IMG/VR virus record: IMGVR_UViG_3300030380_000945
Span: 1-37,414 of that record
Length of the DNA: 37,414 nucleotides
Direction: 5' to 3' (one strand)
Source of the DNA: a virus
Made by a program: the position numbers and the translations under genes. Of the stretch, positions 1-37,414 are shown one piece after another (position 1 is the first letter of the stretch; each line of letters starts with the position of its first letter). The notes under the pieces were generated by a model. It saw only the letters and a program-made list of their open reading frames with translations. It was not told the origin of the DNA and ran no database searches.

Positions 1-52
1 AAGGCTCAGTGGTATTTAACAAGACTGATAGATAGATTAGAGAGCAGATGAT

Positions 53-286
53 TTACTTTTTACCTCTGCTCATCCTTATATCATATCTTAACATGAAGTC
101 CTCGAGTTCCCGTAATGTGGATACTCGTGGGTTCCATTTAGGTGTGTACATATCTGCAAAGGTTCCTGGTCCAAAACTAGCTGCTTTAGCCAATCCATGT
201 GGTGTAAAGCCTCTAGATGTAACCCAACCTCTAATTTTATGTAAGTATATATCTACTCCATATACTTGTTCATTCTCCTCTGCCAA
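53..286 (-). CDS. Small helix-turn-helix protein, candidate CI/Cro-type repressor
   Basis: This 77-residue protein has a Cro/CI-like helix-turn-helix at about residues 28-62 (TPHGLAKAA, a short turn, then STLRELEDFM), which resembles small XRE-type regulators. It has no cleavage or dimerisation domain, so a RecA-dependent LexA-like switch is unlikely. I chose the TTG start because the frame is closed by a TGA about 70 nt upstream, contains no ATG or GTG in between, and carries a GAGGGAG ribosome binding site 8 nt before the TTG. It is transcribed divergently from the excisionase/integrase pair, the usual place for a lysogeny regulator. Whether it represses or activates cannot be read from sequence. 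HTH identity is fairly sure; the repressor role is inferred. Confidence 0.65.
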   Translation of the reverse strand: MAEENEQVYGVDIYLHKIRGWVTSRGFTPHGLAKAASFGPGTFADMYTPKWNPRVSTLRELEDFMLRYDIRMSRGKK

Positions 287-356
287 TCTTTTATCTCCCT
301 CATCATATTTAAATGTTGCTTTTTTTACATATAAGAGATTATAATCATGTCGTCAA
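287..356. promoter_or_regulatory. Divergent promoter region between repressor candidate and xis/int
   Basis: On the minus strand, TTGACG (356-351), a 17-bp spacer and TATATG (333-328) would make a promoter for the HTH regulator at 53-286. On the plus strand, TTGCTT (316-321), an 18-bp spacer and TATAAT (340-345) make a second candidate facing xis/int. Its -10 box abuts the xis ATG at 347, so a transcript from it would be almost leaderless. The two promoters overlap, so one regulator could control both. I see no clear palindromic operator here, and none of the AGACA/TGTCT elements found elsewhere in the window. Confidence 0.4.
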
Positions 357-640
357 GTTTTTATACAGTTAGAAATGTAGCCTCCAAATTAAACCTAGCA
401 ATACCTACGGTTTACTTGTGGATTCGAGAGGGGAAATTCGATGGTTGCGTTTACCGCTTTAATAAATCTTGGCGATTTAAGACTGACAAACTTAACCAAT
501 GGATAAAGAGAGGAGAACAAGAATGGGAAGTTTCTACCGAAACGGACAATGGTTTGCTGACTTTACAATCAAGGGTAAAAGATACAGACCAAGAATTAAT
601 GCAAGTTCTAAACGGCAAGCTGATAAGCAGTCAGTTCTAG
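347..640 (+). CDS. Excisionase-like winged HTH DNA-binding protein
   Basis: This 97-residue protein has an N-terminal MerR/excisionase-type HTH at residues 6-55 (YTVRNVASKLNL, then TVYLWIREGKF, then a wing and KLNQWIKR). That pattern is typical of the HTH_17 excisionase family, which bends attP/attL DNA and steers tyrosine integrases toward excision. It lies directly before the integrase and overlaps it in another frame by 118 nt (523-640). Residues after about 58 are therefore encoded inside the integrase start region and look low in information. The HTH part is well supported. The C-terminal tail may be a by-product of the overlap. A controlling role for integrase direction is inferred from family and position. 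Confidence 0.7.
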   Translation: MSSSFYTVRNVASKLNLAIPTVYLWIREGKFDGCVYRFNKSWRFKTDKLNQWIKRGEQEWEVSTETDNGLLTLQSRVKDTDQELMQVLNGKLISSQF

Positions 641-1647
641 CACAACGACAAAAGATAGCTGAACTCGCTACTACACAGTCTGACATTCCTTTTTCTGAGG
701 CAATGTTAAAGTTCCTAAATAATTACTGTGGATTAAAGTATACCCCTAATGGTGAACTTGTATTTCAGAGAAGAGCCATCAAAGAAAGTTCCGCTAAAAG
801 ATATCTTCAAAGTATTAAGATGGTAACCCCATACTTTCAAGGTAGGATGCTGAAAGACATAACCAGACAGGACATTGCAGCTTATGTAGAATGTCGAAGA
901 GAAGGTACTAAAGATATCAAACCATGTAATGATCCCACTATCATAAGAGATCTGAGTATGCTTGGTAAAATGTACGAATATATAATAAAGAATAGTACAT
1001 GGGATGGGCATAACATAGTCAGATCTTTTGATAAAAAGTCACTACAAGAAAGTAAAGATAGGATAAGAAGTCTTGATGATTATGAGAAGAAATGTTTACT
1101 AGATACTGCAAAGAATAGTAAGAACCCAGATCTGTATTATCAAATTAAAATTGCTTTACTTACAGGTATGAGATGGAACGAGCAGTTCTCTTTATTACGA
1201 ACAGACTTTGAACGTACTAACTACGGACCTCAATTTGTTTTAAGAGATACTGTAACAAAGAATGGTAAGGTTAGGGTAGTGCCTTTATGTGATGAAGCAC
1301 TAGAAATAGTAGAGATATTATTAAAAAAACCTGCCAGCTTTAGTGGTCATCTATTTTATAACCCAGACACAGGACATAGGGTAAACTCTAATCGCTCGTC
1401 TTGGGAAACATGTCTGAAAAATAGTAACATTACAGACTTTAGTTGGCATGATTTAAGACACACTTATGCCACAGATGAGATACGAAAAGGTATGCCTATT
1501 TATACTTTATCTAAGTTGTTGGGACACTCAAATGTAACCATCACAGAGAAGTATGCTCATCTATTTACAGAGGATTTACACGAGGCAAAAAGAAAAGTTG
1601 CCACAAAAGTCGCCACACACAGTGGTGTTTTTAGTGTAAGTAATTGA
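523..1647 (+). CDS. int: Tyrosine recombinase / phage integrase
   Basis: This is a site-specific tyrosine recombinase for integration into and excision from the host chromosome. The start at 523 is preferred over the ATG at 499 because AGGAG (511-515) stands 7 nt before it; this gives 374 residues. An N-terminal arm-binding region (about 1-50) and a SAM-like core-binding region (about 55-165) precede the catalytic domain. The catalytic set is complete: Arg217 in LTGMRWNE, Lys246 in the beta-hairpin VTKNGK, His309 and Arg312 in HDLRH, His335 in LGHSNVT, and the nucleophile Tyr344 in EKYAHL. The C-terminus contains a doubled KVAT-KVAT whose codons form two tandem 12-bp repeats. The gene ends 28 bp from the attP core, as expected for an int-attP pair. 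Confidence 0.95.
   Translation: MGSFYRNGQWFADFTIKGKRYRPRINASSKRQADKQSVLAQRQKIAELATTQSDIPFSEAMLKFLNNYCGLKYTPNGELVFQRRAIKESSAKRYLQSIKMVTPYFQGRMLKDITRQDIAAYVECRREGTKDIKPCNDPTIIRDLSMLGKMYEYIIKNSTWDGHNIVRSFDKKSLQESKDRIRSLDDYEKKCLLDTAKNSKNPDLYYQIKIALLTGMRWNEQFSLLRTDFERTNYGPQFVLRDTVTKNGKVRVVPLCDEALEIVEILLKKPASFSGHLFYNPDTGHRVNSNRSSWETCLKNSNITDFSWHDLRHTYATDEIRKGMPIYTLSKLLGHSNVTITEKYAHLFTEDLHEAKRKVATKVATHSGVFSVSN
1594..1617 (+). repeat. Tandem 12-bp repeats in int 3' end, candidate left arm-type integrase sites
   Basis: AAAGTTGCCACA (1594-1605) is followed directly by AAAGTCGCCACA (1606-1617), 11 of 12 identical. They encode the repeated KVAT near the integrase C-terminus. Their consensus matches 8-9 of 12 positions of the perfect tandem repeat on the other side of attP (1832-1855), in the same orientation and with the same 12-bp period. 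Paired direct repeats flanking the core are the normal layout of arm-type sites for tyrosine integrases. The role is inferred from this symmetry. Confidence 0.55.
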
Positions 1648-1675
1648 TATGTATGGGTTTTCTTATATGTATCGG

Positions 1676-1717
1676 TGGATTTTAAGTCCAGTGCGTCTAC
1701 CATTCCGCCACGCTCGC
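1676..1717 (-). other. attP: attP core: 5' half of a tRNA-Leu(UAA) gene
   Basis: Read on the minus strand, this is a tRNA-Leu from its first base through the anticodon arm: acceptor 5' strand GCGAGCG, D arm GCGGAATGGTAGACGC, then anticodon stem-loop with loop CTTAAAA (anticodon TAA). The match stops within the 3' side of the anticodon stem (TCCA, then C where G is needed). No variable arm, T arm (GGTTCGAATCC) or 3' acceptor follows, so this is not a complete tRNA. It lies 28 bp after the integrase stop and between arm-like repeats. It is therefore read as the phage attachment core shared with the host tRNA gene; crossover probably falls in the anticodon arm. Confidence 0.85.
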
Positions 1718-1733
1718 AAAACCATATATCTGT

Positions 1734-1762
1734 TGTGTAGCCTAGGTTTTAGAGGATGGCAA
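1734..1762 (-). promoter_or_regulatory. Candidate sigma70-type promoter driving the reconstituted tRNA-Leu
   Basis: On the minus strand, TTGCCA (1762-1757), exactly 17 bp of spacer and TACACA (1739-1734) stand 16 bp before the first base of the tRNA half at 1717. After integration the host would keep the 3' part of the tRNA, so the phage must supply a promoter as well as the 5' half. The boxes are weak matches, so this is plausible but not secure. Confidence 0.4.
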
Positions 1763-1798
1763 GTTATTTCTCAATTATTTTTTTGGGCAATAATTTTA

Positions 1799-1829
1799 TA
1801 TATTTTATATATATTATATATTTTATATA
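1799..1829. repeat. AT-only direct repeat inside attP, possible bending site
   Basis: TATATTTTATATA occurs at 1799-1811 and again at 1817-1829 in a stretch made only of A and T. It lies between the attP core and the right arm-type repeats, where an IHF/HU-bendable segment is expected in intasomes. No exact IHF consensus is claimed. Confidence 0.4.
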
Positions 1830-1831
1830 CC

Positions 1832-1855
1832 AATCTTGACACAAATCTTGACACA
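1832..1855 (+). repeat. Perfect tandem 12-bp repeats, candidate right arm-type integrase sites
   Basis: AATCTTGACACA occurs at 1832-1843 and identically at 1844-1855. The unit resembles the repeats in the int 3' end (shared TTG-C-CACA pattern) and has the same orientation and period. Each copy also contains a TTGACA, so the repeat may double as a -35 region for the small gene at 1897: TTTATA at 1872-1877 is 18 bp from the second TTGACA. Confidence 0.55.
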
Positions 1856-1896
1856 ACTTTTTCACAATCAATTTATAATAAGGGAGAAGAACTAAA

Positions 1897-2079
1897 ATGA
1901 CTTATATGGAAATAATGGATATAACTTTTGATTGGTGTGTTTGGCTACTCGTTGAGTTAGCCAAGCCATTAGGCATGACTTATAATGAAATAAACATCTG
2001 GATATTCGTCATCATTGAACCGTTGATCTTTGTCTGTATGTTAGCTTATATAATTCACTTAAAGCGAAGGCTTTCTTAA
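1897..2079 (+). CDS. Small membrane protein next to attP
   Basis: This 60-residue protein has two hydrophobic stretches, at about residues 8-24 and 34-53, and a short basic C-terminus (HLKRRLS). That predicts a two-pass or hairpin inner-membrane protein. The start is supported by AGGGAG about 10 nt upstream. It is one of few plus-strand genes and appears to have its own promoter (TTGACA repeats at 1832-1855 and TATAAT at 1874-1879). Its 3' end overlaps the converging late gene by 21 bp. I do not recognise a named family. The position beside attP and independent orientation fit a gene expressed from the prophage, but this is inference. Confidence 0.6.
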   Translation: MTYMEIMDITFDWCVWLLVELAKPLGMTYNEINIWIFVIIEPLIFVCMLAYIIHLKRRLS

Positions 2080-2688
2080 AGATCCAAATCCAAATTGAGG
2101 GGCAACTTCTGCGACTTGTTGTTCCTCAACATTTGGTCTCATCACAGGAACAGGTGGTGGTGCAGGAAAATTAATATTAATAGGAATAGCATTGGATGAA
2201 CCCTCTGGTATTCTCATACCCCCAAACATTCTAGCCGCTCCATAAAGACTTTTACCAAAGCCTTTGTCCATAATATTACTTGGAGATAGTCTAGACATAA
2301 CATCTCCAAAGGTAGGTGTTTTGTTCAATGGTTTTCCATATTCATCTGTCTTATTGAAATCATAAGTATCTGTTATTTGAAAAGATCCGTCTGGACTTTT
2401 ATTTACATTAAAAGCACCAAGTGTAGTTTTGATTGCACCTGCATCAGAGAACAAACCACCATCATTCAAAACACTTTGAGCCTTAAAATAATTATTTAAA
2501 TCATCATAAGATACGGGGTAAGTGCCTGCTTCTTTATCGCCATAGTTAGCTTGTAAGAACTTTAGTAATGCGGTTTTAGTAGCATCGTTAAAATCCTCAT
2601 TGGTATATTGTTCTGTTTGCATACCCTCTGGTAGATAAGAATTACCAATAGCCTTCATAAAGGTTGAGATTTGTCCAAAGTTTGCCAT
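2059..2688 (-). CDS. Hypothetical phage protein, last gene of the late region
   Basis: I do not recognise this 209-residue protein. It has no signal peptide or membrane segment. The N-terminal half is mixed alpha/polar with a possible EF-like acidic stretch (YTNEDFNDAT). The C-terminal part is rich in Gly and Pro (NFPAPPPVPVMRP) and ends in GFGSLRKPSL, a style seen in the structural proteins of this phage. It lies two nucleotides downstream of a mini-gene at 2691-2792 at the 3' end of the lysis cluster. A minor virion role is possible but not shown. Confidence 0.65.
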   Translation of the reverse strand: MANFGQISTFMKAIGNSYLPEGMQTEQYTNEDFNDATKTALLKFLQANYGDKEAGTYPVSYDDLNNYFKAQSVLNDGGLFSDAGAIKTTLGAFNVNKSPDGSFQITDTYDFNKTDEYGKPLNKTPTFGDVMSRLSPSNIMDKGFGKSLYGAARMFGGMRIPEGSSNAIPININFPAPPPVPVMRPNVEEQQVAEVAPQFGFGSLRKPSL

Positions 2689-2690
2689 AG

Positions 2691-2792
2691 CTATTTCTTT
2701 CTTTTTAGTTTCTTAAAATCTGCACCTGTAATTTTGTTTCTTGGAGGTGCAACTCTTGCGATTTTCTTTTGTTTTGAAGATAGTTTTTTCAT
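2691..2792 (-). CDS. 33-residue basic phage mini-protein
   Basis: The frame runs MKKLSSKQKKIARVAPP, then NKITGADFKKLKRKK, then TAG. The pattern (K-rich start, SSKQKKIA, NKITGADF-LK) is one I have seen repeatedly as a tiny conserved protein in marine phages; function unknown. Its ATG overlaps the stop of the upstream gene by one base (TAATG), so translation is probably coupled. It is basic and lacks hydrophobic segments, so nucleic-acid or capsid-interior binding is possible. Confidence 0.6.
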   Translation of the reverse strand: MKKLSSKQKKIARVAPPRNKITGADFKKLKRKK

Positions 2793-3022
2793 TATTTCTT
2801 TTTCCTTTTTCTACCAGAAGCAGTAACTGACCACTGTACTCTTTTAGGACCTGTCTTTTTACTGGCTTCCTTTTTACTAATTCGACTAACTACTGCCTTT
2901 GGTCGGCAAGCAGGGTAGGGTCTCTTCTTTTTTTCTTTACCAGAACGACCACACTTCTTGCCTGTCTTGACATCTCGCCAATCTTCCTTAAACCATTTTC
3001 TTAATCCACCAGAATAAGCCAT
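2792..3022 (-). CDS. Small basic conserved phage protein
   Basis: This 76-residue, strongly basic protein begins MAYSGGLRKWFKEDWRDV, followed by a Cys-containing KKCGRS and a YPACRP motif, and ends in a Lys/Arg tail. The GLRKWFKE-WVD-like start with two short Cys motifs is widespread in marine and environmental phages as a protein of unknown function; the cysteines (about residues 24 and 39) could bind metal. Its stop overlaps the next ATG and its own ATG overlaps the previous stop, both as TAATG, so it is one link in a coupled chain. Real gene: confident. Function: unknown. Confidence 0.75.
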   Translation of the reverse strand: MAYSGGLRKWFKEDWRDVKTGKKCGRSGKEKKKRPYPACRPKAVVSRISKKEASKKTGPKRVQWSVTASGRKRKKK

Positions 3023-3168
3023 TATGCGTATGTCCCACCACGTTTCTTATATGTACGCACAAGCCAAGCATTTGCATACGCTGAAGGATAGACCTTGAAT
3101 TTCTTCTTTGCTTCAGACTTTACTCTTGAATATAAAGCCTTGTTTTTTGGTACAGGTTTCTTTGCCAT
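3022..3168 (-). CDS. 48-residue basic phage protein with YPSAYAN motif
   Basis: The protein starts MAKKPVPKNKALYSRVK and continues through KKFKVYPSAYANAWLV to a KKRGGTYA end. The frame stays open further upstream, but the start at 3168 is preferred because this ATG overlaps the holin stop (TAATG) and is preceded by AAAGGAAA. The VYPSAYAN-WLV-YKKRGG pattern is a common small conserved phage family of unknown function. It is basic, soluble and lacks cysteines. Confidence 0.75.
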   Translation of the reverse strand: MAKKPVPKNKALYSRVKSEAKKKFKVYPSAYANAWLVRTYKKRGGTYA

Positions 3169-3563
3169 TATTTTTTTCCTTTCAACATTTTTGCTGCTTG
3201 ACCAACACCTTTGATTCCGAACGATGCGGAGATAGCTATATATAAAAGGTATTGATACCAATCAGGTAGAGTGGCTAGTATTTGAAATCCTTCTTTCACA
3301 TACTCTCTCATACCTGGAATAAATACTAGAATTGCAGGAGCCAATAGGACTACTAAGGCGAACTCGTCTTTCCAAGAATCCACTGTAGCATCCGCCATCT
3401 TGCCTTCCCATTCAACCTGACCTGATGCAACTTTCTCTGCAACAGTTGCACGAGCTTTTGCCTCTGCAACTTTAGCCGCACCATCTGCCTTTGTCTTTTC
3501 AACTTTATTCTCAAACCAAGCACCTGCTAGATTTGCAATAGGTCCTATTAACGCTTGGAACAT
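3168..3563 (-). CDS. Holin-like membrane protein (3TM holin type)
   Basis: This 131-residue protein has an N-terminal amphipathic/hydrophobic segment (about 4-17), an Ala/Lys/Glu-rich linker (18-62), a membrane segment at about 68-84 in WKDEFALVVLLAPAILVF, and another at about 103-117 in YQYLLYIAISASFGIKG. The WKDEF, FIPGM and P-WYQYLL-SFGIKG pattern matches the '3TMs holin, gene-transfer release' family as I remember it. Holins make inner-membrane holes that release the endolysin at the end of infection. ATG at 3563 is chosen over GTG at 3569 because AGGAG is 5 nt before it. The endolysin lies upstream in the same transcript. Confidence 0.75.
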   Translation of the reverse strand: MFQALIGPIANLAGAWFENKVEKTKADGAAKVAEAKARATVAEKVASGQVEWEGKMADATVDSWKDEFALVVLLAPAILVFIPGMREYVKEGFQILATLPDWYQYLLYIAISASFGIKGVGQAAKMLKGKK

Positions 3564-3691
3564 GTGCACTCCTTTTTAAACTTCGTGTCTATCCAGACTT
3601 TTCCGTAATAAAGAATGAACAACCAGACAGTGAATAACGTGCCCTCGAAATAACTTAGTTCATTCCATGCATCTAAAATTGTACTATCCAT
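3548..3691 (-). CDS. 47-residue single-pass membrane mini-protein
   Basis: The frame begins MDSTILDAWNELSYFEGTLF, has a hydrophobic segment at about residues 18-33 (TLFTVWLFILYYGKVW), and ends KKECTCSKR. Its ATG overlaps the preceding stop (TAATG), and its 3' end overlaps the holin start by 16 nt. Position next to the holin suggests a lysis accessory such as an antiholin, but there is no family evidence. It is below common gene-calling size limits. Confidence 0.6.
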   Translation of the reverse strand: MDSTILDAWNELSYFEGTLFTVWLFILYYGKVWIDTKFKKECTCSKR

Positions 3692-3849
3692 TATTTACCT
3701 ACTTTCTTCATTGCGATCTTGTGTGCTGCTGTGAAGGTTTTACCTTGCAGCATTAACTTCCTCATCTCAGACATGTGTCTGGCAGTGTGATGTACTGAAT
3801 GTCTTTTCAAAGTCTGCTTTTGTCTTTCTGTTAAAGTTTTCTTTTTCAT
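3691..3849 (-). CDS. 52-residue His/Lys-rich phage mini-protein
   Basis: The frame begins MKKKTLTERQKQTLKRHSVH, continues with HTARHMSEMRKLMLQGK and ends FTAAHKIAMKKVGK. The sequence is very basic, histidine-rich and helical. The RHS-HHT-HM-MR-LM-QGKTF-AAH-AMKKVGK pattern is a recurring tiny protein in marine phage genomes; its function is unknown. It overlaps the upstream gene by ATGA and the downstream one by TAATG, so it is translationally coupled on both sides. Confidence 0.65.
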   Translation of the reverse strand: MKKKTLTERQKQTLKRHSVHHTARHMSEMRKLMLQGKTFTAAHKIAMKKVGK

Positions 3850-4055
3850 AAAAATTTTCCTTCCTGAACTTCTTTACATTTCCATTTGGTTGCTCTGTAT
3901 CCCCTTAAAAATATTGGAATCTGTGATGCTATCTCCATTGCTCTAACTTTACATTCATCATAAGTCTTATATACAACTGGATACTCTGTGTTCTCCAATA
4001 CCTGACAGTAACTTGGGTTACTTATCAGACATGCTATGACGAGACATTTAAACAT
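3846..4055 (-). CDS. Small exported Cys-containing protein
   Basis: This 69-residue protein has an apparent signal peptide (MFKCLVIACLISNPSYC, hydrophobic residues 4-12). It is followed by a short mature part with further cysteines (YDECK and KWKCKEV). A periplasmic, disulfide-bonded product, or a lipoprotein-like one if Cys9 or Cys17 is modified, is possible, but I see no strict lipobox. Its ATG overlaps the stop of the 253-residue membrane protein upstream (TAATG). In a lysis cluster such a protein could be an outer-membrane partner (o-spanin-like) of that neighbour. This is inference from position only. Confidence 0.65.
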   Translation of the reverse strand: MFKCLVIACLISNPSYCQVLENTEYPVVYKTYDECKVRAMEIASQIPIFLRGYRATKWKCKEVQEGKFL

Positions 4056-4816
4056 TACTTTCCACCAATACTCCTTAAACTTTCCAGTACATCATCAATA
4101 TCGGGCTCTTTGCTGTGTGGGTCATACACACAACGATATTTCCTAGGGCACCAACTCTCGATCATTAGGGTAAATGTTTTGTTACCGCCTTGATAAATAC
4201 ATCCTTTTTTGTTGGTAAATTTCGATGTAACTCTCTTCTTTAATCTACAAGTTGTGTACTGTATCTTTGCAATCTCACCTTTGTTTAATAGTTGTTGCTT
4301 TGTATAAGGCTTCGGTACATATTTATAATCATCAGCCTTTGCTCTCTTGATCCAAACACTTGCTATTAAAAGTGTGAATCCACCTAACAGAAGTACAATT
4401 ACAACCCAACCGACACCTTCGAGTATTTGTCTTCTCATCTGTTGCTGTTTGTAAATAGTCTGTTGTCTTTGCTTTCTTATGTCTGCTTCCATAGACAACA
4501 AATCTGCATAGGCTTGTGGTCCATAAGTAAAATTCAAAAAAGTTTTTAGTTCTTGTCTTTGTGTTTCTAATTTTTTCTTAGCTGCGTATGCTTGTAAGGC
4601 GGCTTCTTCTACTGATCCTGCTTTGAATAGCTTGCCGAACAGGGGAGGGTTCTTAGCCAATTTCGCTGCATTGTCTACATCAGACACAGCAGACATCCAC
4701 CGCCCTACATCTCCAGACATTTGTTCTATATCTCTACCAATAGAGAACCCACGCTTAATTGCATTAAATGCAGTGTTCGCTGCGGTAAGAGCTACAGAAA
4801 CAGTTACTGGGTCCAT
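4055..4816 (-). CDS. Conserved phage single-pass membrane protein with Cys-rich C-terminal domain
   Basis: This 253-residue protein has a soluble helical N-terminal part (1-133) starting MDPVTVSVALTAANTAFNAI and containing KNPPLFGKLF, one strong membrane helix at about 134-155, and a C-terminal domain with four cysteines (190, 206, 223, 229). By the positive-inside rule (QQMRRQ before the helix) the N-terminus is probably cytoplasmic and the Cys domain periplasmic. The N-terminal DP-T-GRDIE-M-GD---WM pattern is frequent in marine phage lysis clusters. Function is unknown; an inner-membrane spanin-like or superinfection-exclusion role could fit the topology. Confidence 0.75.
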   Translation of the reverse strand: MDPVTVSVALTAANTAFNAIKRGFSIGRDIEQMSGDVGRWMSAVSDVDNAAKLAKNPPLFGKLFKAGSVEEAALQAYAAKKKLETQRQELKTFLNFTYGPQAYADLLSMEADIRKQRQQTIYKQQQMRRQILEGVGWVVIVLLLGGFTLLIASVWIKRAKADDYKYVPKPYTKQQLLNKGEIAKIQYTTCRLKKRVTSKFTNKKGCIYQGGNKTFTLMIESWCPRKYRCVYDPHSKEPDIDDVLESLRSIGGK

Positions 4817-4926
4817 CTTCGCCTATCCTCCGATTGTCTCTTTCTGATACAATCGACATGCATATGCCAAAATGTGTTGCCAATTTTGCAAAATACTTTG
4901 GCTAATGTAAGCCAAAACATAGCCAT
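4804..4926 (-). CDS. 40-residue mini-protein with amphipathic/hydrophobic start
   Basis: The frame begins MAMFWLTLAKVFCKIGNTFW, then HMHVDCIRKRQ, and ends RRRWTQ. It overlaps the downstream membrane protein start by 13 nt. The ribosome binding site is only fair (AAAAAGG about 11 nt upstream). The hydrophobic N-terminus and basic C-terminus suggest membrane association. It is likely real because it fills an otherwise empty gap in a region where every gene is packed, but it is not recognised. Confidence 0.45.
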   Translation of the reverse strand: MAMFWLTLAKVFCKIGNTFWHMHVDCIRKRQSEDRRRWTQ

Positions 4927-4928
4927 GA

Positions 4929-4988
4929 TTAGTAGCCTTTTTTCTTTATAGGCTTCTTAATTTTTTTCTTGCCTTTCATTTTCATCAT
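4929..4988 (-). CDS. 19-residue Lys-rich peptide gene (tentative)
   Basis: The frame MMKMKGKKKIKKPIKKKGY ends in TAA and has a good GGAG site 8 nt before its ATG, placed inside the last codons of the endolysin gene. It is extremely basic. Peptides of this size are easily spurious; the strong ribosome binding site and perfect fit between neighbours are the only support. Confidence 0.35.
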   Translation of the reverse strand: MMKMKGKKKIKKPIKKKGY

Positions 4989-4990
4989 AT

Positions 4991-5452
4991 TTAAGTCTCC
5001 GATTTAACAAAGTTATTTGAGTTATCTTCTGCCCCATGCCACCACTCAAGGACATCAAATGATGGACATTCTTTTGTTACATTCGGTAAATCCCTATGAC
5101 CCATAGGCTGTGCCCATTCATATTTAGCCATAAGGTCTTCAACAACTTCTTTGAGAGAAGCCATTTGTGCCTCAGTAAAATTATTTTCAGCTTTATTATC
5201 TTTGCCACGACCGCCTACTAGACAGACACCGACACTGACGCTGTTAAAACCTGCTGCATGTGCACCAGACACGTTAATGTCTCTACCGTCTTCTACGGTT
5301 CCGTCACGCCTGATGACTTTATGATAGCCAATGTCTGACCATCCTCTTTCATCAACGTGCCATTTTCTAATATCATCAGCACCTATATCCATATCTGCAT
5401 AGGTGTCAGCACAATGTATGACAATGTGCGTGGTTGAAGTTCTCGTCTTCAT
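4991..5452 (-). CDS. Endolysin: N-acetylmuramoyl-L-alanine amidase, T7 lysozyme type
   Basis: This 153-residue zinc amidase (Amidase_2 family) cuts the bond between N-acetylmuramic acid and L-alanine in peptidoglycan to release phage. Visible key residues: His13 in THIVIHCADT, Tyr43 in IGYHKVI, His119 in MGHRDL, Lys127 and Cys129 in KECPSFDV. These match the T7 lysozyme zinc ligands and catalytic Tyr/Lys. GAHAAGFNSVSVGVCLVGG is the family core strand. Length equals T7 lysozyme. There is no signal peptide, so it needs the holin encoded downstream. In T7 the homologue also inhibits phage RNA polymerase; nothing here tests that. Confidence 0.95.
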   Translation of the reverse strand: MKTRTSTTHIVIHCADTYADMDIGADDIRKWHVDERGWSDIGYHKVIRRDGTVEDGRDINVSGAHAAGFNSVSVGVCLVGGRGKDNKAENNFTEAQMASLKEVVEDLMAKYEWAQPMGHRDLPNVTKECPSFDVLEWWHGAEDNSNNFVKSET

Positions 5453-5746
5453 TTAACATCTCCATCTTCTTCTTGCTTGTCGTAAACGACTGTTGGGATC
5501 TTTAGCTGCCTTTGGGAATTTCTTCATTTGTCCTGCTGATCTTGCACAAAAGGACTTCCTTCTTGCGGCTCTCTTTTTAGACGGGTTCTTCTCGGTTACC
5601 GCCGTCTGCAATTTGGACCCAGGATTTTCTCTACGGTATTTTGCAACACCTTTTTTAGTCATCCCCGCTCCAGACTTTGTTGATCTTTTATGTCCACCTT
5701 TAATGGTGTAACCTTTCATAGATCCTTTTTTCTTTTTCTTAGCCAT
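5453..5746 (-). CDS. Very basic phage protein (DUF6321-like)
   Basis: This 97-residue protein is extremely Lys/Arg rich. A core with GMTKKGVAKYRRENPGSKL and then KRAARRKSFCARSAGQMKK, ending RRWRC, fits a conserved phage family that I recall as DUF6321. It often sits in structural or lysis regions and is thought to bind DNA or be packaged, but no function is established. It overlaps the upstream gene by 8 nt, and its stop is directly followed by the endolysin ATG. Family name is from memory; the gene itself is secure. Confidence 0.75.
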   Translation of the reverse strand: MAKKKKKGSMKGYTIKGGHKRSTKSGAGMTKKGVAKYRRENPGSKLQTAVTEKNPSKKRAARRKSFCARSAGQMKKFPKAAKDPNSRLRQARRRWRC

Positions 5747-5972
5747 GCTTCGATATCAAGTTATCTAACTTGTCCTCTAGTCTGTGGAGTGTTTCAAAGA
5801 TACGAGTGGATTGATCTCTTAGATCTTCTTTGGTTGCGTAAGTTTCCCGTGTCTGATTCAACAGGATCTGCACACGCTTCAACTCAGCACATGTTGCTTT
5901 GAATACATAAAGAAAGGGGACTATCACCAAACTTAATATGACATTCCAAAATAACATTCCATCTATTTCCAT
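5739..5972 (-). CDS. Small membrane-anchored coiled-coil protein, possible spanin component
   Basis: This 77-residue protein has one N-terminal membrane helix (about 6-24, in LFWNVILSLVIVPFLYVFK) followed by a long polar helix with heptad-like leucines and isoleucines (ELKRVQILLNQTR, then TRIFETLHRLEDKLDNLI). An N-in membrane anchor with a periplasmic coiled coil is the layout of i-spanins, and it is the first gene of the lysis cluster. The same layout also occurs in unrelated phage membrane proteins. It is preceded by the clearest promoter-like version of the AGACA element (5999-6028). Confidence 0.6.
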   Translation of the reverse strand: MEIDGMLFWNVILSLVIVPFLYVFKATCAELKRVQILLNQTRETYATKEDLRDQSTRIFETLHRLEDKLDNLISKHG

Positions 5973-5998
5973 AATTTTACTTTCTTGTTAAGTGTCTT

Positions 5999-6028
5999 AT
6001 TATACCATAAAATTCTATGTCTGTGTCT
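5999..6028 (-). promoter_or_regulatory. AGACA element and TATAAT box upstream of the lysis cluster
   Basis: On the minus strand, AGACACAGACA (6028-6018) is followed after 13 nt by a perfect TATAAT (6004-5999), with the first lysis gene starting at 5972. There is no TTGACA-like -35 box, so the AGACA repeat occupies the place where an activator or a dedicated sigma/RNA polymerase would bind. This is one of five copies of AGACA-Y-AGACA between genes in this window. Confidence 0.55.
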
Positions 6029-6047
6029 GGCATTAGTTAAAATTTTT

Positions 6048-6602
6048 TTACCCAGCTATCTCCTGAATTGTCATAGAAGATACACCACTTAATTGATTTG
6101 CATCACCATATATTCCAACTCGATTATAATAAAAATATCTCGTTATTGTTCTCATTGGAGATACATATATTTTATAAGTCTGTGCTGTAGAAGTATCGCC
6201 ACCATGAGTATGTAAAAACTTAGCAGATACAGTTTGCAAATGATGACCTACATTACCACCAGCACCACGATCAACTGTAAATCCAAACATACAACCAGTT
6301 CCAGGAGACCCAGCAGTATGTGTTGCACCAGTTATTTCTGTATTACCTTTATATAATTTAAATCCAACATAAGCATCATCATTATGAGCACCACTTATTG
6401 TGCATTGAATTAAAAATTTAGAATTTGATAACTTAGGTGTTATTGTAGTATTTAAATGAGATATATTTGTAAATGCAGTTGCATTATAAGTTTGTTCATT
6501 TGTATTATCGTATGTTTGTACTGTTTGTATAACACTACCAGTAGGCATATTAGCTGAAGGTAATGTAGGCTGACCAGTGAAGTTTAGTTTTGTTAATGCC
6601 AT
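6048..6602 (-). CDS. Small tail fibre/appendage protein (paralogue family)
   Basis: This 184-residue protein belongs to the fibre paralogue family of this window. It starts MALTKLNFTGQPTLPS, then shows the shared core TGSVIQTVQT, ITPKLSNSKFLI and a C-terminal SMTIQEIAG. The core resembles jelly-roll beta domains of phage appendages and probably binds host surface glycans. It is the last fibre gene. Its C-terminus reads EIAG where the paralogues have EIGG, so it lacks the GGAGG that in the others serves the next gene; here no gene follows for 76 nt. Confidence 0.65.
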   Translation of the reverse strand: MALTKLNFTGQPTLPSANMPTGSVIQTVQTYDNTNEQTYNATAFTNISHLNTTITPKLSNSKFLIQCTISGAHNDDAYVGFKLYKGNTEITGATHTAGSPGTGCMFGFTVDRGAGGNVGHHLQTVSAKFLHTHGGDTSTAQTYKIYVSPMRTITRYFYYNRVGIYGDANQLSGVSSMTIQEIAG

Positions 6603-6603
6603 G

Positions 6604-7179
6604 CTACCCTCCTATCTCTTGTGCTATTAGTATTGATATACCTCTTTCAAATGATGCAGTGTTATGGTCATCAACAGTTTTATTCAAAGAAAGAACAATA
6701 TTTGATTCAGTGTTTTGAAAAGATACTGCATAAGTAATTGCTGACGTTGTGCTAGGACTGTCGTAGTAATGGTAAGTAGCCATATCAGCAGTACTACTAG
6801 CATCAAAACTAGCATAACCCATAACAGTTTGAGCAATAGCACTTCTTCTACTTCCTGAAACAGGAGCAGCAAGTTTTGTACTATCTCTATAAAAACTCCA
6901 TAAAGTTGAATGATTTGCATTATTATTTATTTCGTGAAATATAGATGCAGTAAGTAGTATCTTAGAATTAGCTGACTTTGGTGTAATGCTTAATGATAAA
7001 TGACTAGTTGAATTACCTGCATTTGATGCTATCATTATTACTTCATTAGTGCCACTTTGAGTAAAGGTTGTGGCACCAGTTTCTTGCTGTACTACTGTCT
7101 GCAACACAGCACCAGTTATATAAGGAGTGCCAGTACCACTAGCATTTTGTATGTTGTCTACTTTAAGTATGCTTGTCAT
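6604..7179 (-). CDS. Small tail fibre/appendage protein (EIGG family)
   Basis: This 191-residue protein starts at MTSILKVDNIQ. The longer frame to 7209 is rejected because the ATG at 7179 overlaps the upstream stop as TAATG and matches the N-terminal MS-LKV-IQ motif of its paralogues. It has the shared modules: PYITGAVLQTVV near the N-terminus, SITPKSANSKILL in the middle, DSPSTTSAITYAVSF, and C-terminal LIAQEIGG. A trimeric beta-rich fibre tip is likely. The last codons (ATA GGA GGG TAG) form the ribosome binding site of the next gene. Confidence 0.7.
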   Translation of the reverse strand: MTSILKVDNIQNASGTGTPYITGAVLQTVVQQETGATTFTQSGTNEVIMIASNAGNSTSHLSLSITPKSANSKILLTASIFHEINNNANHSTLWSFYRDSTKLAAPVSGSRRSAIAQTVMGYASFDASSTADMATYHYYDSPSTTSAITYAVSFQNTESNIVLSLNKTVDDHNTASFERGISILIAQEIGG

Positions 7180-7739
7180 TATATCATATACCCCCCAAAG
7201 AAAGAACAAAACCCAGTAGTATCAAAATCAGGATCAGGATTAAGCCCAGCAGTATGTTGTGAAACCATATTAATATTATTGCCACTTACAGAGTTTGCAA
7301 AAACCCTTACCTTAACTACATCATTTGCATTTAAAGAAAGTAATAAAGATAATGATAATTTTGTTTGTGCTACATCATTAGTTGCATATCTTTCTAAAGT
7401 ATTTGCTTTTGGACTACCATTTACTAAAATACCTATTGCAGCATCTCTTAAATCACTATCATCTCTTGTAAAAGTAACAGTTGTATAAATAAAATATGTT
7501 CCCGAATGAGTAACTGTATATGTGCCATTAGATGTATTGTAATTTCCTTGAACGTCAAAATCTTCAGTATTAAATACAGCATCATTATTTGTATTATCTG
7601 TTTCACTTTGGTGAGAGCCAGTTCTTCTCGCATGAAATCTTGGTTTGTTTGGCTGTGTGATTATACCACCACTACTTATAGTCATGGCATTTGTTCCGTT
7701 GGTATGTGCTATGTTTTCTACACCTAGTTTACTGCTCAT
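7179..7739 (-). CDS. Fibre protein with C1q-like domain
   Basis: This 186-residue protein has the N-terminal anchor motif MSSKLGVENI, then about residues 33-186 with the pattern of a C1q/TNF-like jelly roll: KPRFHARRTG, VFNTEDFDVQGNYN, TYTVTHSGTYFIYTTVTF, and a terminal FCSFFGGYMI. C1q domains form trimers and bind ligands. In phage they occur at fibre tips. The upstream paralogue's EIGG codons supply its GGAGGT ribosome binding site. Fold assignment is by motif; receptor unknown. Confidence 0.7.
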   Translation of the reverse strand: MSSKLGVENIAHTNGTNAMTISSGGIITQPNKPRFHARRTGSHQSETDNTNNDAVFNTEDFDVQGNYNTSNGTYTVTHSGTYFIYTTVTFTRDDSDLRDAAIGILVNGSPKANTLERYATNDVAQTKLSLSLLLSLNANDVVKVRVFANSVSGNNINMVSQHTAGLNPDPDFDTTGFCSFFGGYMI

Positions 7740-7740
7740 A

Positions 7741-8214
7741 TTAACCTCCGATTTCCATTGCTGTTATAATTGCCATTCCACCATTTGCATCATAATGTGA
7801 TGTTCCACTAGTAGAGTTTCTAAAATAAACTGTGTATGTAACTGATGACGTTGTATTAGGAGAATCTAAAAACTGCATTGAGCCATTACTCCATCTCCCC
7901 ATAGCATCAGATCCAGTGGCAAATAACTGAAGTTCTGATGTTCCATTTAAATTTACATTATCTCTATAGATTGTTGTATAAGTATGGGTATTATTATTAT
8001 TTCCATATAATGGTGCATTTGCCTGAATAAGTATTTTACTGTTTGTTGAAGTTGGTGTAATTGTTACTGTTGAATTTGTAGCCACAAAAGAAGATGAAGT
8101 AGTGCTATTAGGTGCAGAATTTTTGTGCGATACTACTTGTATAACCATACCTTTGGCATTGATTACACCATCACTAGTTTTAGGCTGTATTTCGTCTACA
8201 AATATTTTACTCAT
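7741..8214 (-). CDS. Small tail fibre/appendage protein (EIGG family)
   Basis: This 157-residue protein begins MSKIFVDEIQPKTSDGV and continues with the shared jelly-roll-like core: GMVIQVVSHK, VTITPTSTNSKILI, FLDSPNTTSSVTYTVYF, and AIITAMEIGG at the end. It is the close paralogue of the protein at 10856-11323. It overlaps the preceding gene by 4 nt. The IGG codons plus stop (GGA GGT TAA) stand just before the next ATG. Confidence 0.7.
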   Translation of the reverse strand: MSKIFVDEIQPKTSDGVINAKGMVIQVVSHKNSAPNSTTSSSFVATNSTVTITPTSTNSKILIQANAPLYGNNNNTHTYTTIYRDNVNLNGTSELQLFATGSDAMGRWSNGSMQFLDSPNTTSSVTYTVYFRNSTSGTSHYDANGGMAIITAMEIGG

Positions 8215-8675
8215 ACTACTGTTAAAACTCCATTTACTGTTAGTGTTACACCGTTAGCAACAGAGATATCTCCAGCTACCATAGCTCTTTCTGTACTGGC
8301 TATTGTTATATTGGTGTCAATACTAGCATCGTTAATTCTTAATGGATCTCTAAACAATGTATTAGATAACTGTGCTGCTTGAACTGAACCAACAGACGGT
8401 GTGCCTGTGTCTAGATTGTTACCCATGACTAAGATGTAATTAATAACATCACTACTTGTCAGTGCTTCGCTAAATGTTATTTGACTACCTGATATTGTAT
8501 AAGCATCCCCTGGAGCTTGTGTTACTCCGTTAAGACTTACAATACACTGCTCGGCAGTCCCAGGACTAAATGCTGTACCACTTCTTAGTAAGTTATAGGT
8601 AGCGGTTGCACTAGCTGTTATCGGATCTAGCTTTATATATTCCCCATGTAAGGGTTCTTTTCCTATATATGGCAT
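8211..8675 (-). CDS. Appendage adaptor-like protein (PYIG family)
   Basis: This 154-residue protein starts MPYIGKEPLHGEYIKLDPI and has a repetitive beta-rich body, FSPGTAEQCIVSLNGVTQAP and ISGSQITFSEALTSSDV, then a C-terminal half with VANGVTLTVNGVLTVV. It is a paralogue of the 166-residue protein at 11844-12344: same start (YIG), same tail pattern (SGVTLT then a short beta strand). Each is followed by fibre genes, so they may be adaptor or connector subunits of the fibre set. ATG overlaps the upstream stop (TAATG). Confidence 0.65.
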   Translation of the reverse strand: MPYIGKEPLHGEYIKLDPITASATATYNLLRSGTAFSPGTAEQCIVSLNGVTQAPGDAYTISGSQITFSEALTSSDVINYILVMGNNLDTGTPSVGSVQAAQLSNTLFRDPLRINDASIDTNITIASTERAMVAGDISVANGVTLTVNGVLTVV

Positions 8676-8845
8676 TAGTCTGCCTCCTGTATTGTATTGC
8701 CTTCAATCTTCGACCATTCTTGGATTGCTTGGTAGTGTCTGTTGTTAGTTGATATTGGCACTTGCCATTCAACACCATCTATTGTGGCACGAATTGTTGC
8801 AACTGAACCCTCTATTTCTACATATTGTGCTGATTGTATATTCAT
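8675..8845 (-). CDS. 56-residue protein of fibre-assembly type
   Basis: The frame starts MNIQSAQYVEIEGSVATIRA, contains a VEWQVPI strand and NRHYQAIQEW, and ends EGNTIQEAD. NRHYQ-IQEW is a hallmark of small proteins encoded beside tail fibre genes in many phages, often annotated as tail assembly chaperone-like; function is not proven. A GGAG site lies 7 nt before its ATG, and its stop overlaps the next start. It fills the only sizeable gap in the fibre cluster. Confidence 0.65.
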   Translation of the reverse strand: MNIQSAQYVEIEGSVATIRATIDGVEWQVPISTNNRHYQAIQEWSKIEGNTIQEAD

Positions 8846-8853
8846 ATTAACTC

Positions 8854-9990
8854 CTATAGCTCTGCATCTATCTCTATAGTTCCAGTATCAAATCGCAAAA
8901 GTGCTCCTTGACCATTGCTATTATTAACATTAGACCCAGTTCTAAAACGTACTGAATCAATAGTTGGATTGTGTGTTTCATCTATGCTCTGACTACCAAC
9001 AGAAGCAGCAGAACTTTGCACATTAAAACCACCACTTGTTGAAGTAATAGATGGAATTGCTCTCATTTGTTTTTGGTATCTAAATGTTCCATAAAATCTT
9101 TGAACTACTATTGTTCCATTTGTTACATAGCCACCACCTGAACCATTGTCTGTATAACTTTGAAAGTACCTCTTACACAAAGAAAGCTCTTCCCCAAATG
9201 ACCTATGCTCAAATGGTGTGGCTTGTTCGCTTACTTCCATTTGGATGCCTGTTATCTCCCAAGTGTTGTCGGTGCTATCGCCTATGTTAACATTTCCAAC
9301 AGCACGATTAGCATGAGTTTGAGATGCCCAAGATGTATTGAGTGTTCCACTTTGATAATTAGTACCAGCGATTAAATGCCAAGTAAGGTGGCAAGAGTTA
9401 TTATTGTCGTTGTCAAAAGCACCAGTTGTGTCAGCATCAAATGTAATAATTTTCTGTTCCCAAGTATTAGCTGAATTTATTGTATATGCTTTGGATATTT
9501 GCCTTGTATTATCTTTATCCTCTAACTCAAGAATATATGTTCCAGTTTTATTTGATTTAACATAGAATGATACAGTTACTTTCTCTGCATCAGATGTACC
9601 TTTTTTTATATGCTGTAAATCTTGACCTTCAAATCTTGTATGCAAAAACATTCTAGCATTACCATTATTCAAACTTGATTCTGCTGTAGTACAATCATAT
9701 TTCAAACAATGTGGAAAACCATTTAATCCTGATGAAGCCTGAGTAACAGTAAACCTTGCTGTAGTATCACCCATACCATTTCTAAATCTATCTAAATGAT
9801 ATTGACTAGTAGAAAAACCACTAAAGCTAGTTCCTCTTTGGGCAATAGAAAATTTTGAGTTCAAAACTAAGTTACGTCTACCTAAGTTAGGAGTTGCTAG
9901 CTTAGTTGTTGTTAATGTGCTATCAGCTATATCAGTATTAGTGATTCCACCATCGGTAATACTAGCTGATATTATTTGACTTTTTGGCAT
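8854..9990 (-). CDS. Tail fibre protein with carbohydrate-binding-like jelly roll
   Basis: This 378-residue protein has an N-terminal short-repeat anchor (SQIISASITDGGITNTDIADSTLTT split as two strands, residues 4-28). Then comes NLVLNSKFSIAQRGTSF and FHLDRFRNG-like text typical of the large family of phage fibres that carry a CBM-like beta-sandwich. The family signatures ITGIQMEVSEQATPFEHRSF and ELSLCKRYF (about 245-275) are clear. The protein probably binds cell-surface polysaccharide. The C-terminal 90 residues form a separate beta-rich tip. Domain class is confident; receptor unknown. Confidence 0.75.
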   Translation of the reverse strand: MPKSQIISASITDGGITNTDIADSTLTTTKLATPNLGRRNLVLNSKFSIAQRGTSFSGFSTSQYHLDRFRNGMGDTTARFTVTQASSGLNGFPHCLKYDCTTAESSLNNGNARMFLHTRFEGQDLQHIKKGTSDAEKVTVSFYVKSNKTGTYILELEDKDNTRQISKAYTINSANTWEQKIITFDADTTGAFDNDNNNSCHLTWHLIAGTNYQSGTLNTSWASQTHANRAVGNVNIGDSTDNTWEITGIQMEVSEQATPFEHRSFGEELSLCKRYFQSYTDNGSGGGYVTNGTIVVQRFYGTFRYQKQMRAIPSITSTSGGFNVQSSAASVGSQSIDETHNPTIDSVRFRTGSNVNNSNGQGALLRFDTGTIEIDAEL

Positions 9991-9991
9991 G

Positions 9992-10195
9992 CTAACCTCT
10001 TATCGCTGTTATTTCATCATCAGTTAAACCCAAAGCCTTGAGCTTGGTAATAGCCGATGCTTCATTTGTTGCTTTAGCAGTTTTTGCAGCAATTCTAGCA
10101 TCTTTCTCTTTTTTCATTTCTTTTTGATAAGTTTTTACAGATAATGCTTCTTCTTCTGACATATCTACTAATTCGCCATTTAAAATTTTTTTCAT
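9992..10195 (-). CDS. 67-residue helical protein between fibre genes
   Basis: It begins MKKILNGELVDMSEEEALSV, is rich in Lys, Glu and Ala, and ends GLTDDEITAIRG. Predicted mainly helical, with no signal or membrane segment. Small charged helical proteins between fibre genes are commonly assembly chaperones. The ATG overlaps the upstream fibre stop (TAATG), and the next fibre starts 2 nt after its stop. Role inferred from place only. Confidence 0.65.
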   Translation of the reverse strand: MKKILNGELVDMSEEEALSVKTYQKEMKKEKDARIAAKTAKATNEASAITKLKALGLTDDEITAIRG

Positions 10196-10854
10196 TAATT
10201 TGGTATCCCATATATTGTAAATATTCCTGCGGTAATATTTGTAGCACCACTAAACCTAATGGCATTTAAAGGGTCGCTTCCACTTCCACAAACTGAGTTT
10301 GTATCATATGAATAGTAACCAACTGTGTTATCATTAATGGTAGTACCTTCACTAAAAATAAACATATTAGTTGTGTTATTATTTGATGACTTTCTATTAG
10401 CGTTCATAATATAACCAAATCCAGTACTTGCATTTGTTTCATCATTTTCTTCATCTTCAGTTAATATATGATTACCACGATTAGGCACATGACCAGTGTC
10501 ACCTCCGTTTATTTGTCTATAATTCATTTGACTAATACAAGTCATAAAACTAGATAAATTATCTGAAGAAAATCTTAGAATTAAATCATAATTTCCAGAC
10601 ACACAAGTTACACAATTGTATGTAAAAAAGAAGTTTCTATATGTAGATGAGTCAATAACACTACTATTAAAATCAACGGTAGCAACAGCAGATGTAACTG
10701 ATGTTTGTGCTAATCTAATATAATTATTTCCTATTCCAGAAGGAACATTATTAAATGTTACATTCTGAGGAATAGTTAAATTACCATTATTAGCTACAGT
10801 CATAGCAGCATTACCTGTTGTACTTTGTATAGCACCGACTTTTAATGTACTCAT
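10195..10854 (-). CDS. Tail fibre/appendage protein
   Basis: This 219-residue protein has the family anchor MSTLKVGAIQSTTGNAAMTV and a strand NGNLTIPQNVTF. Its C-terminal domain (about 45-219) differs from the EIGG and C1q types, with four or five cysteines and an ending GATNITAGIFTIYGIPN. The YNCVTCVSGNYDLILRF-type strand pattern and the ending suggest a beta-sandwich tip. It is translated from a GGAGGA site made by the C-terminal codons of the preceding EIGG paralogue. Confidence 0.7.
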   Translation of the reverse strand: MSTLKVGAIQSTTGNAAMTVANNGNLTIPQNVTFNNVPSGIGNNYIRLAQTSVTSAVATVDFNSSVIDSSTYRNFFFTYNCVTCVSGNYDLILRFSSDNLSSFMTCISQMNYRQINGGDTGHVPNRGNHILTEDEENDETNASTGFGYIMNANRKSSNNNTTNMFIFSEGTTINDNTVGYYSYDTNSVCGSGSDPLNAIRFSGATNITAGIFTIYGIPN

Positions 10855-10855
10855 G

Positions 10856-11323
10856 CTATCCTCCTATTTCCATTGCTATAAATGTTTGTGTCCCACTGTC
10901 AGCACCCCAAATATATGTTCCACTATTTGTCCTCATATAAATAGTATATGTAATTGCATTTGTAGTATTAGGACTATCTAAAAAAGTTGTAGAAAAAGGC
11001 ATATGAGAACTTCCAGCACCATTAAAAGTTTGACCAAAACCTCTAGTAGATTGTCCTAAATTTGTTGAACCCCTATATATTGTAACTATAGGTTGAATAT
11101 TAGTAGCACTTGCACTAACAGTAGCATTTACATTTAATAATATTTTACTTGATGAACTTTGTGGAGTTATTGTTACTGAAAATCCAGTTGATGTAAAACT
11201 TGTTGCTGTATTACTATGAGCAGAATTTGAAGTATTTTGAACAACTTGCAACACTGCTCCAGGAATATAGGGAGATGCTGTTCCAGCAACATCTGTAATT
11301 CTATTTGATCTTAATTCACTCAT
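10856..11323 (-). CDS. Small tail fibre/appendage protein (EIGG family)
   Basis: This 155-residue protein begins MSELRSNRITDVAG and has PYIPGAVLQVVQN, SVTITPQSSSSKILL, TIYRGSTNLG, FLDSPNTTNAITYTIYM and C-terminal FIAMEIGG. It is most similar to the protein at 7741-8214, and shares its N-terminal linker (PYI-GAVLQ) with the one at 6604-7179. That is consistent with swapping of anchor and tip modules between paralogues. Its last codons, GAA ATA GGA GGA TAG, form the next gene's ribosome binding site. Confidence 0.7.
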   Translation of the reverse strand: MSELRSNRITDVAGTASPYIPGAVLQVVQNTSNSAHSNTATSFTSTGFSVTITPQSSSSKILLNVNATVSASATNIQPIVTIYRGSTNLGQSTRGFGQTFNGAGSSHMPFSTTFLDSPNTTNAITYTIYMRTNSGTYIWGADSGTQTFIAMEIGG

Positions 11324-11847
11324 GTCTGATGCTCCAATTTAAATGATGCTGTCCCAAATTTGTCATGCAAAGTTCTATAATTAGCTTGCAAACCCCAACT
11401 CAAAGTTTGATTTGCGTTTAATGGGATCATTATATCAGCAGAAAAATGAGCATATGTGCCTGCTGGTTCAACATATTTTTTTAAATAAGCTAAACTCGGA
11501 AATGAGTCATCTATAGATAAATAAGTTACAAAAAGACCTGAATTTGAATTGCCACCATCGCCCCCAGTCATTCCCCAAATAGTGGCTCTATATATTCCAT
11601 TTACTGGACAAGTATATACACCAGTACTAGCTAAATCGTTTCCTATATTTACAATAGTATTGGAAACTGCAATTGTTGTATTAGAATTATTTTGATCTGT
11701 TGCACTCCATGCATATGATGCCATTGAAGGAGAGGTTACTAAGTTAGGAGCTACTATATTATTTGTAGTTGTTATAACACCGCCACTGATATTTGCTGCA
11801 ACATTAGTTCCAGTATCTTGTATTTGATTTGTTCTTAATATACTCAT
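11320..11847 (-). CDS. Tail fibre/appendage protein, C1q-like beta domain
   Basis: This 175-residue protein has the anchor MSILRTNQIQDTGTNVAANI and a linker SGGVITTTNN also seen in the C1q-type paralogue at 7179-7739. The body has TGVYTCPVNGIYRATIWGM and AGTYAHFSADIMIPLNANQTL, the spacing of a C1q/TNF-like jelly roll (G-Y-CPV-G-Y), with a weaker C-terminal signature (TASFKLEHQT). It overlaps neighbours on both sides by 4 nt. Fold is likely; ligand unknown. Confidence 0.65.
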   Translation of the reverse strand: MSILRTNQIQDTGTNVAANISGGVITTTNNIVAPNLVTSPSMASYAWSATDQNNSNTTIAVSNTIVNIGNDLASTGVYTCPVNGIYRATIWGMTGGDGGNSNSGLFVTYLSIDDSFPSLAYLKKYVEPAGTYAHFSADIMIPLNANQTLSWGLQANYRTLHDKFGTASFKLEHQT

Positions 11848-12344
11848 ACTATTGACAATGCTCCTCCACTAGAAATTGTTAATGTGACACCACTAGCTAT
11901 TGTTAGTGGTCCGCTTGCTATTCCATTTGTATTGGCATCAATAGTTACGTTTGTATTCAATTCATTTTCATGAACTCTTATAATAGCACCTAGATCACTT
12001 GCAGGATCACCCTTGAATATTCCAAGACCATGTGCAGCACCAGTACCAAACTTGGCACCTGTCACTGAGCCATCTGGTGTAACTACTGTTTGTTGACCTT
12101 TTCCTAAGTAGACAACGTAAATATCATCTGTTGCGGCTACGGTATAACCTTGTAGAGTTACAGTAGTTCCACTTGCTGTATAAGATGTTGCGGGTTCCTG
12201 TCTTACATTATTAATGTAAAGTGCAATTTCATTCTCGTTAGCTACTGCATTAGTTAAAGTTAAAGTTCCACCAGTAGCACCAGTAAGATCTTGTTTTGTT
12301 ATACTATTAAATGCAACAGATGCTTGATTGCCTATATATGCCAT
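11844..12344 (-). CDS. Appendage adaptor-like protein (YIG family)
   Basis: This 166-residue protein begins MAYIGNQASVAFNSITKQDL. It has a beta-rich body, LYINNVRQEPATSYTASGTT and DDIYVVYLGKGQQTV, and a C-terminal repeat-like tail PLTIASGVTLTISSGGALSIV. It is a paralogue of the protein at 8211-8675. The LYIN-VRQEP-SY--SGTTVT motif is common in phage appendage proteins that cap or connect fibres. A clear GGAG lies before the ATG. Confidence 0.7.
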   Translation of the reverse strand: MAYIGNQASVAFNSITKQDLTGATGGTLTLTNAVANENEIALYINNVRQEPATSYTASGTTVTLQGYTVAATDDIYVVYLGKGQQTVVTPDGSVTGAKFGTGAAHGLGIFKGDPASDLGAIIRVHENELNTNVTIDANTNGIASGPLTIASGVTLTISSGGALSIV

Positions 12345-12353
12345 TTAATTCTC

Positions 12354-12719
12354 CTAAGTACTAATATCATCTACTGCTGAAACCCATGCATCTAAAGAAC
12401 TAGCTGTGTCTGACTGAATCCATAATCTGTCACCATCTTGAACAACTAATTTTGCACCGCCATCTAGAACCTGTAATGCCGATCCAGAGGGGATGGGTGC
12501 ATTAGAGAGAAGGTAATATTTATTATTGTTTGATGGATCATCATCATTATCATCGTTGTAATCGGTTAAGAATACAGTCGCATTGATTGTATTTGATGTT
12601 GTATTGGCTAGGTGTATTCCTATGATTGTGTCATATGAATTAAAGTCAGCCCCATTAGGTGCATCTGCCGCTGTTGTGCCTATGTTTCTTAAAGCATATC
12701 TTCTAAAATTTTGTGCCAT
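12354..12719 (-). CDS. Small virion-associated protein
   Basis: This 121-residue protein starts MAQNFRRYALRNIGTTAAD and has IIGIHLANTTSNTINATVFL, an Asp/Asn-rich loop (YNDDNDDDPSNNN, possible Ca binding) and SALQVLDGGAKLVVQDGDRL. The beta-rich pattern IGIHLAN-T-N-I-A-V--T ... APIP-GSALQVLDGGAK is frequent next to fibre genes of marine phages. It probably belongs to the tail/appendage complex. The exact role is unknown. Confidence 0.7.
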   Translation of the reverse strand: MAQNFRRYALRNIGTTAADAPNGADFNSYDTIIGIHLANTTSNTINATVFLTDYNDDNDDDPSNNNKYYLLSNAPIPSGSALQVLDGGAKLVVQDGDRLWIQSDTASSLDAWVSAVDDIST

Positions 12720-12731
12720 TCTATACTCCTG

Positions 12732-14105
12732 TTACAACGCTATTGACATGGCTATAGTGAACCCCGCAGTCGGAAACCCAGATAAATCTTGTTGTGCTAT
12801 TGATTGCCATGTACCTACGGGTGAACCTGAACCTGATGGTGCAACCTGACAGTACCTGACTGCATTGAGTGTTGTGTTAAAATATAAGTCACCGACAGTT
12901 ACAGTTTTACCTGCTGCTTCATGTGCATTCTCTGCTGCTGCATCATTCGCATAATTCCCATAATATTTTTCATCAAAGTTAGCTACTGAAGAAGCCGCTT
13001 GATCTGCCCAATATTTTGCTGAATATAAACCACCTGAGACTGCTGTTGATGGTGAAAAACTATTACCACCACCAAGTGCCCATTGTTTTGCTGATCCGTT
13101 AGTGTTGCCTGACTGAGTTCCTATTGCATATTCTTTGGCACTATATTCAGTATTATCTACTGTATTAGTTGTATCGGTTGCCCAATCTTTGGCTGCTCCA
13201 CCACCAGAAGAACCATCAACACCTGTGCCACCAACTGCCCATGCCTTAGATGAATAATCTGATGTACTTGGTACAACACCATCAACTTTTACTGCATAAT
13301 TTTGTGCAGTTGTTGCGTGTCCAGAAGCAGTTGTTGCATGTCCGCTTGAAGTACTTGCACTGTTTGCACTTGCCGTTGCACTATTTGCACTTGCGGTAGC
13401 ACTGTTAGCTGATGCGGTTGCACTGTTAGCTGATGCCGTGACACCTGTATTAACTGCTCCTGCACTGGATGCCGCCGCAGTTGCACTTGCTGCCGCCGCA
13501 GTAGCTGAATCACTTGCAGCAGTTGTTGCATTATCAAGTGCTGTCTGATCTCCAATTGAGGAAAAAACAAACATGGAAACTATATCACCTGCCGCCGCAG
13601 CATTAGGTCCTGACAGGGTAACTCTATTATTTGATATATCTAACGTGTAGTCAGATTCATCTAAAAAATTATCATTCTTAAATACTTGAATACTACTATC
13701 TTGTATGGACAGGGCAGTACCGTTAGCATCATTGCCCGAGAACACAGTCTGCCCTGAAGTCGCAACGTATTTTAGACGTGTTATTCCAGAGGTTGGTTTC
13801 GCAAAAGCATTGAATACAAAGACAACATCGTCAACGTCTGCAAGAGAGTTTATCCGACTGTGCCATGTGATTGATATATTAGATGCACCAAAAGCAACTG
13901 TAAAAGTATCTGTATCATCGGTTAAGATTAAATTACCACCATTGACAAAACATAAATGTACACCCGCAGTTGTGCTAAAGGTGTCTTGATTGTCACCTGA
14001 CTTATATGGAAATGTCAGACTGTTCTCACCATCTAAATGGTTGAGACTTGTAGTAAGTGGCGGTAAATCTATACCTGTTTTATATTTTGTTATAAGTATT
14101 GTCAT
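12732..14105 (-). CDS. Large tail fibre with Ala/Ser repeat stalk
   Basis: This 457-residue protein has an N-terminal domain (about 1-150) containing GITRLKYVATSGQTVFSG and VQVFKNDNFLDESDYTL-like text, typical of T7 gp17-like fibre attachment domains in marine phages. A stalk at about 185-275 is built from SATASAN-type repeats, likely a trimeric coiled coil. Then come several WA-containing motifs (KAWAVGGTG, KDWATDT, KQWALGG, KYWADQAA) and a C-terminal SVANFDEKYYG, LYFNTTLNAVRY. It is the longest fibre and probably the stalk that other small fibre proteins join. It has a good AGGGA ribosome binding site. Confidence 0.8.
   Translation of the reverse strand: MTILITKYKTGIDLPPLTTSLNHLDGENSLTFPYKSGDNQDTFSTTAGVHLCFVNGGNLILTDDTDTFTVAFGASNISITWHSRINSLADVDDVVFVFNAFAKPTSGITRLKYVATSGQTVFSGNDANGTALSIQDSSIQVFKNDNFLDESDYTLDISNNRVTLSGPNAAAAGDIVSMFVFSSIGDQTALDNATTAASDSATAAAASATAAASSAGAVNTGVTASANSATASANSATASANSATASANSASTSSGHATTASGHATTAQNYAVKVDGVVPSTSDYSSKAWAVGGTGVDGSSGGGAAKDWATDTTNTVDNTEYSAKEYAIGTQSGNTNGSAKQWALGGGNSFSPSTAVSGGLYSAKYWADQAASSVANFDEKYYGNYANDAAAENAHEAAGKTVTVGDLYFNTTLNAVRYCQVAPSGSGSPVGTWQSIAQQDLSGFPTAGFTIAMSIAL
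13357..13440 (-). repeat. Four tandem 21-bp repeats in the fibre stalk
   Basis: Four 21-bp units (13357-13377, 13378-13398, 13399-13419, 13420-13440) each encode a seven-residue SATASAN-type unit. The first two and last two units form closer pairs, which suggests a two-step duplication. A 7-residue period fits a coiled-coil stalk, whose length can change by slippage. Confidence 0.7.
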
Positions 14106-14114
14106 ATTATCCCT

Positions 14115-14142
14115 ACTATACTATTTGTTTGTGTCTGTGTCT
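14115..14142 (-). promoter_or_regulatory. AGACA element upstream of the fibre cluster
   Basis: On the minus strand AGACACAGACA (14142-14132) is followed after 11 nt by TATAGT (14120-14115). The fibre gene starts at 14105 with its ribosome binding site in between, so a normal transcript from this TATA box would lose that site. The element may be a regulator binding site and not a simple promoter. It occupies nearly all of the 46-bp gap between the giant protein gene and the fibre gene. Confidence 0.5.
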
Positions 14143-14151
14143 ACGTCTGAT

Positions 14152-17100
14152 TTACCTTCCGAAAGAATTGAAACTGTTGCCTCCAAAGGCATTTGTGCTT
14201 GGAAAACTAAAGGCACCCTTTCTTTTTCTAGGTGCTTTTGGAGTTACATAATCAACTAGGTCTTTTCTTGCCTGCCCTGTGATACTTATAAGTGGTAATA
14301 ATCTAGTAAAGTTATCAAATGCTTTTCTAAGACCTTTTGCTTGTTCTCTAGCATCTGTACTTACTGACTGTACTAAACCTGCAAGAACATCTCCAAATCT
14401 CTTTACAAGATTATATGCAGGTATCAATGTTCCCCCTGGGTCAAATGATTGTCTTCCTATCCTTGAACCTACAATAAAATCAGCTACAAACTGAAAGACA
14501 CCAAATAATCCGCCTCTTTCAAAAGCATTATATACAAACCTTAATGTGTCCTCATCTTCATCAAACATTTCATTGAGGAATGGGTTACCTTCTTCTCCGT
14601 AAGTCATCCACTCTCTAAGTGTGTGTTGAAGAGATAACATTGCACCAAAACCTGCAAGGTAAACCAACGGCATTGGATTACCGTGAGCCATCAATTCTTT
14701 GTATGATCTTTGTAAGACTGTGTTTGTAAAAGTAAATGTCCATGTTTTAATGTGTGATAGTAAACCAAATCTTGGGTCTGACATCCATGTAGGTTTTCTT
14801 CCTGCATCTGGAGCAATGATAATGGAAGCGACTATGTCATTTAAGGCTGCTCTTATTTTAGGATTAGATGTTCCCATTGGATCAGTAGGATCAAACATAT
14901 CAAGATCAGATGCTACAAGACCTACTTCCTGAAGATATCGGGTATACATCTGGCTACCCTTTTTAGCTTTCTTTGCCCAGTGGGGTAGGGATACAATAGC
15001 ACCTCTTAATGCCGCAACTCTTGTTGCATCTGTGATTGGCTGAAGTAAATTGTACTTAAATATTATCTGATCAACTTTTTCCCACTTAACACTAGCATTA
15101 ACTTCGGCTGCATTTTGATAAGCATATTGAAAGCCTTCAAAGATTGTACCTATGTGTTTAGCAAATATCTGTAAGTCACTATCATCTGCATCATAAGTTT
15201 TCTTAAACTCTCTGTACTTATCTCCAATAGTGCCCTTAGTAAATGCACCTTTGGCAGTACTCTTAGCCATACGGTAGGGCATTCTTAAAGTATTTTTTGC
15301 ATACTCATTTAATGTAGCAAGACCGCCGAACATTCCTAATCTATTGAACGCAATCAAAGGCTCTAATGTTGCAGGTAAGAATGATAAATTGAGAAACAAC
15401 AAGTTAGTAAAAGACTTCATGCCTTGTTGAACACCGTAAGCTCTATCACTTTTTCCTGCACCAAAGAAAGAATGAGTTGGAAGTATACCTAGGTTTGCTC
15501 TTATTAAATTAAATATAGCTGATCTATCTTCTGGTGATAATGGTGCTTCGCCTCTTGCTCCAAGTTCTTGATCGATTGTACCACCTTCGTTTACAGCTTC
15601 TGATATCTTTTCAGCTTTAGGACCAAATCTATTTACAAAAGCCATACGTCTGACAGTAGTTGTTATATACTTTTGAAGAACACCATATGTATCGTTATCA
15701 AGAAAATCTGCTAACTTCATTTTCTTTATCTGACCATTAGACATAGTCACATCAAATTCTTGATAAGGGTTCATATTTATAACCCTTCTCATTTCTTGAG
15801 GAGTAAATCTAAATACCTTCTGACCTGCAACGGTTGCTAAATCAAAACCCCATGTAGGAGCATTACCCTCATTAAGAATTTTGGATACTAAGTCTTTAGC
15901 CTTAACGTCAGCTTCTTGAACACCATCATTTGTAAATACTTGTTTAAAGAAATCTTGTAAGCCTTGAGTTTTATCTAACCCGTTCAACAGACCTTCAGTA
16001 AATTTACCGTCTAATTTATAGACTTGAGGAAAATACATAAGTATTTTGGGAGGAGGGGGAGCATTATATTGAGCATAGGTCTGTTCAATTAAACTATATA
16101 AGTCATTCATTAACTTTCTAAGTTCAACTGCTTTGTTAATACCTAAACCAACTCTTTGCATTTCAGGTGTTATTTGTATTCTACCTGTATCTTTATTTAC
16201 AAATCTACCTCTCAACAAATCAGGCACTAACTTGATCTGTGCAGTTGTCATATTATTTAAAATGTCATTGAATTGTTGTGTAAATTTACCAAGACCCTGA
16301 TTGATCTCTTCATGTACATCCATTTCAATAGTGCCTGTAGTATCTCTTGAAGTACGAGCATATTTATCACGGTCAAGGATATTAGCTAATTTATAACCAA
16401 TATCTGTACCTCTGGTTAAACCTACTAGTCTTCTTGCACTACTTGTAAAGATACCTGTAAAAGAATTTTTAGATATCTTTTCTAATCTCTCTTGTGTCTT
16501 TGAGTAATTCCTGCTTGGTCTAGCAAATAGTGGATCAATATCATTTTCAGTATCCACGTCTTCTGGATACGGTGCTATTGTGTCTTGTGATTCTTGTGAT
16601 CTAAGTTCAGTCTGTCTAAGGTTTTCTAACTTAGGTTCTATCTTTTTATTAAAAGCCTTTTGTTTGGCTTTCATTTCATCGTGTAAGGATCTTACTCTAT
16701 CTCTTACTTCATCGAGATTATTAACTCGCTCCCTCGATCTAAGCCTAATTCTTTCAATTCTTTTTTGGATAGAATTTTGTACGGTGTTGATTTCTTCGAT
16801 GTTTCCGAGGATGTAGTCTCTGGCTTGACCTTTCCCGATCCGAGGACTGAGGTCGGAGATTTCTTGGGTTGCTTCATTTATAATACCTTTCTTAAAATCA
16901 CTTATTATCTTACTATACCCATCACTATATGGAGTTGCAACTCTTTCAAAGTAACGAACCTTATAGTCTCTAGGTATTAAACTAATTTCTCCTAGAAGAG
17001 CAAGACCTGTACCCTCTACTGCATCCATTATAACTTGTGGATCTGTAATAGACGGACCACCCTCAAGATGTATGTCAAATAAGTAACCGTTTGCCACAAC

Positions 17101-20100
17101 AGACATAGACACAGGCTTATTTAATTTGGCACTTAATTCTCCTATACCTCTAGGTTCAATTTCAGATTTTCCAAATTTTCCTCCAGTTTTTACAAACACA
17201 CTAAAGGTTCTATCAAATCCAGCAGGAGGTGCTTCATTCATATTAGCATCAACAAAAAGACCTGCCGCTGCTGCTTCTTGTCCAAGAGGTCCACTTAGTA
17301 ATGATAAGAAAGTGTCCACATCTTTTTCATCAAAGTTTCCATAACCTTTAGAATCTTTGTATCTCATTGGAATACGAATGTTTGGAGAAGAGAAACCTGC
17401 ATAAGTACCAAACCCATCGGTGGTTACCCTAACCATAGATACTTTTTTACCCAACATTGCAGTAGCAATTTGATCAATCACTGATGGTAATTTTTTTCCA
17501 CCAATTCTTGATCTTGCTGTTAGTTTTCTCATGCCTTCTGCAATGATAGTGTCAGCTTCCTTTGTTGCTCCTACAAAGCCTTCTTCACCTCTCATAAGAG
17601 ATACGTTCTCTTCAAATTGTTTCCCAACAACATTAGATTGTGTGTTTACTTCAACCGTACCCACATAGGCTTCTTGAAAACCAAGTAGATTATCCCTCAA
17701 CGCATATGGCACCATTGGATTTCTTAAAACATCTTTTGTTATTTTATCATTTGGTACAGAGATACCTTGTTCTTTTAATTTAGGTATAACTCTATTTTCT
17801 AATACAAGTGCGTAATCGTCATAGTTTTGTACTTCGTTCTTTTCAACTTTACTCAAACCTCTTTCATGGACCCATGCAGGTGCTTGAATTTGCCATGTCT
17901 CATAGGGTTGAACACCTGAAGGTAAGTTGGCATTCTGCTCATTTCTTAAACCTATATAGAATTCACTTAATATATGATACATAACAAAATTGTTTGCTAT
18001 GTCATCGCCTGTAATACCGAACGAAGAAGCTACTTGTCTGTCATTAGTAGATAAAGGTACCTCATTTCTTACACCACTAAGATATAAGAATGTGCCACTA
18101 AAAGATCTTGTCTTAGGTGCTCCTAAAAATTCATCTGATAAAGCAGTAGTTACTGCGGTTGGACTAACCAAATCTGTTGTAATTGGTTTACTTTGATAAT
18201 GTTCAGACAGTAAAGCAAGTGTCCTAAACATATTATCTATTGGGTCTGCCATTGGACTAGTTGCTGCTACTACATCCCAAAATCTTTCTATCTCTACAGA
18301 AGTCATGTCTGGGAAATAATTACCTACAACCTCAGAGCTTATCTCATACCAGTACCTAGCTCTGTCTGGTAATTTTAAAGCTGCATTCCAGAAATCATCA
18401 TCTCTTGGAACCATCTTGTTTTCAAGACCTAGTTTCTTTAGCTCTGCTCTAGCACCTGGAACTTTATCTAAAGTTTCTTGCCATATTTGAGACACAGGCT
18501 TTTTACCAACATAACCTATACCTCTTTCATTTAAATCTAAATCTGTAAATCTTTGACCATCAATTGTTCTTGAAACAGTATTGAATGCTTTTTGTACTGA
18601 AGCTCTTTTATATTCTGGTATTGCTCTTTGAATATCTTCGATACTTTTAGACGGTGTATCAATACCGACTCTATCTCCGCCTTTCTTTCTAGCAAAGACG
18701 GGTGTTGTATCTTGAGTAGCATCAGATAAAGTAATGTACTCGTACACAGGTTTTGGGGTTTTATCCCTTCCTTTATAAACTATGTTACCTACAATAGGTC
18801 CTAACTCCACATTAGGTGCATACATTACTGGTCTTAAACGTGGTTGAGATGGACTATCAGGGAAAGTAGCTAACTTAGTTGCACCATTCATATTGACTTT
18901 TAGTGCATATTGGTGATCTCCTTTACCACCTGTTGGTGTTTGTACTTTTTGATTACCACCATTCTCTATACTAAGGTTGTTTGTTGAAGTTACAGTTACT
19001 AAAGTGTGTATTGGATCAGTGTCATTGTCACGATCTGTCCATTCCCACATAGTTCTTTTCTTTGCTTTTTTACTTGGGTTTATTAAGTTTACAGCTTTAC
19101 CTATCTTACCTGTAACCACTTCAGGTGGTACAAATTCAGTTTCAACATCACTGGTTACCATTGATGGTATACCTCTTTCATTGATAGCAATCTCAACGCC
19201 AGTATATGTTTTGCCTGTGACATCTCTGTCTGCATTGTTGTCTACGTCTAGATCAATATAGTTACCTCCTGCAAGAGGGTTCTCTACATTCATTTGTTCT
19301 TGTACGTCTGGTCTATTGTCTGGGACAGGGCGAACTCTGCCATAGACAGCAGTCTGATCCTCGAATGGATTACTTGCTTCTGTATCCATTCCGTATTTAG
19401 TTTTGATGTTGTTTAGATAATCATCAACTAAGTTTTTACCTGTAAGTCTCTCAAAGAATTCTCTAACGGCTCTGATAATCTGTCTGATAAAATATTGAAT
19501 TTTGTTTTCATATTCACCACTACGTCTTGTTACTGGACCTCTATATCTATTCTCAACCATCTCACCGAGAGTGTAAGCAATATACTCTTCAGCTTTGTCT
19601 GCTATATTTAGGTCTTTATAGTACGGATCATTCTCAATAAATTGTTTATTGAAGTCTGTGTCTGGAATACTATTGTACATATCCACCATCATCTCTGGTG
19701 TTATGCCTTTCATCTTGATACCAAAATGAACTAATTCATGTGCTAAAGATTCAACTCTTACGGATGGTTGTTGATTAAGTCTGATAGCAATGGCACCTCT
19801 TTGTAAATTGCCTTCAGTTTGTTTGATCCAACCTCGGAGATATGCACCAATCATTCCGTCTGCAATCTCTGGATCTATTTCCATTCTTGTTAGGTAACTG
19901 GCTAAGTTTACAACATCTACTTTCTCTAAATTTTTACCTAGAGTTTTTGCAAACATATTTATAATTTGTCTGACAGCAGGTTTGTCTTGTCCTGGAACAT
20001 TAGTAAGTAATGCTTCTATACCCTCGCCAAGAGGTAGTTCGCCTGCTCGTTGAATAGAATCATTAGTCTTTATGTCTTGTGTTCTAGCAAACTTAACTTT

Positions 20101-22536
20101 CTGATCATTAGACATCTGAGCAAGTTTATTCTTTAAGGTCTCAATAGCTTCAGCTTTATTATTTCCAATTGGAATAGGGGAGCTATATGCAGGTGTCTCT
20201 AAGTTAAAACCTTTTTCATCAACTTGAAACCAACCTACAAAAGAGTCTATACCTGTAGCCATTCTCGATGTATATAAAGTATTCTTTCCATCTGATAGAG
20301 ATGTTATTGGAGAAGAAGCAGTGTCAATACTGCCATCAGGTAATCTTGGCTTTGTAGTCTTTTGGGTATACTCGATCTCTGTCTCAGCTTCTGCCTGATC
20401 AATTATCTGGTCTTGCTCTGGTCTAGTTGAAAAATCAAAACCTTGATTCATATCAAACTGTCCAGTTTCAGGATCAGCAAAGTACTGTGTGCCTGACTGA
20501 GTTTGTTGTGTCTGTGTCTGGTTGAAGGGTAGTGGTGGCTGTGTTGCATTGTCCTGTGTGACAGGTATCACAGTTTCTGATGTCTGTCCTTCAGCAGCAG
20601 TTGCAATTTTTTCTTGAGCTTCGGATTGTCTTTCTGTTGGTTCTTTTGGTGTCTGCTCTGTCTGTGTTAATTGTTCTTGTGGTCTGTTCGCTGCATCAAA
20701 AGCATCTGCTTCATCCATCTCTGCAAACATTCTGTTTCTTGCATTGACTAAACGGCTATAGACGGCAGCAGTCAGCAAGATATTCTTAGGGACAGGTACA
20801 CCACTAGAAGATAAGGTGCCACTAGATTTAGCAAGGGATCGAGTTCCAGTTTTACTGGTAGGATCAAAAACCGTAATGTGGGTCTTCTGTGGTTTACCTG
20901 ACTTTTGAAATGGACTTAATGGGTTACCATTCTTACTCAACACCACTCTATAAACTTGACCATTTGCAGTTTGAAATACATATCGTGGAACCACCACATT
21001 CTTTACTGGGTCCATCATAAGTTTAGTGATTGCTACTCTCTCTTGTGCATCACCTAATTTTCTTTGATTAGCTTCACTGTTTCTTGTAGCTACATCTTTA
21101 ATAGAATTAATTTGTTGTATTATCTTATCACCTTGAGACAACCATTTAAAAAAGTTGACAGTGTTTGCGACTTTTACATCACCAGAATAATTTTCATTAT
21201 TTGCTCTCTTGTCAGCATCATATGCCTCCATACGGACTATTTGATTTTGTAGGAAGTTAACTCTGTCCGCTTGGTTCTCTGGGTTTAAATCTATTTCTTT
21301 AAAATCATTTGGATCTAAATCTACTATTGTTCCAGATGCTTGTGTTGATGTACCCTCATCAAAAACTGTAGGTATATTCTCTGGTCCTAAAACTTCTCCA
21401 TCAACTGTTCGTGCTTCACCTGTATTGTCGGCAATACCAAGAGGTGTAGAACTATCCGAGTCTGTGCTAAATGGTGCTTTAAATTTTCCGCTTCTTGCAT
21501 AGTTATAAGCAAGACCTGCGGATGTTGTTGGAAAATCAAAGAAGATAGAACCAACGGCTGCATCTAATGCACCTTTATATATTTCCCTTCCTGTATCAAA
21601 ACTTTCTTTAGCAATTTTATTAGATAATATAACATCAGCTACTTCTAAAGATGGTTGTAATATTAAGGTTTGTTGTGCAGCTTGACTAGCAGCTTGTCCT
21701 AACATTGGTTTGCTTGCATTAAATGAAGCTGAAACACCAAGAGAACTTGGTTTTAAAACATTACCTGTAACCCGTAAAGGTGCTATTAATGTTGCTACAG
21801 ATGCAAACGCACCTGATTTAAAACCATCAACTTTAGCTACGTCATAGGCTAAATTGTAGGCTTCTTTACTATCTTTTCCTTGTTGTCTATAAGAATTATA
21901 GGCTTGTGTAAAAGTTCCACCTAGAGTTTGAAGACCTGCCACACCACCCGCACCAACAGTTGCTCCAGTAAGCGTAGCAACTGGATTGAAACCTTTAATA
22001 CTACCTATAGCACCTCCACCAAACATACCTGTTAAAGTTGGCATTGTACCACCAGCTACATTACCTAACCAATCAGCATCAAAAAATCTTGAAAAACTAT
22101 TTTCATCATACCCAAGTCTCTTATTAGGAGCACCTAAACTTTTTTGATATTTTTGTTCTGCGGCTAACATGTTTGTTTCTAGATCACCAAGCACAAGAGA
22201 TGAACCTAAAATAGCATCACTGAAACCTTGACCTGCGGCTGCCATTGAAGCATCCCAAAAACCTGCTAAACCTCCTTCAGCACCTTCACTTTCTTCGTAA
22301 TCCGTGGCACCAAACTCTGCCATGATGTCACTTAAATCTAGATTTGTTGTTTGAGATTGTGGTGTTGTTTTTCTACTTTGAGTGAATTGAGAAATAACTT
22401 TCTTTAATTCATCAGTATTTTGATCCATTTGAGGTGCTAAGTTCTTAAAAGCTCTTTGACTGTCTTTTAATTTACTCGCACCAAAATCACTTTCACCTGT
22501 AGTAGGATTAGCAAATAAGCCATCATTCAAAGCCAT
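14152..22536 (-). CDS. Giant internal/ejection virion protein with zincin-like peptidase motif
   Basis: This 2794-residue protein takes 22% of the window. Visible layout: polar N-terminus; Gly/Ala-rich hydrophobic region at about 160-210 with GxxxG-type repeats, likely membrane-active; a low-complexity Gln/Thr linker near 650-700; a metallopeptidase-like segment with HELVH at 933-937 and a possible third ligand Glu983 or Glu984 in KAEEYIAY; a conserved region near 1380-1560 (WYEISSEVVGNYFPD, RFWDVVAATSPMADP); a charged coiled coil near 1930-1970; a long C-terminal part with amphipathic helices and a very basic tail ending in Ser/Asn/Phe/Gly. Large multi-domain proteins encoded after the nozzle in podoviruses are packaged and ejected into the cell. 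Substrate of the peptidase motif is unknown. Start supported by AGGA and downstream-coupled spacing (1 nt from the previous gene). Confidence 0.8.
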   Translation of the reverse strand: MALNDGLFANPTTGESDFGASKLKDSQRAFKNLAPQMDQNTDELKKVISQFTQSRKTTPQSQTTNLDLSDIMAEFGATDYEESEGAEGGLAGFWDASMAAAGQGFSDAILGSSLVLGDLETNMLAAEQKYQKSLGAPNKRLGYDENSFSRFFDADWLGNVAGGTMPTLTGMFGGGAIGSIKGFNPVATLTGATVGAGGVAGLQTLGGTFTQAYNSYRQQGKDSKEAYNLAYDVAKVDGFKSGAFASVATLIAPLRVTGNVLKPSSLGVSASFNASKPMLGQAASQAAQQTLILQPSLEVADVILSNKIAKESFDTGREIYKGALDAAVGSIFFDFPTTSAGLAYNYARSGKFKAPFSTDSDSSTPLGIADNTGEARTVDGEVLGPENIPTVFDEGTSTQASGTIVDLDPNDFKEIDLNPENQADRVNFLQNQIVRMEAYDADKRANNENYSGDVKVANTVNFFKWLSQGDKIIQQINSIKDVATRNSEANQRKLGDAQERVAITKLMMDPVKNVVVPRYVFQTANGQVYRVVLSKNGNPLSPFQKSGKPQKTHITVFDPTSKTGTRSLAKSSGTLSSSGVPVPKNILLTAAVYSRLVNARNRMFAEMDEADAFDAANRPQEQLTQTEQTPKEPTERQSEAQEKIATAAEGQTSETVIPVTQDNATQPPLPFNQTQTQQTQSGTQYFADPETGQFDMNQGFDFSTRPEQDQIIDQAEAETEIEYTQKTTKPRLPDGSIDTASSPITSLSDGKNTLYTSRMATGIDSFVGWFQVDEKGFNLETPAYSSPIPIGNNKAEAIETLKNKLAQMSNDQKVKFARTQDIKTNDSIQRAGELPLGEGIEALLTNVPGQDKPAVRQIINMFAKTLGKNLEKVDVVNLASYLTRMEIDPEIADGMIGAYLRGWIKQTEGNLQRGAIAIRLNQQPSVRVESLAHELVHFGIKMKGITPEMMVDMYNSIPDTDFNKQFIENDPYYKDLNIADKAEEYIAYTLGEMVENRYRGPVTRRSGEYENKIQYFIRQIIRAVREFFERLTGKNLVDDYLNNIKTKYGMDTEASNPFEDQTAVYGRVRPVPDNRPDVQEQMNVENPLAGGNYIDLDVDNNADRDVTGKTYTGVEIAINERGIPSMVTSDVETEFVPPEVVTGKIGKAVNLINPSKKAKKRTMWEWTDRDNDTDPIHTLVTVTSTNNLSIENGGNQKVQTPTGGKGDHQYALKVNMNGATKLATFPDSPSQPRLRPVMYAPNVELGPIVGNIVYKGRDKTPKPVYEYITLSDATQDTTPVFARKKGGDRVGIDTPSKSIEDIQRAIPEYKRASVQKAFNTVSRTIDGQRFTDLDLNERGIGYVGKKPVSQIWQETLDKVPGARAELKKLGLENKMVPRDDDFWNAALKLPDRARYWYEISSEVVGNYFPDMTSVEIERFWDVVAATSPMADPIDNMFRTLALLSEHYQSKPITTDLVSPTAVTTALSDEFLGAPKTRSFSGTFLYLSGVRNEVPLSTNDRQVASSFGITGDDIANNFVMYHILSEFYIGLRNEQNANLPSGVQPYETWQIQAPAWVHERGLSKVEKNEVQNYDDYALVLENRVIPKLKEQGISVPNDKITKDVLRNPMVPYALRDNLLGFQEAYVGTVEVNTQSNVVGKQFEENVSLMRGEEGFVGATKEADTIIAEGMRKLTARSRIGGKKLPSVIDQIATAMLGKKVSMVRVTTDGFGTYAGFSSPNIRIPMRYKDSKGYGNFDEKDVDTFLSLLSGPLGQEAAAAGLFVDANMNEAPPAGFDRTFSVFVKTGGKFGKSEIEPRGIGELSAKLNKPVSMSVVANGYLFDIHLEGGPSITDPQVIMDAVEGTGLALLGEISLIPRDYKVRYFERVATPYSDGYSKIISDFKKGIINEATQEISDLSPRIGKGQARDYILGNIEEINTVQNSIQKRIERIRLRSRERVNNLDEVRDRVRSLHDEMKAKQKAFNKKIEPKLENLRQTELRSQESQDTIAPYPEDVDTENDIDPLFARPSRNYSKTQERLEKISKNSFTGIFTSSARRLVGLTRGTDIGYKLANILDRDKYARTSRDTTGTIEMDVHEEINQGLGKFTQQFNDILNNMTTAQIKLVPDLLRGRFVNKDTGRIQITPEMQRVGLGINKAVELRKLMNDLYSLIEQTYAQYNAPPPPKILMYFPQVYKLDGKFTEGLLNGLDKTQGLQDFFKQVFTNDGVQEADVKAKDLVSKILNEGNAPTWGFDLATVAGQKVFRFTPQEMRRVINMNPYQEFDVTMSNGQIKKMKLADFLDNDTYGVLQKYITTTVRRMAFVNRFGPKAEKISEAVNEGGTIDQELGARGEAPLSPEDRSAIFNLIRANLGILPTHSFFGAGKSDRAYGVQQGMKSFTNLLFLNLSFLPATLEPLIAFNRLGMFGGLATLNEYAKNTLRMPYRMAKSTAKGAFTKGTIGDKYREFKKTYDADDSDLQIFAKHIGTIFEGFQYAYQNAAEVNASVKWEKVDQIIFKYNLLQPITDATRVAALRGAIVSLPHWAKKAKKGSQMYTRYLQEVGLVASDLDMFDPTDPMGTSNPKIRAALNDIVASIIIAPDAGRKPTWMSDPRFGLLSHIKTWTFTFTNTVLQRSYKELMAHGNPMPLVYLAGFGAMLSLQHTLREWMTYGEEGNPFLNEMFDEDEDTLRFVYNAFERGGLFGVFQFVADFIVGSRIGRQSFDPGGTLIPAYNLVKRFGDVLAGLVQSVSTDAREQAKGLRKAFDNFTRLLPLISITGQARKDLVDYVTPKAPRKRKGAFSFPSTNAFGGNSFNSFGR

Positions 22537-22537
22537 A

Positions 22538-23206
22538 TTAATTTCCTGACGTAATCATTGATATTATTCTGTTAACAAGTGCAGTTGACTTGTACTTTTG
22601 CATTAATCTCTGACGTAAATTTTGTAAAAACGCAGGTCTATCAGTACTTTCGAGATACTTTTGTTTAAGACCTGTTATCTGATTAGTAACTGTTTCATTA
22701 AAACCAAGAGCACCACCACTTTGATCAATACTTGGTCCTAGTTGTTGGAAGGTATCATTAATAATTCCAGTTATAGTTGAAATATCATTTGAGCCAGACT
22801 CAAGAATTCTGTCTCTAATAATGTTTTGAAGACCAGAAAGAGAACCAAGATACTCAGGTTTTATATTACCTTCACTATCATAATAGTCTTTGTTAAGCAT
22901 ACCAGAACCAATGATAGAATCTGATATTAACTTATTAACGTTTCCTAAGTTACTAAGACCTAAGTTACCTTTAGCACCTGATTTAATTTTAGCAGAAGTA
23001 ATTGTTGATAAGTTTGTTCTCAAGTTTCTAGTATCGAGACCTGACTCTTTCATTTTTGCAATATCATAATCTTTAGCTAGACCAAGATTGAACTGTCTAA
23101 TCTGTTCGTTCTTAGCTGCTATTTCTTTTTCTTTTGTTTTCTGAGCCACATCTAAGCCGCCTGCTAACTGACCTATCCTAGAAACGGTTGTGTAAAAACT
23201 TGCCAT
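22538..23206 (-). CDS. Probable internal virion protein
   Basis: This 222-residue protein has a mostly helical sequence with no signal peptide or membrane helix. It begins MASFYTTVSRIGQLAGGLDV, then a charged helix KTKEKEIAAKNEQIRQFNLG, and ends in a basic helix RQRLMQKYKSTALVNRIIS. It lies between the 463-residue and giant ejection-type proteins, each separated by only 1-9 nt. Family not recognised. By position and composition it is probably a packaged core protein comparable to the small T7 internal proteins. A GGAG site supports the start. Confidence 0.65.
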   Translation of the reverse strand: MASFYTTVSRIGQLAGGLDVAQKTKEKEIAAKNEQIRQFNLGLAKDYDIAKMKESGLDTRNLRTNLSTITSAKIKSGAKGNLGLSNLGNVNKLISDSIIGSGMLNKDYYDSEGNIKPEYLGSLSGLQNIIRDRILESGSNDISTITGIINDTFQQLGPSIDQSGGALGFNETVTNQITGLKQKYLESTDRPAFLQNLRQRLMQKYKSTALVNRIISMITSGN

Positions 23207-23215
23207 AAAAAACTC

Positions 23216-24607
23216 CTATGATTTTGTACTTGCTACGGCTGCTTTGAAACTATTGCTAAATGGGTTTTCTATACCTGCATTCAGTGCACCACCACGATAT
23301 GCGGCTTGAGATCCAAGATTAAGATTTGTAAGTTGTGCTTTCTGGTAATCCTGTAATGCAATCTGTGAATCAAATGGGATCTTTGCTTTTAGTTCAGCAA
23401 ACTTTGCATCAAGTGAGGCTTTACCCTCTGTGAATACAGTACTGTCTAACATACCTCTCTTAGACATAGTGGCTACGAAATCAGAAGTTGCTTTTGTGTA
23501 AGCATCATCTAATTCTTTAGTTCTTCTGTCGGAGAAACTAGACATATAGTTTTGACCGAAGTCACTATTTGGATCTGTTTGTGCTCTTACCCTAGCCATC
23601 TCTGCTGCATATTGTTTTGCTGCTTCTTCTTTTGGATCATCAGCAAACGCAGTTACAAGAGCAGATCCAACGGCTACTGCCTGTAATGGATCTTTCATTG
23701 CTTTATCAACAATATTATCCATCACTCTTTCAAAACTAAAATCTTTAAATGTAAAGCTACCATCGTTATTACTATCAGGGACAGTGTTTGGGTAAAAACC
23801 TGGGGCAGAAGTTCCATAAGGTGAATAGATATCTTGACCACCTGCATTTACATTTTGAAAACTAGCAAAGTTAGAACCTTTTCCACCATCATTACTAAAA
23901 CCAAAACCACCAGATCTATTGGTGTCTGTTAGTACATTAAAATTATCAGATCTCTGACCACCACCAGTTGGCAAATTGTTACTAGCTAAAGACATCTGTT
24001 GGTCTACATTCATATTTGTATTAGGGACTGACATCATACCCGCAGTATTAAGGTATTGATTATTGGCTGCATTATTAACAACACGATTATTTGCAGCATA
24101 TAAACCACCATCAACACTTAATTGTTTTGAGGGTTGTTGAGAAGACACATTTCCAGTAGGTATAAAAAGTCCTCCTGTTTCTTCATCAAATGCTGCTTTA
24201 CCACCATCACTAAATAATGGTACTTTTGATTTTGAAACATTAGCAGGTAAAGCATTGCCTTTACCGAATGTATTTGCATAAGTTGTATTTAATGTATTTC
24301 GATTTGCTGGTGACATACTAGCTTGTTTGTTACCCATCAACGTATCAAAAGTGTTTCCAAATGTTCCTACTTTCCCTAAACCTTGAGCAAGACCATAACC
24401 ACCTAGACCAGCTTGCAGGGCACCACTTGTACCACCTGCTCTAAGTCCAGAAGCCAGATTGAGACCTCCTAATGTAGACTTGATCGTGTCTCCATATTTC
24501 ATACCATCAAAAGCTCCGAAGCCACCTAGTGTAGATCCTAAAGCTAGACCTGCTCTGACTTCATCTTTGTTTAGAAAATTTCCAATTTTTTTAAATATGC
24601 TTGCCAT
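23216..24607 (-). CDS. Probable internal virion protein (T7 gp14-like region)
   Basis: This 463-residue protein starts MASIFKKIGNFLNKDEVRAG with a Gly-rich N-terminus (TLGGFGAFDG, LGGLNLASGLRAGG). It has an Asn/Gly-rich middle, then a helical C-terminal half: EEAAKQYAAEMARVRAQTDP, FSDRRTKELDDAYTKATSDF, and FAELKAKIPFDSQIALQDY. The helical part resembles the ejectosome proteins of podoviruses that line the DNA channel; exact homology to T7 gp14 is not certain. The Gly-rich start could insert in a membrane. AGGAAG precedes the ATG. Confidence 0.65.
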   Translation of the reverse strand: MASIFKKIGNFLNKDEVRAGLALGSTLGGFGAFDGMKYGDTIKSTLGGLNLASGLRAGGTSGALQAGLGGYGLAQGLGKVGTFGNTFDTLMGNKQASMSPANRNTLNTTYANTFGKGNALPANVSKSKVPLFSDGGKAAFDEETGGLFIPTGNVSSQQPSKQLSVDGGLYAANNRVVNNAANNQYLNTAGMMSVPNTNMNVDQQMSLASNNLPTGGGQRSDNFNVLTDTNRSGGFGFSNDGGKGSNFASFQNVNAGGQDIYSPYGTSAPGFYPNTVPDSNNDGSFTFKDFSFERVMDNIVDKAMKDPLQAVAVGSALVTAFADDPKEEAAKQYAAEMARVRAQTDPNSDFGQNYMSSFSDRRTKELDDAYTKATSDFVATMSKRGMLDSTVFTEGKASLDAKFAELKAKIPFDSQIALQDYQKAQLTNLNLGSQAAYRGGALNAGIENPFSNSFKAAVASTKS

Positions 24608-24609
24608 AA

Positions 24610-26430
24610 TTATCTTCCTGTTGGTGCTTGTTTAAATTGTCCTGATCTTGCGGAACCAGTAAAACTTCCGATACCAGAGATATCGATATCGTCACTGTAG
24701 TTTAAAAATGGTGAAGAACTTGATACTCCATAGATATCTTCACCTGCCTTACGTTTTCTACGTTTTATTAAGTCAGTCGGTGCTGTGTCTGGTAACCTTA
24801 TTTCCTGAGTTGGTTTCTCTGTAACAGGTGCCTTACTTACATTAACTTGAGATTGAGTGTTGTTGTCATCAGACGACATATCAGTTGGTGACACTTGAGA
24901 CATGTAGCCTTGATTTGCTCCAAGACCTAGCATTGCATCTACATCTTTACCCATTGCCTGTGCAGCAAAATTAATTGGTGTTGTAATTAACGCAGCAGTT
25001 GGACTTACCAAACCTAACATGTTGCTCACGGTGGAGAATGTACCTTTTCTAGATGAATCAATAAGACCACCTGCAACTCTTGCTGCTTGAAAAGCAGGTG
25101 CTATAGCTGTAGGCATAAATGGTGCAAAGACTCCTGCGAGTTGTGAGCCAAAGAAACCTTGGTTCTGACCACTGAAACGACCTGTAACAGTGCCGTCTTT
25201 ATTAAAATTATAATCCGCTAAAGTAACACCGTATGTTGGAGCTTGACCCCCTAATTTAGTGCTGAAGTCAGAGTAGGGTGCAAACGTATCTTTTGACATA
25301 GCCATTGTTGGTGTCACACCTGCCATATTCGGTGTGTTCATAAAGGCACCAAAATTTAAACCAAAATCTCTTCCATAACCTTTAGCTATTTCTGCTACAT
25401 CTAAACCTTTCTTGTCACTCTCTACAACAGAGCCACCAAAAAGACCACCAACTAACCCAGCAGATTCTGCATCTCTATCAAAACCTGTGTTGTCTATATC
25501 TGTTAATGTACTTACATCTTGACCACGACCACCGAACGGATCTAACTCAGGTGGACCAAAACCCATTGGACCATAACTCATACCTGCATCATTCATCTTA
25601 CTGGCATTGTCATAACCTTGAACACCAGTAGCATCTGATCTTGCAGACATTAAACCACTAAAGTCATCATCTCTTAATGCATTAGTAACAGAGCTAAAAC
25701 CAGATCCAACTACATTGCCTGTAGTTGATCCAACAATATTTGATATAACATCTGGAGCAGTTGTGGATCTTGTACTATCATAAGTCGGCATACCTGTAGC
25801 GGTATAACCAGATATTGTTTTTCCACCTCTGCTTAAATTTGCAATAGTGCTTGCATTCGATGAACCTGCTATTGAACTAGTGCCTTGAGAACCTGCAAGC
25901 ATATCACCAATCTGGGAAACAGTTGCACCTTGATTAGCCATTTCAACTGCTTGATTTACAGTAGATTGACTTGCACCTTGTAGAGCATCAAAATTAGAAC
26001 CAGCTACACCTGATCCCGCAGAAGATGTATAACCTATAGCTGCATCTGATGCAGTACTACCAGTTTTAGATACTCCGTTTATACCGAAAGTAGTTCCACC
26101 GCCAGTGCTTCCACCACCGCCAGAGCTTCCACCACCGCCAGAGCTTCCGCCAGAATCTCCACCGCCAGAATCTCCACCACCAGAGCCGCCGCCAGAATCT
26201 CCACCGCCAGAGCCGCCACCTTCGCCACCTATATCAGATCCACCGCCACCACCAGAAGAGTCTCCTGGGTTTCCAACTTCACCACCAATATCAGATCCGC
26301 CACCACCTCCACTGCTGTCGCCACCATCGCCACCAAATAAGCCATACTTTAGCTCAAAAGGATCTACATAGTCTGCCACTGTGAAAGTGTGATTATCATT
26401 CCATATTTGTCTGTCGAATATCATTCGCAA
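24610..26430 (-). CDS. Glycine-rich ejection-type virion protein
   Basis: This 606-residue protein has a short N-terminal segment, then Gly/Ser/Asp-rich sequence at about 34-115 with two copies of a DSSGGGGGSDIGGE unit followed by SGGG-type repeats. The rest is polar, Gly/Ser/Thr-rich, with a more hydrophobic patch at about 435-515 (GVFAPFMPTAIAPAFQAARV, then TTPINFAAQAMG). It starts inside the acyltransferase gene (35-nt overlap), so the two are probably co-translated. No strong ribosome binding site is visible at 26430 or 26424. It has no known family. Placement among internal proteins suggests it is ejected. Asp-bearing Gly repeats might bind calcium, but they do not match the RTX nonapeptide exactly. 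Confidence 0.65.
   Translation of the reverse strand: MRMIFDRQIWNDNHTFTVADYVDPFELKYGLFGGDGGDSSGGGGGSDIGGEVGNPGDSSGGGGGSDIGGEGGGSGGGDSGGGSGGGDSGGGDSGGSSGGGGSSGGGGSTGGGTTFGINGVSKTGSTASDAAIGYTSSAGSGVAGSNFDALQGASQSTVNQAVEMANQGATVSQIGDMLAGSQGTSSIAGSSNASTIANLSRGGKTISGYTATGMPTYDSTRSTTAPDVISNIVGSTTGNVVGSGFSSVTNALRDDDFSGLMSARSDATGVQGYDNASKMNDAGMSYGPMGFGPPELDPFGGRGQDVSTLTDIDNTGFDRDAESAGLVGGLFGGSVVESDKKGLDVAEIAKGYGRDFGLNFGAFMNTPNMAGVTPTMAMSKDTFAPYSDFSTKLGGQAPTYGVTLADYNFNKDGTVTGRFSGQNQGFFGSQLAGVFAPFMPTAIAPAFQAARVAGGLIDSSRKGTFSTVSNMLGLVSPTAALITTPINFAAQAMGKDVDAMLGLGANQGYMSQVSPTDMSSDDNNTQSQVNVSKAPVTEKPTQEIRLPDTAPTDLIKRRKRKAGEDIYGVSSSSPFLNYSDDIDISGIGSFTGSARSGQFKQAPTGR
26100..26330 (-). repeat. Low-complexity Gly/Ser-coding repeat
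   Basis: Repeating GGTGGAGG/GGCGGTGG-type triplets encode the Gly/Ser/Asp stretch of the ejection-type protein. Two longer units (near 26225-26260 and 26280-26310) are nearly identical. The stretch is markedly richer in GC than its surroundings and is a probable site for length variation. Confidence 0.6.
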
Positions 26431-26857
26431 TCACTAAACCTATTTTTCTTACCGAACCATCTGGTCTTCGTCTTAACCAGTTGCAACGGTTAGTTCCAAG
26501 TTGTTGACTGTAGGGAACGAGATGACTTCTTAACCATCTACCTACAAACCCAATCTCCTTGTTTGGTGCGATTGCATCAATTACCCAGATATTGTTTCCG
26601 CTCTTCCAATCTTCAGACTGTAGTTTGCGACTACCTGATTTGAATGCATCTTGTACCTCATCGGATAAAAATGCCCAACTTCCAAATCCAATGATCTTGC
26701 CATCCCTGTAAAACAATCTAGCTAGATCATCTTCTAACGGTTTGATAAAAAGCCTTTCTATGTCTTTTACAAACCACTGTCTGTGAACCTCAGATCCCAG
26801 ACATAATGTTAAAATACTCTTATAATCTACATTATTTTCTACTATAATACCAGACAT
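26396..26857 (-). CDS. HlyC-like toxin-activating lysine acyltransferase
   Basis: Homologues of HlyC move a fatty acyl chain from acyl carrier protein to internal lysines of RTX toxins. The 153-residue product follows the family pattern: SEVHRQW (His25, matching the catalytic His of HlyC), IKPLEDDLARLFYRDGKIIG, SWAFLSDEV, LQSEDWKSGNNIWVIDAIAP (Asp94, the other conserved catalytic residue) and a degenerate C-terminus. Length is slightly shorter than HlyC. There is no RTX toxin here, so a virion protein is the likely substrate; the next gene overlaps by 35 nt. ATG at 26857 is used (GTG at 26863 is possible); neither has a visible ribosome binding site, and both lie inside an AGACA element. Confidence 0.8.
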   Translation of the reverse strand: MSGIIVENNVDYKSILTLCLGSEVHRQWFVKDIERLFIKPLEDDLARLFYRDGKIIGFGSWAFLSDEVQDAFKSGSRKLQSEDWKSGNNIWVIDAIAPNKEIGFVGRWLRSHLVPYSQQLGTNRCNWLRRRPDGSVRKIGLVIANDIRQTNME

Positions 26858-26879
26858 AGACACAAATATACACTATTTT
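26852..26879. promoter_or_regulatory. AGACA element over the acyltransferase start codon
   Basis: On the plus strand, AGACATAGACA (26852-26862), an 11-bp spacer and TATTTT (26874-26879). With bases just beyond, AGACACAAA and TTTGTGTCT form a perfect 9-bp inverted repeat (minus strand, 26886-26878 and 26867-26859). It contains the stop of the nozzle gene and the start codon of the acyltransferase, so a bound protein or RNA hairpin here could affect both. Confidence 0.5.
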
Positions 26880-28402
26880 GTGTCTACTATTAAAGCAAAA
26901 TCTAATATTTTTAATTCTCCTGTTGCTGTGCAAGTGAACTTAACACTAATACTTTTTGATCTATGAGGTATTGGTATATCGATAGGTCTCGTACTATCAT
27001 TACTAATACCTGAAGTTGAAGCAAATCCATCATTCTCAGGGCGAACTGTAGTTTGCTGGAGTTGATTATTCTCACTATCAAATATCGTTACAACAAAGTC
27101 TGCCGTTCCGACAGCACGAATAATCAGACGTTTATAATGTTTATATGTATCAGGTGAACCCTGAGATAAGAGTGGAGTTCTCACACTCATACTGTTGGAC
27201 TGTGTCAGTGATTGACCATCACCATATCCAGACGTGGTTCCCATTTGTAATGCTGATACTCCAGAAGACGTGTCTGGTCTGGCAAAGTAAGATCCACATG
27301 TACTGTTATGAGATGTAGTATTGCTAAAACTTAGATGACCAGAACGACCTGCTGATGGATCATAAGTAAATGTTAGTTTTGTAAAGGATGTGCCTGTAGA
27401 ATTTTGTGGGAAGAAAATATGATACTGCCCAATCTCACCATCCCACACAGCATGAGGTTCAGTAAAACTGCCACTAGTTGGAACCGTATCTACTAAAGAT
27501 TGATATAAGTCTTGTATCTCTCTTGTGAATGTCACGGTCTCAAGTGTCAAACCTGAAGCTGCACGTTTCAGACTGTGCACTCCAAATCTACTACAAAAGA
27601 ATACATCCGTTCCGACATTGACTGCGGTGTTCCTACCAAAGATGCCTATAGGCACTCTAAAGTCTCTAGCTATTTCCCATAAATTTATATTTGTATCGGC
27701 TAAATATACTAAGGTTTCATTCTGACCAAAAACAACTAACTTATCACCTTCTAATACAGCAAGACCTTGAATAGTATCTCTAGAGGTAAATTGATTTTTT
27801 ACATCAATAATACTGCCATCAGTTTGATTTGGTGTAGTGCCACTTGATGTATTAGTTCTCCAATTAACAAAGCTATCTTGTTCACTTACATGTATTTCTG
27901 TATCACGGTTTGGTATACCTGCAACAACTAAACGATTTAAAATATTTACAGCAAATCCACCTTTTGGATAAGAGCCTAAACTAGAAAAATTTGTTGAACC
28001 AAATCCACTGACGGTAGTGAATGCTGAACCATTAAAATGAAATGGATTATGACCAGACATAAACGCAAATTGTTTTTGATCGAAGTTAACAGTTGCTATA
28101 GGTGTGATTGCAGTTGTGCTTGTATTAAATGCAGTGGATTGAGTTGCTGAATTAGATTTAATATCTATATTATTACCGTTAAAAATATATCGAACTAAAT
28201 CTCCAGCACCGTAATGTCTTATATTATAATGCTTTTCAGTATTACCTGATAATTTATTAATACTTGGACCTTTAATTATCTGACCTCTAAAATCTATATA
28301 AGCATCAGATAGTTCTACTAAAAACCTTTCAGACATATTTGAAGGACTTGTGACAGTGTCTAGTCCTAAAAATCTATTATATGAAAAAAGTTTTCGAGCC
28401 AT
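26873..28402 (-). CDS. Tail nozzle / DNA stabilisation protein (P22 gp10-like)
   Basis: This 509-residue, beta-rich protein begins MARKLFSYNRFLGLDTVTSP and repeats blades of a propeller-like pattern: RLVVAGIPNRDTEIHVSEQD, IQGLAVLEGDKLVVFGQNET and FRVPIGIFGRNTAVNVGTDV. VFFCSRFGVHSLKR is typical of podovirus nozzle proteins that close the tail and hold packaged DNA. It follows the adaptor with a TAATG overlap, as in P22-like assemblies. The Asp/Glu and aromatic spacing supports the fold; exact family is by resemblance. Confidence 0.75.
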   Translation of the reverse strand: MARKLFSYNRFLGLDTVTSPSNMSERFLVELSDAYIDFRGQIIKGPSINKLSGNTEKHYNIRHYGAGDLVRYIFNGNNIDIKSNSATQSTAFNTSTTAITPIATVNFDQKQFAFMSGHNPFHFNGSAFTTVSGFGSTNFSSLGSYPKGGFAVNILNRLVVAGIPNRDTEIHVSEQDSFVNWRTNTSSGTTPNQTDGSIIDVKNQFTSRDTIQGLAVLEGDKLVVFGQNETLVYLADTNINLWEIARDFRVPIGIFGRNTAVNVGTDVFFCSRFGVHSLKRAASGLTLETVTFTREIQDLYQSLVDTVPTSGSFTEPHAVWDGEIGQYHIFFPQNSTGTSFTKLTFTYDPSAGRSGHLSFSNTTSHNSTCGSYFARPDTSSGVSALQMGTTSGYGDGQSLTQSNSMSVRTPLLSQGSPDTYKHYKRLIIRAVGTADFVVTIFDSENNQLQQTTVRPENDGFASTSGISNDSTRPIDIPIPHRSKSISVKFTCTATGELKILDFALIVDTK

Positions 28403-29073
28403 TAGGTGTACTCATTTATTTCAACTGTAAGTGCCCCTTGAATATTTGTTAGTGAACCAATCCAATTATTAAGAGTGTTTGTATATATCCCACTTCTTAA
28501 AGTAATTAGACCTGTATTATTTGTGTCAGTGTCATCTATTGAGTAATAACTCTTGAGACCCTCAATCATAACTTCATCATCAATTGCTCTATGATTACCA
28601 ATAGCAGTGTATCTTTTAATTCTTGTTTTATATGGGTTAGAAACAGCGACATTAGATACAGTAGTGTCGGCTGTATCTGCAATACGATAAGTACCTGCAA
28701 CCGTGCTTCCACTCACTGTCTTGGCTCCTAATACAAAACTATAAAGATCAGAACCACTGTGACCTGCACCAGCAATCTTTACAGGTGTATAAGTACTAAA
28801 GGTTACGGTGCCTGATGATACAATTAACTCATTTGTACCGCTAGTTATAGAACCTGTTTGATCATCATAAGAGTTATCGAGAACATCTAGAAAAGAGGGG
28901 TGTCTATTAATATCGGCAACAACCCTGTTAGCATAATTTAAAAATCTTTCGCTTTCTAAATTCTTTAAAACAGTTGGACTTGATTCACCCATTTCCCTTA
29001 ATGCATCATCAATTAATTCTGATAATGTAGAAAATTGACCTGTACCAGATCCACCTGAGTTATAGCTAACCAT
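28402..29073 (-). CDS. Head-tail adaptor protein
   Basis: This 223-residue protein has an N-terminal helical region LSELIDDALREMGE and LESERFLNYANRVVADINRH, then a beta-rich domain, with DEVMIEGLKSYYSIDDTD near the C-terminus. The helical start plus beta domain and the place between capsid and nozzle genes match podovirus adaptors (T7 gp11 or P22 gp4 type). It overlaps the upstream gene by 8 nt and the nozzle start by a TAATG. Function by family resemblance and position. Confidence 0.7.
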   Translation of the reverse strand: MVSYNSGGSGTGQFSTLSELIDDALREMGESSPTVLKNLESERFLNYANRVVADINRHPSFLDVLDNSYDDQTGSITSGTNELIVSSGTVTFSTYTPVKIAGAGHSGSDLYSFVLGAKTVSGSTVAGTYRIADTADTTVSNVAVSNPYKTRIKRYTAIGNHRAIDDEVMIEGLKSYYSIDDTDTNNTGLITLRSGIYTNTLNNWIGSLTNIQGALTVEINEYT

Positions 29074-29500
29074 TACTTACCTCTAATTCTACAATTTTTC
29101 CTTGTCTGAAAAAGACATGCCTTCTTAGACAATCTGCTTCTTTCTTGCCTATGGCAGCTTTACCATCTTGAAATTGAATTTTATAAGGACCCGCATCAAC
29201 AATAACACTTGTTCTAGCGGGAAAAGAAAAAATGCTTAATTCTTTATTTTGTTTTGCCTCGGCAGCAAGGTCTTGCATACGAGGATTATCTTTAATTGTT
29301 TGAACTTTTCCATTCACAATAATAGCATCTTCATCACAAAAGATATGAGATCTTCTATAGAGATGATGTTGTTTAATTTGTTCGGCTAATTTTAAATCAA
29401 CTTCTAATTCACCACCGTGAAATGGATGTACTTTTCCATCAATGGTTATTTCCATATTTGGTCTTTTAGCAAAAAATTTAATTGTTTTTTTAGGTGTCAA
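29066..29500 (-). CDS. Unknown structural protein between capsid and adaptor
   Basis: This 144-residue protein starts from TTG with an excellent GGAG site 6 nt upstream; no ATG lies nearby in frame except at residue 16 (MEITIDG). The sequence includes HPFHGGELEVDLKLAEQIKQ, YRRSHIFCDEDAIIVNGKV and a beta-rich C-terminus, FPARTSVIVDAGPYKIQFQD. Not recognised. Position suggests a head completion, decoration or adaptor component. Confidence 0.6.
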   Translation of the reverse strand: MTPKKTIKFFAKRPNMEITIDGKVHPFHGGELEVDLKLAEQIKQHHLYRRSHIFCDEDAIIVNGKVQTIKDNPRMQDLAAEAKQNKELSIFSFPARTSVIVDAGPYKIQFQDGKAAIGKKEADCLRRHVFFRQGKIVELEVSNG

Positions 29501-29521
29501 TCTTGTCTCCTGTAAGTTTAA

Positions 29522-29549
29522 AGAGAACCACCATGAAAGATGGTTCTCT
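29522..29549 (-). terminator. Hairpin after the capsid gene
   Basis: AGAGAACCA (29522-29530) and TGGTTCTCT (29541-29549) form a perfect 9-bp stem with a 10-nt loop, which can rearrange to ACCAT/ATGGT inside. It lies in the 66-bp gap between the capsid stop and the next gene. The downstream side on the transcript is TTTAAAC, so there is no strong U-tract. A partial terminator or an mRNA-stabilising/processing hairpin is likely. Confidence 0.6.
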
Positions 29550-29566
29550 AAAGTACATAGATAATT

Positions 29567-30745
29567 CTATGTTAATGACTGCCAAGAAGTGATGATGGCG
29601 TGTGTCTTTTCTTGAAGAATTTCTAAACCTGCTTCTGTTAGATATTCGTCTGTGACACCGTCAACACCATTGCCCTGACGATCTTTTAACAATTGAGTAT
29701 CGTCAACGTATCTGTATCTTAAATCCTTAGTATCTAAGATAATTGCATCATACTGAGCACCTGGGATCTGTCTGAACATTGGGTGAGTTTTAACTTGTAA
29801 TGTACCTGCAAAAGTATTGTAAGTAGTAAAGTTAACACCATATGAATCACCAGTTCCAGTGCTGTTGATTTGATATCTTGACTTAGCTAGTGTCTGTAGG
29901 TGCTCTGCAACCTTCCATCCACATAACATTAACTTTTCAGATGAACCGAAAGCAAATGCTTTTTCTGCCAAGAAAGTATCAAACTCAGCTTCTGTTAAAC
30001 GGTTAGCGTTAGAGTTAGCTGCCGCATCTTCTACGTTAGTAGTAATAGAATTAAAGATACCATCAGTGTATCTTTCTGGCATACCTGCGGAACCTGCTAC
30101 GATGTCCTTTTTACCGAACAACATTGCTCTTTCCATTCCTACCATATGCTCTTTTAAAGCATCACGAGACTTCTCTAAATACTGATCTCCAGTTCTGAAG
30201 TTAGTATGCATAGCAGTTCTTGTGATTGAATATGGTGTTCTGAAAATTTGGCAAAAGTTCTCGGTGCTTGATGCATCGTAACTTACTGCTGTTGGAGTGT
30301 CACCACCTTCAGCATTACCATTTCCGACCATGAACCATGTGTCGTTAGCTGCAATAGCTACACCTGTTCCACTGTTACCAACACCTCTTGTTACTGTAAA
30401 AGTTGTTGCAGTTGGTGTTGCAGTAATCTTAGCAACTTCACCTGTTCGGTAGTTCCTAATTAACATTCCAACACGGAAGAATGCAGCATCTGCGGCAGCA
30501 GTTGCGGTTAAAGTTGTAGCTGAAGTACCTGATACAGCACCTGAGTGAGTAAAGGTAAAGCTAGGTAGATCCTTCCTAAAGTTATGGAATTCTGGATCGT
30601 CTGTTGCTTCTGATGGAAGCATTGAGAGAATAGCCGTAAGCGGAGCCGAACCATTCGGCTCTAACATTAGGTATTTCTCTCTATAGTTTTCGGGGCGATG
30701 ATCGGCTGCAAATGAACCTGTTCCCCTCATACCAAGAGTAGTCAT
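29567..30745 (-). CDS. Major capsid protein (HK97-fold, SU10-like)
   Basis: This is the 392-residue head shell protein. It starts MTTLGMRGTGSFAADHRPEN and has FHNFRKDLPSFTFTHSG and RTPYSITRTAMHTNFRTGDQ, MERAMLFGKKDIV, and a C-terminal AGLEILQEKTHAIITSW. The N-terminal GSFAADHRPENYREK-LMLEPNG pattern is one I associate with SU10-type capsid proteins found in many marine podoviruses. ATG at 30745 is preferred over GTG at 30754 because GAGGT lies 7 nt before it. It follows the scaffold gene after a 200-bp gap that contains an AGACA element and a long leader (30746-30897), consistent with separate strong expression. Confidence 0.85.
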   Translation of the reverse strand: MTTLGMRGTGSFAADHRPENYREKYLMLEPNGSAPLTAILSMLPSEATDDPEFHNFRKDLPSFTFTHSGAVSGTSATTLTATAAADAAFFRVGMLIRNYRTGEVAKITATPTATTFTVTRGVGNSGTGVAIAANDTWFMVGNGNAEGGDTPTAVSYDASSTENFCQIFRTPYSITRTAMHTNFRTGDQYLEKSRDALKEHMVGMERAMLFGKKDIVAGSAGMPERYTDGIFNSITTNVEDAAANSNANRLTEAEFDTFLAEKAFAFGSSEKLMLCGWKVAEHLQTLAKSRYQINSTGTGDSYGVNFTTYNTFAGTLQVKTHPMFRQIPGAQYDAIILDTKDLRYRYVDDTQLLKDRQGNGVDGVTDEYLTEAGLEILQEKTHAIITSWQSLT

Positions 30746-30897
30746 AGTAATCACCTCATTAGGTTAGAGTTAAATATAGTTCGTCTGTTCGACTGCTCCT
30801 CGGGTTGTATGTAAATAAACTTAGTTTCCCGTTTGGTCTTTAGTTTAAATACTGCCGTCTGGTAGGCATTCATAATTAGACATATTTAAAATACATC

Positions 30898-30933
30898 AGA
30901 CACAGACATAAATCAACATTATTGTCTATGTCT
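30898..30933. promoter_or_regulatory. Palindromic AGACA element before the capsid gene
   Basis: On the plus strand AGACACAGACA (30898-30908), 11 bp, then TATTGT (30920-30925). On the minus strand TTGATT, a 17-bp spacer and TATTTT (near 30890) make a promoter candidate toward the capsid gene. TGTCTATGTCT at 30923-30933 is the near-perfect inverted partner of the first arm, so the element is an 11-bp palindrome with 14 bp between arms. No T-run follows, so it is not a standard terminator. Confidence 0.55.
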
Positions 30934-30945
30934 AATTAATTTTTT

Positions 30946-32088
30946 TTATAATAAATCTAACATTTGGTTACTAAAACTTTGTTGAGGCTCTTTACCAATC
31001 GGTACATCTGAACCTCTTGAAGCTACAGTTTCACCACCTGCACGAGAAATATTTTTCTCAACATTCATTTTCATTGCAGTTTGTTCAGCAACACTTTTAT
31101 TACCTGTAGTGATTGCATGGTAATCTCTTATGGCTTTGTCCATTGCTGCGGGATTACTTCCGATAGCAGCTTTATAATTACCAAAAGTTTGATCCTGCAT
31201 ATCAACCCAAGATATAAAGTCATTGAAATCTGCTTCTGTATCAATACCTAATTCTTGAGCAGTTGCTGCGGCTTGTGAATCAACTAAAGTTTGATTAGCT
31301 CTCGTTGCACTTAATTCCTGTGCAGCTTTAAAACTATTCACATCTTCCATGAGAGTAGGGAGTATAGTTGCAGCCTCTTCAACAGCTTTAGAATACTTAA
31401 ACATATTCTGCATAGCCATGAATGCATCATCAGTTGGTTGTAATCCATTCTCTTCAAAAAATGCTTTCGCTCTAGTTGATGCATCTTCATCAGACATTAC
31501 ATTTTTAGCAAGAACTCTAGGATCATTAGTTAATTCAGCAGGTGTTTCTTTTGGTTCTGCTGTCTTAGTTGTATCCTGATTAGAGTTATTCATAGCATTT
31601 AACATACTCTGACCAATCATATTAGCTAATTGATTAGGGTCTGTAACACCTGTCTGCTCACTAATTCTTCGTGATAGTTCCATAAGAGGACCATACTTAC
31701 TCTCAACGGATTTAAATTGTTGGAGCATAGTTACTGCTTTGTCCTCGGGGATAGCTTCTTCCTCACCACGATATTTTATAGTAATAGTTCTTGATATAGG
31801 ATCTGCTTCTGCGGTTGGAGTATCTTGTACATTAGCATCACCAACTTCAATATCACCCCGTGGATCAGGATTATTTGTTACTTCAAAATCAAAATCAGCG
31901 GGCATTCTATCATTCTTTTTTAATCTAGATGCTGCATCAAAGCCTGATTTATCTGGATTAGCTTCTGCATCTGTAGGTGGAGTAGGTGCATTAGCAGGTG
32001 GATTTATAGCTTGGTTTGGATCTGTTATTGCCCCAGATCCTGGGTTTTTCATAGCAGTTACGTCTGCTTCACTTGGATTAATCGCCAT
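30946..32088 (-). CDS. Capsid scaffold protein
   Basis: This 380-residue protein is acidic, with a disordered Pro/Asn/Ala-rich N-terminus (about 1-100), a middle strand region ISRTITIKYRGEEEAIPEDK and a long helical C-terminal half rich in Ala, Gln and Glu (for example VESKYGPLMELSRRISEQTG and KAFFEENGLQPTDDAFMAMQ). This composition and its location between portal and capsid genes are typical for scaffolding proteins that guide procapsid assembly. Low primary conservation is normal for the class. It overlaps the gene before it by 11 nt. Confidence 0.75.
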   Translation of the reverse strand: MAINPSEADVTAMKNPGSGAITDPNQAINPPANAPTPPTDAEANPDKSGFDAASRLKKNDRMPADFDFEVTNNPDPRGDIEVGDANVQDTPTAEADPISRTITIKYRGEEEAIPEDKAVTMLQQFKSVESKYGPLMELSRRISEQTGVTDPNQLANMIGQSMLNAMNNSNQDTTKTAEPKETPAELTNDPRVLAKNVMSDEDASTRAKAFFEENGLQPTDDAFMAMQNMFKYSKAVEEAATILPTLMEDVNSFKAAQELSATRANQTLVDSQAAATAQELGIDTEADFNDFISWVDMQDQTFGNYKAAIGSNPAAMDKAIRDYHAITTGNKSVAEQTAMKMNVEKNISRAGGETVASRGSDVPIGKEPQQSFSNQMLDLL

Positions 32089-32350
32089 CTTTATTGAGCC
32101 TTTCTAGTTCCTCTTCCGCTTGAGCATCTCCCACCATTTTTGTAGGAAGATCAAGCACAGTGCGGAATGCCGACATTAATGCCGCACAAACTCGTAATTG
32201 ATCTGCATCAGCAGTTGCATTACTTATTAATGCGGTTTCCACCCTATTAAATTCTGCCAGAATTCTTTCTTGATATTTTTGCCAAAAATAATTGTCTTTT
32301 AATTTCTCAAAACCTTTAGACAACTCTGTACTTTTAAGTTGTTTAGCCAA
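32078..32350 (-). CDS. Small helical protein between portal and scaffold
   Basis: This 90-residue, wholly helical protein starts from TTG with GAGGT 7 nt upstream; the frame has no better start. It begins MAKQLKSTELSKGFEKLKDN and includes YQERILAEFNRVETALISN, LRVCAALMSAFRTVLDLP and a Glu-rich end. It is not recognised by name. Small helical proteins here are found in many podovirus head modules and may assist portal or scaffold assembly. Confidence 0.6.
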   Translation of the reverse strand: MAKQLKSTELSKGFEKLKDNYFWQKYQERILAEFNRVETALISNATADADQLRVCAALMSAFRTVLDLPTKMVGDAQAEEELERLNKDGD

Positions 32351-32396
32351 TCTTTTACCTCAGTCTATTGTAAATACCTTATGAACATCATCTAAA

Positions 32397-34598
32397 TCAG
32401 CCAAGGGGGTTTTGGTTCGCCAAGCTCGCCATTTGCTCTGGACCCATCTCTGTGGGTTGACCAACTTCCTGTACCGCCTGTGACATAGGCACGATGTTCC
32501 CCGCCTGTAATTGTTGTTGTATCTGTTCATCAGGAACAACCTCGCTCGGACTCTTTTTCCAATTTTCTACATCCTCAAAACCAAAACTTTCAATTAATCT
32601 TTCTACGAATTTATCCATATCCCAAGATTGACCTAGACCTGTCTCAGCTAAAGTTCGTATAGCTTTGGTTATGTTCTCGGAGTTTTCTTCGGGTGAGGTG
32701 GGTAAAGTGCCGTCAACTACAACATAATCAAAATCACCCATGATTTCTGATCTATTATATCTAACATCCCCACTAGGATTCTCTGCGGATACTTCTTCGG
32801 GTAAGGTGACCATACCACCATCTACCTCAAAGAATTGTAAATTGGCTATCATCTGTCTTACTAAAGGTCTCATAGTTGTTGATGAAAGTAATCTAGCTTG
32901 CATTCCCAATCTCTGTTGACCTAGAGATGTAAGTCTGGCTATTTCTGTAGCTGTTCTCTGTGTCTCAGATTGTATTCCTTGAGCAGTATCACTAGCTGCT
33001 GCAAGTCTTTGCATTAATTGTCCAGTAGTATCTAAATCACTAAAGTAATTTCTAGTAGCATCAGGCACTGTTAAAGGAAGTATGGCATCAGATGGGTTAG
33101 CACCTGGAAGAGTTCTAACAAGTCTGGCTGCATTAGGATCTAATATGTCTCTGATGTTAACTCTGTTAGGATCAACAACTAATCTGTTCTGTACAATACT
33201 CTGTACATTTTCAACTCTAGTACGAAGTAACCAATCTTGGTACCTCTGTAAAGGCATCATCAAGTCATAGAGTGAGGATGAAAAAGTTTTATGTGCATCA
33301 TACTGCCCCTCTCCGTGGATAAGCGGTATATCTTGATGCGGATATGGCGATGGATCAAACTGTATAACGACACTTTCATCTGCCACCACAATACGATAAA
33401 GACCGAACGGTGCGGATATGCCCAAACGATTTGGGTCCATAAAAACATAAAGAGTGTTAAGTACATGAGCGTGACCAAGTCCGAAGTGATTTTTATAGTC
33501 GCTAGTATAACTCCCAGAAAGGGTTTGGTCTATGCTCTGATCACGAATAGTGTCTTTCAAAAATTGATTGGAATTCCACGAAACATTAGGTCTTGTGTTC
33601 TCTAATCTATCTAAATTTTGATAGTGTCCACGTCTATATAAAGCAGTTAAACTTGCCCACGTTCTGTATCCAACAAAGTCTGCTTCGTGTCTATTTTGAG
33701 CAGTGACTCTTGGATCTGGGAAATATGCCCAAGGGTCTATGTTTACTGGTGTGTTACCATCCTTACCATAGAAGTTAGCAACTGGAGCCATTCCATATCT
33801 ATTGTTATCTAGAAAGATCTGATAGAGCTTTTGCTCATATCCGACTTTTCTCATATTGTGGTGTAGTCTTCTTTCTAAAAGTCTGGCGGCTCTTCTATCA
33901 GACTCCATACTAGTCCTTTCAATTCTGAAAGGGGGTGCTCCACCAAATATGGCTAAGTTATAAGTACAAATAGTATCAGATATAGATCGACTGTAAGGTG
34001 TTTTAATCTGATCAATTAGCCTATATTTTTTAGAGTTACGAGAGTTAGTGCTATTATTACTCCCTGCGGAAGCTGTTCTAGCAGATCTAACATCATCAAC
34101 AACTCTGCTTGGAACGTAAATATCATGAGTTACCTCTGCATCTGACCAGTAGTCATATCTCTTAGATATACGGTCATAGCTTAAATCAAAGTGTGAATGT
34201 ACAAAGTCTACGATTTTCTTTTCTGTATCTTTATCCAAATTTTGTGCAGCGTTTTCAGAGTTATCCAGTGCACGAGCAACTTGGTCCACTCCCACTTGCA
34301 CTTCTGCTCTAACCACTTCCATGCGGTCTCTAATAGATCCCATATCTGGCTTAGTAGACTCAGGGTCTTCTGCATCAGATAATCTACTATATTCTTCAAC
34401 CACCTGTATATCGTTAACAATATCTCTCTTAACGTCATCTCTAGCATTCTTAATAGCCTCCATAGGGTTAACCTGTGGACCCATTACATCGGGACCAACA
34501 ATCTCATTCATTCTTTCCCCCGCAGCATTGTCAGCTATTTTGTCTGTGTTATAGACTATTGAATCTAAACCTGATTGATCGCCTCGTTTATCTGCCAT
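32397..34598 (-). CDS. Portal protein
   Basis: This 733-residue portal forms the dodecameric DNA gate at one capsid vertex. Signs: position after the terminase, size, and a long middle with YDRISKRYDYWSDAEVTHDI, NRYGMAPVANFYGKDG and NIDPWAYFPDPRVTAQNRHE, followed by FGLYRIVVADESVVIQFD and YDLMMPLQRYQDWLLRTRVE. The IDPWAYFPDP and SLYDLMMPLQ patterns are usual for large podovirus portals (P22/SU10-like size class). The C-terminal region has the helical barrel style: TQRTATEIARLTSLGQQRLG. The start is supported by AAGGA. Confidence 0.85.
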   Translation of the reverse strand: MADKRGDQSGLDSIVYNTDKIADNAAGERMNEIVGPDVMGPQVNPMEAIKNARDDVKRDIVNDIQVVEEYSRLSDAEDPESTKPDMGSIRDRMEVVRAEVQVGVDQVARALDNSENAAQNLDKDTEKKIVDFVHSHFDLSYDRISKRYDYWSDAEVTHDIYVPSRVVDDVRSARTASAGSNNSTNSRNSKKYRLIDQIKTPYSRSISDTICTYNLAIFGGAPPFRIERTSMESDRRAARLLERRLHHNMRKVGYEQKLYQIFLDNNRYGMAPVANFYGKDGNTPVNIDPWAYFPDPRVTAQNRHEADFVGYRTWASLTALYRRGHYQNLDRLENTRPNVSWNSNQFLKDTIRDQSIDQTLSGSYTSDYKNHFGLGHAHVLNTLYVFMDPNRLGISAPFGLYRIVVADESVVIQFDPSPYPHQDIPLIHGEGQYDAHKTFSSSLYDLMMPLQRYQDWLLRTRVENVQSIVQNRLVVDPNRVNIRDILDPNAARLVRTLPGANPSDAILPLTVPDATRNYFSDLDTTGQLMQRLAAASDTAQGIQSETQRTATEIARLTSLGQQRLGMQARLLSSTTMRPLVRQMIANLQFFEVDGGMVTLPEEVSAENPSGDVRYNRSEIMGDFDYVVVDGTLPTSPEENSENITKAIRTLAETGLGQSWDMDKFVERLIESFGFEDVENWKKSPSEVVPDEQIQQQLQAGNIVPMSQAVQEVGQPTEMGPEQMASLANQNPLG

Positions 34599-34606
34599 GT
34601 TAATCC

Positions 34607-34741
34607 TTATGTTTTCTTTCTACGAGGTGCAAAATGAATTGCATCACTCTTTTCCATAATAATGCAACCATTCTTCATGTTGCCTTTAGTTTTAACTACT
34701 GGTCTCTTTGCTTTCTTGATGTTTATGTTTTTAGGCTGCAT
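34607..34741 (-). CDS. 44-residue basic mini-protein between terminase and portal
   Basis: The frame begins MQPKNINIKKAKRPVVKTKG, contains MKNGCIIMEK, and ends IHFAPRRKKT then TAA. It is basic, with one cysteine. It fills the gap between terminase and portal, nine nt before the portal start. The ribosome binding site is poor (GGATAG). Not recognised. Confidence 0.5.
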   Translation of the reverse strand: MQPKNINIKKAKRPVVKTKGNMKNGCIIMEKSDAIHFAPRRKKT

Positions 34742-34760
34742 TATATCTATCCATAACTGT

Positions 34761-34799
34761 ATTATACCCCAAGACATAGACATAAATCTACACTATATT
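34761..34799. promoter_or_regulatory. AGACA element between terminase and portal
   Basis: On the plus strand AGACATAGACA (34772-34782), an 11-bp spacer and TATATT (34794-34799). On the minus strand the same element (TGTCTATGTCT) is followed 5 nt later by a perfect TATAAT (34766-34761), which would read toward the mini-gene and portal. Very similar in all 28 positions to the elements at 26852 and 30898. Confidence 0.55.
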
Positions 34800-34810
34800 C
34801 TAACAAAAAG

Positions 34811-36127
34811 CTAGTAAGAGTTTTCTAATTCTCCTATTCCTCGTACATTATCAAGGTCTATATTATTAATTGTTGCGTTCATCATTAACGGCATAGAAGA
34901 AGCTGCAAGGAATAATGCGGTTACTGCATCATCATGAAAACCTCTAGGAGCTTCATATCTTATTCTTCCTGTTGATGTGATACTATAAGAGTAAGCCTCT
35001 AACTCTCTCCATAAATGAGTAGTATCGTGACTTGGATCTGCAATTGTTCCTGGTTGAGGTATTCTTAAAACACCTTCCTCTATTAAAAGCATCAGGTTCT
35101 GTACCATTTGTGCTTTCTTTTCATTAGTAAATTTTACTGGTTCTATTGCTAAACCCTTACTGGATAGATTTTCAAAGATAGGATCACCAACACCTGTGGC
35201 ATCCATAATAACTTTGCCACGAAACCTTGAACAAAAATATTCTATACGTTGACTTATGATTGACCAATCAAGTTGGTTAAACCTGTCAAACCCAATTACA
35301 TTATTACTTGAATCCAAAGCTACCAAACAAGTGAAGTCAGTGTGCTTGGCTAAGTCAATACCTACACGACATCCATCAGCTTGTGGTAATAAAGTAGTGT
35401 TCTCACTTCGAGCCATCATTTGATCTAAGCCACGGAAGACTGCACCTCCTGTATCCATGAACTCAGCCATGAATTCCTGTTTAAACATATCAGAAGGTAA
35501 TTCATCACGAAGTCTATCTAGTTCCTCATCACTGATAAAAGGGTTAGTCTTGGTTGGAAACCTGTAAGTCTTCCAAGGATTAGGTGTTCCGTTCTCTAAT
35601 TCTTTGTCTAAACCTCTAAGATAAAATTTATGAAAAGCATTTTTACCCTTTGGGGTCCCCATAATCCATGCCCAACCTGTTCTATCTAATAACATCGCAG
35701 CAATAGGACCAGACCAAAGCTCATCTAGATCAGAAATAAAACCTGCCTCATTCAATATTACTCCATCATACTGACCACCACGAAGGTTATCTGGTTGATC
35801 GGCTGAGAAAAATGTAATCCTGTCTCCATTTATTAAACGAACTTCCATAGGAGGTGTCTCAATACACTTCTCCACTAAACCACCACTCTCCGCAAAAGCT
35901 CTAAACACTCTAAAACTTTCTTTCCCTTGCGGGTTATAGACGGGATTTAACCATGCATATAATTTTTTACCTCGAGGACTCTTGTGAGTTAAGCTATGAG
36001 ATAAAATTTTTATAGCAGCCATGTGGTCCTTGCCCCATCTTCGACCACATACCAAAGTAATAAATCTGTGAGTGTCTTCTAATACTAATTGCTGGGCATG
36101 ATGTGCCTCAAAAGTAACATCAGTCAT
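34811..36127 (-). CDS. terL: Terminase large subunit
   Basis: This 438-residue packaging motor has an ATPase N-terminal half and a nuclease C-terminal half. Walker A-like CGRRWGKD at 27-34 (Lys33), Walker B VILNEAGF at 123-130 with catalytic Glu127 (Asn in place of the usual Asp before it), and coupling motif MGTPKG at 156-161. RNase H-like nuclease acids: Asp258 in GIDLAKHTD, Asp309 in VIMDATGVGD, Asp399/Asp400 in GFHDDAVTALFLA. It cuts concatemeric DNA and drives it into the head. Starts 8 nt inside the preceding gene. Motif set complete. Confidence 0.95.
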   Translation of the reverse strand: MTDVTFEAHHAQQLVLEDTHRFITLVCGRRWGKDHMAAIKILSHSLTHKSPRGKKLYAWLNPVYNPQGKESFRVFRAFAESGGLVEKCIETPPMEVRLINGDRITFFSADQPDNLRGGQYDGVILNEAGFISDLDELWSGPIAAMLLDRTGWAWIMGTPKGKNAFHKFYLRGLDKELENGTPNPWKTYRFPTKTNPFISDEELDRLRDELPSDMFKQEFMAEFMDTGGAVFRGLDQMMARSENTTLLPQADGCRVGIDLAKHTDFTCLVALDSSNNVIGFDRFNQLDWSIISQRIEYFCSRFRGKVIMDATGVGDPIFENLSSKGLAIEPVKFTNEKKAQMVQNLMLLIEEGVLRIPQPGTIADPSHDTTHLWRELEAYSYSITSTGRIRYEAPRGFHDDAVTALFLAASSMPLMMNATINNIDLDNVRGIGELENSY

Positions 36128-36620
36128 TTTTAGTAGGTCTCTTAAAGGATAAAGTATTTACTTTCTCGGCTCTTCCTTGGATAACACCGTCAACAGGGGC
36201 GGATAAAGTATCAAAATCAACACTTGGTCCAGTTTGATTTATAGTAATATTAACCTTTCCAGACTCCATTGGGTTCTGTTTACCTTGCATACTAACGGGA
36301 GCTTGGTTAGGTAAGCCTTTTTGTAAAACCATTTTGAATAATTGTAGCTGACCATCTGTTAAAGCACGGTCTTCTGGTACCATAAGCTGCACAGTGCCAT
36401 TATTTCCATAAACTCTCTCTGGTTGAGCGGTCATATAAGACACTAATTTGTCAGCCATATCGGGTAAATACTGATATATACGGTCAATAAACTGTCTTTG
36501 GTTTCCAAGAAAAGAGGGATGCTGCAATAACATATCTTCTTGTTCAACTTTTGCTAGTTCATTCTCTAACTGAACGGCATTTTCTAACCGTTTGGGAACT
36601 TTACTAATTCTTCTTGCCAC
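36120..36620 (-). CDS. terS: Probable terminase small subunit
   Basis: This 166-residue protein begins MARRISKVPKRLENAVQLEN and includes QRQFIDRIYQYLPDMADKL, VYGNNGTVQLMVPEDRALTD, and a disordered C-terminus with INQTGPSVDFDTLS. It has no clear HTH at the N-terminus. Role is assigned mainly by position: it is the first late gene and overlaps the large subunit by 8 nt. GTG start at 36620 is supported by GGAG 9 nt upstream. The 0.8-kb signal-rich region before it may hold the packaging site. Confidence 0.65.
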   Translation of the reverse strand: MARRISKVPKRLENAVQLENELAKVEQEDMLLQHPSFLGNQRQFIDRIYQYLPDMADKLVSYMTAQPERVYGNNGTVQLMVPEDRALTDGQLQLFKMVLQKGLPNQAPVSMQGKQNPMESGKVNITINQTGPSVDFDTLSAPVDGVIQGRAEKVNTLSFKRPTKND

Positions 36621-36633
36621 TCTTAGGTACTCC

Positions 36634-36664
36634 AGACATTCCAGACACCCCCCAATTTTATAAT
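36634..36664 (+). promoter_or_regulatory. AGACA-type promoter candidate, plus strand
   Basis: Two AGACA copies (36634-36638 and 36643-36647) are followed after 11 nt by a perfect TATAAT (36659-36664). The N11 spacing equals that in four other elements; the two AGACA copies are 9 bp apart here where the others have 6. A transcript would start near 36671 and run into the structured region at 36720-36771. On the minus strand the same repeats lie directly upstream of the terminase small subunit ribosome binding site. Confidence 0.45.
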
Positions 36665-36719
36665 ATAATAAAAAAAAATAAAAAATTTGTAAAGTTAATA
36701 CTCAAAAACTAAGGGAGTA

Positions 36720-36771
36720 GGTTCCCCCCGCACACGCATTTGCGATGGAACCATCTCGGGGGTCGGTTTTT
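36720..36771 (+). ncRNA. Structured RNA/terminator with alternative pairings
   Basis: CCCCCCG (36724-36730) pairs with CGGGGG (36757-36762), enclosing two hairpins: CGCA-TT-TGCG (36735-36744) and GATG-GAAC-CATC (36744-36755). They share one base at 36744, so one hairpin gives it up. A T-run follows at 36767-36771, as in a terminator on the plus strand. GGTTCC (36720-36725) can instead pair with GGAACC (36747-36752), which breaks the outer stem and the second hairpin. Competing folds of this kind suggest conditional termination. Function is not known. Confidence 0.45.
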
Positions 36772-36917
36772 ACAGGGGGTAGGGTGTCAATTTTTTTATT
36801 TGTAAATTTAAGCGAGGGGCATGGCAAATAGGACTAACTATCCTATGTGTGATAGGCGGTATCGCACAGTCAGTAACAATTACAGCGTGGTTATGATGTG
36901 GCTGTGGCAAGTTTTGT

Positions 36918-36973
36918 GACATTTTTTGTGTCTGAATGTGTCTGCATGTCTGAATGTCTGACATTTTTTGTGT
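36918..36973. repeat. Iteron-like TGTCT array flanked by 14-bp direct repeats
   Basis: TGTCT occurs four times, each followed by G (36929, 36939, 36947 and 36955; spacing 10, 8, 8). GACATTTTTTGTGT is repeated exactly at 36918-36931 and 36960-36973 on both sides. TGTCT is the same pentamer (reverse AGACA) as in the intergenic elements. Close to the terminase genes, it could be an operator, replication iterons or a packaging recognition site. Confidence 0.55.
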
Positions 36974-37054
36974 ATTTTTTAATTTTTCAGCGTCAGCCTG
37001 AAATTTTTTTAATGCTCTGACTTTGGCTAGAACATTAGGTTTATAATGATTAAA

Positions 37055-37091
37055 TGTGCAATATTAGATTAAAAAGTTAATTAATTGCACA
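37055..37091. repeat. Inverted repeat TGTGCAAT/ATTGCACA
   Basis: TGTGCAAT (37055-37062) and ATTGCACA (37084-37091) are perfect 8-bp arms with an AT-only-like 21-bp spacer containing TTAATTAA. It ends about 20 bp before the promoter at 37110, so it may be an upstream binding site for a dimeric regulator. Confidence 0.45.
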
Positions 37092-37109
37092 AATCTATAT
37101 TATATTCTC

Positions 37110-37150
37110 TTGACAGAATTTGATTTTGAAATTAATCTCCAAGGGAGATT
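37110..37150 (+). promoter_or_regulatory. Sigma70-type promoter with palindrome over -10 and start
   Basis: A perfect TTGACA (37110-37115), a 17-bp spacer and TAATCT (37133-37138) face right on the plus strand. The palindrome AATCTCC-AAG-GGAGATT (37134-37150) covers the -10 box and the expected start point, the typical place for a repressor operator. The transcript would leave the window to the right, presumably toward early genes. Confidence 0.5.
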
Positions 37151-37414
37151 GACAGACAGAGGAGAAATAAAGGTTTTTAAGGACTGACCGCCCGCCCCGC
37201 AGATTGACGTGACTGCTTTGATAACTGAGTAATTAAAAAAGTTTACTAAGTTTATGTACGATCAAAAAAATCTGACTACTAGCATGGGTAAATAGCTAGC
37301 CACTGAGATTAAAAAGCCTAGACTGATTTGGTGCAAAACACGATCCACTCTCAAGGTCTTGGAATGTTTTTAATCAACTCCATACAAATTTATTAAGGGG
37401 CAGTTTTGATTGTA

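Follow-up and report, generated by a model that had tools for sequence, protein, structure and literature searches.

The last codons of a marine phage integrase gene very probably double as integrase arm-type sites

Introduction

In phage P2 (NC_001895), the annotated P' arm site of the integrase (24470-24496) lies inside the int gene itself (24462-25475, minus strand). The 3' codons of this gene, GAGAGTGTCCACACAGTGTCCACAGTAGAG (ESVHTVSTVE*), hold tandem 12-bp direct repeats, AGTGTCCACAC and AGTGTCCACAG. A second pair, CGTCCACACATTGACCACATC, follows in the same orientation beyond the core, on whose far side the P arm is annotated. Phage P22 (NC_002371) carries TGTCCCAAATATGTCCCA in the 3' codons of int (SVPNMSH) and ATGTCCCATTTTTGTCCCA beyond the annotated core. 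The array in the P22 int codons reads TCTGTCCCAAATATGTCCCA; the P22 arm sites were read from the sequence here and are unannotated in NC_002371. Published footprints reportedly exist for both P2 and P22. In phage lambda, arm-type sites likewise flank the core and the P' cluster adjoins the 3' end of int, but most of these AGGTCACTAT-type sites are outside the gene, next to its stop codon. The feature "int 4" of the lambda record NC_001416 (27814-27854) lies inside int and does not overlap the AGGTCACTAT site at 27785-27794; its coordinates may be off. HTVC019P and HP1 have no such tandem in the last int codons and were rejected as precedents, which indicates that the layout is not universal. 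The arms of P2-like phages consist of two direct repeats each, and those of Smp131 were sought only in intergenic DNA (PMC3931495).

In this study, we analysed the window, a stretch of 37,414 nucleotides that makes up the virus record IMGVR_UViG_3300030380_000945, together with its relatives in IMG/VR and a broader set of integrases. Two tandem 12-mers in the last codons of int and two more beyond a tRNA-Leu fragment are, as we judge with high confidence from sequence comparison, arm-type sites for the lambda-type tyrosine integrase that this phage encodes. The last codons of the int gene of this marine phage would thus very probably double as landing pads of the integrase for insertion into a host tRNA gene.

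The integrase gene and the attP region

The minus strand of the 37.4-kb virus record carries portal, terminase, tail fibre, and amidase genes, and int is located on the plus strand. The features of the region are listed in Table 1.

Table 1. Features of the int-attP region of the window
Feature	Positions	Strand	Evidence
Candidate recombination directionality factor (RDF), excisionase-like HTH protein	347-640	+	Pfam HTH_17 E 9.7e-9; PHROG_66 excisionase and transcriptional regulator E 1.1e-6
int, tyrosine integrase, 382 aa	499-1647	+	Pfam PF00589 E 2.3e-23; PHROG_1 integrase E 5.9e-56
Putative int-side arm-type unit 1, AAAGTTGCCACA, codons KVAT	1594-1605	+	sequence, TRF; kept in relatives
Putative int-side arm-type unit 2, AAAGTCGCCACA, codons KVAT	1606-1617	+	sequence, TRF, relatives
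Putative attP core, 5' half of tRNA-Leu (anticodon loop read as UAA)	1678-1721	-	blastn against annotated tRNA-Leu genes, up to 91%
AT-rich tract, about 4 copies of ATTTTATAT, between core and far arm	1793-1829		TRF; conserved in alignment
Putative far-side arm-type unit 1, AATCTTGACACA	1832-1843	+	sequence, TRF, relatives
Putative far-side arm-type unit 2, AATCTTGACACA	1844-1855	+	sequence, TRF, relatives

The int product has a tyrosine recombinase catalytic domain (PF00589), and the profile search also matched it to HP1 integrase and XerD. It is composed of an N-terminal beta-beta-beta-alpha domain resembling arm-binding domains (aa 11-58), a core-binding domain, the catalytic domain, and a C-tail predicted to be disordered (aa 362-382). 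In the AlphaFold2 model (pLDDT 79), the arm-binding-domain-like part is formed by three to four strands (aa 11-29) followed by a helix (aa 38-58); Pfam assigned no arm domain to the N-terminus at E 0.1. Full-length lambda Int (1z1b) was among the top Foldseek matches of the model (375 columns, E 5.9e-10), and Tn1549 Int was another fold match. From residue 362 onward, the pLDDT was below 50. Because the tail is predicted to be disordered, its residues may be free to follow a sequence imposed by a DNA site.

An earlier note on this DNA had placed two 12-bp units encoding KVAT-KVAT at the end of int and two perfect units on the far side of the core, and every coordinate proved exact. The 3' end of int reads ...AKRKVATKVATHSGVFSVSN, in which codons 366-373 (AAA GTT GCC ACA and AAA GTC GCC ACA) encode KVAT KVAT. 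Both arrays were detected by TRF, at 1593-1617 (92%) and 1832-1856 (100%). The identity between int-side and far-side units was 9/12 and 8/12, with common orientation and period, which bears out the claim that the two pairs agree in 8-9 of 12 bases. When the codons of the int end were shuffled, an int-side tandem of at least 11/12 arose by chance in 0.1% of trials; dinucleotide shuffling of the far side gave a 12/12 tandem in 0.15%. The joint motif AANNTNGMCACA, which was derived from the same four units that were later counted as matches, had six exact matches in the window compared with 1.2 expected, and four of the six were the candidate arm-type units. Both KVAT alanines are encoded by GCC, which makes up 9.7% of the Ala codons in the large ORFs of the window. 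A non-coding cluster of TGTGTCTGAATGTGTCTGCATGTCTGAATGTCTGACA repeats at 36900-36975 adjoins an exact match to the arm motif on the minus strand (36903-36914).

With two tandem units on each side of the tRNA-Leu fragment, the region has the form expected of a two-sided attP. We infer the binding, its stoichiometry, and the crossover point from this form. The N-terminal domain of Int would bind the four units as the enzyme acts at the tRNA core, the pair in the int codons would be the P'-type arm (int side), and the pair beyond the tRNA-Leu core would be the P-type arm. Crossover presumably takes place at the anticodon stem-loop of the core, and the AT-rich tract is presumed to be flexible or bent DNA. 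After integration, the int-side pair would remain with int at one end of the prophage, and the far pair would mark the other end. In the search for a host attB, no match to the core with up to 2 mismatches was found in 398 sampled genomes of one phylum, and a scan of genome contigs returned distant integrases only.

The tandem in the last int codons, matched in direct orientation on the far side of the core, reproduces the layout of P2 and P22. Since these two phages have the same layout, the arrangement in the window is of a known kind and is not categorically new. Compared with P2, the motif is different, and NC_001895 shows no tRNA fragment at the P2 core. P2 uses an IHF site and Cox, whereas the window has an AT tract at the IHF position and only a candidate RDF. 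Compared with P22, the period is 12 instead of 11. As the main alternative, all or some of the repeats could be binding sites of the excisionase-like HTH protein or of another regulator rather than of Int. The gene of the HTH protein, whose role as an RDF we infer, overlaps the start of int. RDF sites occur in attP regions, such as the P2 Cox site between the core and the P' arm, and excisionase sites in attP can be tandem repeats too. However, the tandems of the window flank the core on both sides like the Int arm sites of P2, from which the Cox site of that phage is distinct, and we consider a regulator site unlikely. The reading of the repeats as arm-type sites of Int, which the earlier note had put forward, is well supported at the sequence level. 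The same layout is found again in relatives and unrelated integrase families, and the annotated site of P2 appears in the same place.

Close relatives

The layout was conserved in nine IMG/VR loci at 88-100% protein identity and in L011 at 59%. The int side and far side read GTTGCCACCAAAAGTGCCACA and TGGACACCAAAACGGACACC in L003, GTTGCCACCAAAGTCGCCACA and AGTGCCACGGAAGTTGCCACGG in L010, and GTTGCCACAAATCTTGACACA and GTTGACACAAATCTTGACACA in L007, respectively. The second int unit of L007 is AATCTTGACACA, identical (12/12) to its own far unit, and three residues are changed there (KVAT to NLDT). In L011, a tRNA-Ser fragment replaces the tRNA-Leu core, GTAGACACAAAAGCAGACACA lies in int, and the far-side GTAGACACAAAAGTA lies at the contig end. 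The two-sided consensus in the close relatives was AA..T.GMCAC, and copies within one array resembled each other.

It had been proposed that relatives be aligned to find out whether the two sides covary. The consensus was kept on both sides, but strict base-by-base covariation was not found among the closest relatives. In these, the far pair varied between GACAC and GCCAC, the int pair was mostly constant (GCCAC), and position M (A or C) was unlinked between the sides. Of 19 foreign far sides, 5 equalled or exceeded the two-sided score of the window, 11; several of these came from close relatives. The suggestion that KVAT-like repeats occur in other integrases did not hold. A degenerate pattern encoding KVATKVAT matched 32 IMG/VR stretches, of which three were integrases, all of this family, and KVAT was rejected as a general integrase motif because the pattern found no integrase outside the family in IMG/VR.

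A short hypervariable segment (GTTGTGTA[GC]CCTAGGTTT nnGAGnnt GGCAAGTTATTTCT) lies within conserved flanks at 1738-1762 of the window. L003, L005, and L006 are near-identical around attP and differ mainly in this segment. Its flanks are kept in L011 despite the other tRNA core.

Distant relatives

In relatives at 44-46% identity, the arm DNA motif is read in a different codon phase. L048 pairs GTATGACACAGGGACTGACACAC (GMTQGLTH) in int with a far-side TGTGACACACAATGTGACACAG, and L051 pairs GGACTGACACAAGGACTGACACAC with ACGGACACACAAACGGACACAG. In L059, the int side reads GGTGTCACAT-TAG-GTGTCACAC, with the stop codon within the spacer and the second copy past the stop, and the other side reads GGTGTCCCAAAAGGTGTCCCACA. 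The peptide encoded over the persisting motif is KVATKVAT, KVATNLDT, KVDTKADT, or GMTQGLTH, or the repeat straddles the stop codon. The shift in codon phase and the stop-straddling copies would not be predicted by an explanation at the peptide level.

Two-sided direct tandems flank the tRNA cores here and in relatives with different cores. In two lineages, L012/L013 and L057/L058, int directly abuts the next gene, and the entire attP interval is missing: the core and far pair are absent together with the int repeats. This joint loss indicates that the missing unit spans from the inside of int to the far pair.

L051 and L053 have near-identical integrases and arms but different cores. By eye, the core of L051 is a tRNA-Trp-like 3' half, and that of L053 is a tRNA-Ser 5' half on the opposite strand. 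Their common part is an anticodon stem-loop, GGTCT nnn AAACC, which suggests that the integrase recognises the stem-loop and can switch tRNA. In the interval between the core and the far arm, L048 and L051 have an extra inverted copy of the arm motif (GTGTGTCACACAG; TGTGTCCGTC), with ATTTCGCA repeats between this copy and the direct pair.

Survey of integrase families

Integrases were collected with two unselected DNA patterns that target the HDLRHT motif and supplemented by the earlier loci. This set of 238 integrases fell into 148 protein clusters, 117 of which were usable. Tandems with a period of 11 or 12 and a score of at least 8 were counted in the last 54 nt of int plus 12. The results showed that such tandems were present in 11.1% of the terminal int windows and in 1.07% of the internal windows of the same genes (117 clusters; Fisher p 1.8e-9). 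The 66 nt downstream of the terminal window were equally rich in tandems (14.8%, any period), which indicates that the array is often at or just past the int stop. In L059, L119, and L014, the copies straddle or follow the stop codon. Periods 11 and 12 were about equally common (6 and 7), which points to one helical turn and not to a codon-based repeat.

Thirteen clusters were chosen by their int side only. Their best downstream matches averaged 12.4 in direct and 8.5 in inverted orientation (p 0.012), a difference absent from the 79 clusters without tandems. Clear two-sided examples in which a tRNA fragment separates the arms were L164 (AAAGCGGGAACAAAAGCGGGAACA on both sides), L265, L154, L017, L018, L022, and L296; L041 and L161 had inverted copies instead of direct ones. 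The two sides covaried across families: the motif differed from family to family, and the two sides usually agreed. A permutation over 20 types gave a matching-side sum of 309 compared with 180 +/- 11, a result that is illustrative only and biased upward because some loci were picked for their two-sided matches.

The C-terminal repeat of int might be selected for its peptide, a repeated tail, in which case it would resemble the far side only by coincidence. In agreement with this, the 12-bp unit of KVAT-KVAT repeats in frame, since 12 is divisible by 3. However, the peptide and its codon phase vary in relatives, period 11 is as common as 12 elsewhere, copies lie across or beyond the stop in the three loci named above, and the tail is predicted to be disordered. 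Selection on the peptide has already been largely refuted, and we regard it as very improbable. That the two-sided similarity is a product of chance or a by-product of recombination with no present function deserves hardly any weight: each single motif is short, and the homogenised copies within an array suggest local duplication or conversion, but the tandems occupy the same place in independent integrase families in tenfold excess and direct orientation, and they match the mapped P2 site.

Significance of arm-type sites within int

The earlier note had supposed that the arrangement may be general. This is right for the DNA layout, given the survey, P2, and P22, and not for KVAT; the arrangement itself is not new. 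What is added here is breadth, evidence that DNA is kept over peptide, and a simple rule for finding arms. On balance, we favour the view that one attP arm is stored in the last codons of many phage tyrosine integrase genes, whose C-terminal peptide would be shaped by selection for DNA binding. No description of arm-type sites within int as a general rule was found in the literature searched, which included few subscription journals, and this absence counts only weakly as a sign of novelty.

In practice, attP arms can be sought as tandems of 11-12 bp in the last 60 nt of int with a matching unit 130-240 nt downstream, and searches confined to intergenic DNA would miss one arm. Recoding or trimming the 3' end of an integrase gene can break attP, which is relevant to integration vectors. 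If the rule is true, it would explain why many phage integrases end in odd, repeated C-terminal tails, and attP would be tied to int, the two travelling together as one module.

Follow-up and report, generated by a model that had tools for sequence, protein, structure and literature searches.

Coupling of HlyC-like acyltransferase genes to the next virion gene in a marine phage and its relatives

A gene for a HlyC-like acyltransferase directly precedes, and overlaps, the gene of a putative internal virion protein, g606, in a phage described as marine. The 37.4 kb IMG/VR record of this phage, analysed over its whole length of 37,414 nucleotides, is called here the window. Coupling between hlyC-like genes and the next virion gene is found in several types of phages, and among the relatives of the window phage the N-terminus of the next protein changes with the enzyme. 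We propose that the HlyC-like enzyme would acylate the N-terminal module of g606 during assembly and so aid passage through the host envelope in DNA ejection, by analogy with the action of CdiC on CdiA; we give this reading an even chance of being right.

Pfam searches identified an SU10-type capsid protein and a portal in the window, where a terminase and an integrase are also present. The gene order at the locus is MCP-g144-g223-g509-hlyC-g606-g463-g222-g2794, with the following genes around the hlyC-g606 pair.

29567-30754, minus strand: major capsid protein, SU10 type (PF17236, E 1.2e-42), anchor of the family comparison
26873-28402, minus strand: g509, upstream of the hlyC-like gene, homologue of the 'stabilization protein' gp42 of CRP-810 (tblastn E 2e-39)
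23216-24607, minus strand: g463, virion-module gene after g606, order conserved
22538-23206, minus strand: g222, virion-module gene, order conserved
14152-22536, minus strand: g2794, giant virion structural protein (by gene order and phrog_30152, virion structural protein, E 3.5e-19)

In the isolate CRP-810 this region includes genes for a distant g509-like 'stabilization protein' and for a GNAT, besides one annotated as internal virion protein D. No Pfam or PHROG profile matched g606, and it is on synteny that we regard it as a putative ejection or internal virion protein. The first-pass annotation had assigned it to an ejection module; it lies among virion genes, and the ejection role is what synteny suggests. 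Three other features of these genomes deserve mention. A tyrosine recombinase/integrase is encoded at 499-1647 on the plus strand, so the window phage is probably temperate. A series of short tail-fibre-like ORFs at 6048-12344 on the minus strand, several of them resembling one protein of locus L204, suggests duplicated or shuffled fibre segments. In the relative IMGVR_UViG_3300017739_002105 (L006/L152) the g463 homologue is divided into three ORFs of 162, 149 and 127 aa, probably by assembly frameshifts.

The enzyme gene and its two putative catalytic codons are placed as follows.

26396-26863, minus strand: hlyC-like gene, HlyC/TAAT-family acyltransferase, 155 aa from GTG or 153 aa from ATG at 26857
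26783-26785, minus strand: catalytic His codon, H27 from GTG or H25 from ATG, aligned to the ApxC HR...W motif
26576-26578, minus strand: catalytic Asp codon, D96 from GTG or D94 from ATG, its WVIDAIAP aligned to WFIDWIAP of ApxC

The protein matches the HlyC family PF02794 with 77.2 bits (cut-off 25, E 1.4e-21), and its sole credible sequence match in the PDB is ApxC (4WHN, E 1.4e-7), with which the HR...W and WxID.IAP motifs agree. Its AF2 model (pLDDT 87) also has ApxC 4WHN as the top PDB match in Foldseek (E 1.3e-8, TMq 0.68), followed by general GNATs. Thus the identification as a HlyC-like acyltransferase with His25, Asp94 (ATG numbering) and the family motifs is borne out, both by profile and alignment and by comparison of the predicted structure with ApxC. 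The statement that the phage lacks an RTX toxin agrees with the ORF scan: the repeat GGxGxDx[hydrophobic] was absent from every window ORF of at least 60 aa. A Pfam scan of window proteins, which took in part of the small ORFs, detected no type I secretion genes. From its sequence, the window enzyme is predicted to be catalytically active.

Viral contigs and phage isolates were scanned for similar genes, which gave 129 distinct phage HlyC-like genes, the next gene being in view for 121. In 119 of these 121 the next gene lies on the same strand and within 5 nt or overlapping, and in 118 it is either large or truncated where the contig stops; usually it encodes a large virion or tail protein. 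The window gene, with its overlap of 29-35 nt, belongs to this group of phage HlyC-like slot proteins, defined by a stop codon at most 5 nt from, or overlapping, the next virion gene. The two exceptions are L021, with a broken downstream frame, and L187, whose HlyC clusters with cellular HlyC in the tree. The latter is a viral contig (L187:1-3282) in which a 926-aa protein, RTX-like at its C-terminus, is directly followed by the cellular-type HlyC, whose His and Asp are kept. The next gene differs by phage type: tail protein J (phrog_31) in siphophages, g606 in the window family, a Gly-rich coiled protein in the CRP-235 type and a basic protein in the HTVC115P type. In the HlyC tree, the window lineage, a second lineage called B (loci L186, L188, L215 and L216), the CRP-235 type and the siphophages together with the HTVC type form separate clades whose deep joins are uncertain. 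The close pairing with the next gene, which the first-pass annotation had proposed to look for in other phages, therefore holds across several phage types. HlyC-like genes are also found in the early region of HTVC104P (L004) and HTVC103P (L088), before a 107-aa protein and a ssDNA-binding protein; they have Trp at the catalytic His position and possibly play a different role.

The next gene in the window, and the parts of it that concern us, are these.

24610-26430, minus strand: g606, Gly/Ser/Asp-rich virion protein and putative substrate; TTG start uncertain, ATG at 26424
26396-26430, minus strand: overlap of the hlyC 3' end and the g606 5' end, 35 nt from TTG 26430 or 29 nt from ATG 26424
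26320-26424, minus strand: g606 N-terminal module (MIFDRQIWNDNHTFTVADYVDPFELKYGLFGGDGG), proposed recognition/acceptor module, absent from the GNAT-linked orthologue of L143, with a similar module in an unrelated backbone
26347-26349, minus strand: Lys26 codon (ATG numbering), candidate acyl acceptor, the only Lys within the first ~120 residues of g606

The 606 residues of g606 include 19% Gly, 12% Ser and 8% Asp. The overlap of 35 nt described earlier is correct if TTG is the start, and in relatives the overlaps of hlyC and the next gene range from 4 to 38 nt. However, the glycine-rich character to which importance had been given is probably incidental: the Gly-rich stretch varies among relatives, and was rejected as the conserved feature of g606, whereas the preceding module of ~35 residues, of pattern …WNDN…FELKYGLFGGDG, is conserved. 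This module is under purifying selection, with a pN/pS of about 0.2 or less and mainly synonymous change per site, an estimate made on few sites and on pairs outside lineage B. Most modules carry Lys at the position aligned to Lys26; Arg takes its place in L151, where the enzyme is intact, and in L215, where the catalytic Asp is Ser. In TTG numbering the Lys residues of g606 lie at 28, 122 and beyond. An invariant acceptor Lys was also considered and rejected, no Lys being invariant among g606 relatives.

Relatives of the window family were collected via the capsid protein and show the common order MCP-g144-g223-g509-slot-g606-g463-g222. The slot is occupied by HlyC in the window family and by an unrelated GNAT acetyltransferase (phrog_1249, E 1e-20) in L140 and L143-L146; sequence similarity between this GNAT and HlyC was not detected. 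The GNAT-linked g606 orthologue of L143 is 60% identical to g606 of the window. The first ~33 residues are missing from this orthologue, and its start, MCGGGGDGG, is immediately preceded by a stop codon. Since L143 is nested within the window clade of the g606 tree, beside the HlyC-linked L010 (support 98/97), the sequences are most simply explained by replacement of HlyC by GNAT with loss of the module in the same lineage. Swap and module loss constitute a single event. A GNAT-linked protein in L211 likewise has an N-terminal extension, so such an extension is not strictly HlyC-specific.

In the isolate CRP-810 too the GNAT precedes a protein that starts with MCGGS. A search with the CRP-810 GNAT gave four loci; the phrog_1249 profile, run over 246 genomes, matches every GNAT in every genome and is non-discriminating. 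A GNAT directly before a putative ejection protein with a Met-Cys start was seen in L143 (MCGGGG), L209 (MCGSSS), L169, which is CRP-810 (MCGGSP), and L168, which is YeP5 (MCTGVE). The arrangement is thus present in four of seven loci and not in SIO1, L211 or L212, and Met-Cys starts about 1% of background ORFs. We take this pattern as a lead only.

The module recurs in another phage backbone. Lineage B has different neighbours and a HlyC from a separate clade, yet its next protein has a similar N-terminus (MYNPRGMWSDGWF...YQLKHYCFGGDGD); compare MWSDG...F...YQLKHYCFGGDG of lineage B with MWSDG...FDPFEIKYGLFGGDG of L010. phmmer revealed no other similarity in the rest of the lineage B and window-lineage downstream proteins. 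In shuffle tests of the N-termini, most pairings that involved L186 and L188 reached a p of at most 0.003. A profile of the four lineage B N-termini, searched over 2687 ORFs, had significant non-self matches only in L009 (1.3e-5) and L010 (2.4e-4), both of them window-lineage g606 proteins, and in the reverse profile search L186 ranked first (0.011). Part of the similarity lies in the Gly/Asp tail, as the cross-search without it gave E 0.02 or worse. No isolate relatives of the lineage B proteins were found.

The idea that the phage acylates a virion protein for entry was raised in the first-pass annotation, and what favours it now is the family, fold and residues of the enzyme, the conserved link to the next virion gene and the co-varying N-terminal module; catalysis, acylation itself, the acceptor Lys, the chain type and the role in ejection are inferred. 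The HlyC/TAAT-type enzyme would act on g606 before or during virion assembly and recognise its N-terminal module of ~35 residues. By analogy with HlyC, a host acyl chain would be taken from acyl-ACP and transferred to the module, most likely to Lys26. The lipid may give the N-terminus of g606 affinity for membrane or LPS and could thereby ease anchoring of the protein in the host envelope, or its passage across it, during DNA ejection, much as the lipid attached by CdiC promotes the binding of CdiA to target cells. A point against Lys26 as the acceptor is the Arg of L151, which is found in spite of the intact enzyme.

It seems unlikely, but deserves consideration, that an active acyltransferase has another substrate, be it g606 outside its N-terminus, a different virion protein (g463, g2794 or g509) or a host protein. 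There are 17 other Lys in g606, several of them clustered near the C-terminus (RRKRKAG), and this Lys/Arg-rich C-terminal motif is kept in both HlyC-linked and GNAT-linked forms; besides, phage GNATs have been interpreted as host-reprogramming genes (PMC10504331; PMC11288001). However, the slot always adjoins the same virion gene, and what varies together with the enzyme is the N-terminal end of that gene's product.

The state of the catalytic residues bears on another alternative. Among 41 diverse phage homologues, position 27 (GTG numbering) is His in 24, Tyr in 16 and Trp in one, and position 96 is Asp in 23, Glu in 15, Ser in two (L215 and L216) and Gly in one (L072 type). The earlier proposal had treated loss of the pair as evidence against it, and here the picture is divided: the pair is intact in all seven window-lineage sequences, whereas the siphophage and HTVC115P branches have Tyr plus Glu or Asp. 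Activity can therefore not be assumed family-wide. Siphophage relatives keep the slot position in the absence of the His/Asp pair, so a non-catalytic assembly role can be conceived, in which the protein assists the next gene product as chaperone or structural adaptor and uses the HlyC/GNAT fold as a binding platform. The siphophage and HTVC115P types indeed retain the fold (pLDDT 89 and ApxC TMq 0.78 for the Tyr-group model) and the place before tail protein J, and the Ser and Gly variants point the same way. Yet the intact window lineage and the majority of His at position 27 speak for catalysis, the replacement enzyme in the slot is also an acyltransferase, and the conservation of the Tyr/Glu state favours a re-tuned over a dead site; we consider the non-catalytic role improbable. 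That hlyC is a moron derived from a cellular RTX system and functionally unconnected with the gene that follows is very hard to sustain, for although HlyC occurs in 56 of 246 genomes in a sample of the bacterial order centred on a Rhodobacteraceae genome, and L187 joins a cellular-type HlyC to an RTX-like protein, the phage genes fall into four separate clades, are tightly coupled to the next gene and are under purifying selection.

Acylation of the next protein's N-terminus, the reading that we prefer, may extend to the J branch. There, a Met-Gly start is found in 10 of 11 HlyC-linked clusters (two of them via a better-placed second start) and in none of nine J homologues that lack HlyC; counted on strict starts, the Fisher test gives p about 1e-3, phylogenetic correction being incomplete. 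The exception is the L072/L081 type, in which the acidic residue is lost; in the siphophage contigs L072-L083, with Gly at this position, the J protein starts with MKKIF. This post hoc pattern suggests a wider rule of N-terminal modification. In five of the nine HlyC-free cases, the siphophages L283, L284 and L286-L288, DUF6950 (PF22262) takes the slot ahead of J, and in two of the five it weakly resembles NlpC/P60. A tentative generalization, which we rather doubt, would be a virion-protein acylation common in tailed phages, where a small enzyme of GNAT fold, HlyC-like or true GNAT, encoded before an ejection or tail-tip gene would modify the N-terminus of its product, either at the module Lys (window lineage and lineage B) or at the N-terminal Gly of proteins that start with Met-Gly (the branches of siphophage J, HTVC115P and CRP-235).

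Both the enzyme family and its annotation in pelagiphage and roseophage records are already known. The 'toxin-activating lysine-acyltransferase' of pelagiphages HTVC026P, 103P, 104P, 111P, 112P and 115P and of roseophage CRP-235 belongs to the same Pfam family and is mostly encoded before a tail- or ejection-type gene, and the HlyC name is also borne by a UniProt viral entry. In three of these isolates the HlyC-like product is gp29 (CRP-235), gp47 (HTVC112P) and gp45 (HTVC115P). Unlike the window enzyme, the pelagiphage members lack the catalytic His, and the HTVC103P and HTVC104P copies lie in the early region. In the literature searched we found no description of phage virion acylation by a HlyC-type enzyme or of the hlyC/virion-gene pairing. 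With HlyC, ApxC and CyaC (TAAT, PF02794) the window enzyme shares the family, the ApxC fold, His and Asp, and a gene placed just before that of the putative substrate; it differs in that no RTX substrate was found in the window, in its length (155 aa vs ~170), in its virion-gene neighbour and in its phage context. Compared with the hlyCABD-type RTX operon, there is no adjacent RTX protoxin with nonapeptide repeats in the window, and g606 is without a Pfam match. The phage GNATs (phrog_1249; CRP-810 gp40, L143, L209 and YeP5) share the slot ahead of a virion gene of this kind and the GNAT-superfamily fold, but the proteins linked to them start with Met-Cys and have no module; the CRP-810 paper regards GNATs as metabolic genes (PMC11288001). 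CdiC, of class IV CDI, modifies Lys of the adjacent CdiA and raises target-cell binding; CdiA modification is lowered or lost with its H37A and D107A mutants, and the acylated Lys of CdiA is not invariant in the family, Arg partly substituting for it (PMC8510554). The window enzyme resembles CdiC as a HlyC-family protein encoded beside a putative delivery protein; however, its neighbours are phage virion genes and not CdiA, and the comparison is one of how the two may work, the modification here being putative. Phage-encoded lipidation of the first internal protein, if true, would be a direct, testable mechanism by which internal proteins of podophages get into and across the host envelope. 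It would also provide a function for genes that now carry the annotation 'toxin-activating acyltransferase' or are set aside as metabolic extras, and would add virions to the toxins and CDI systems in which the HlyC family acts.
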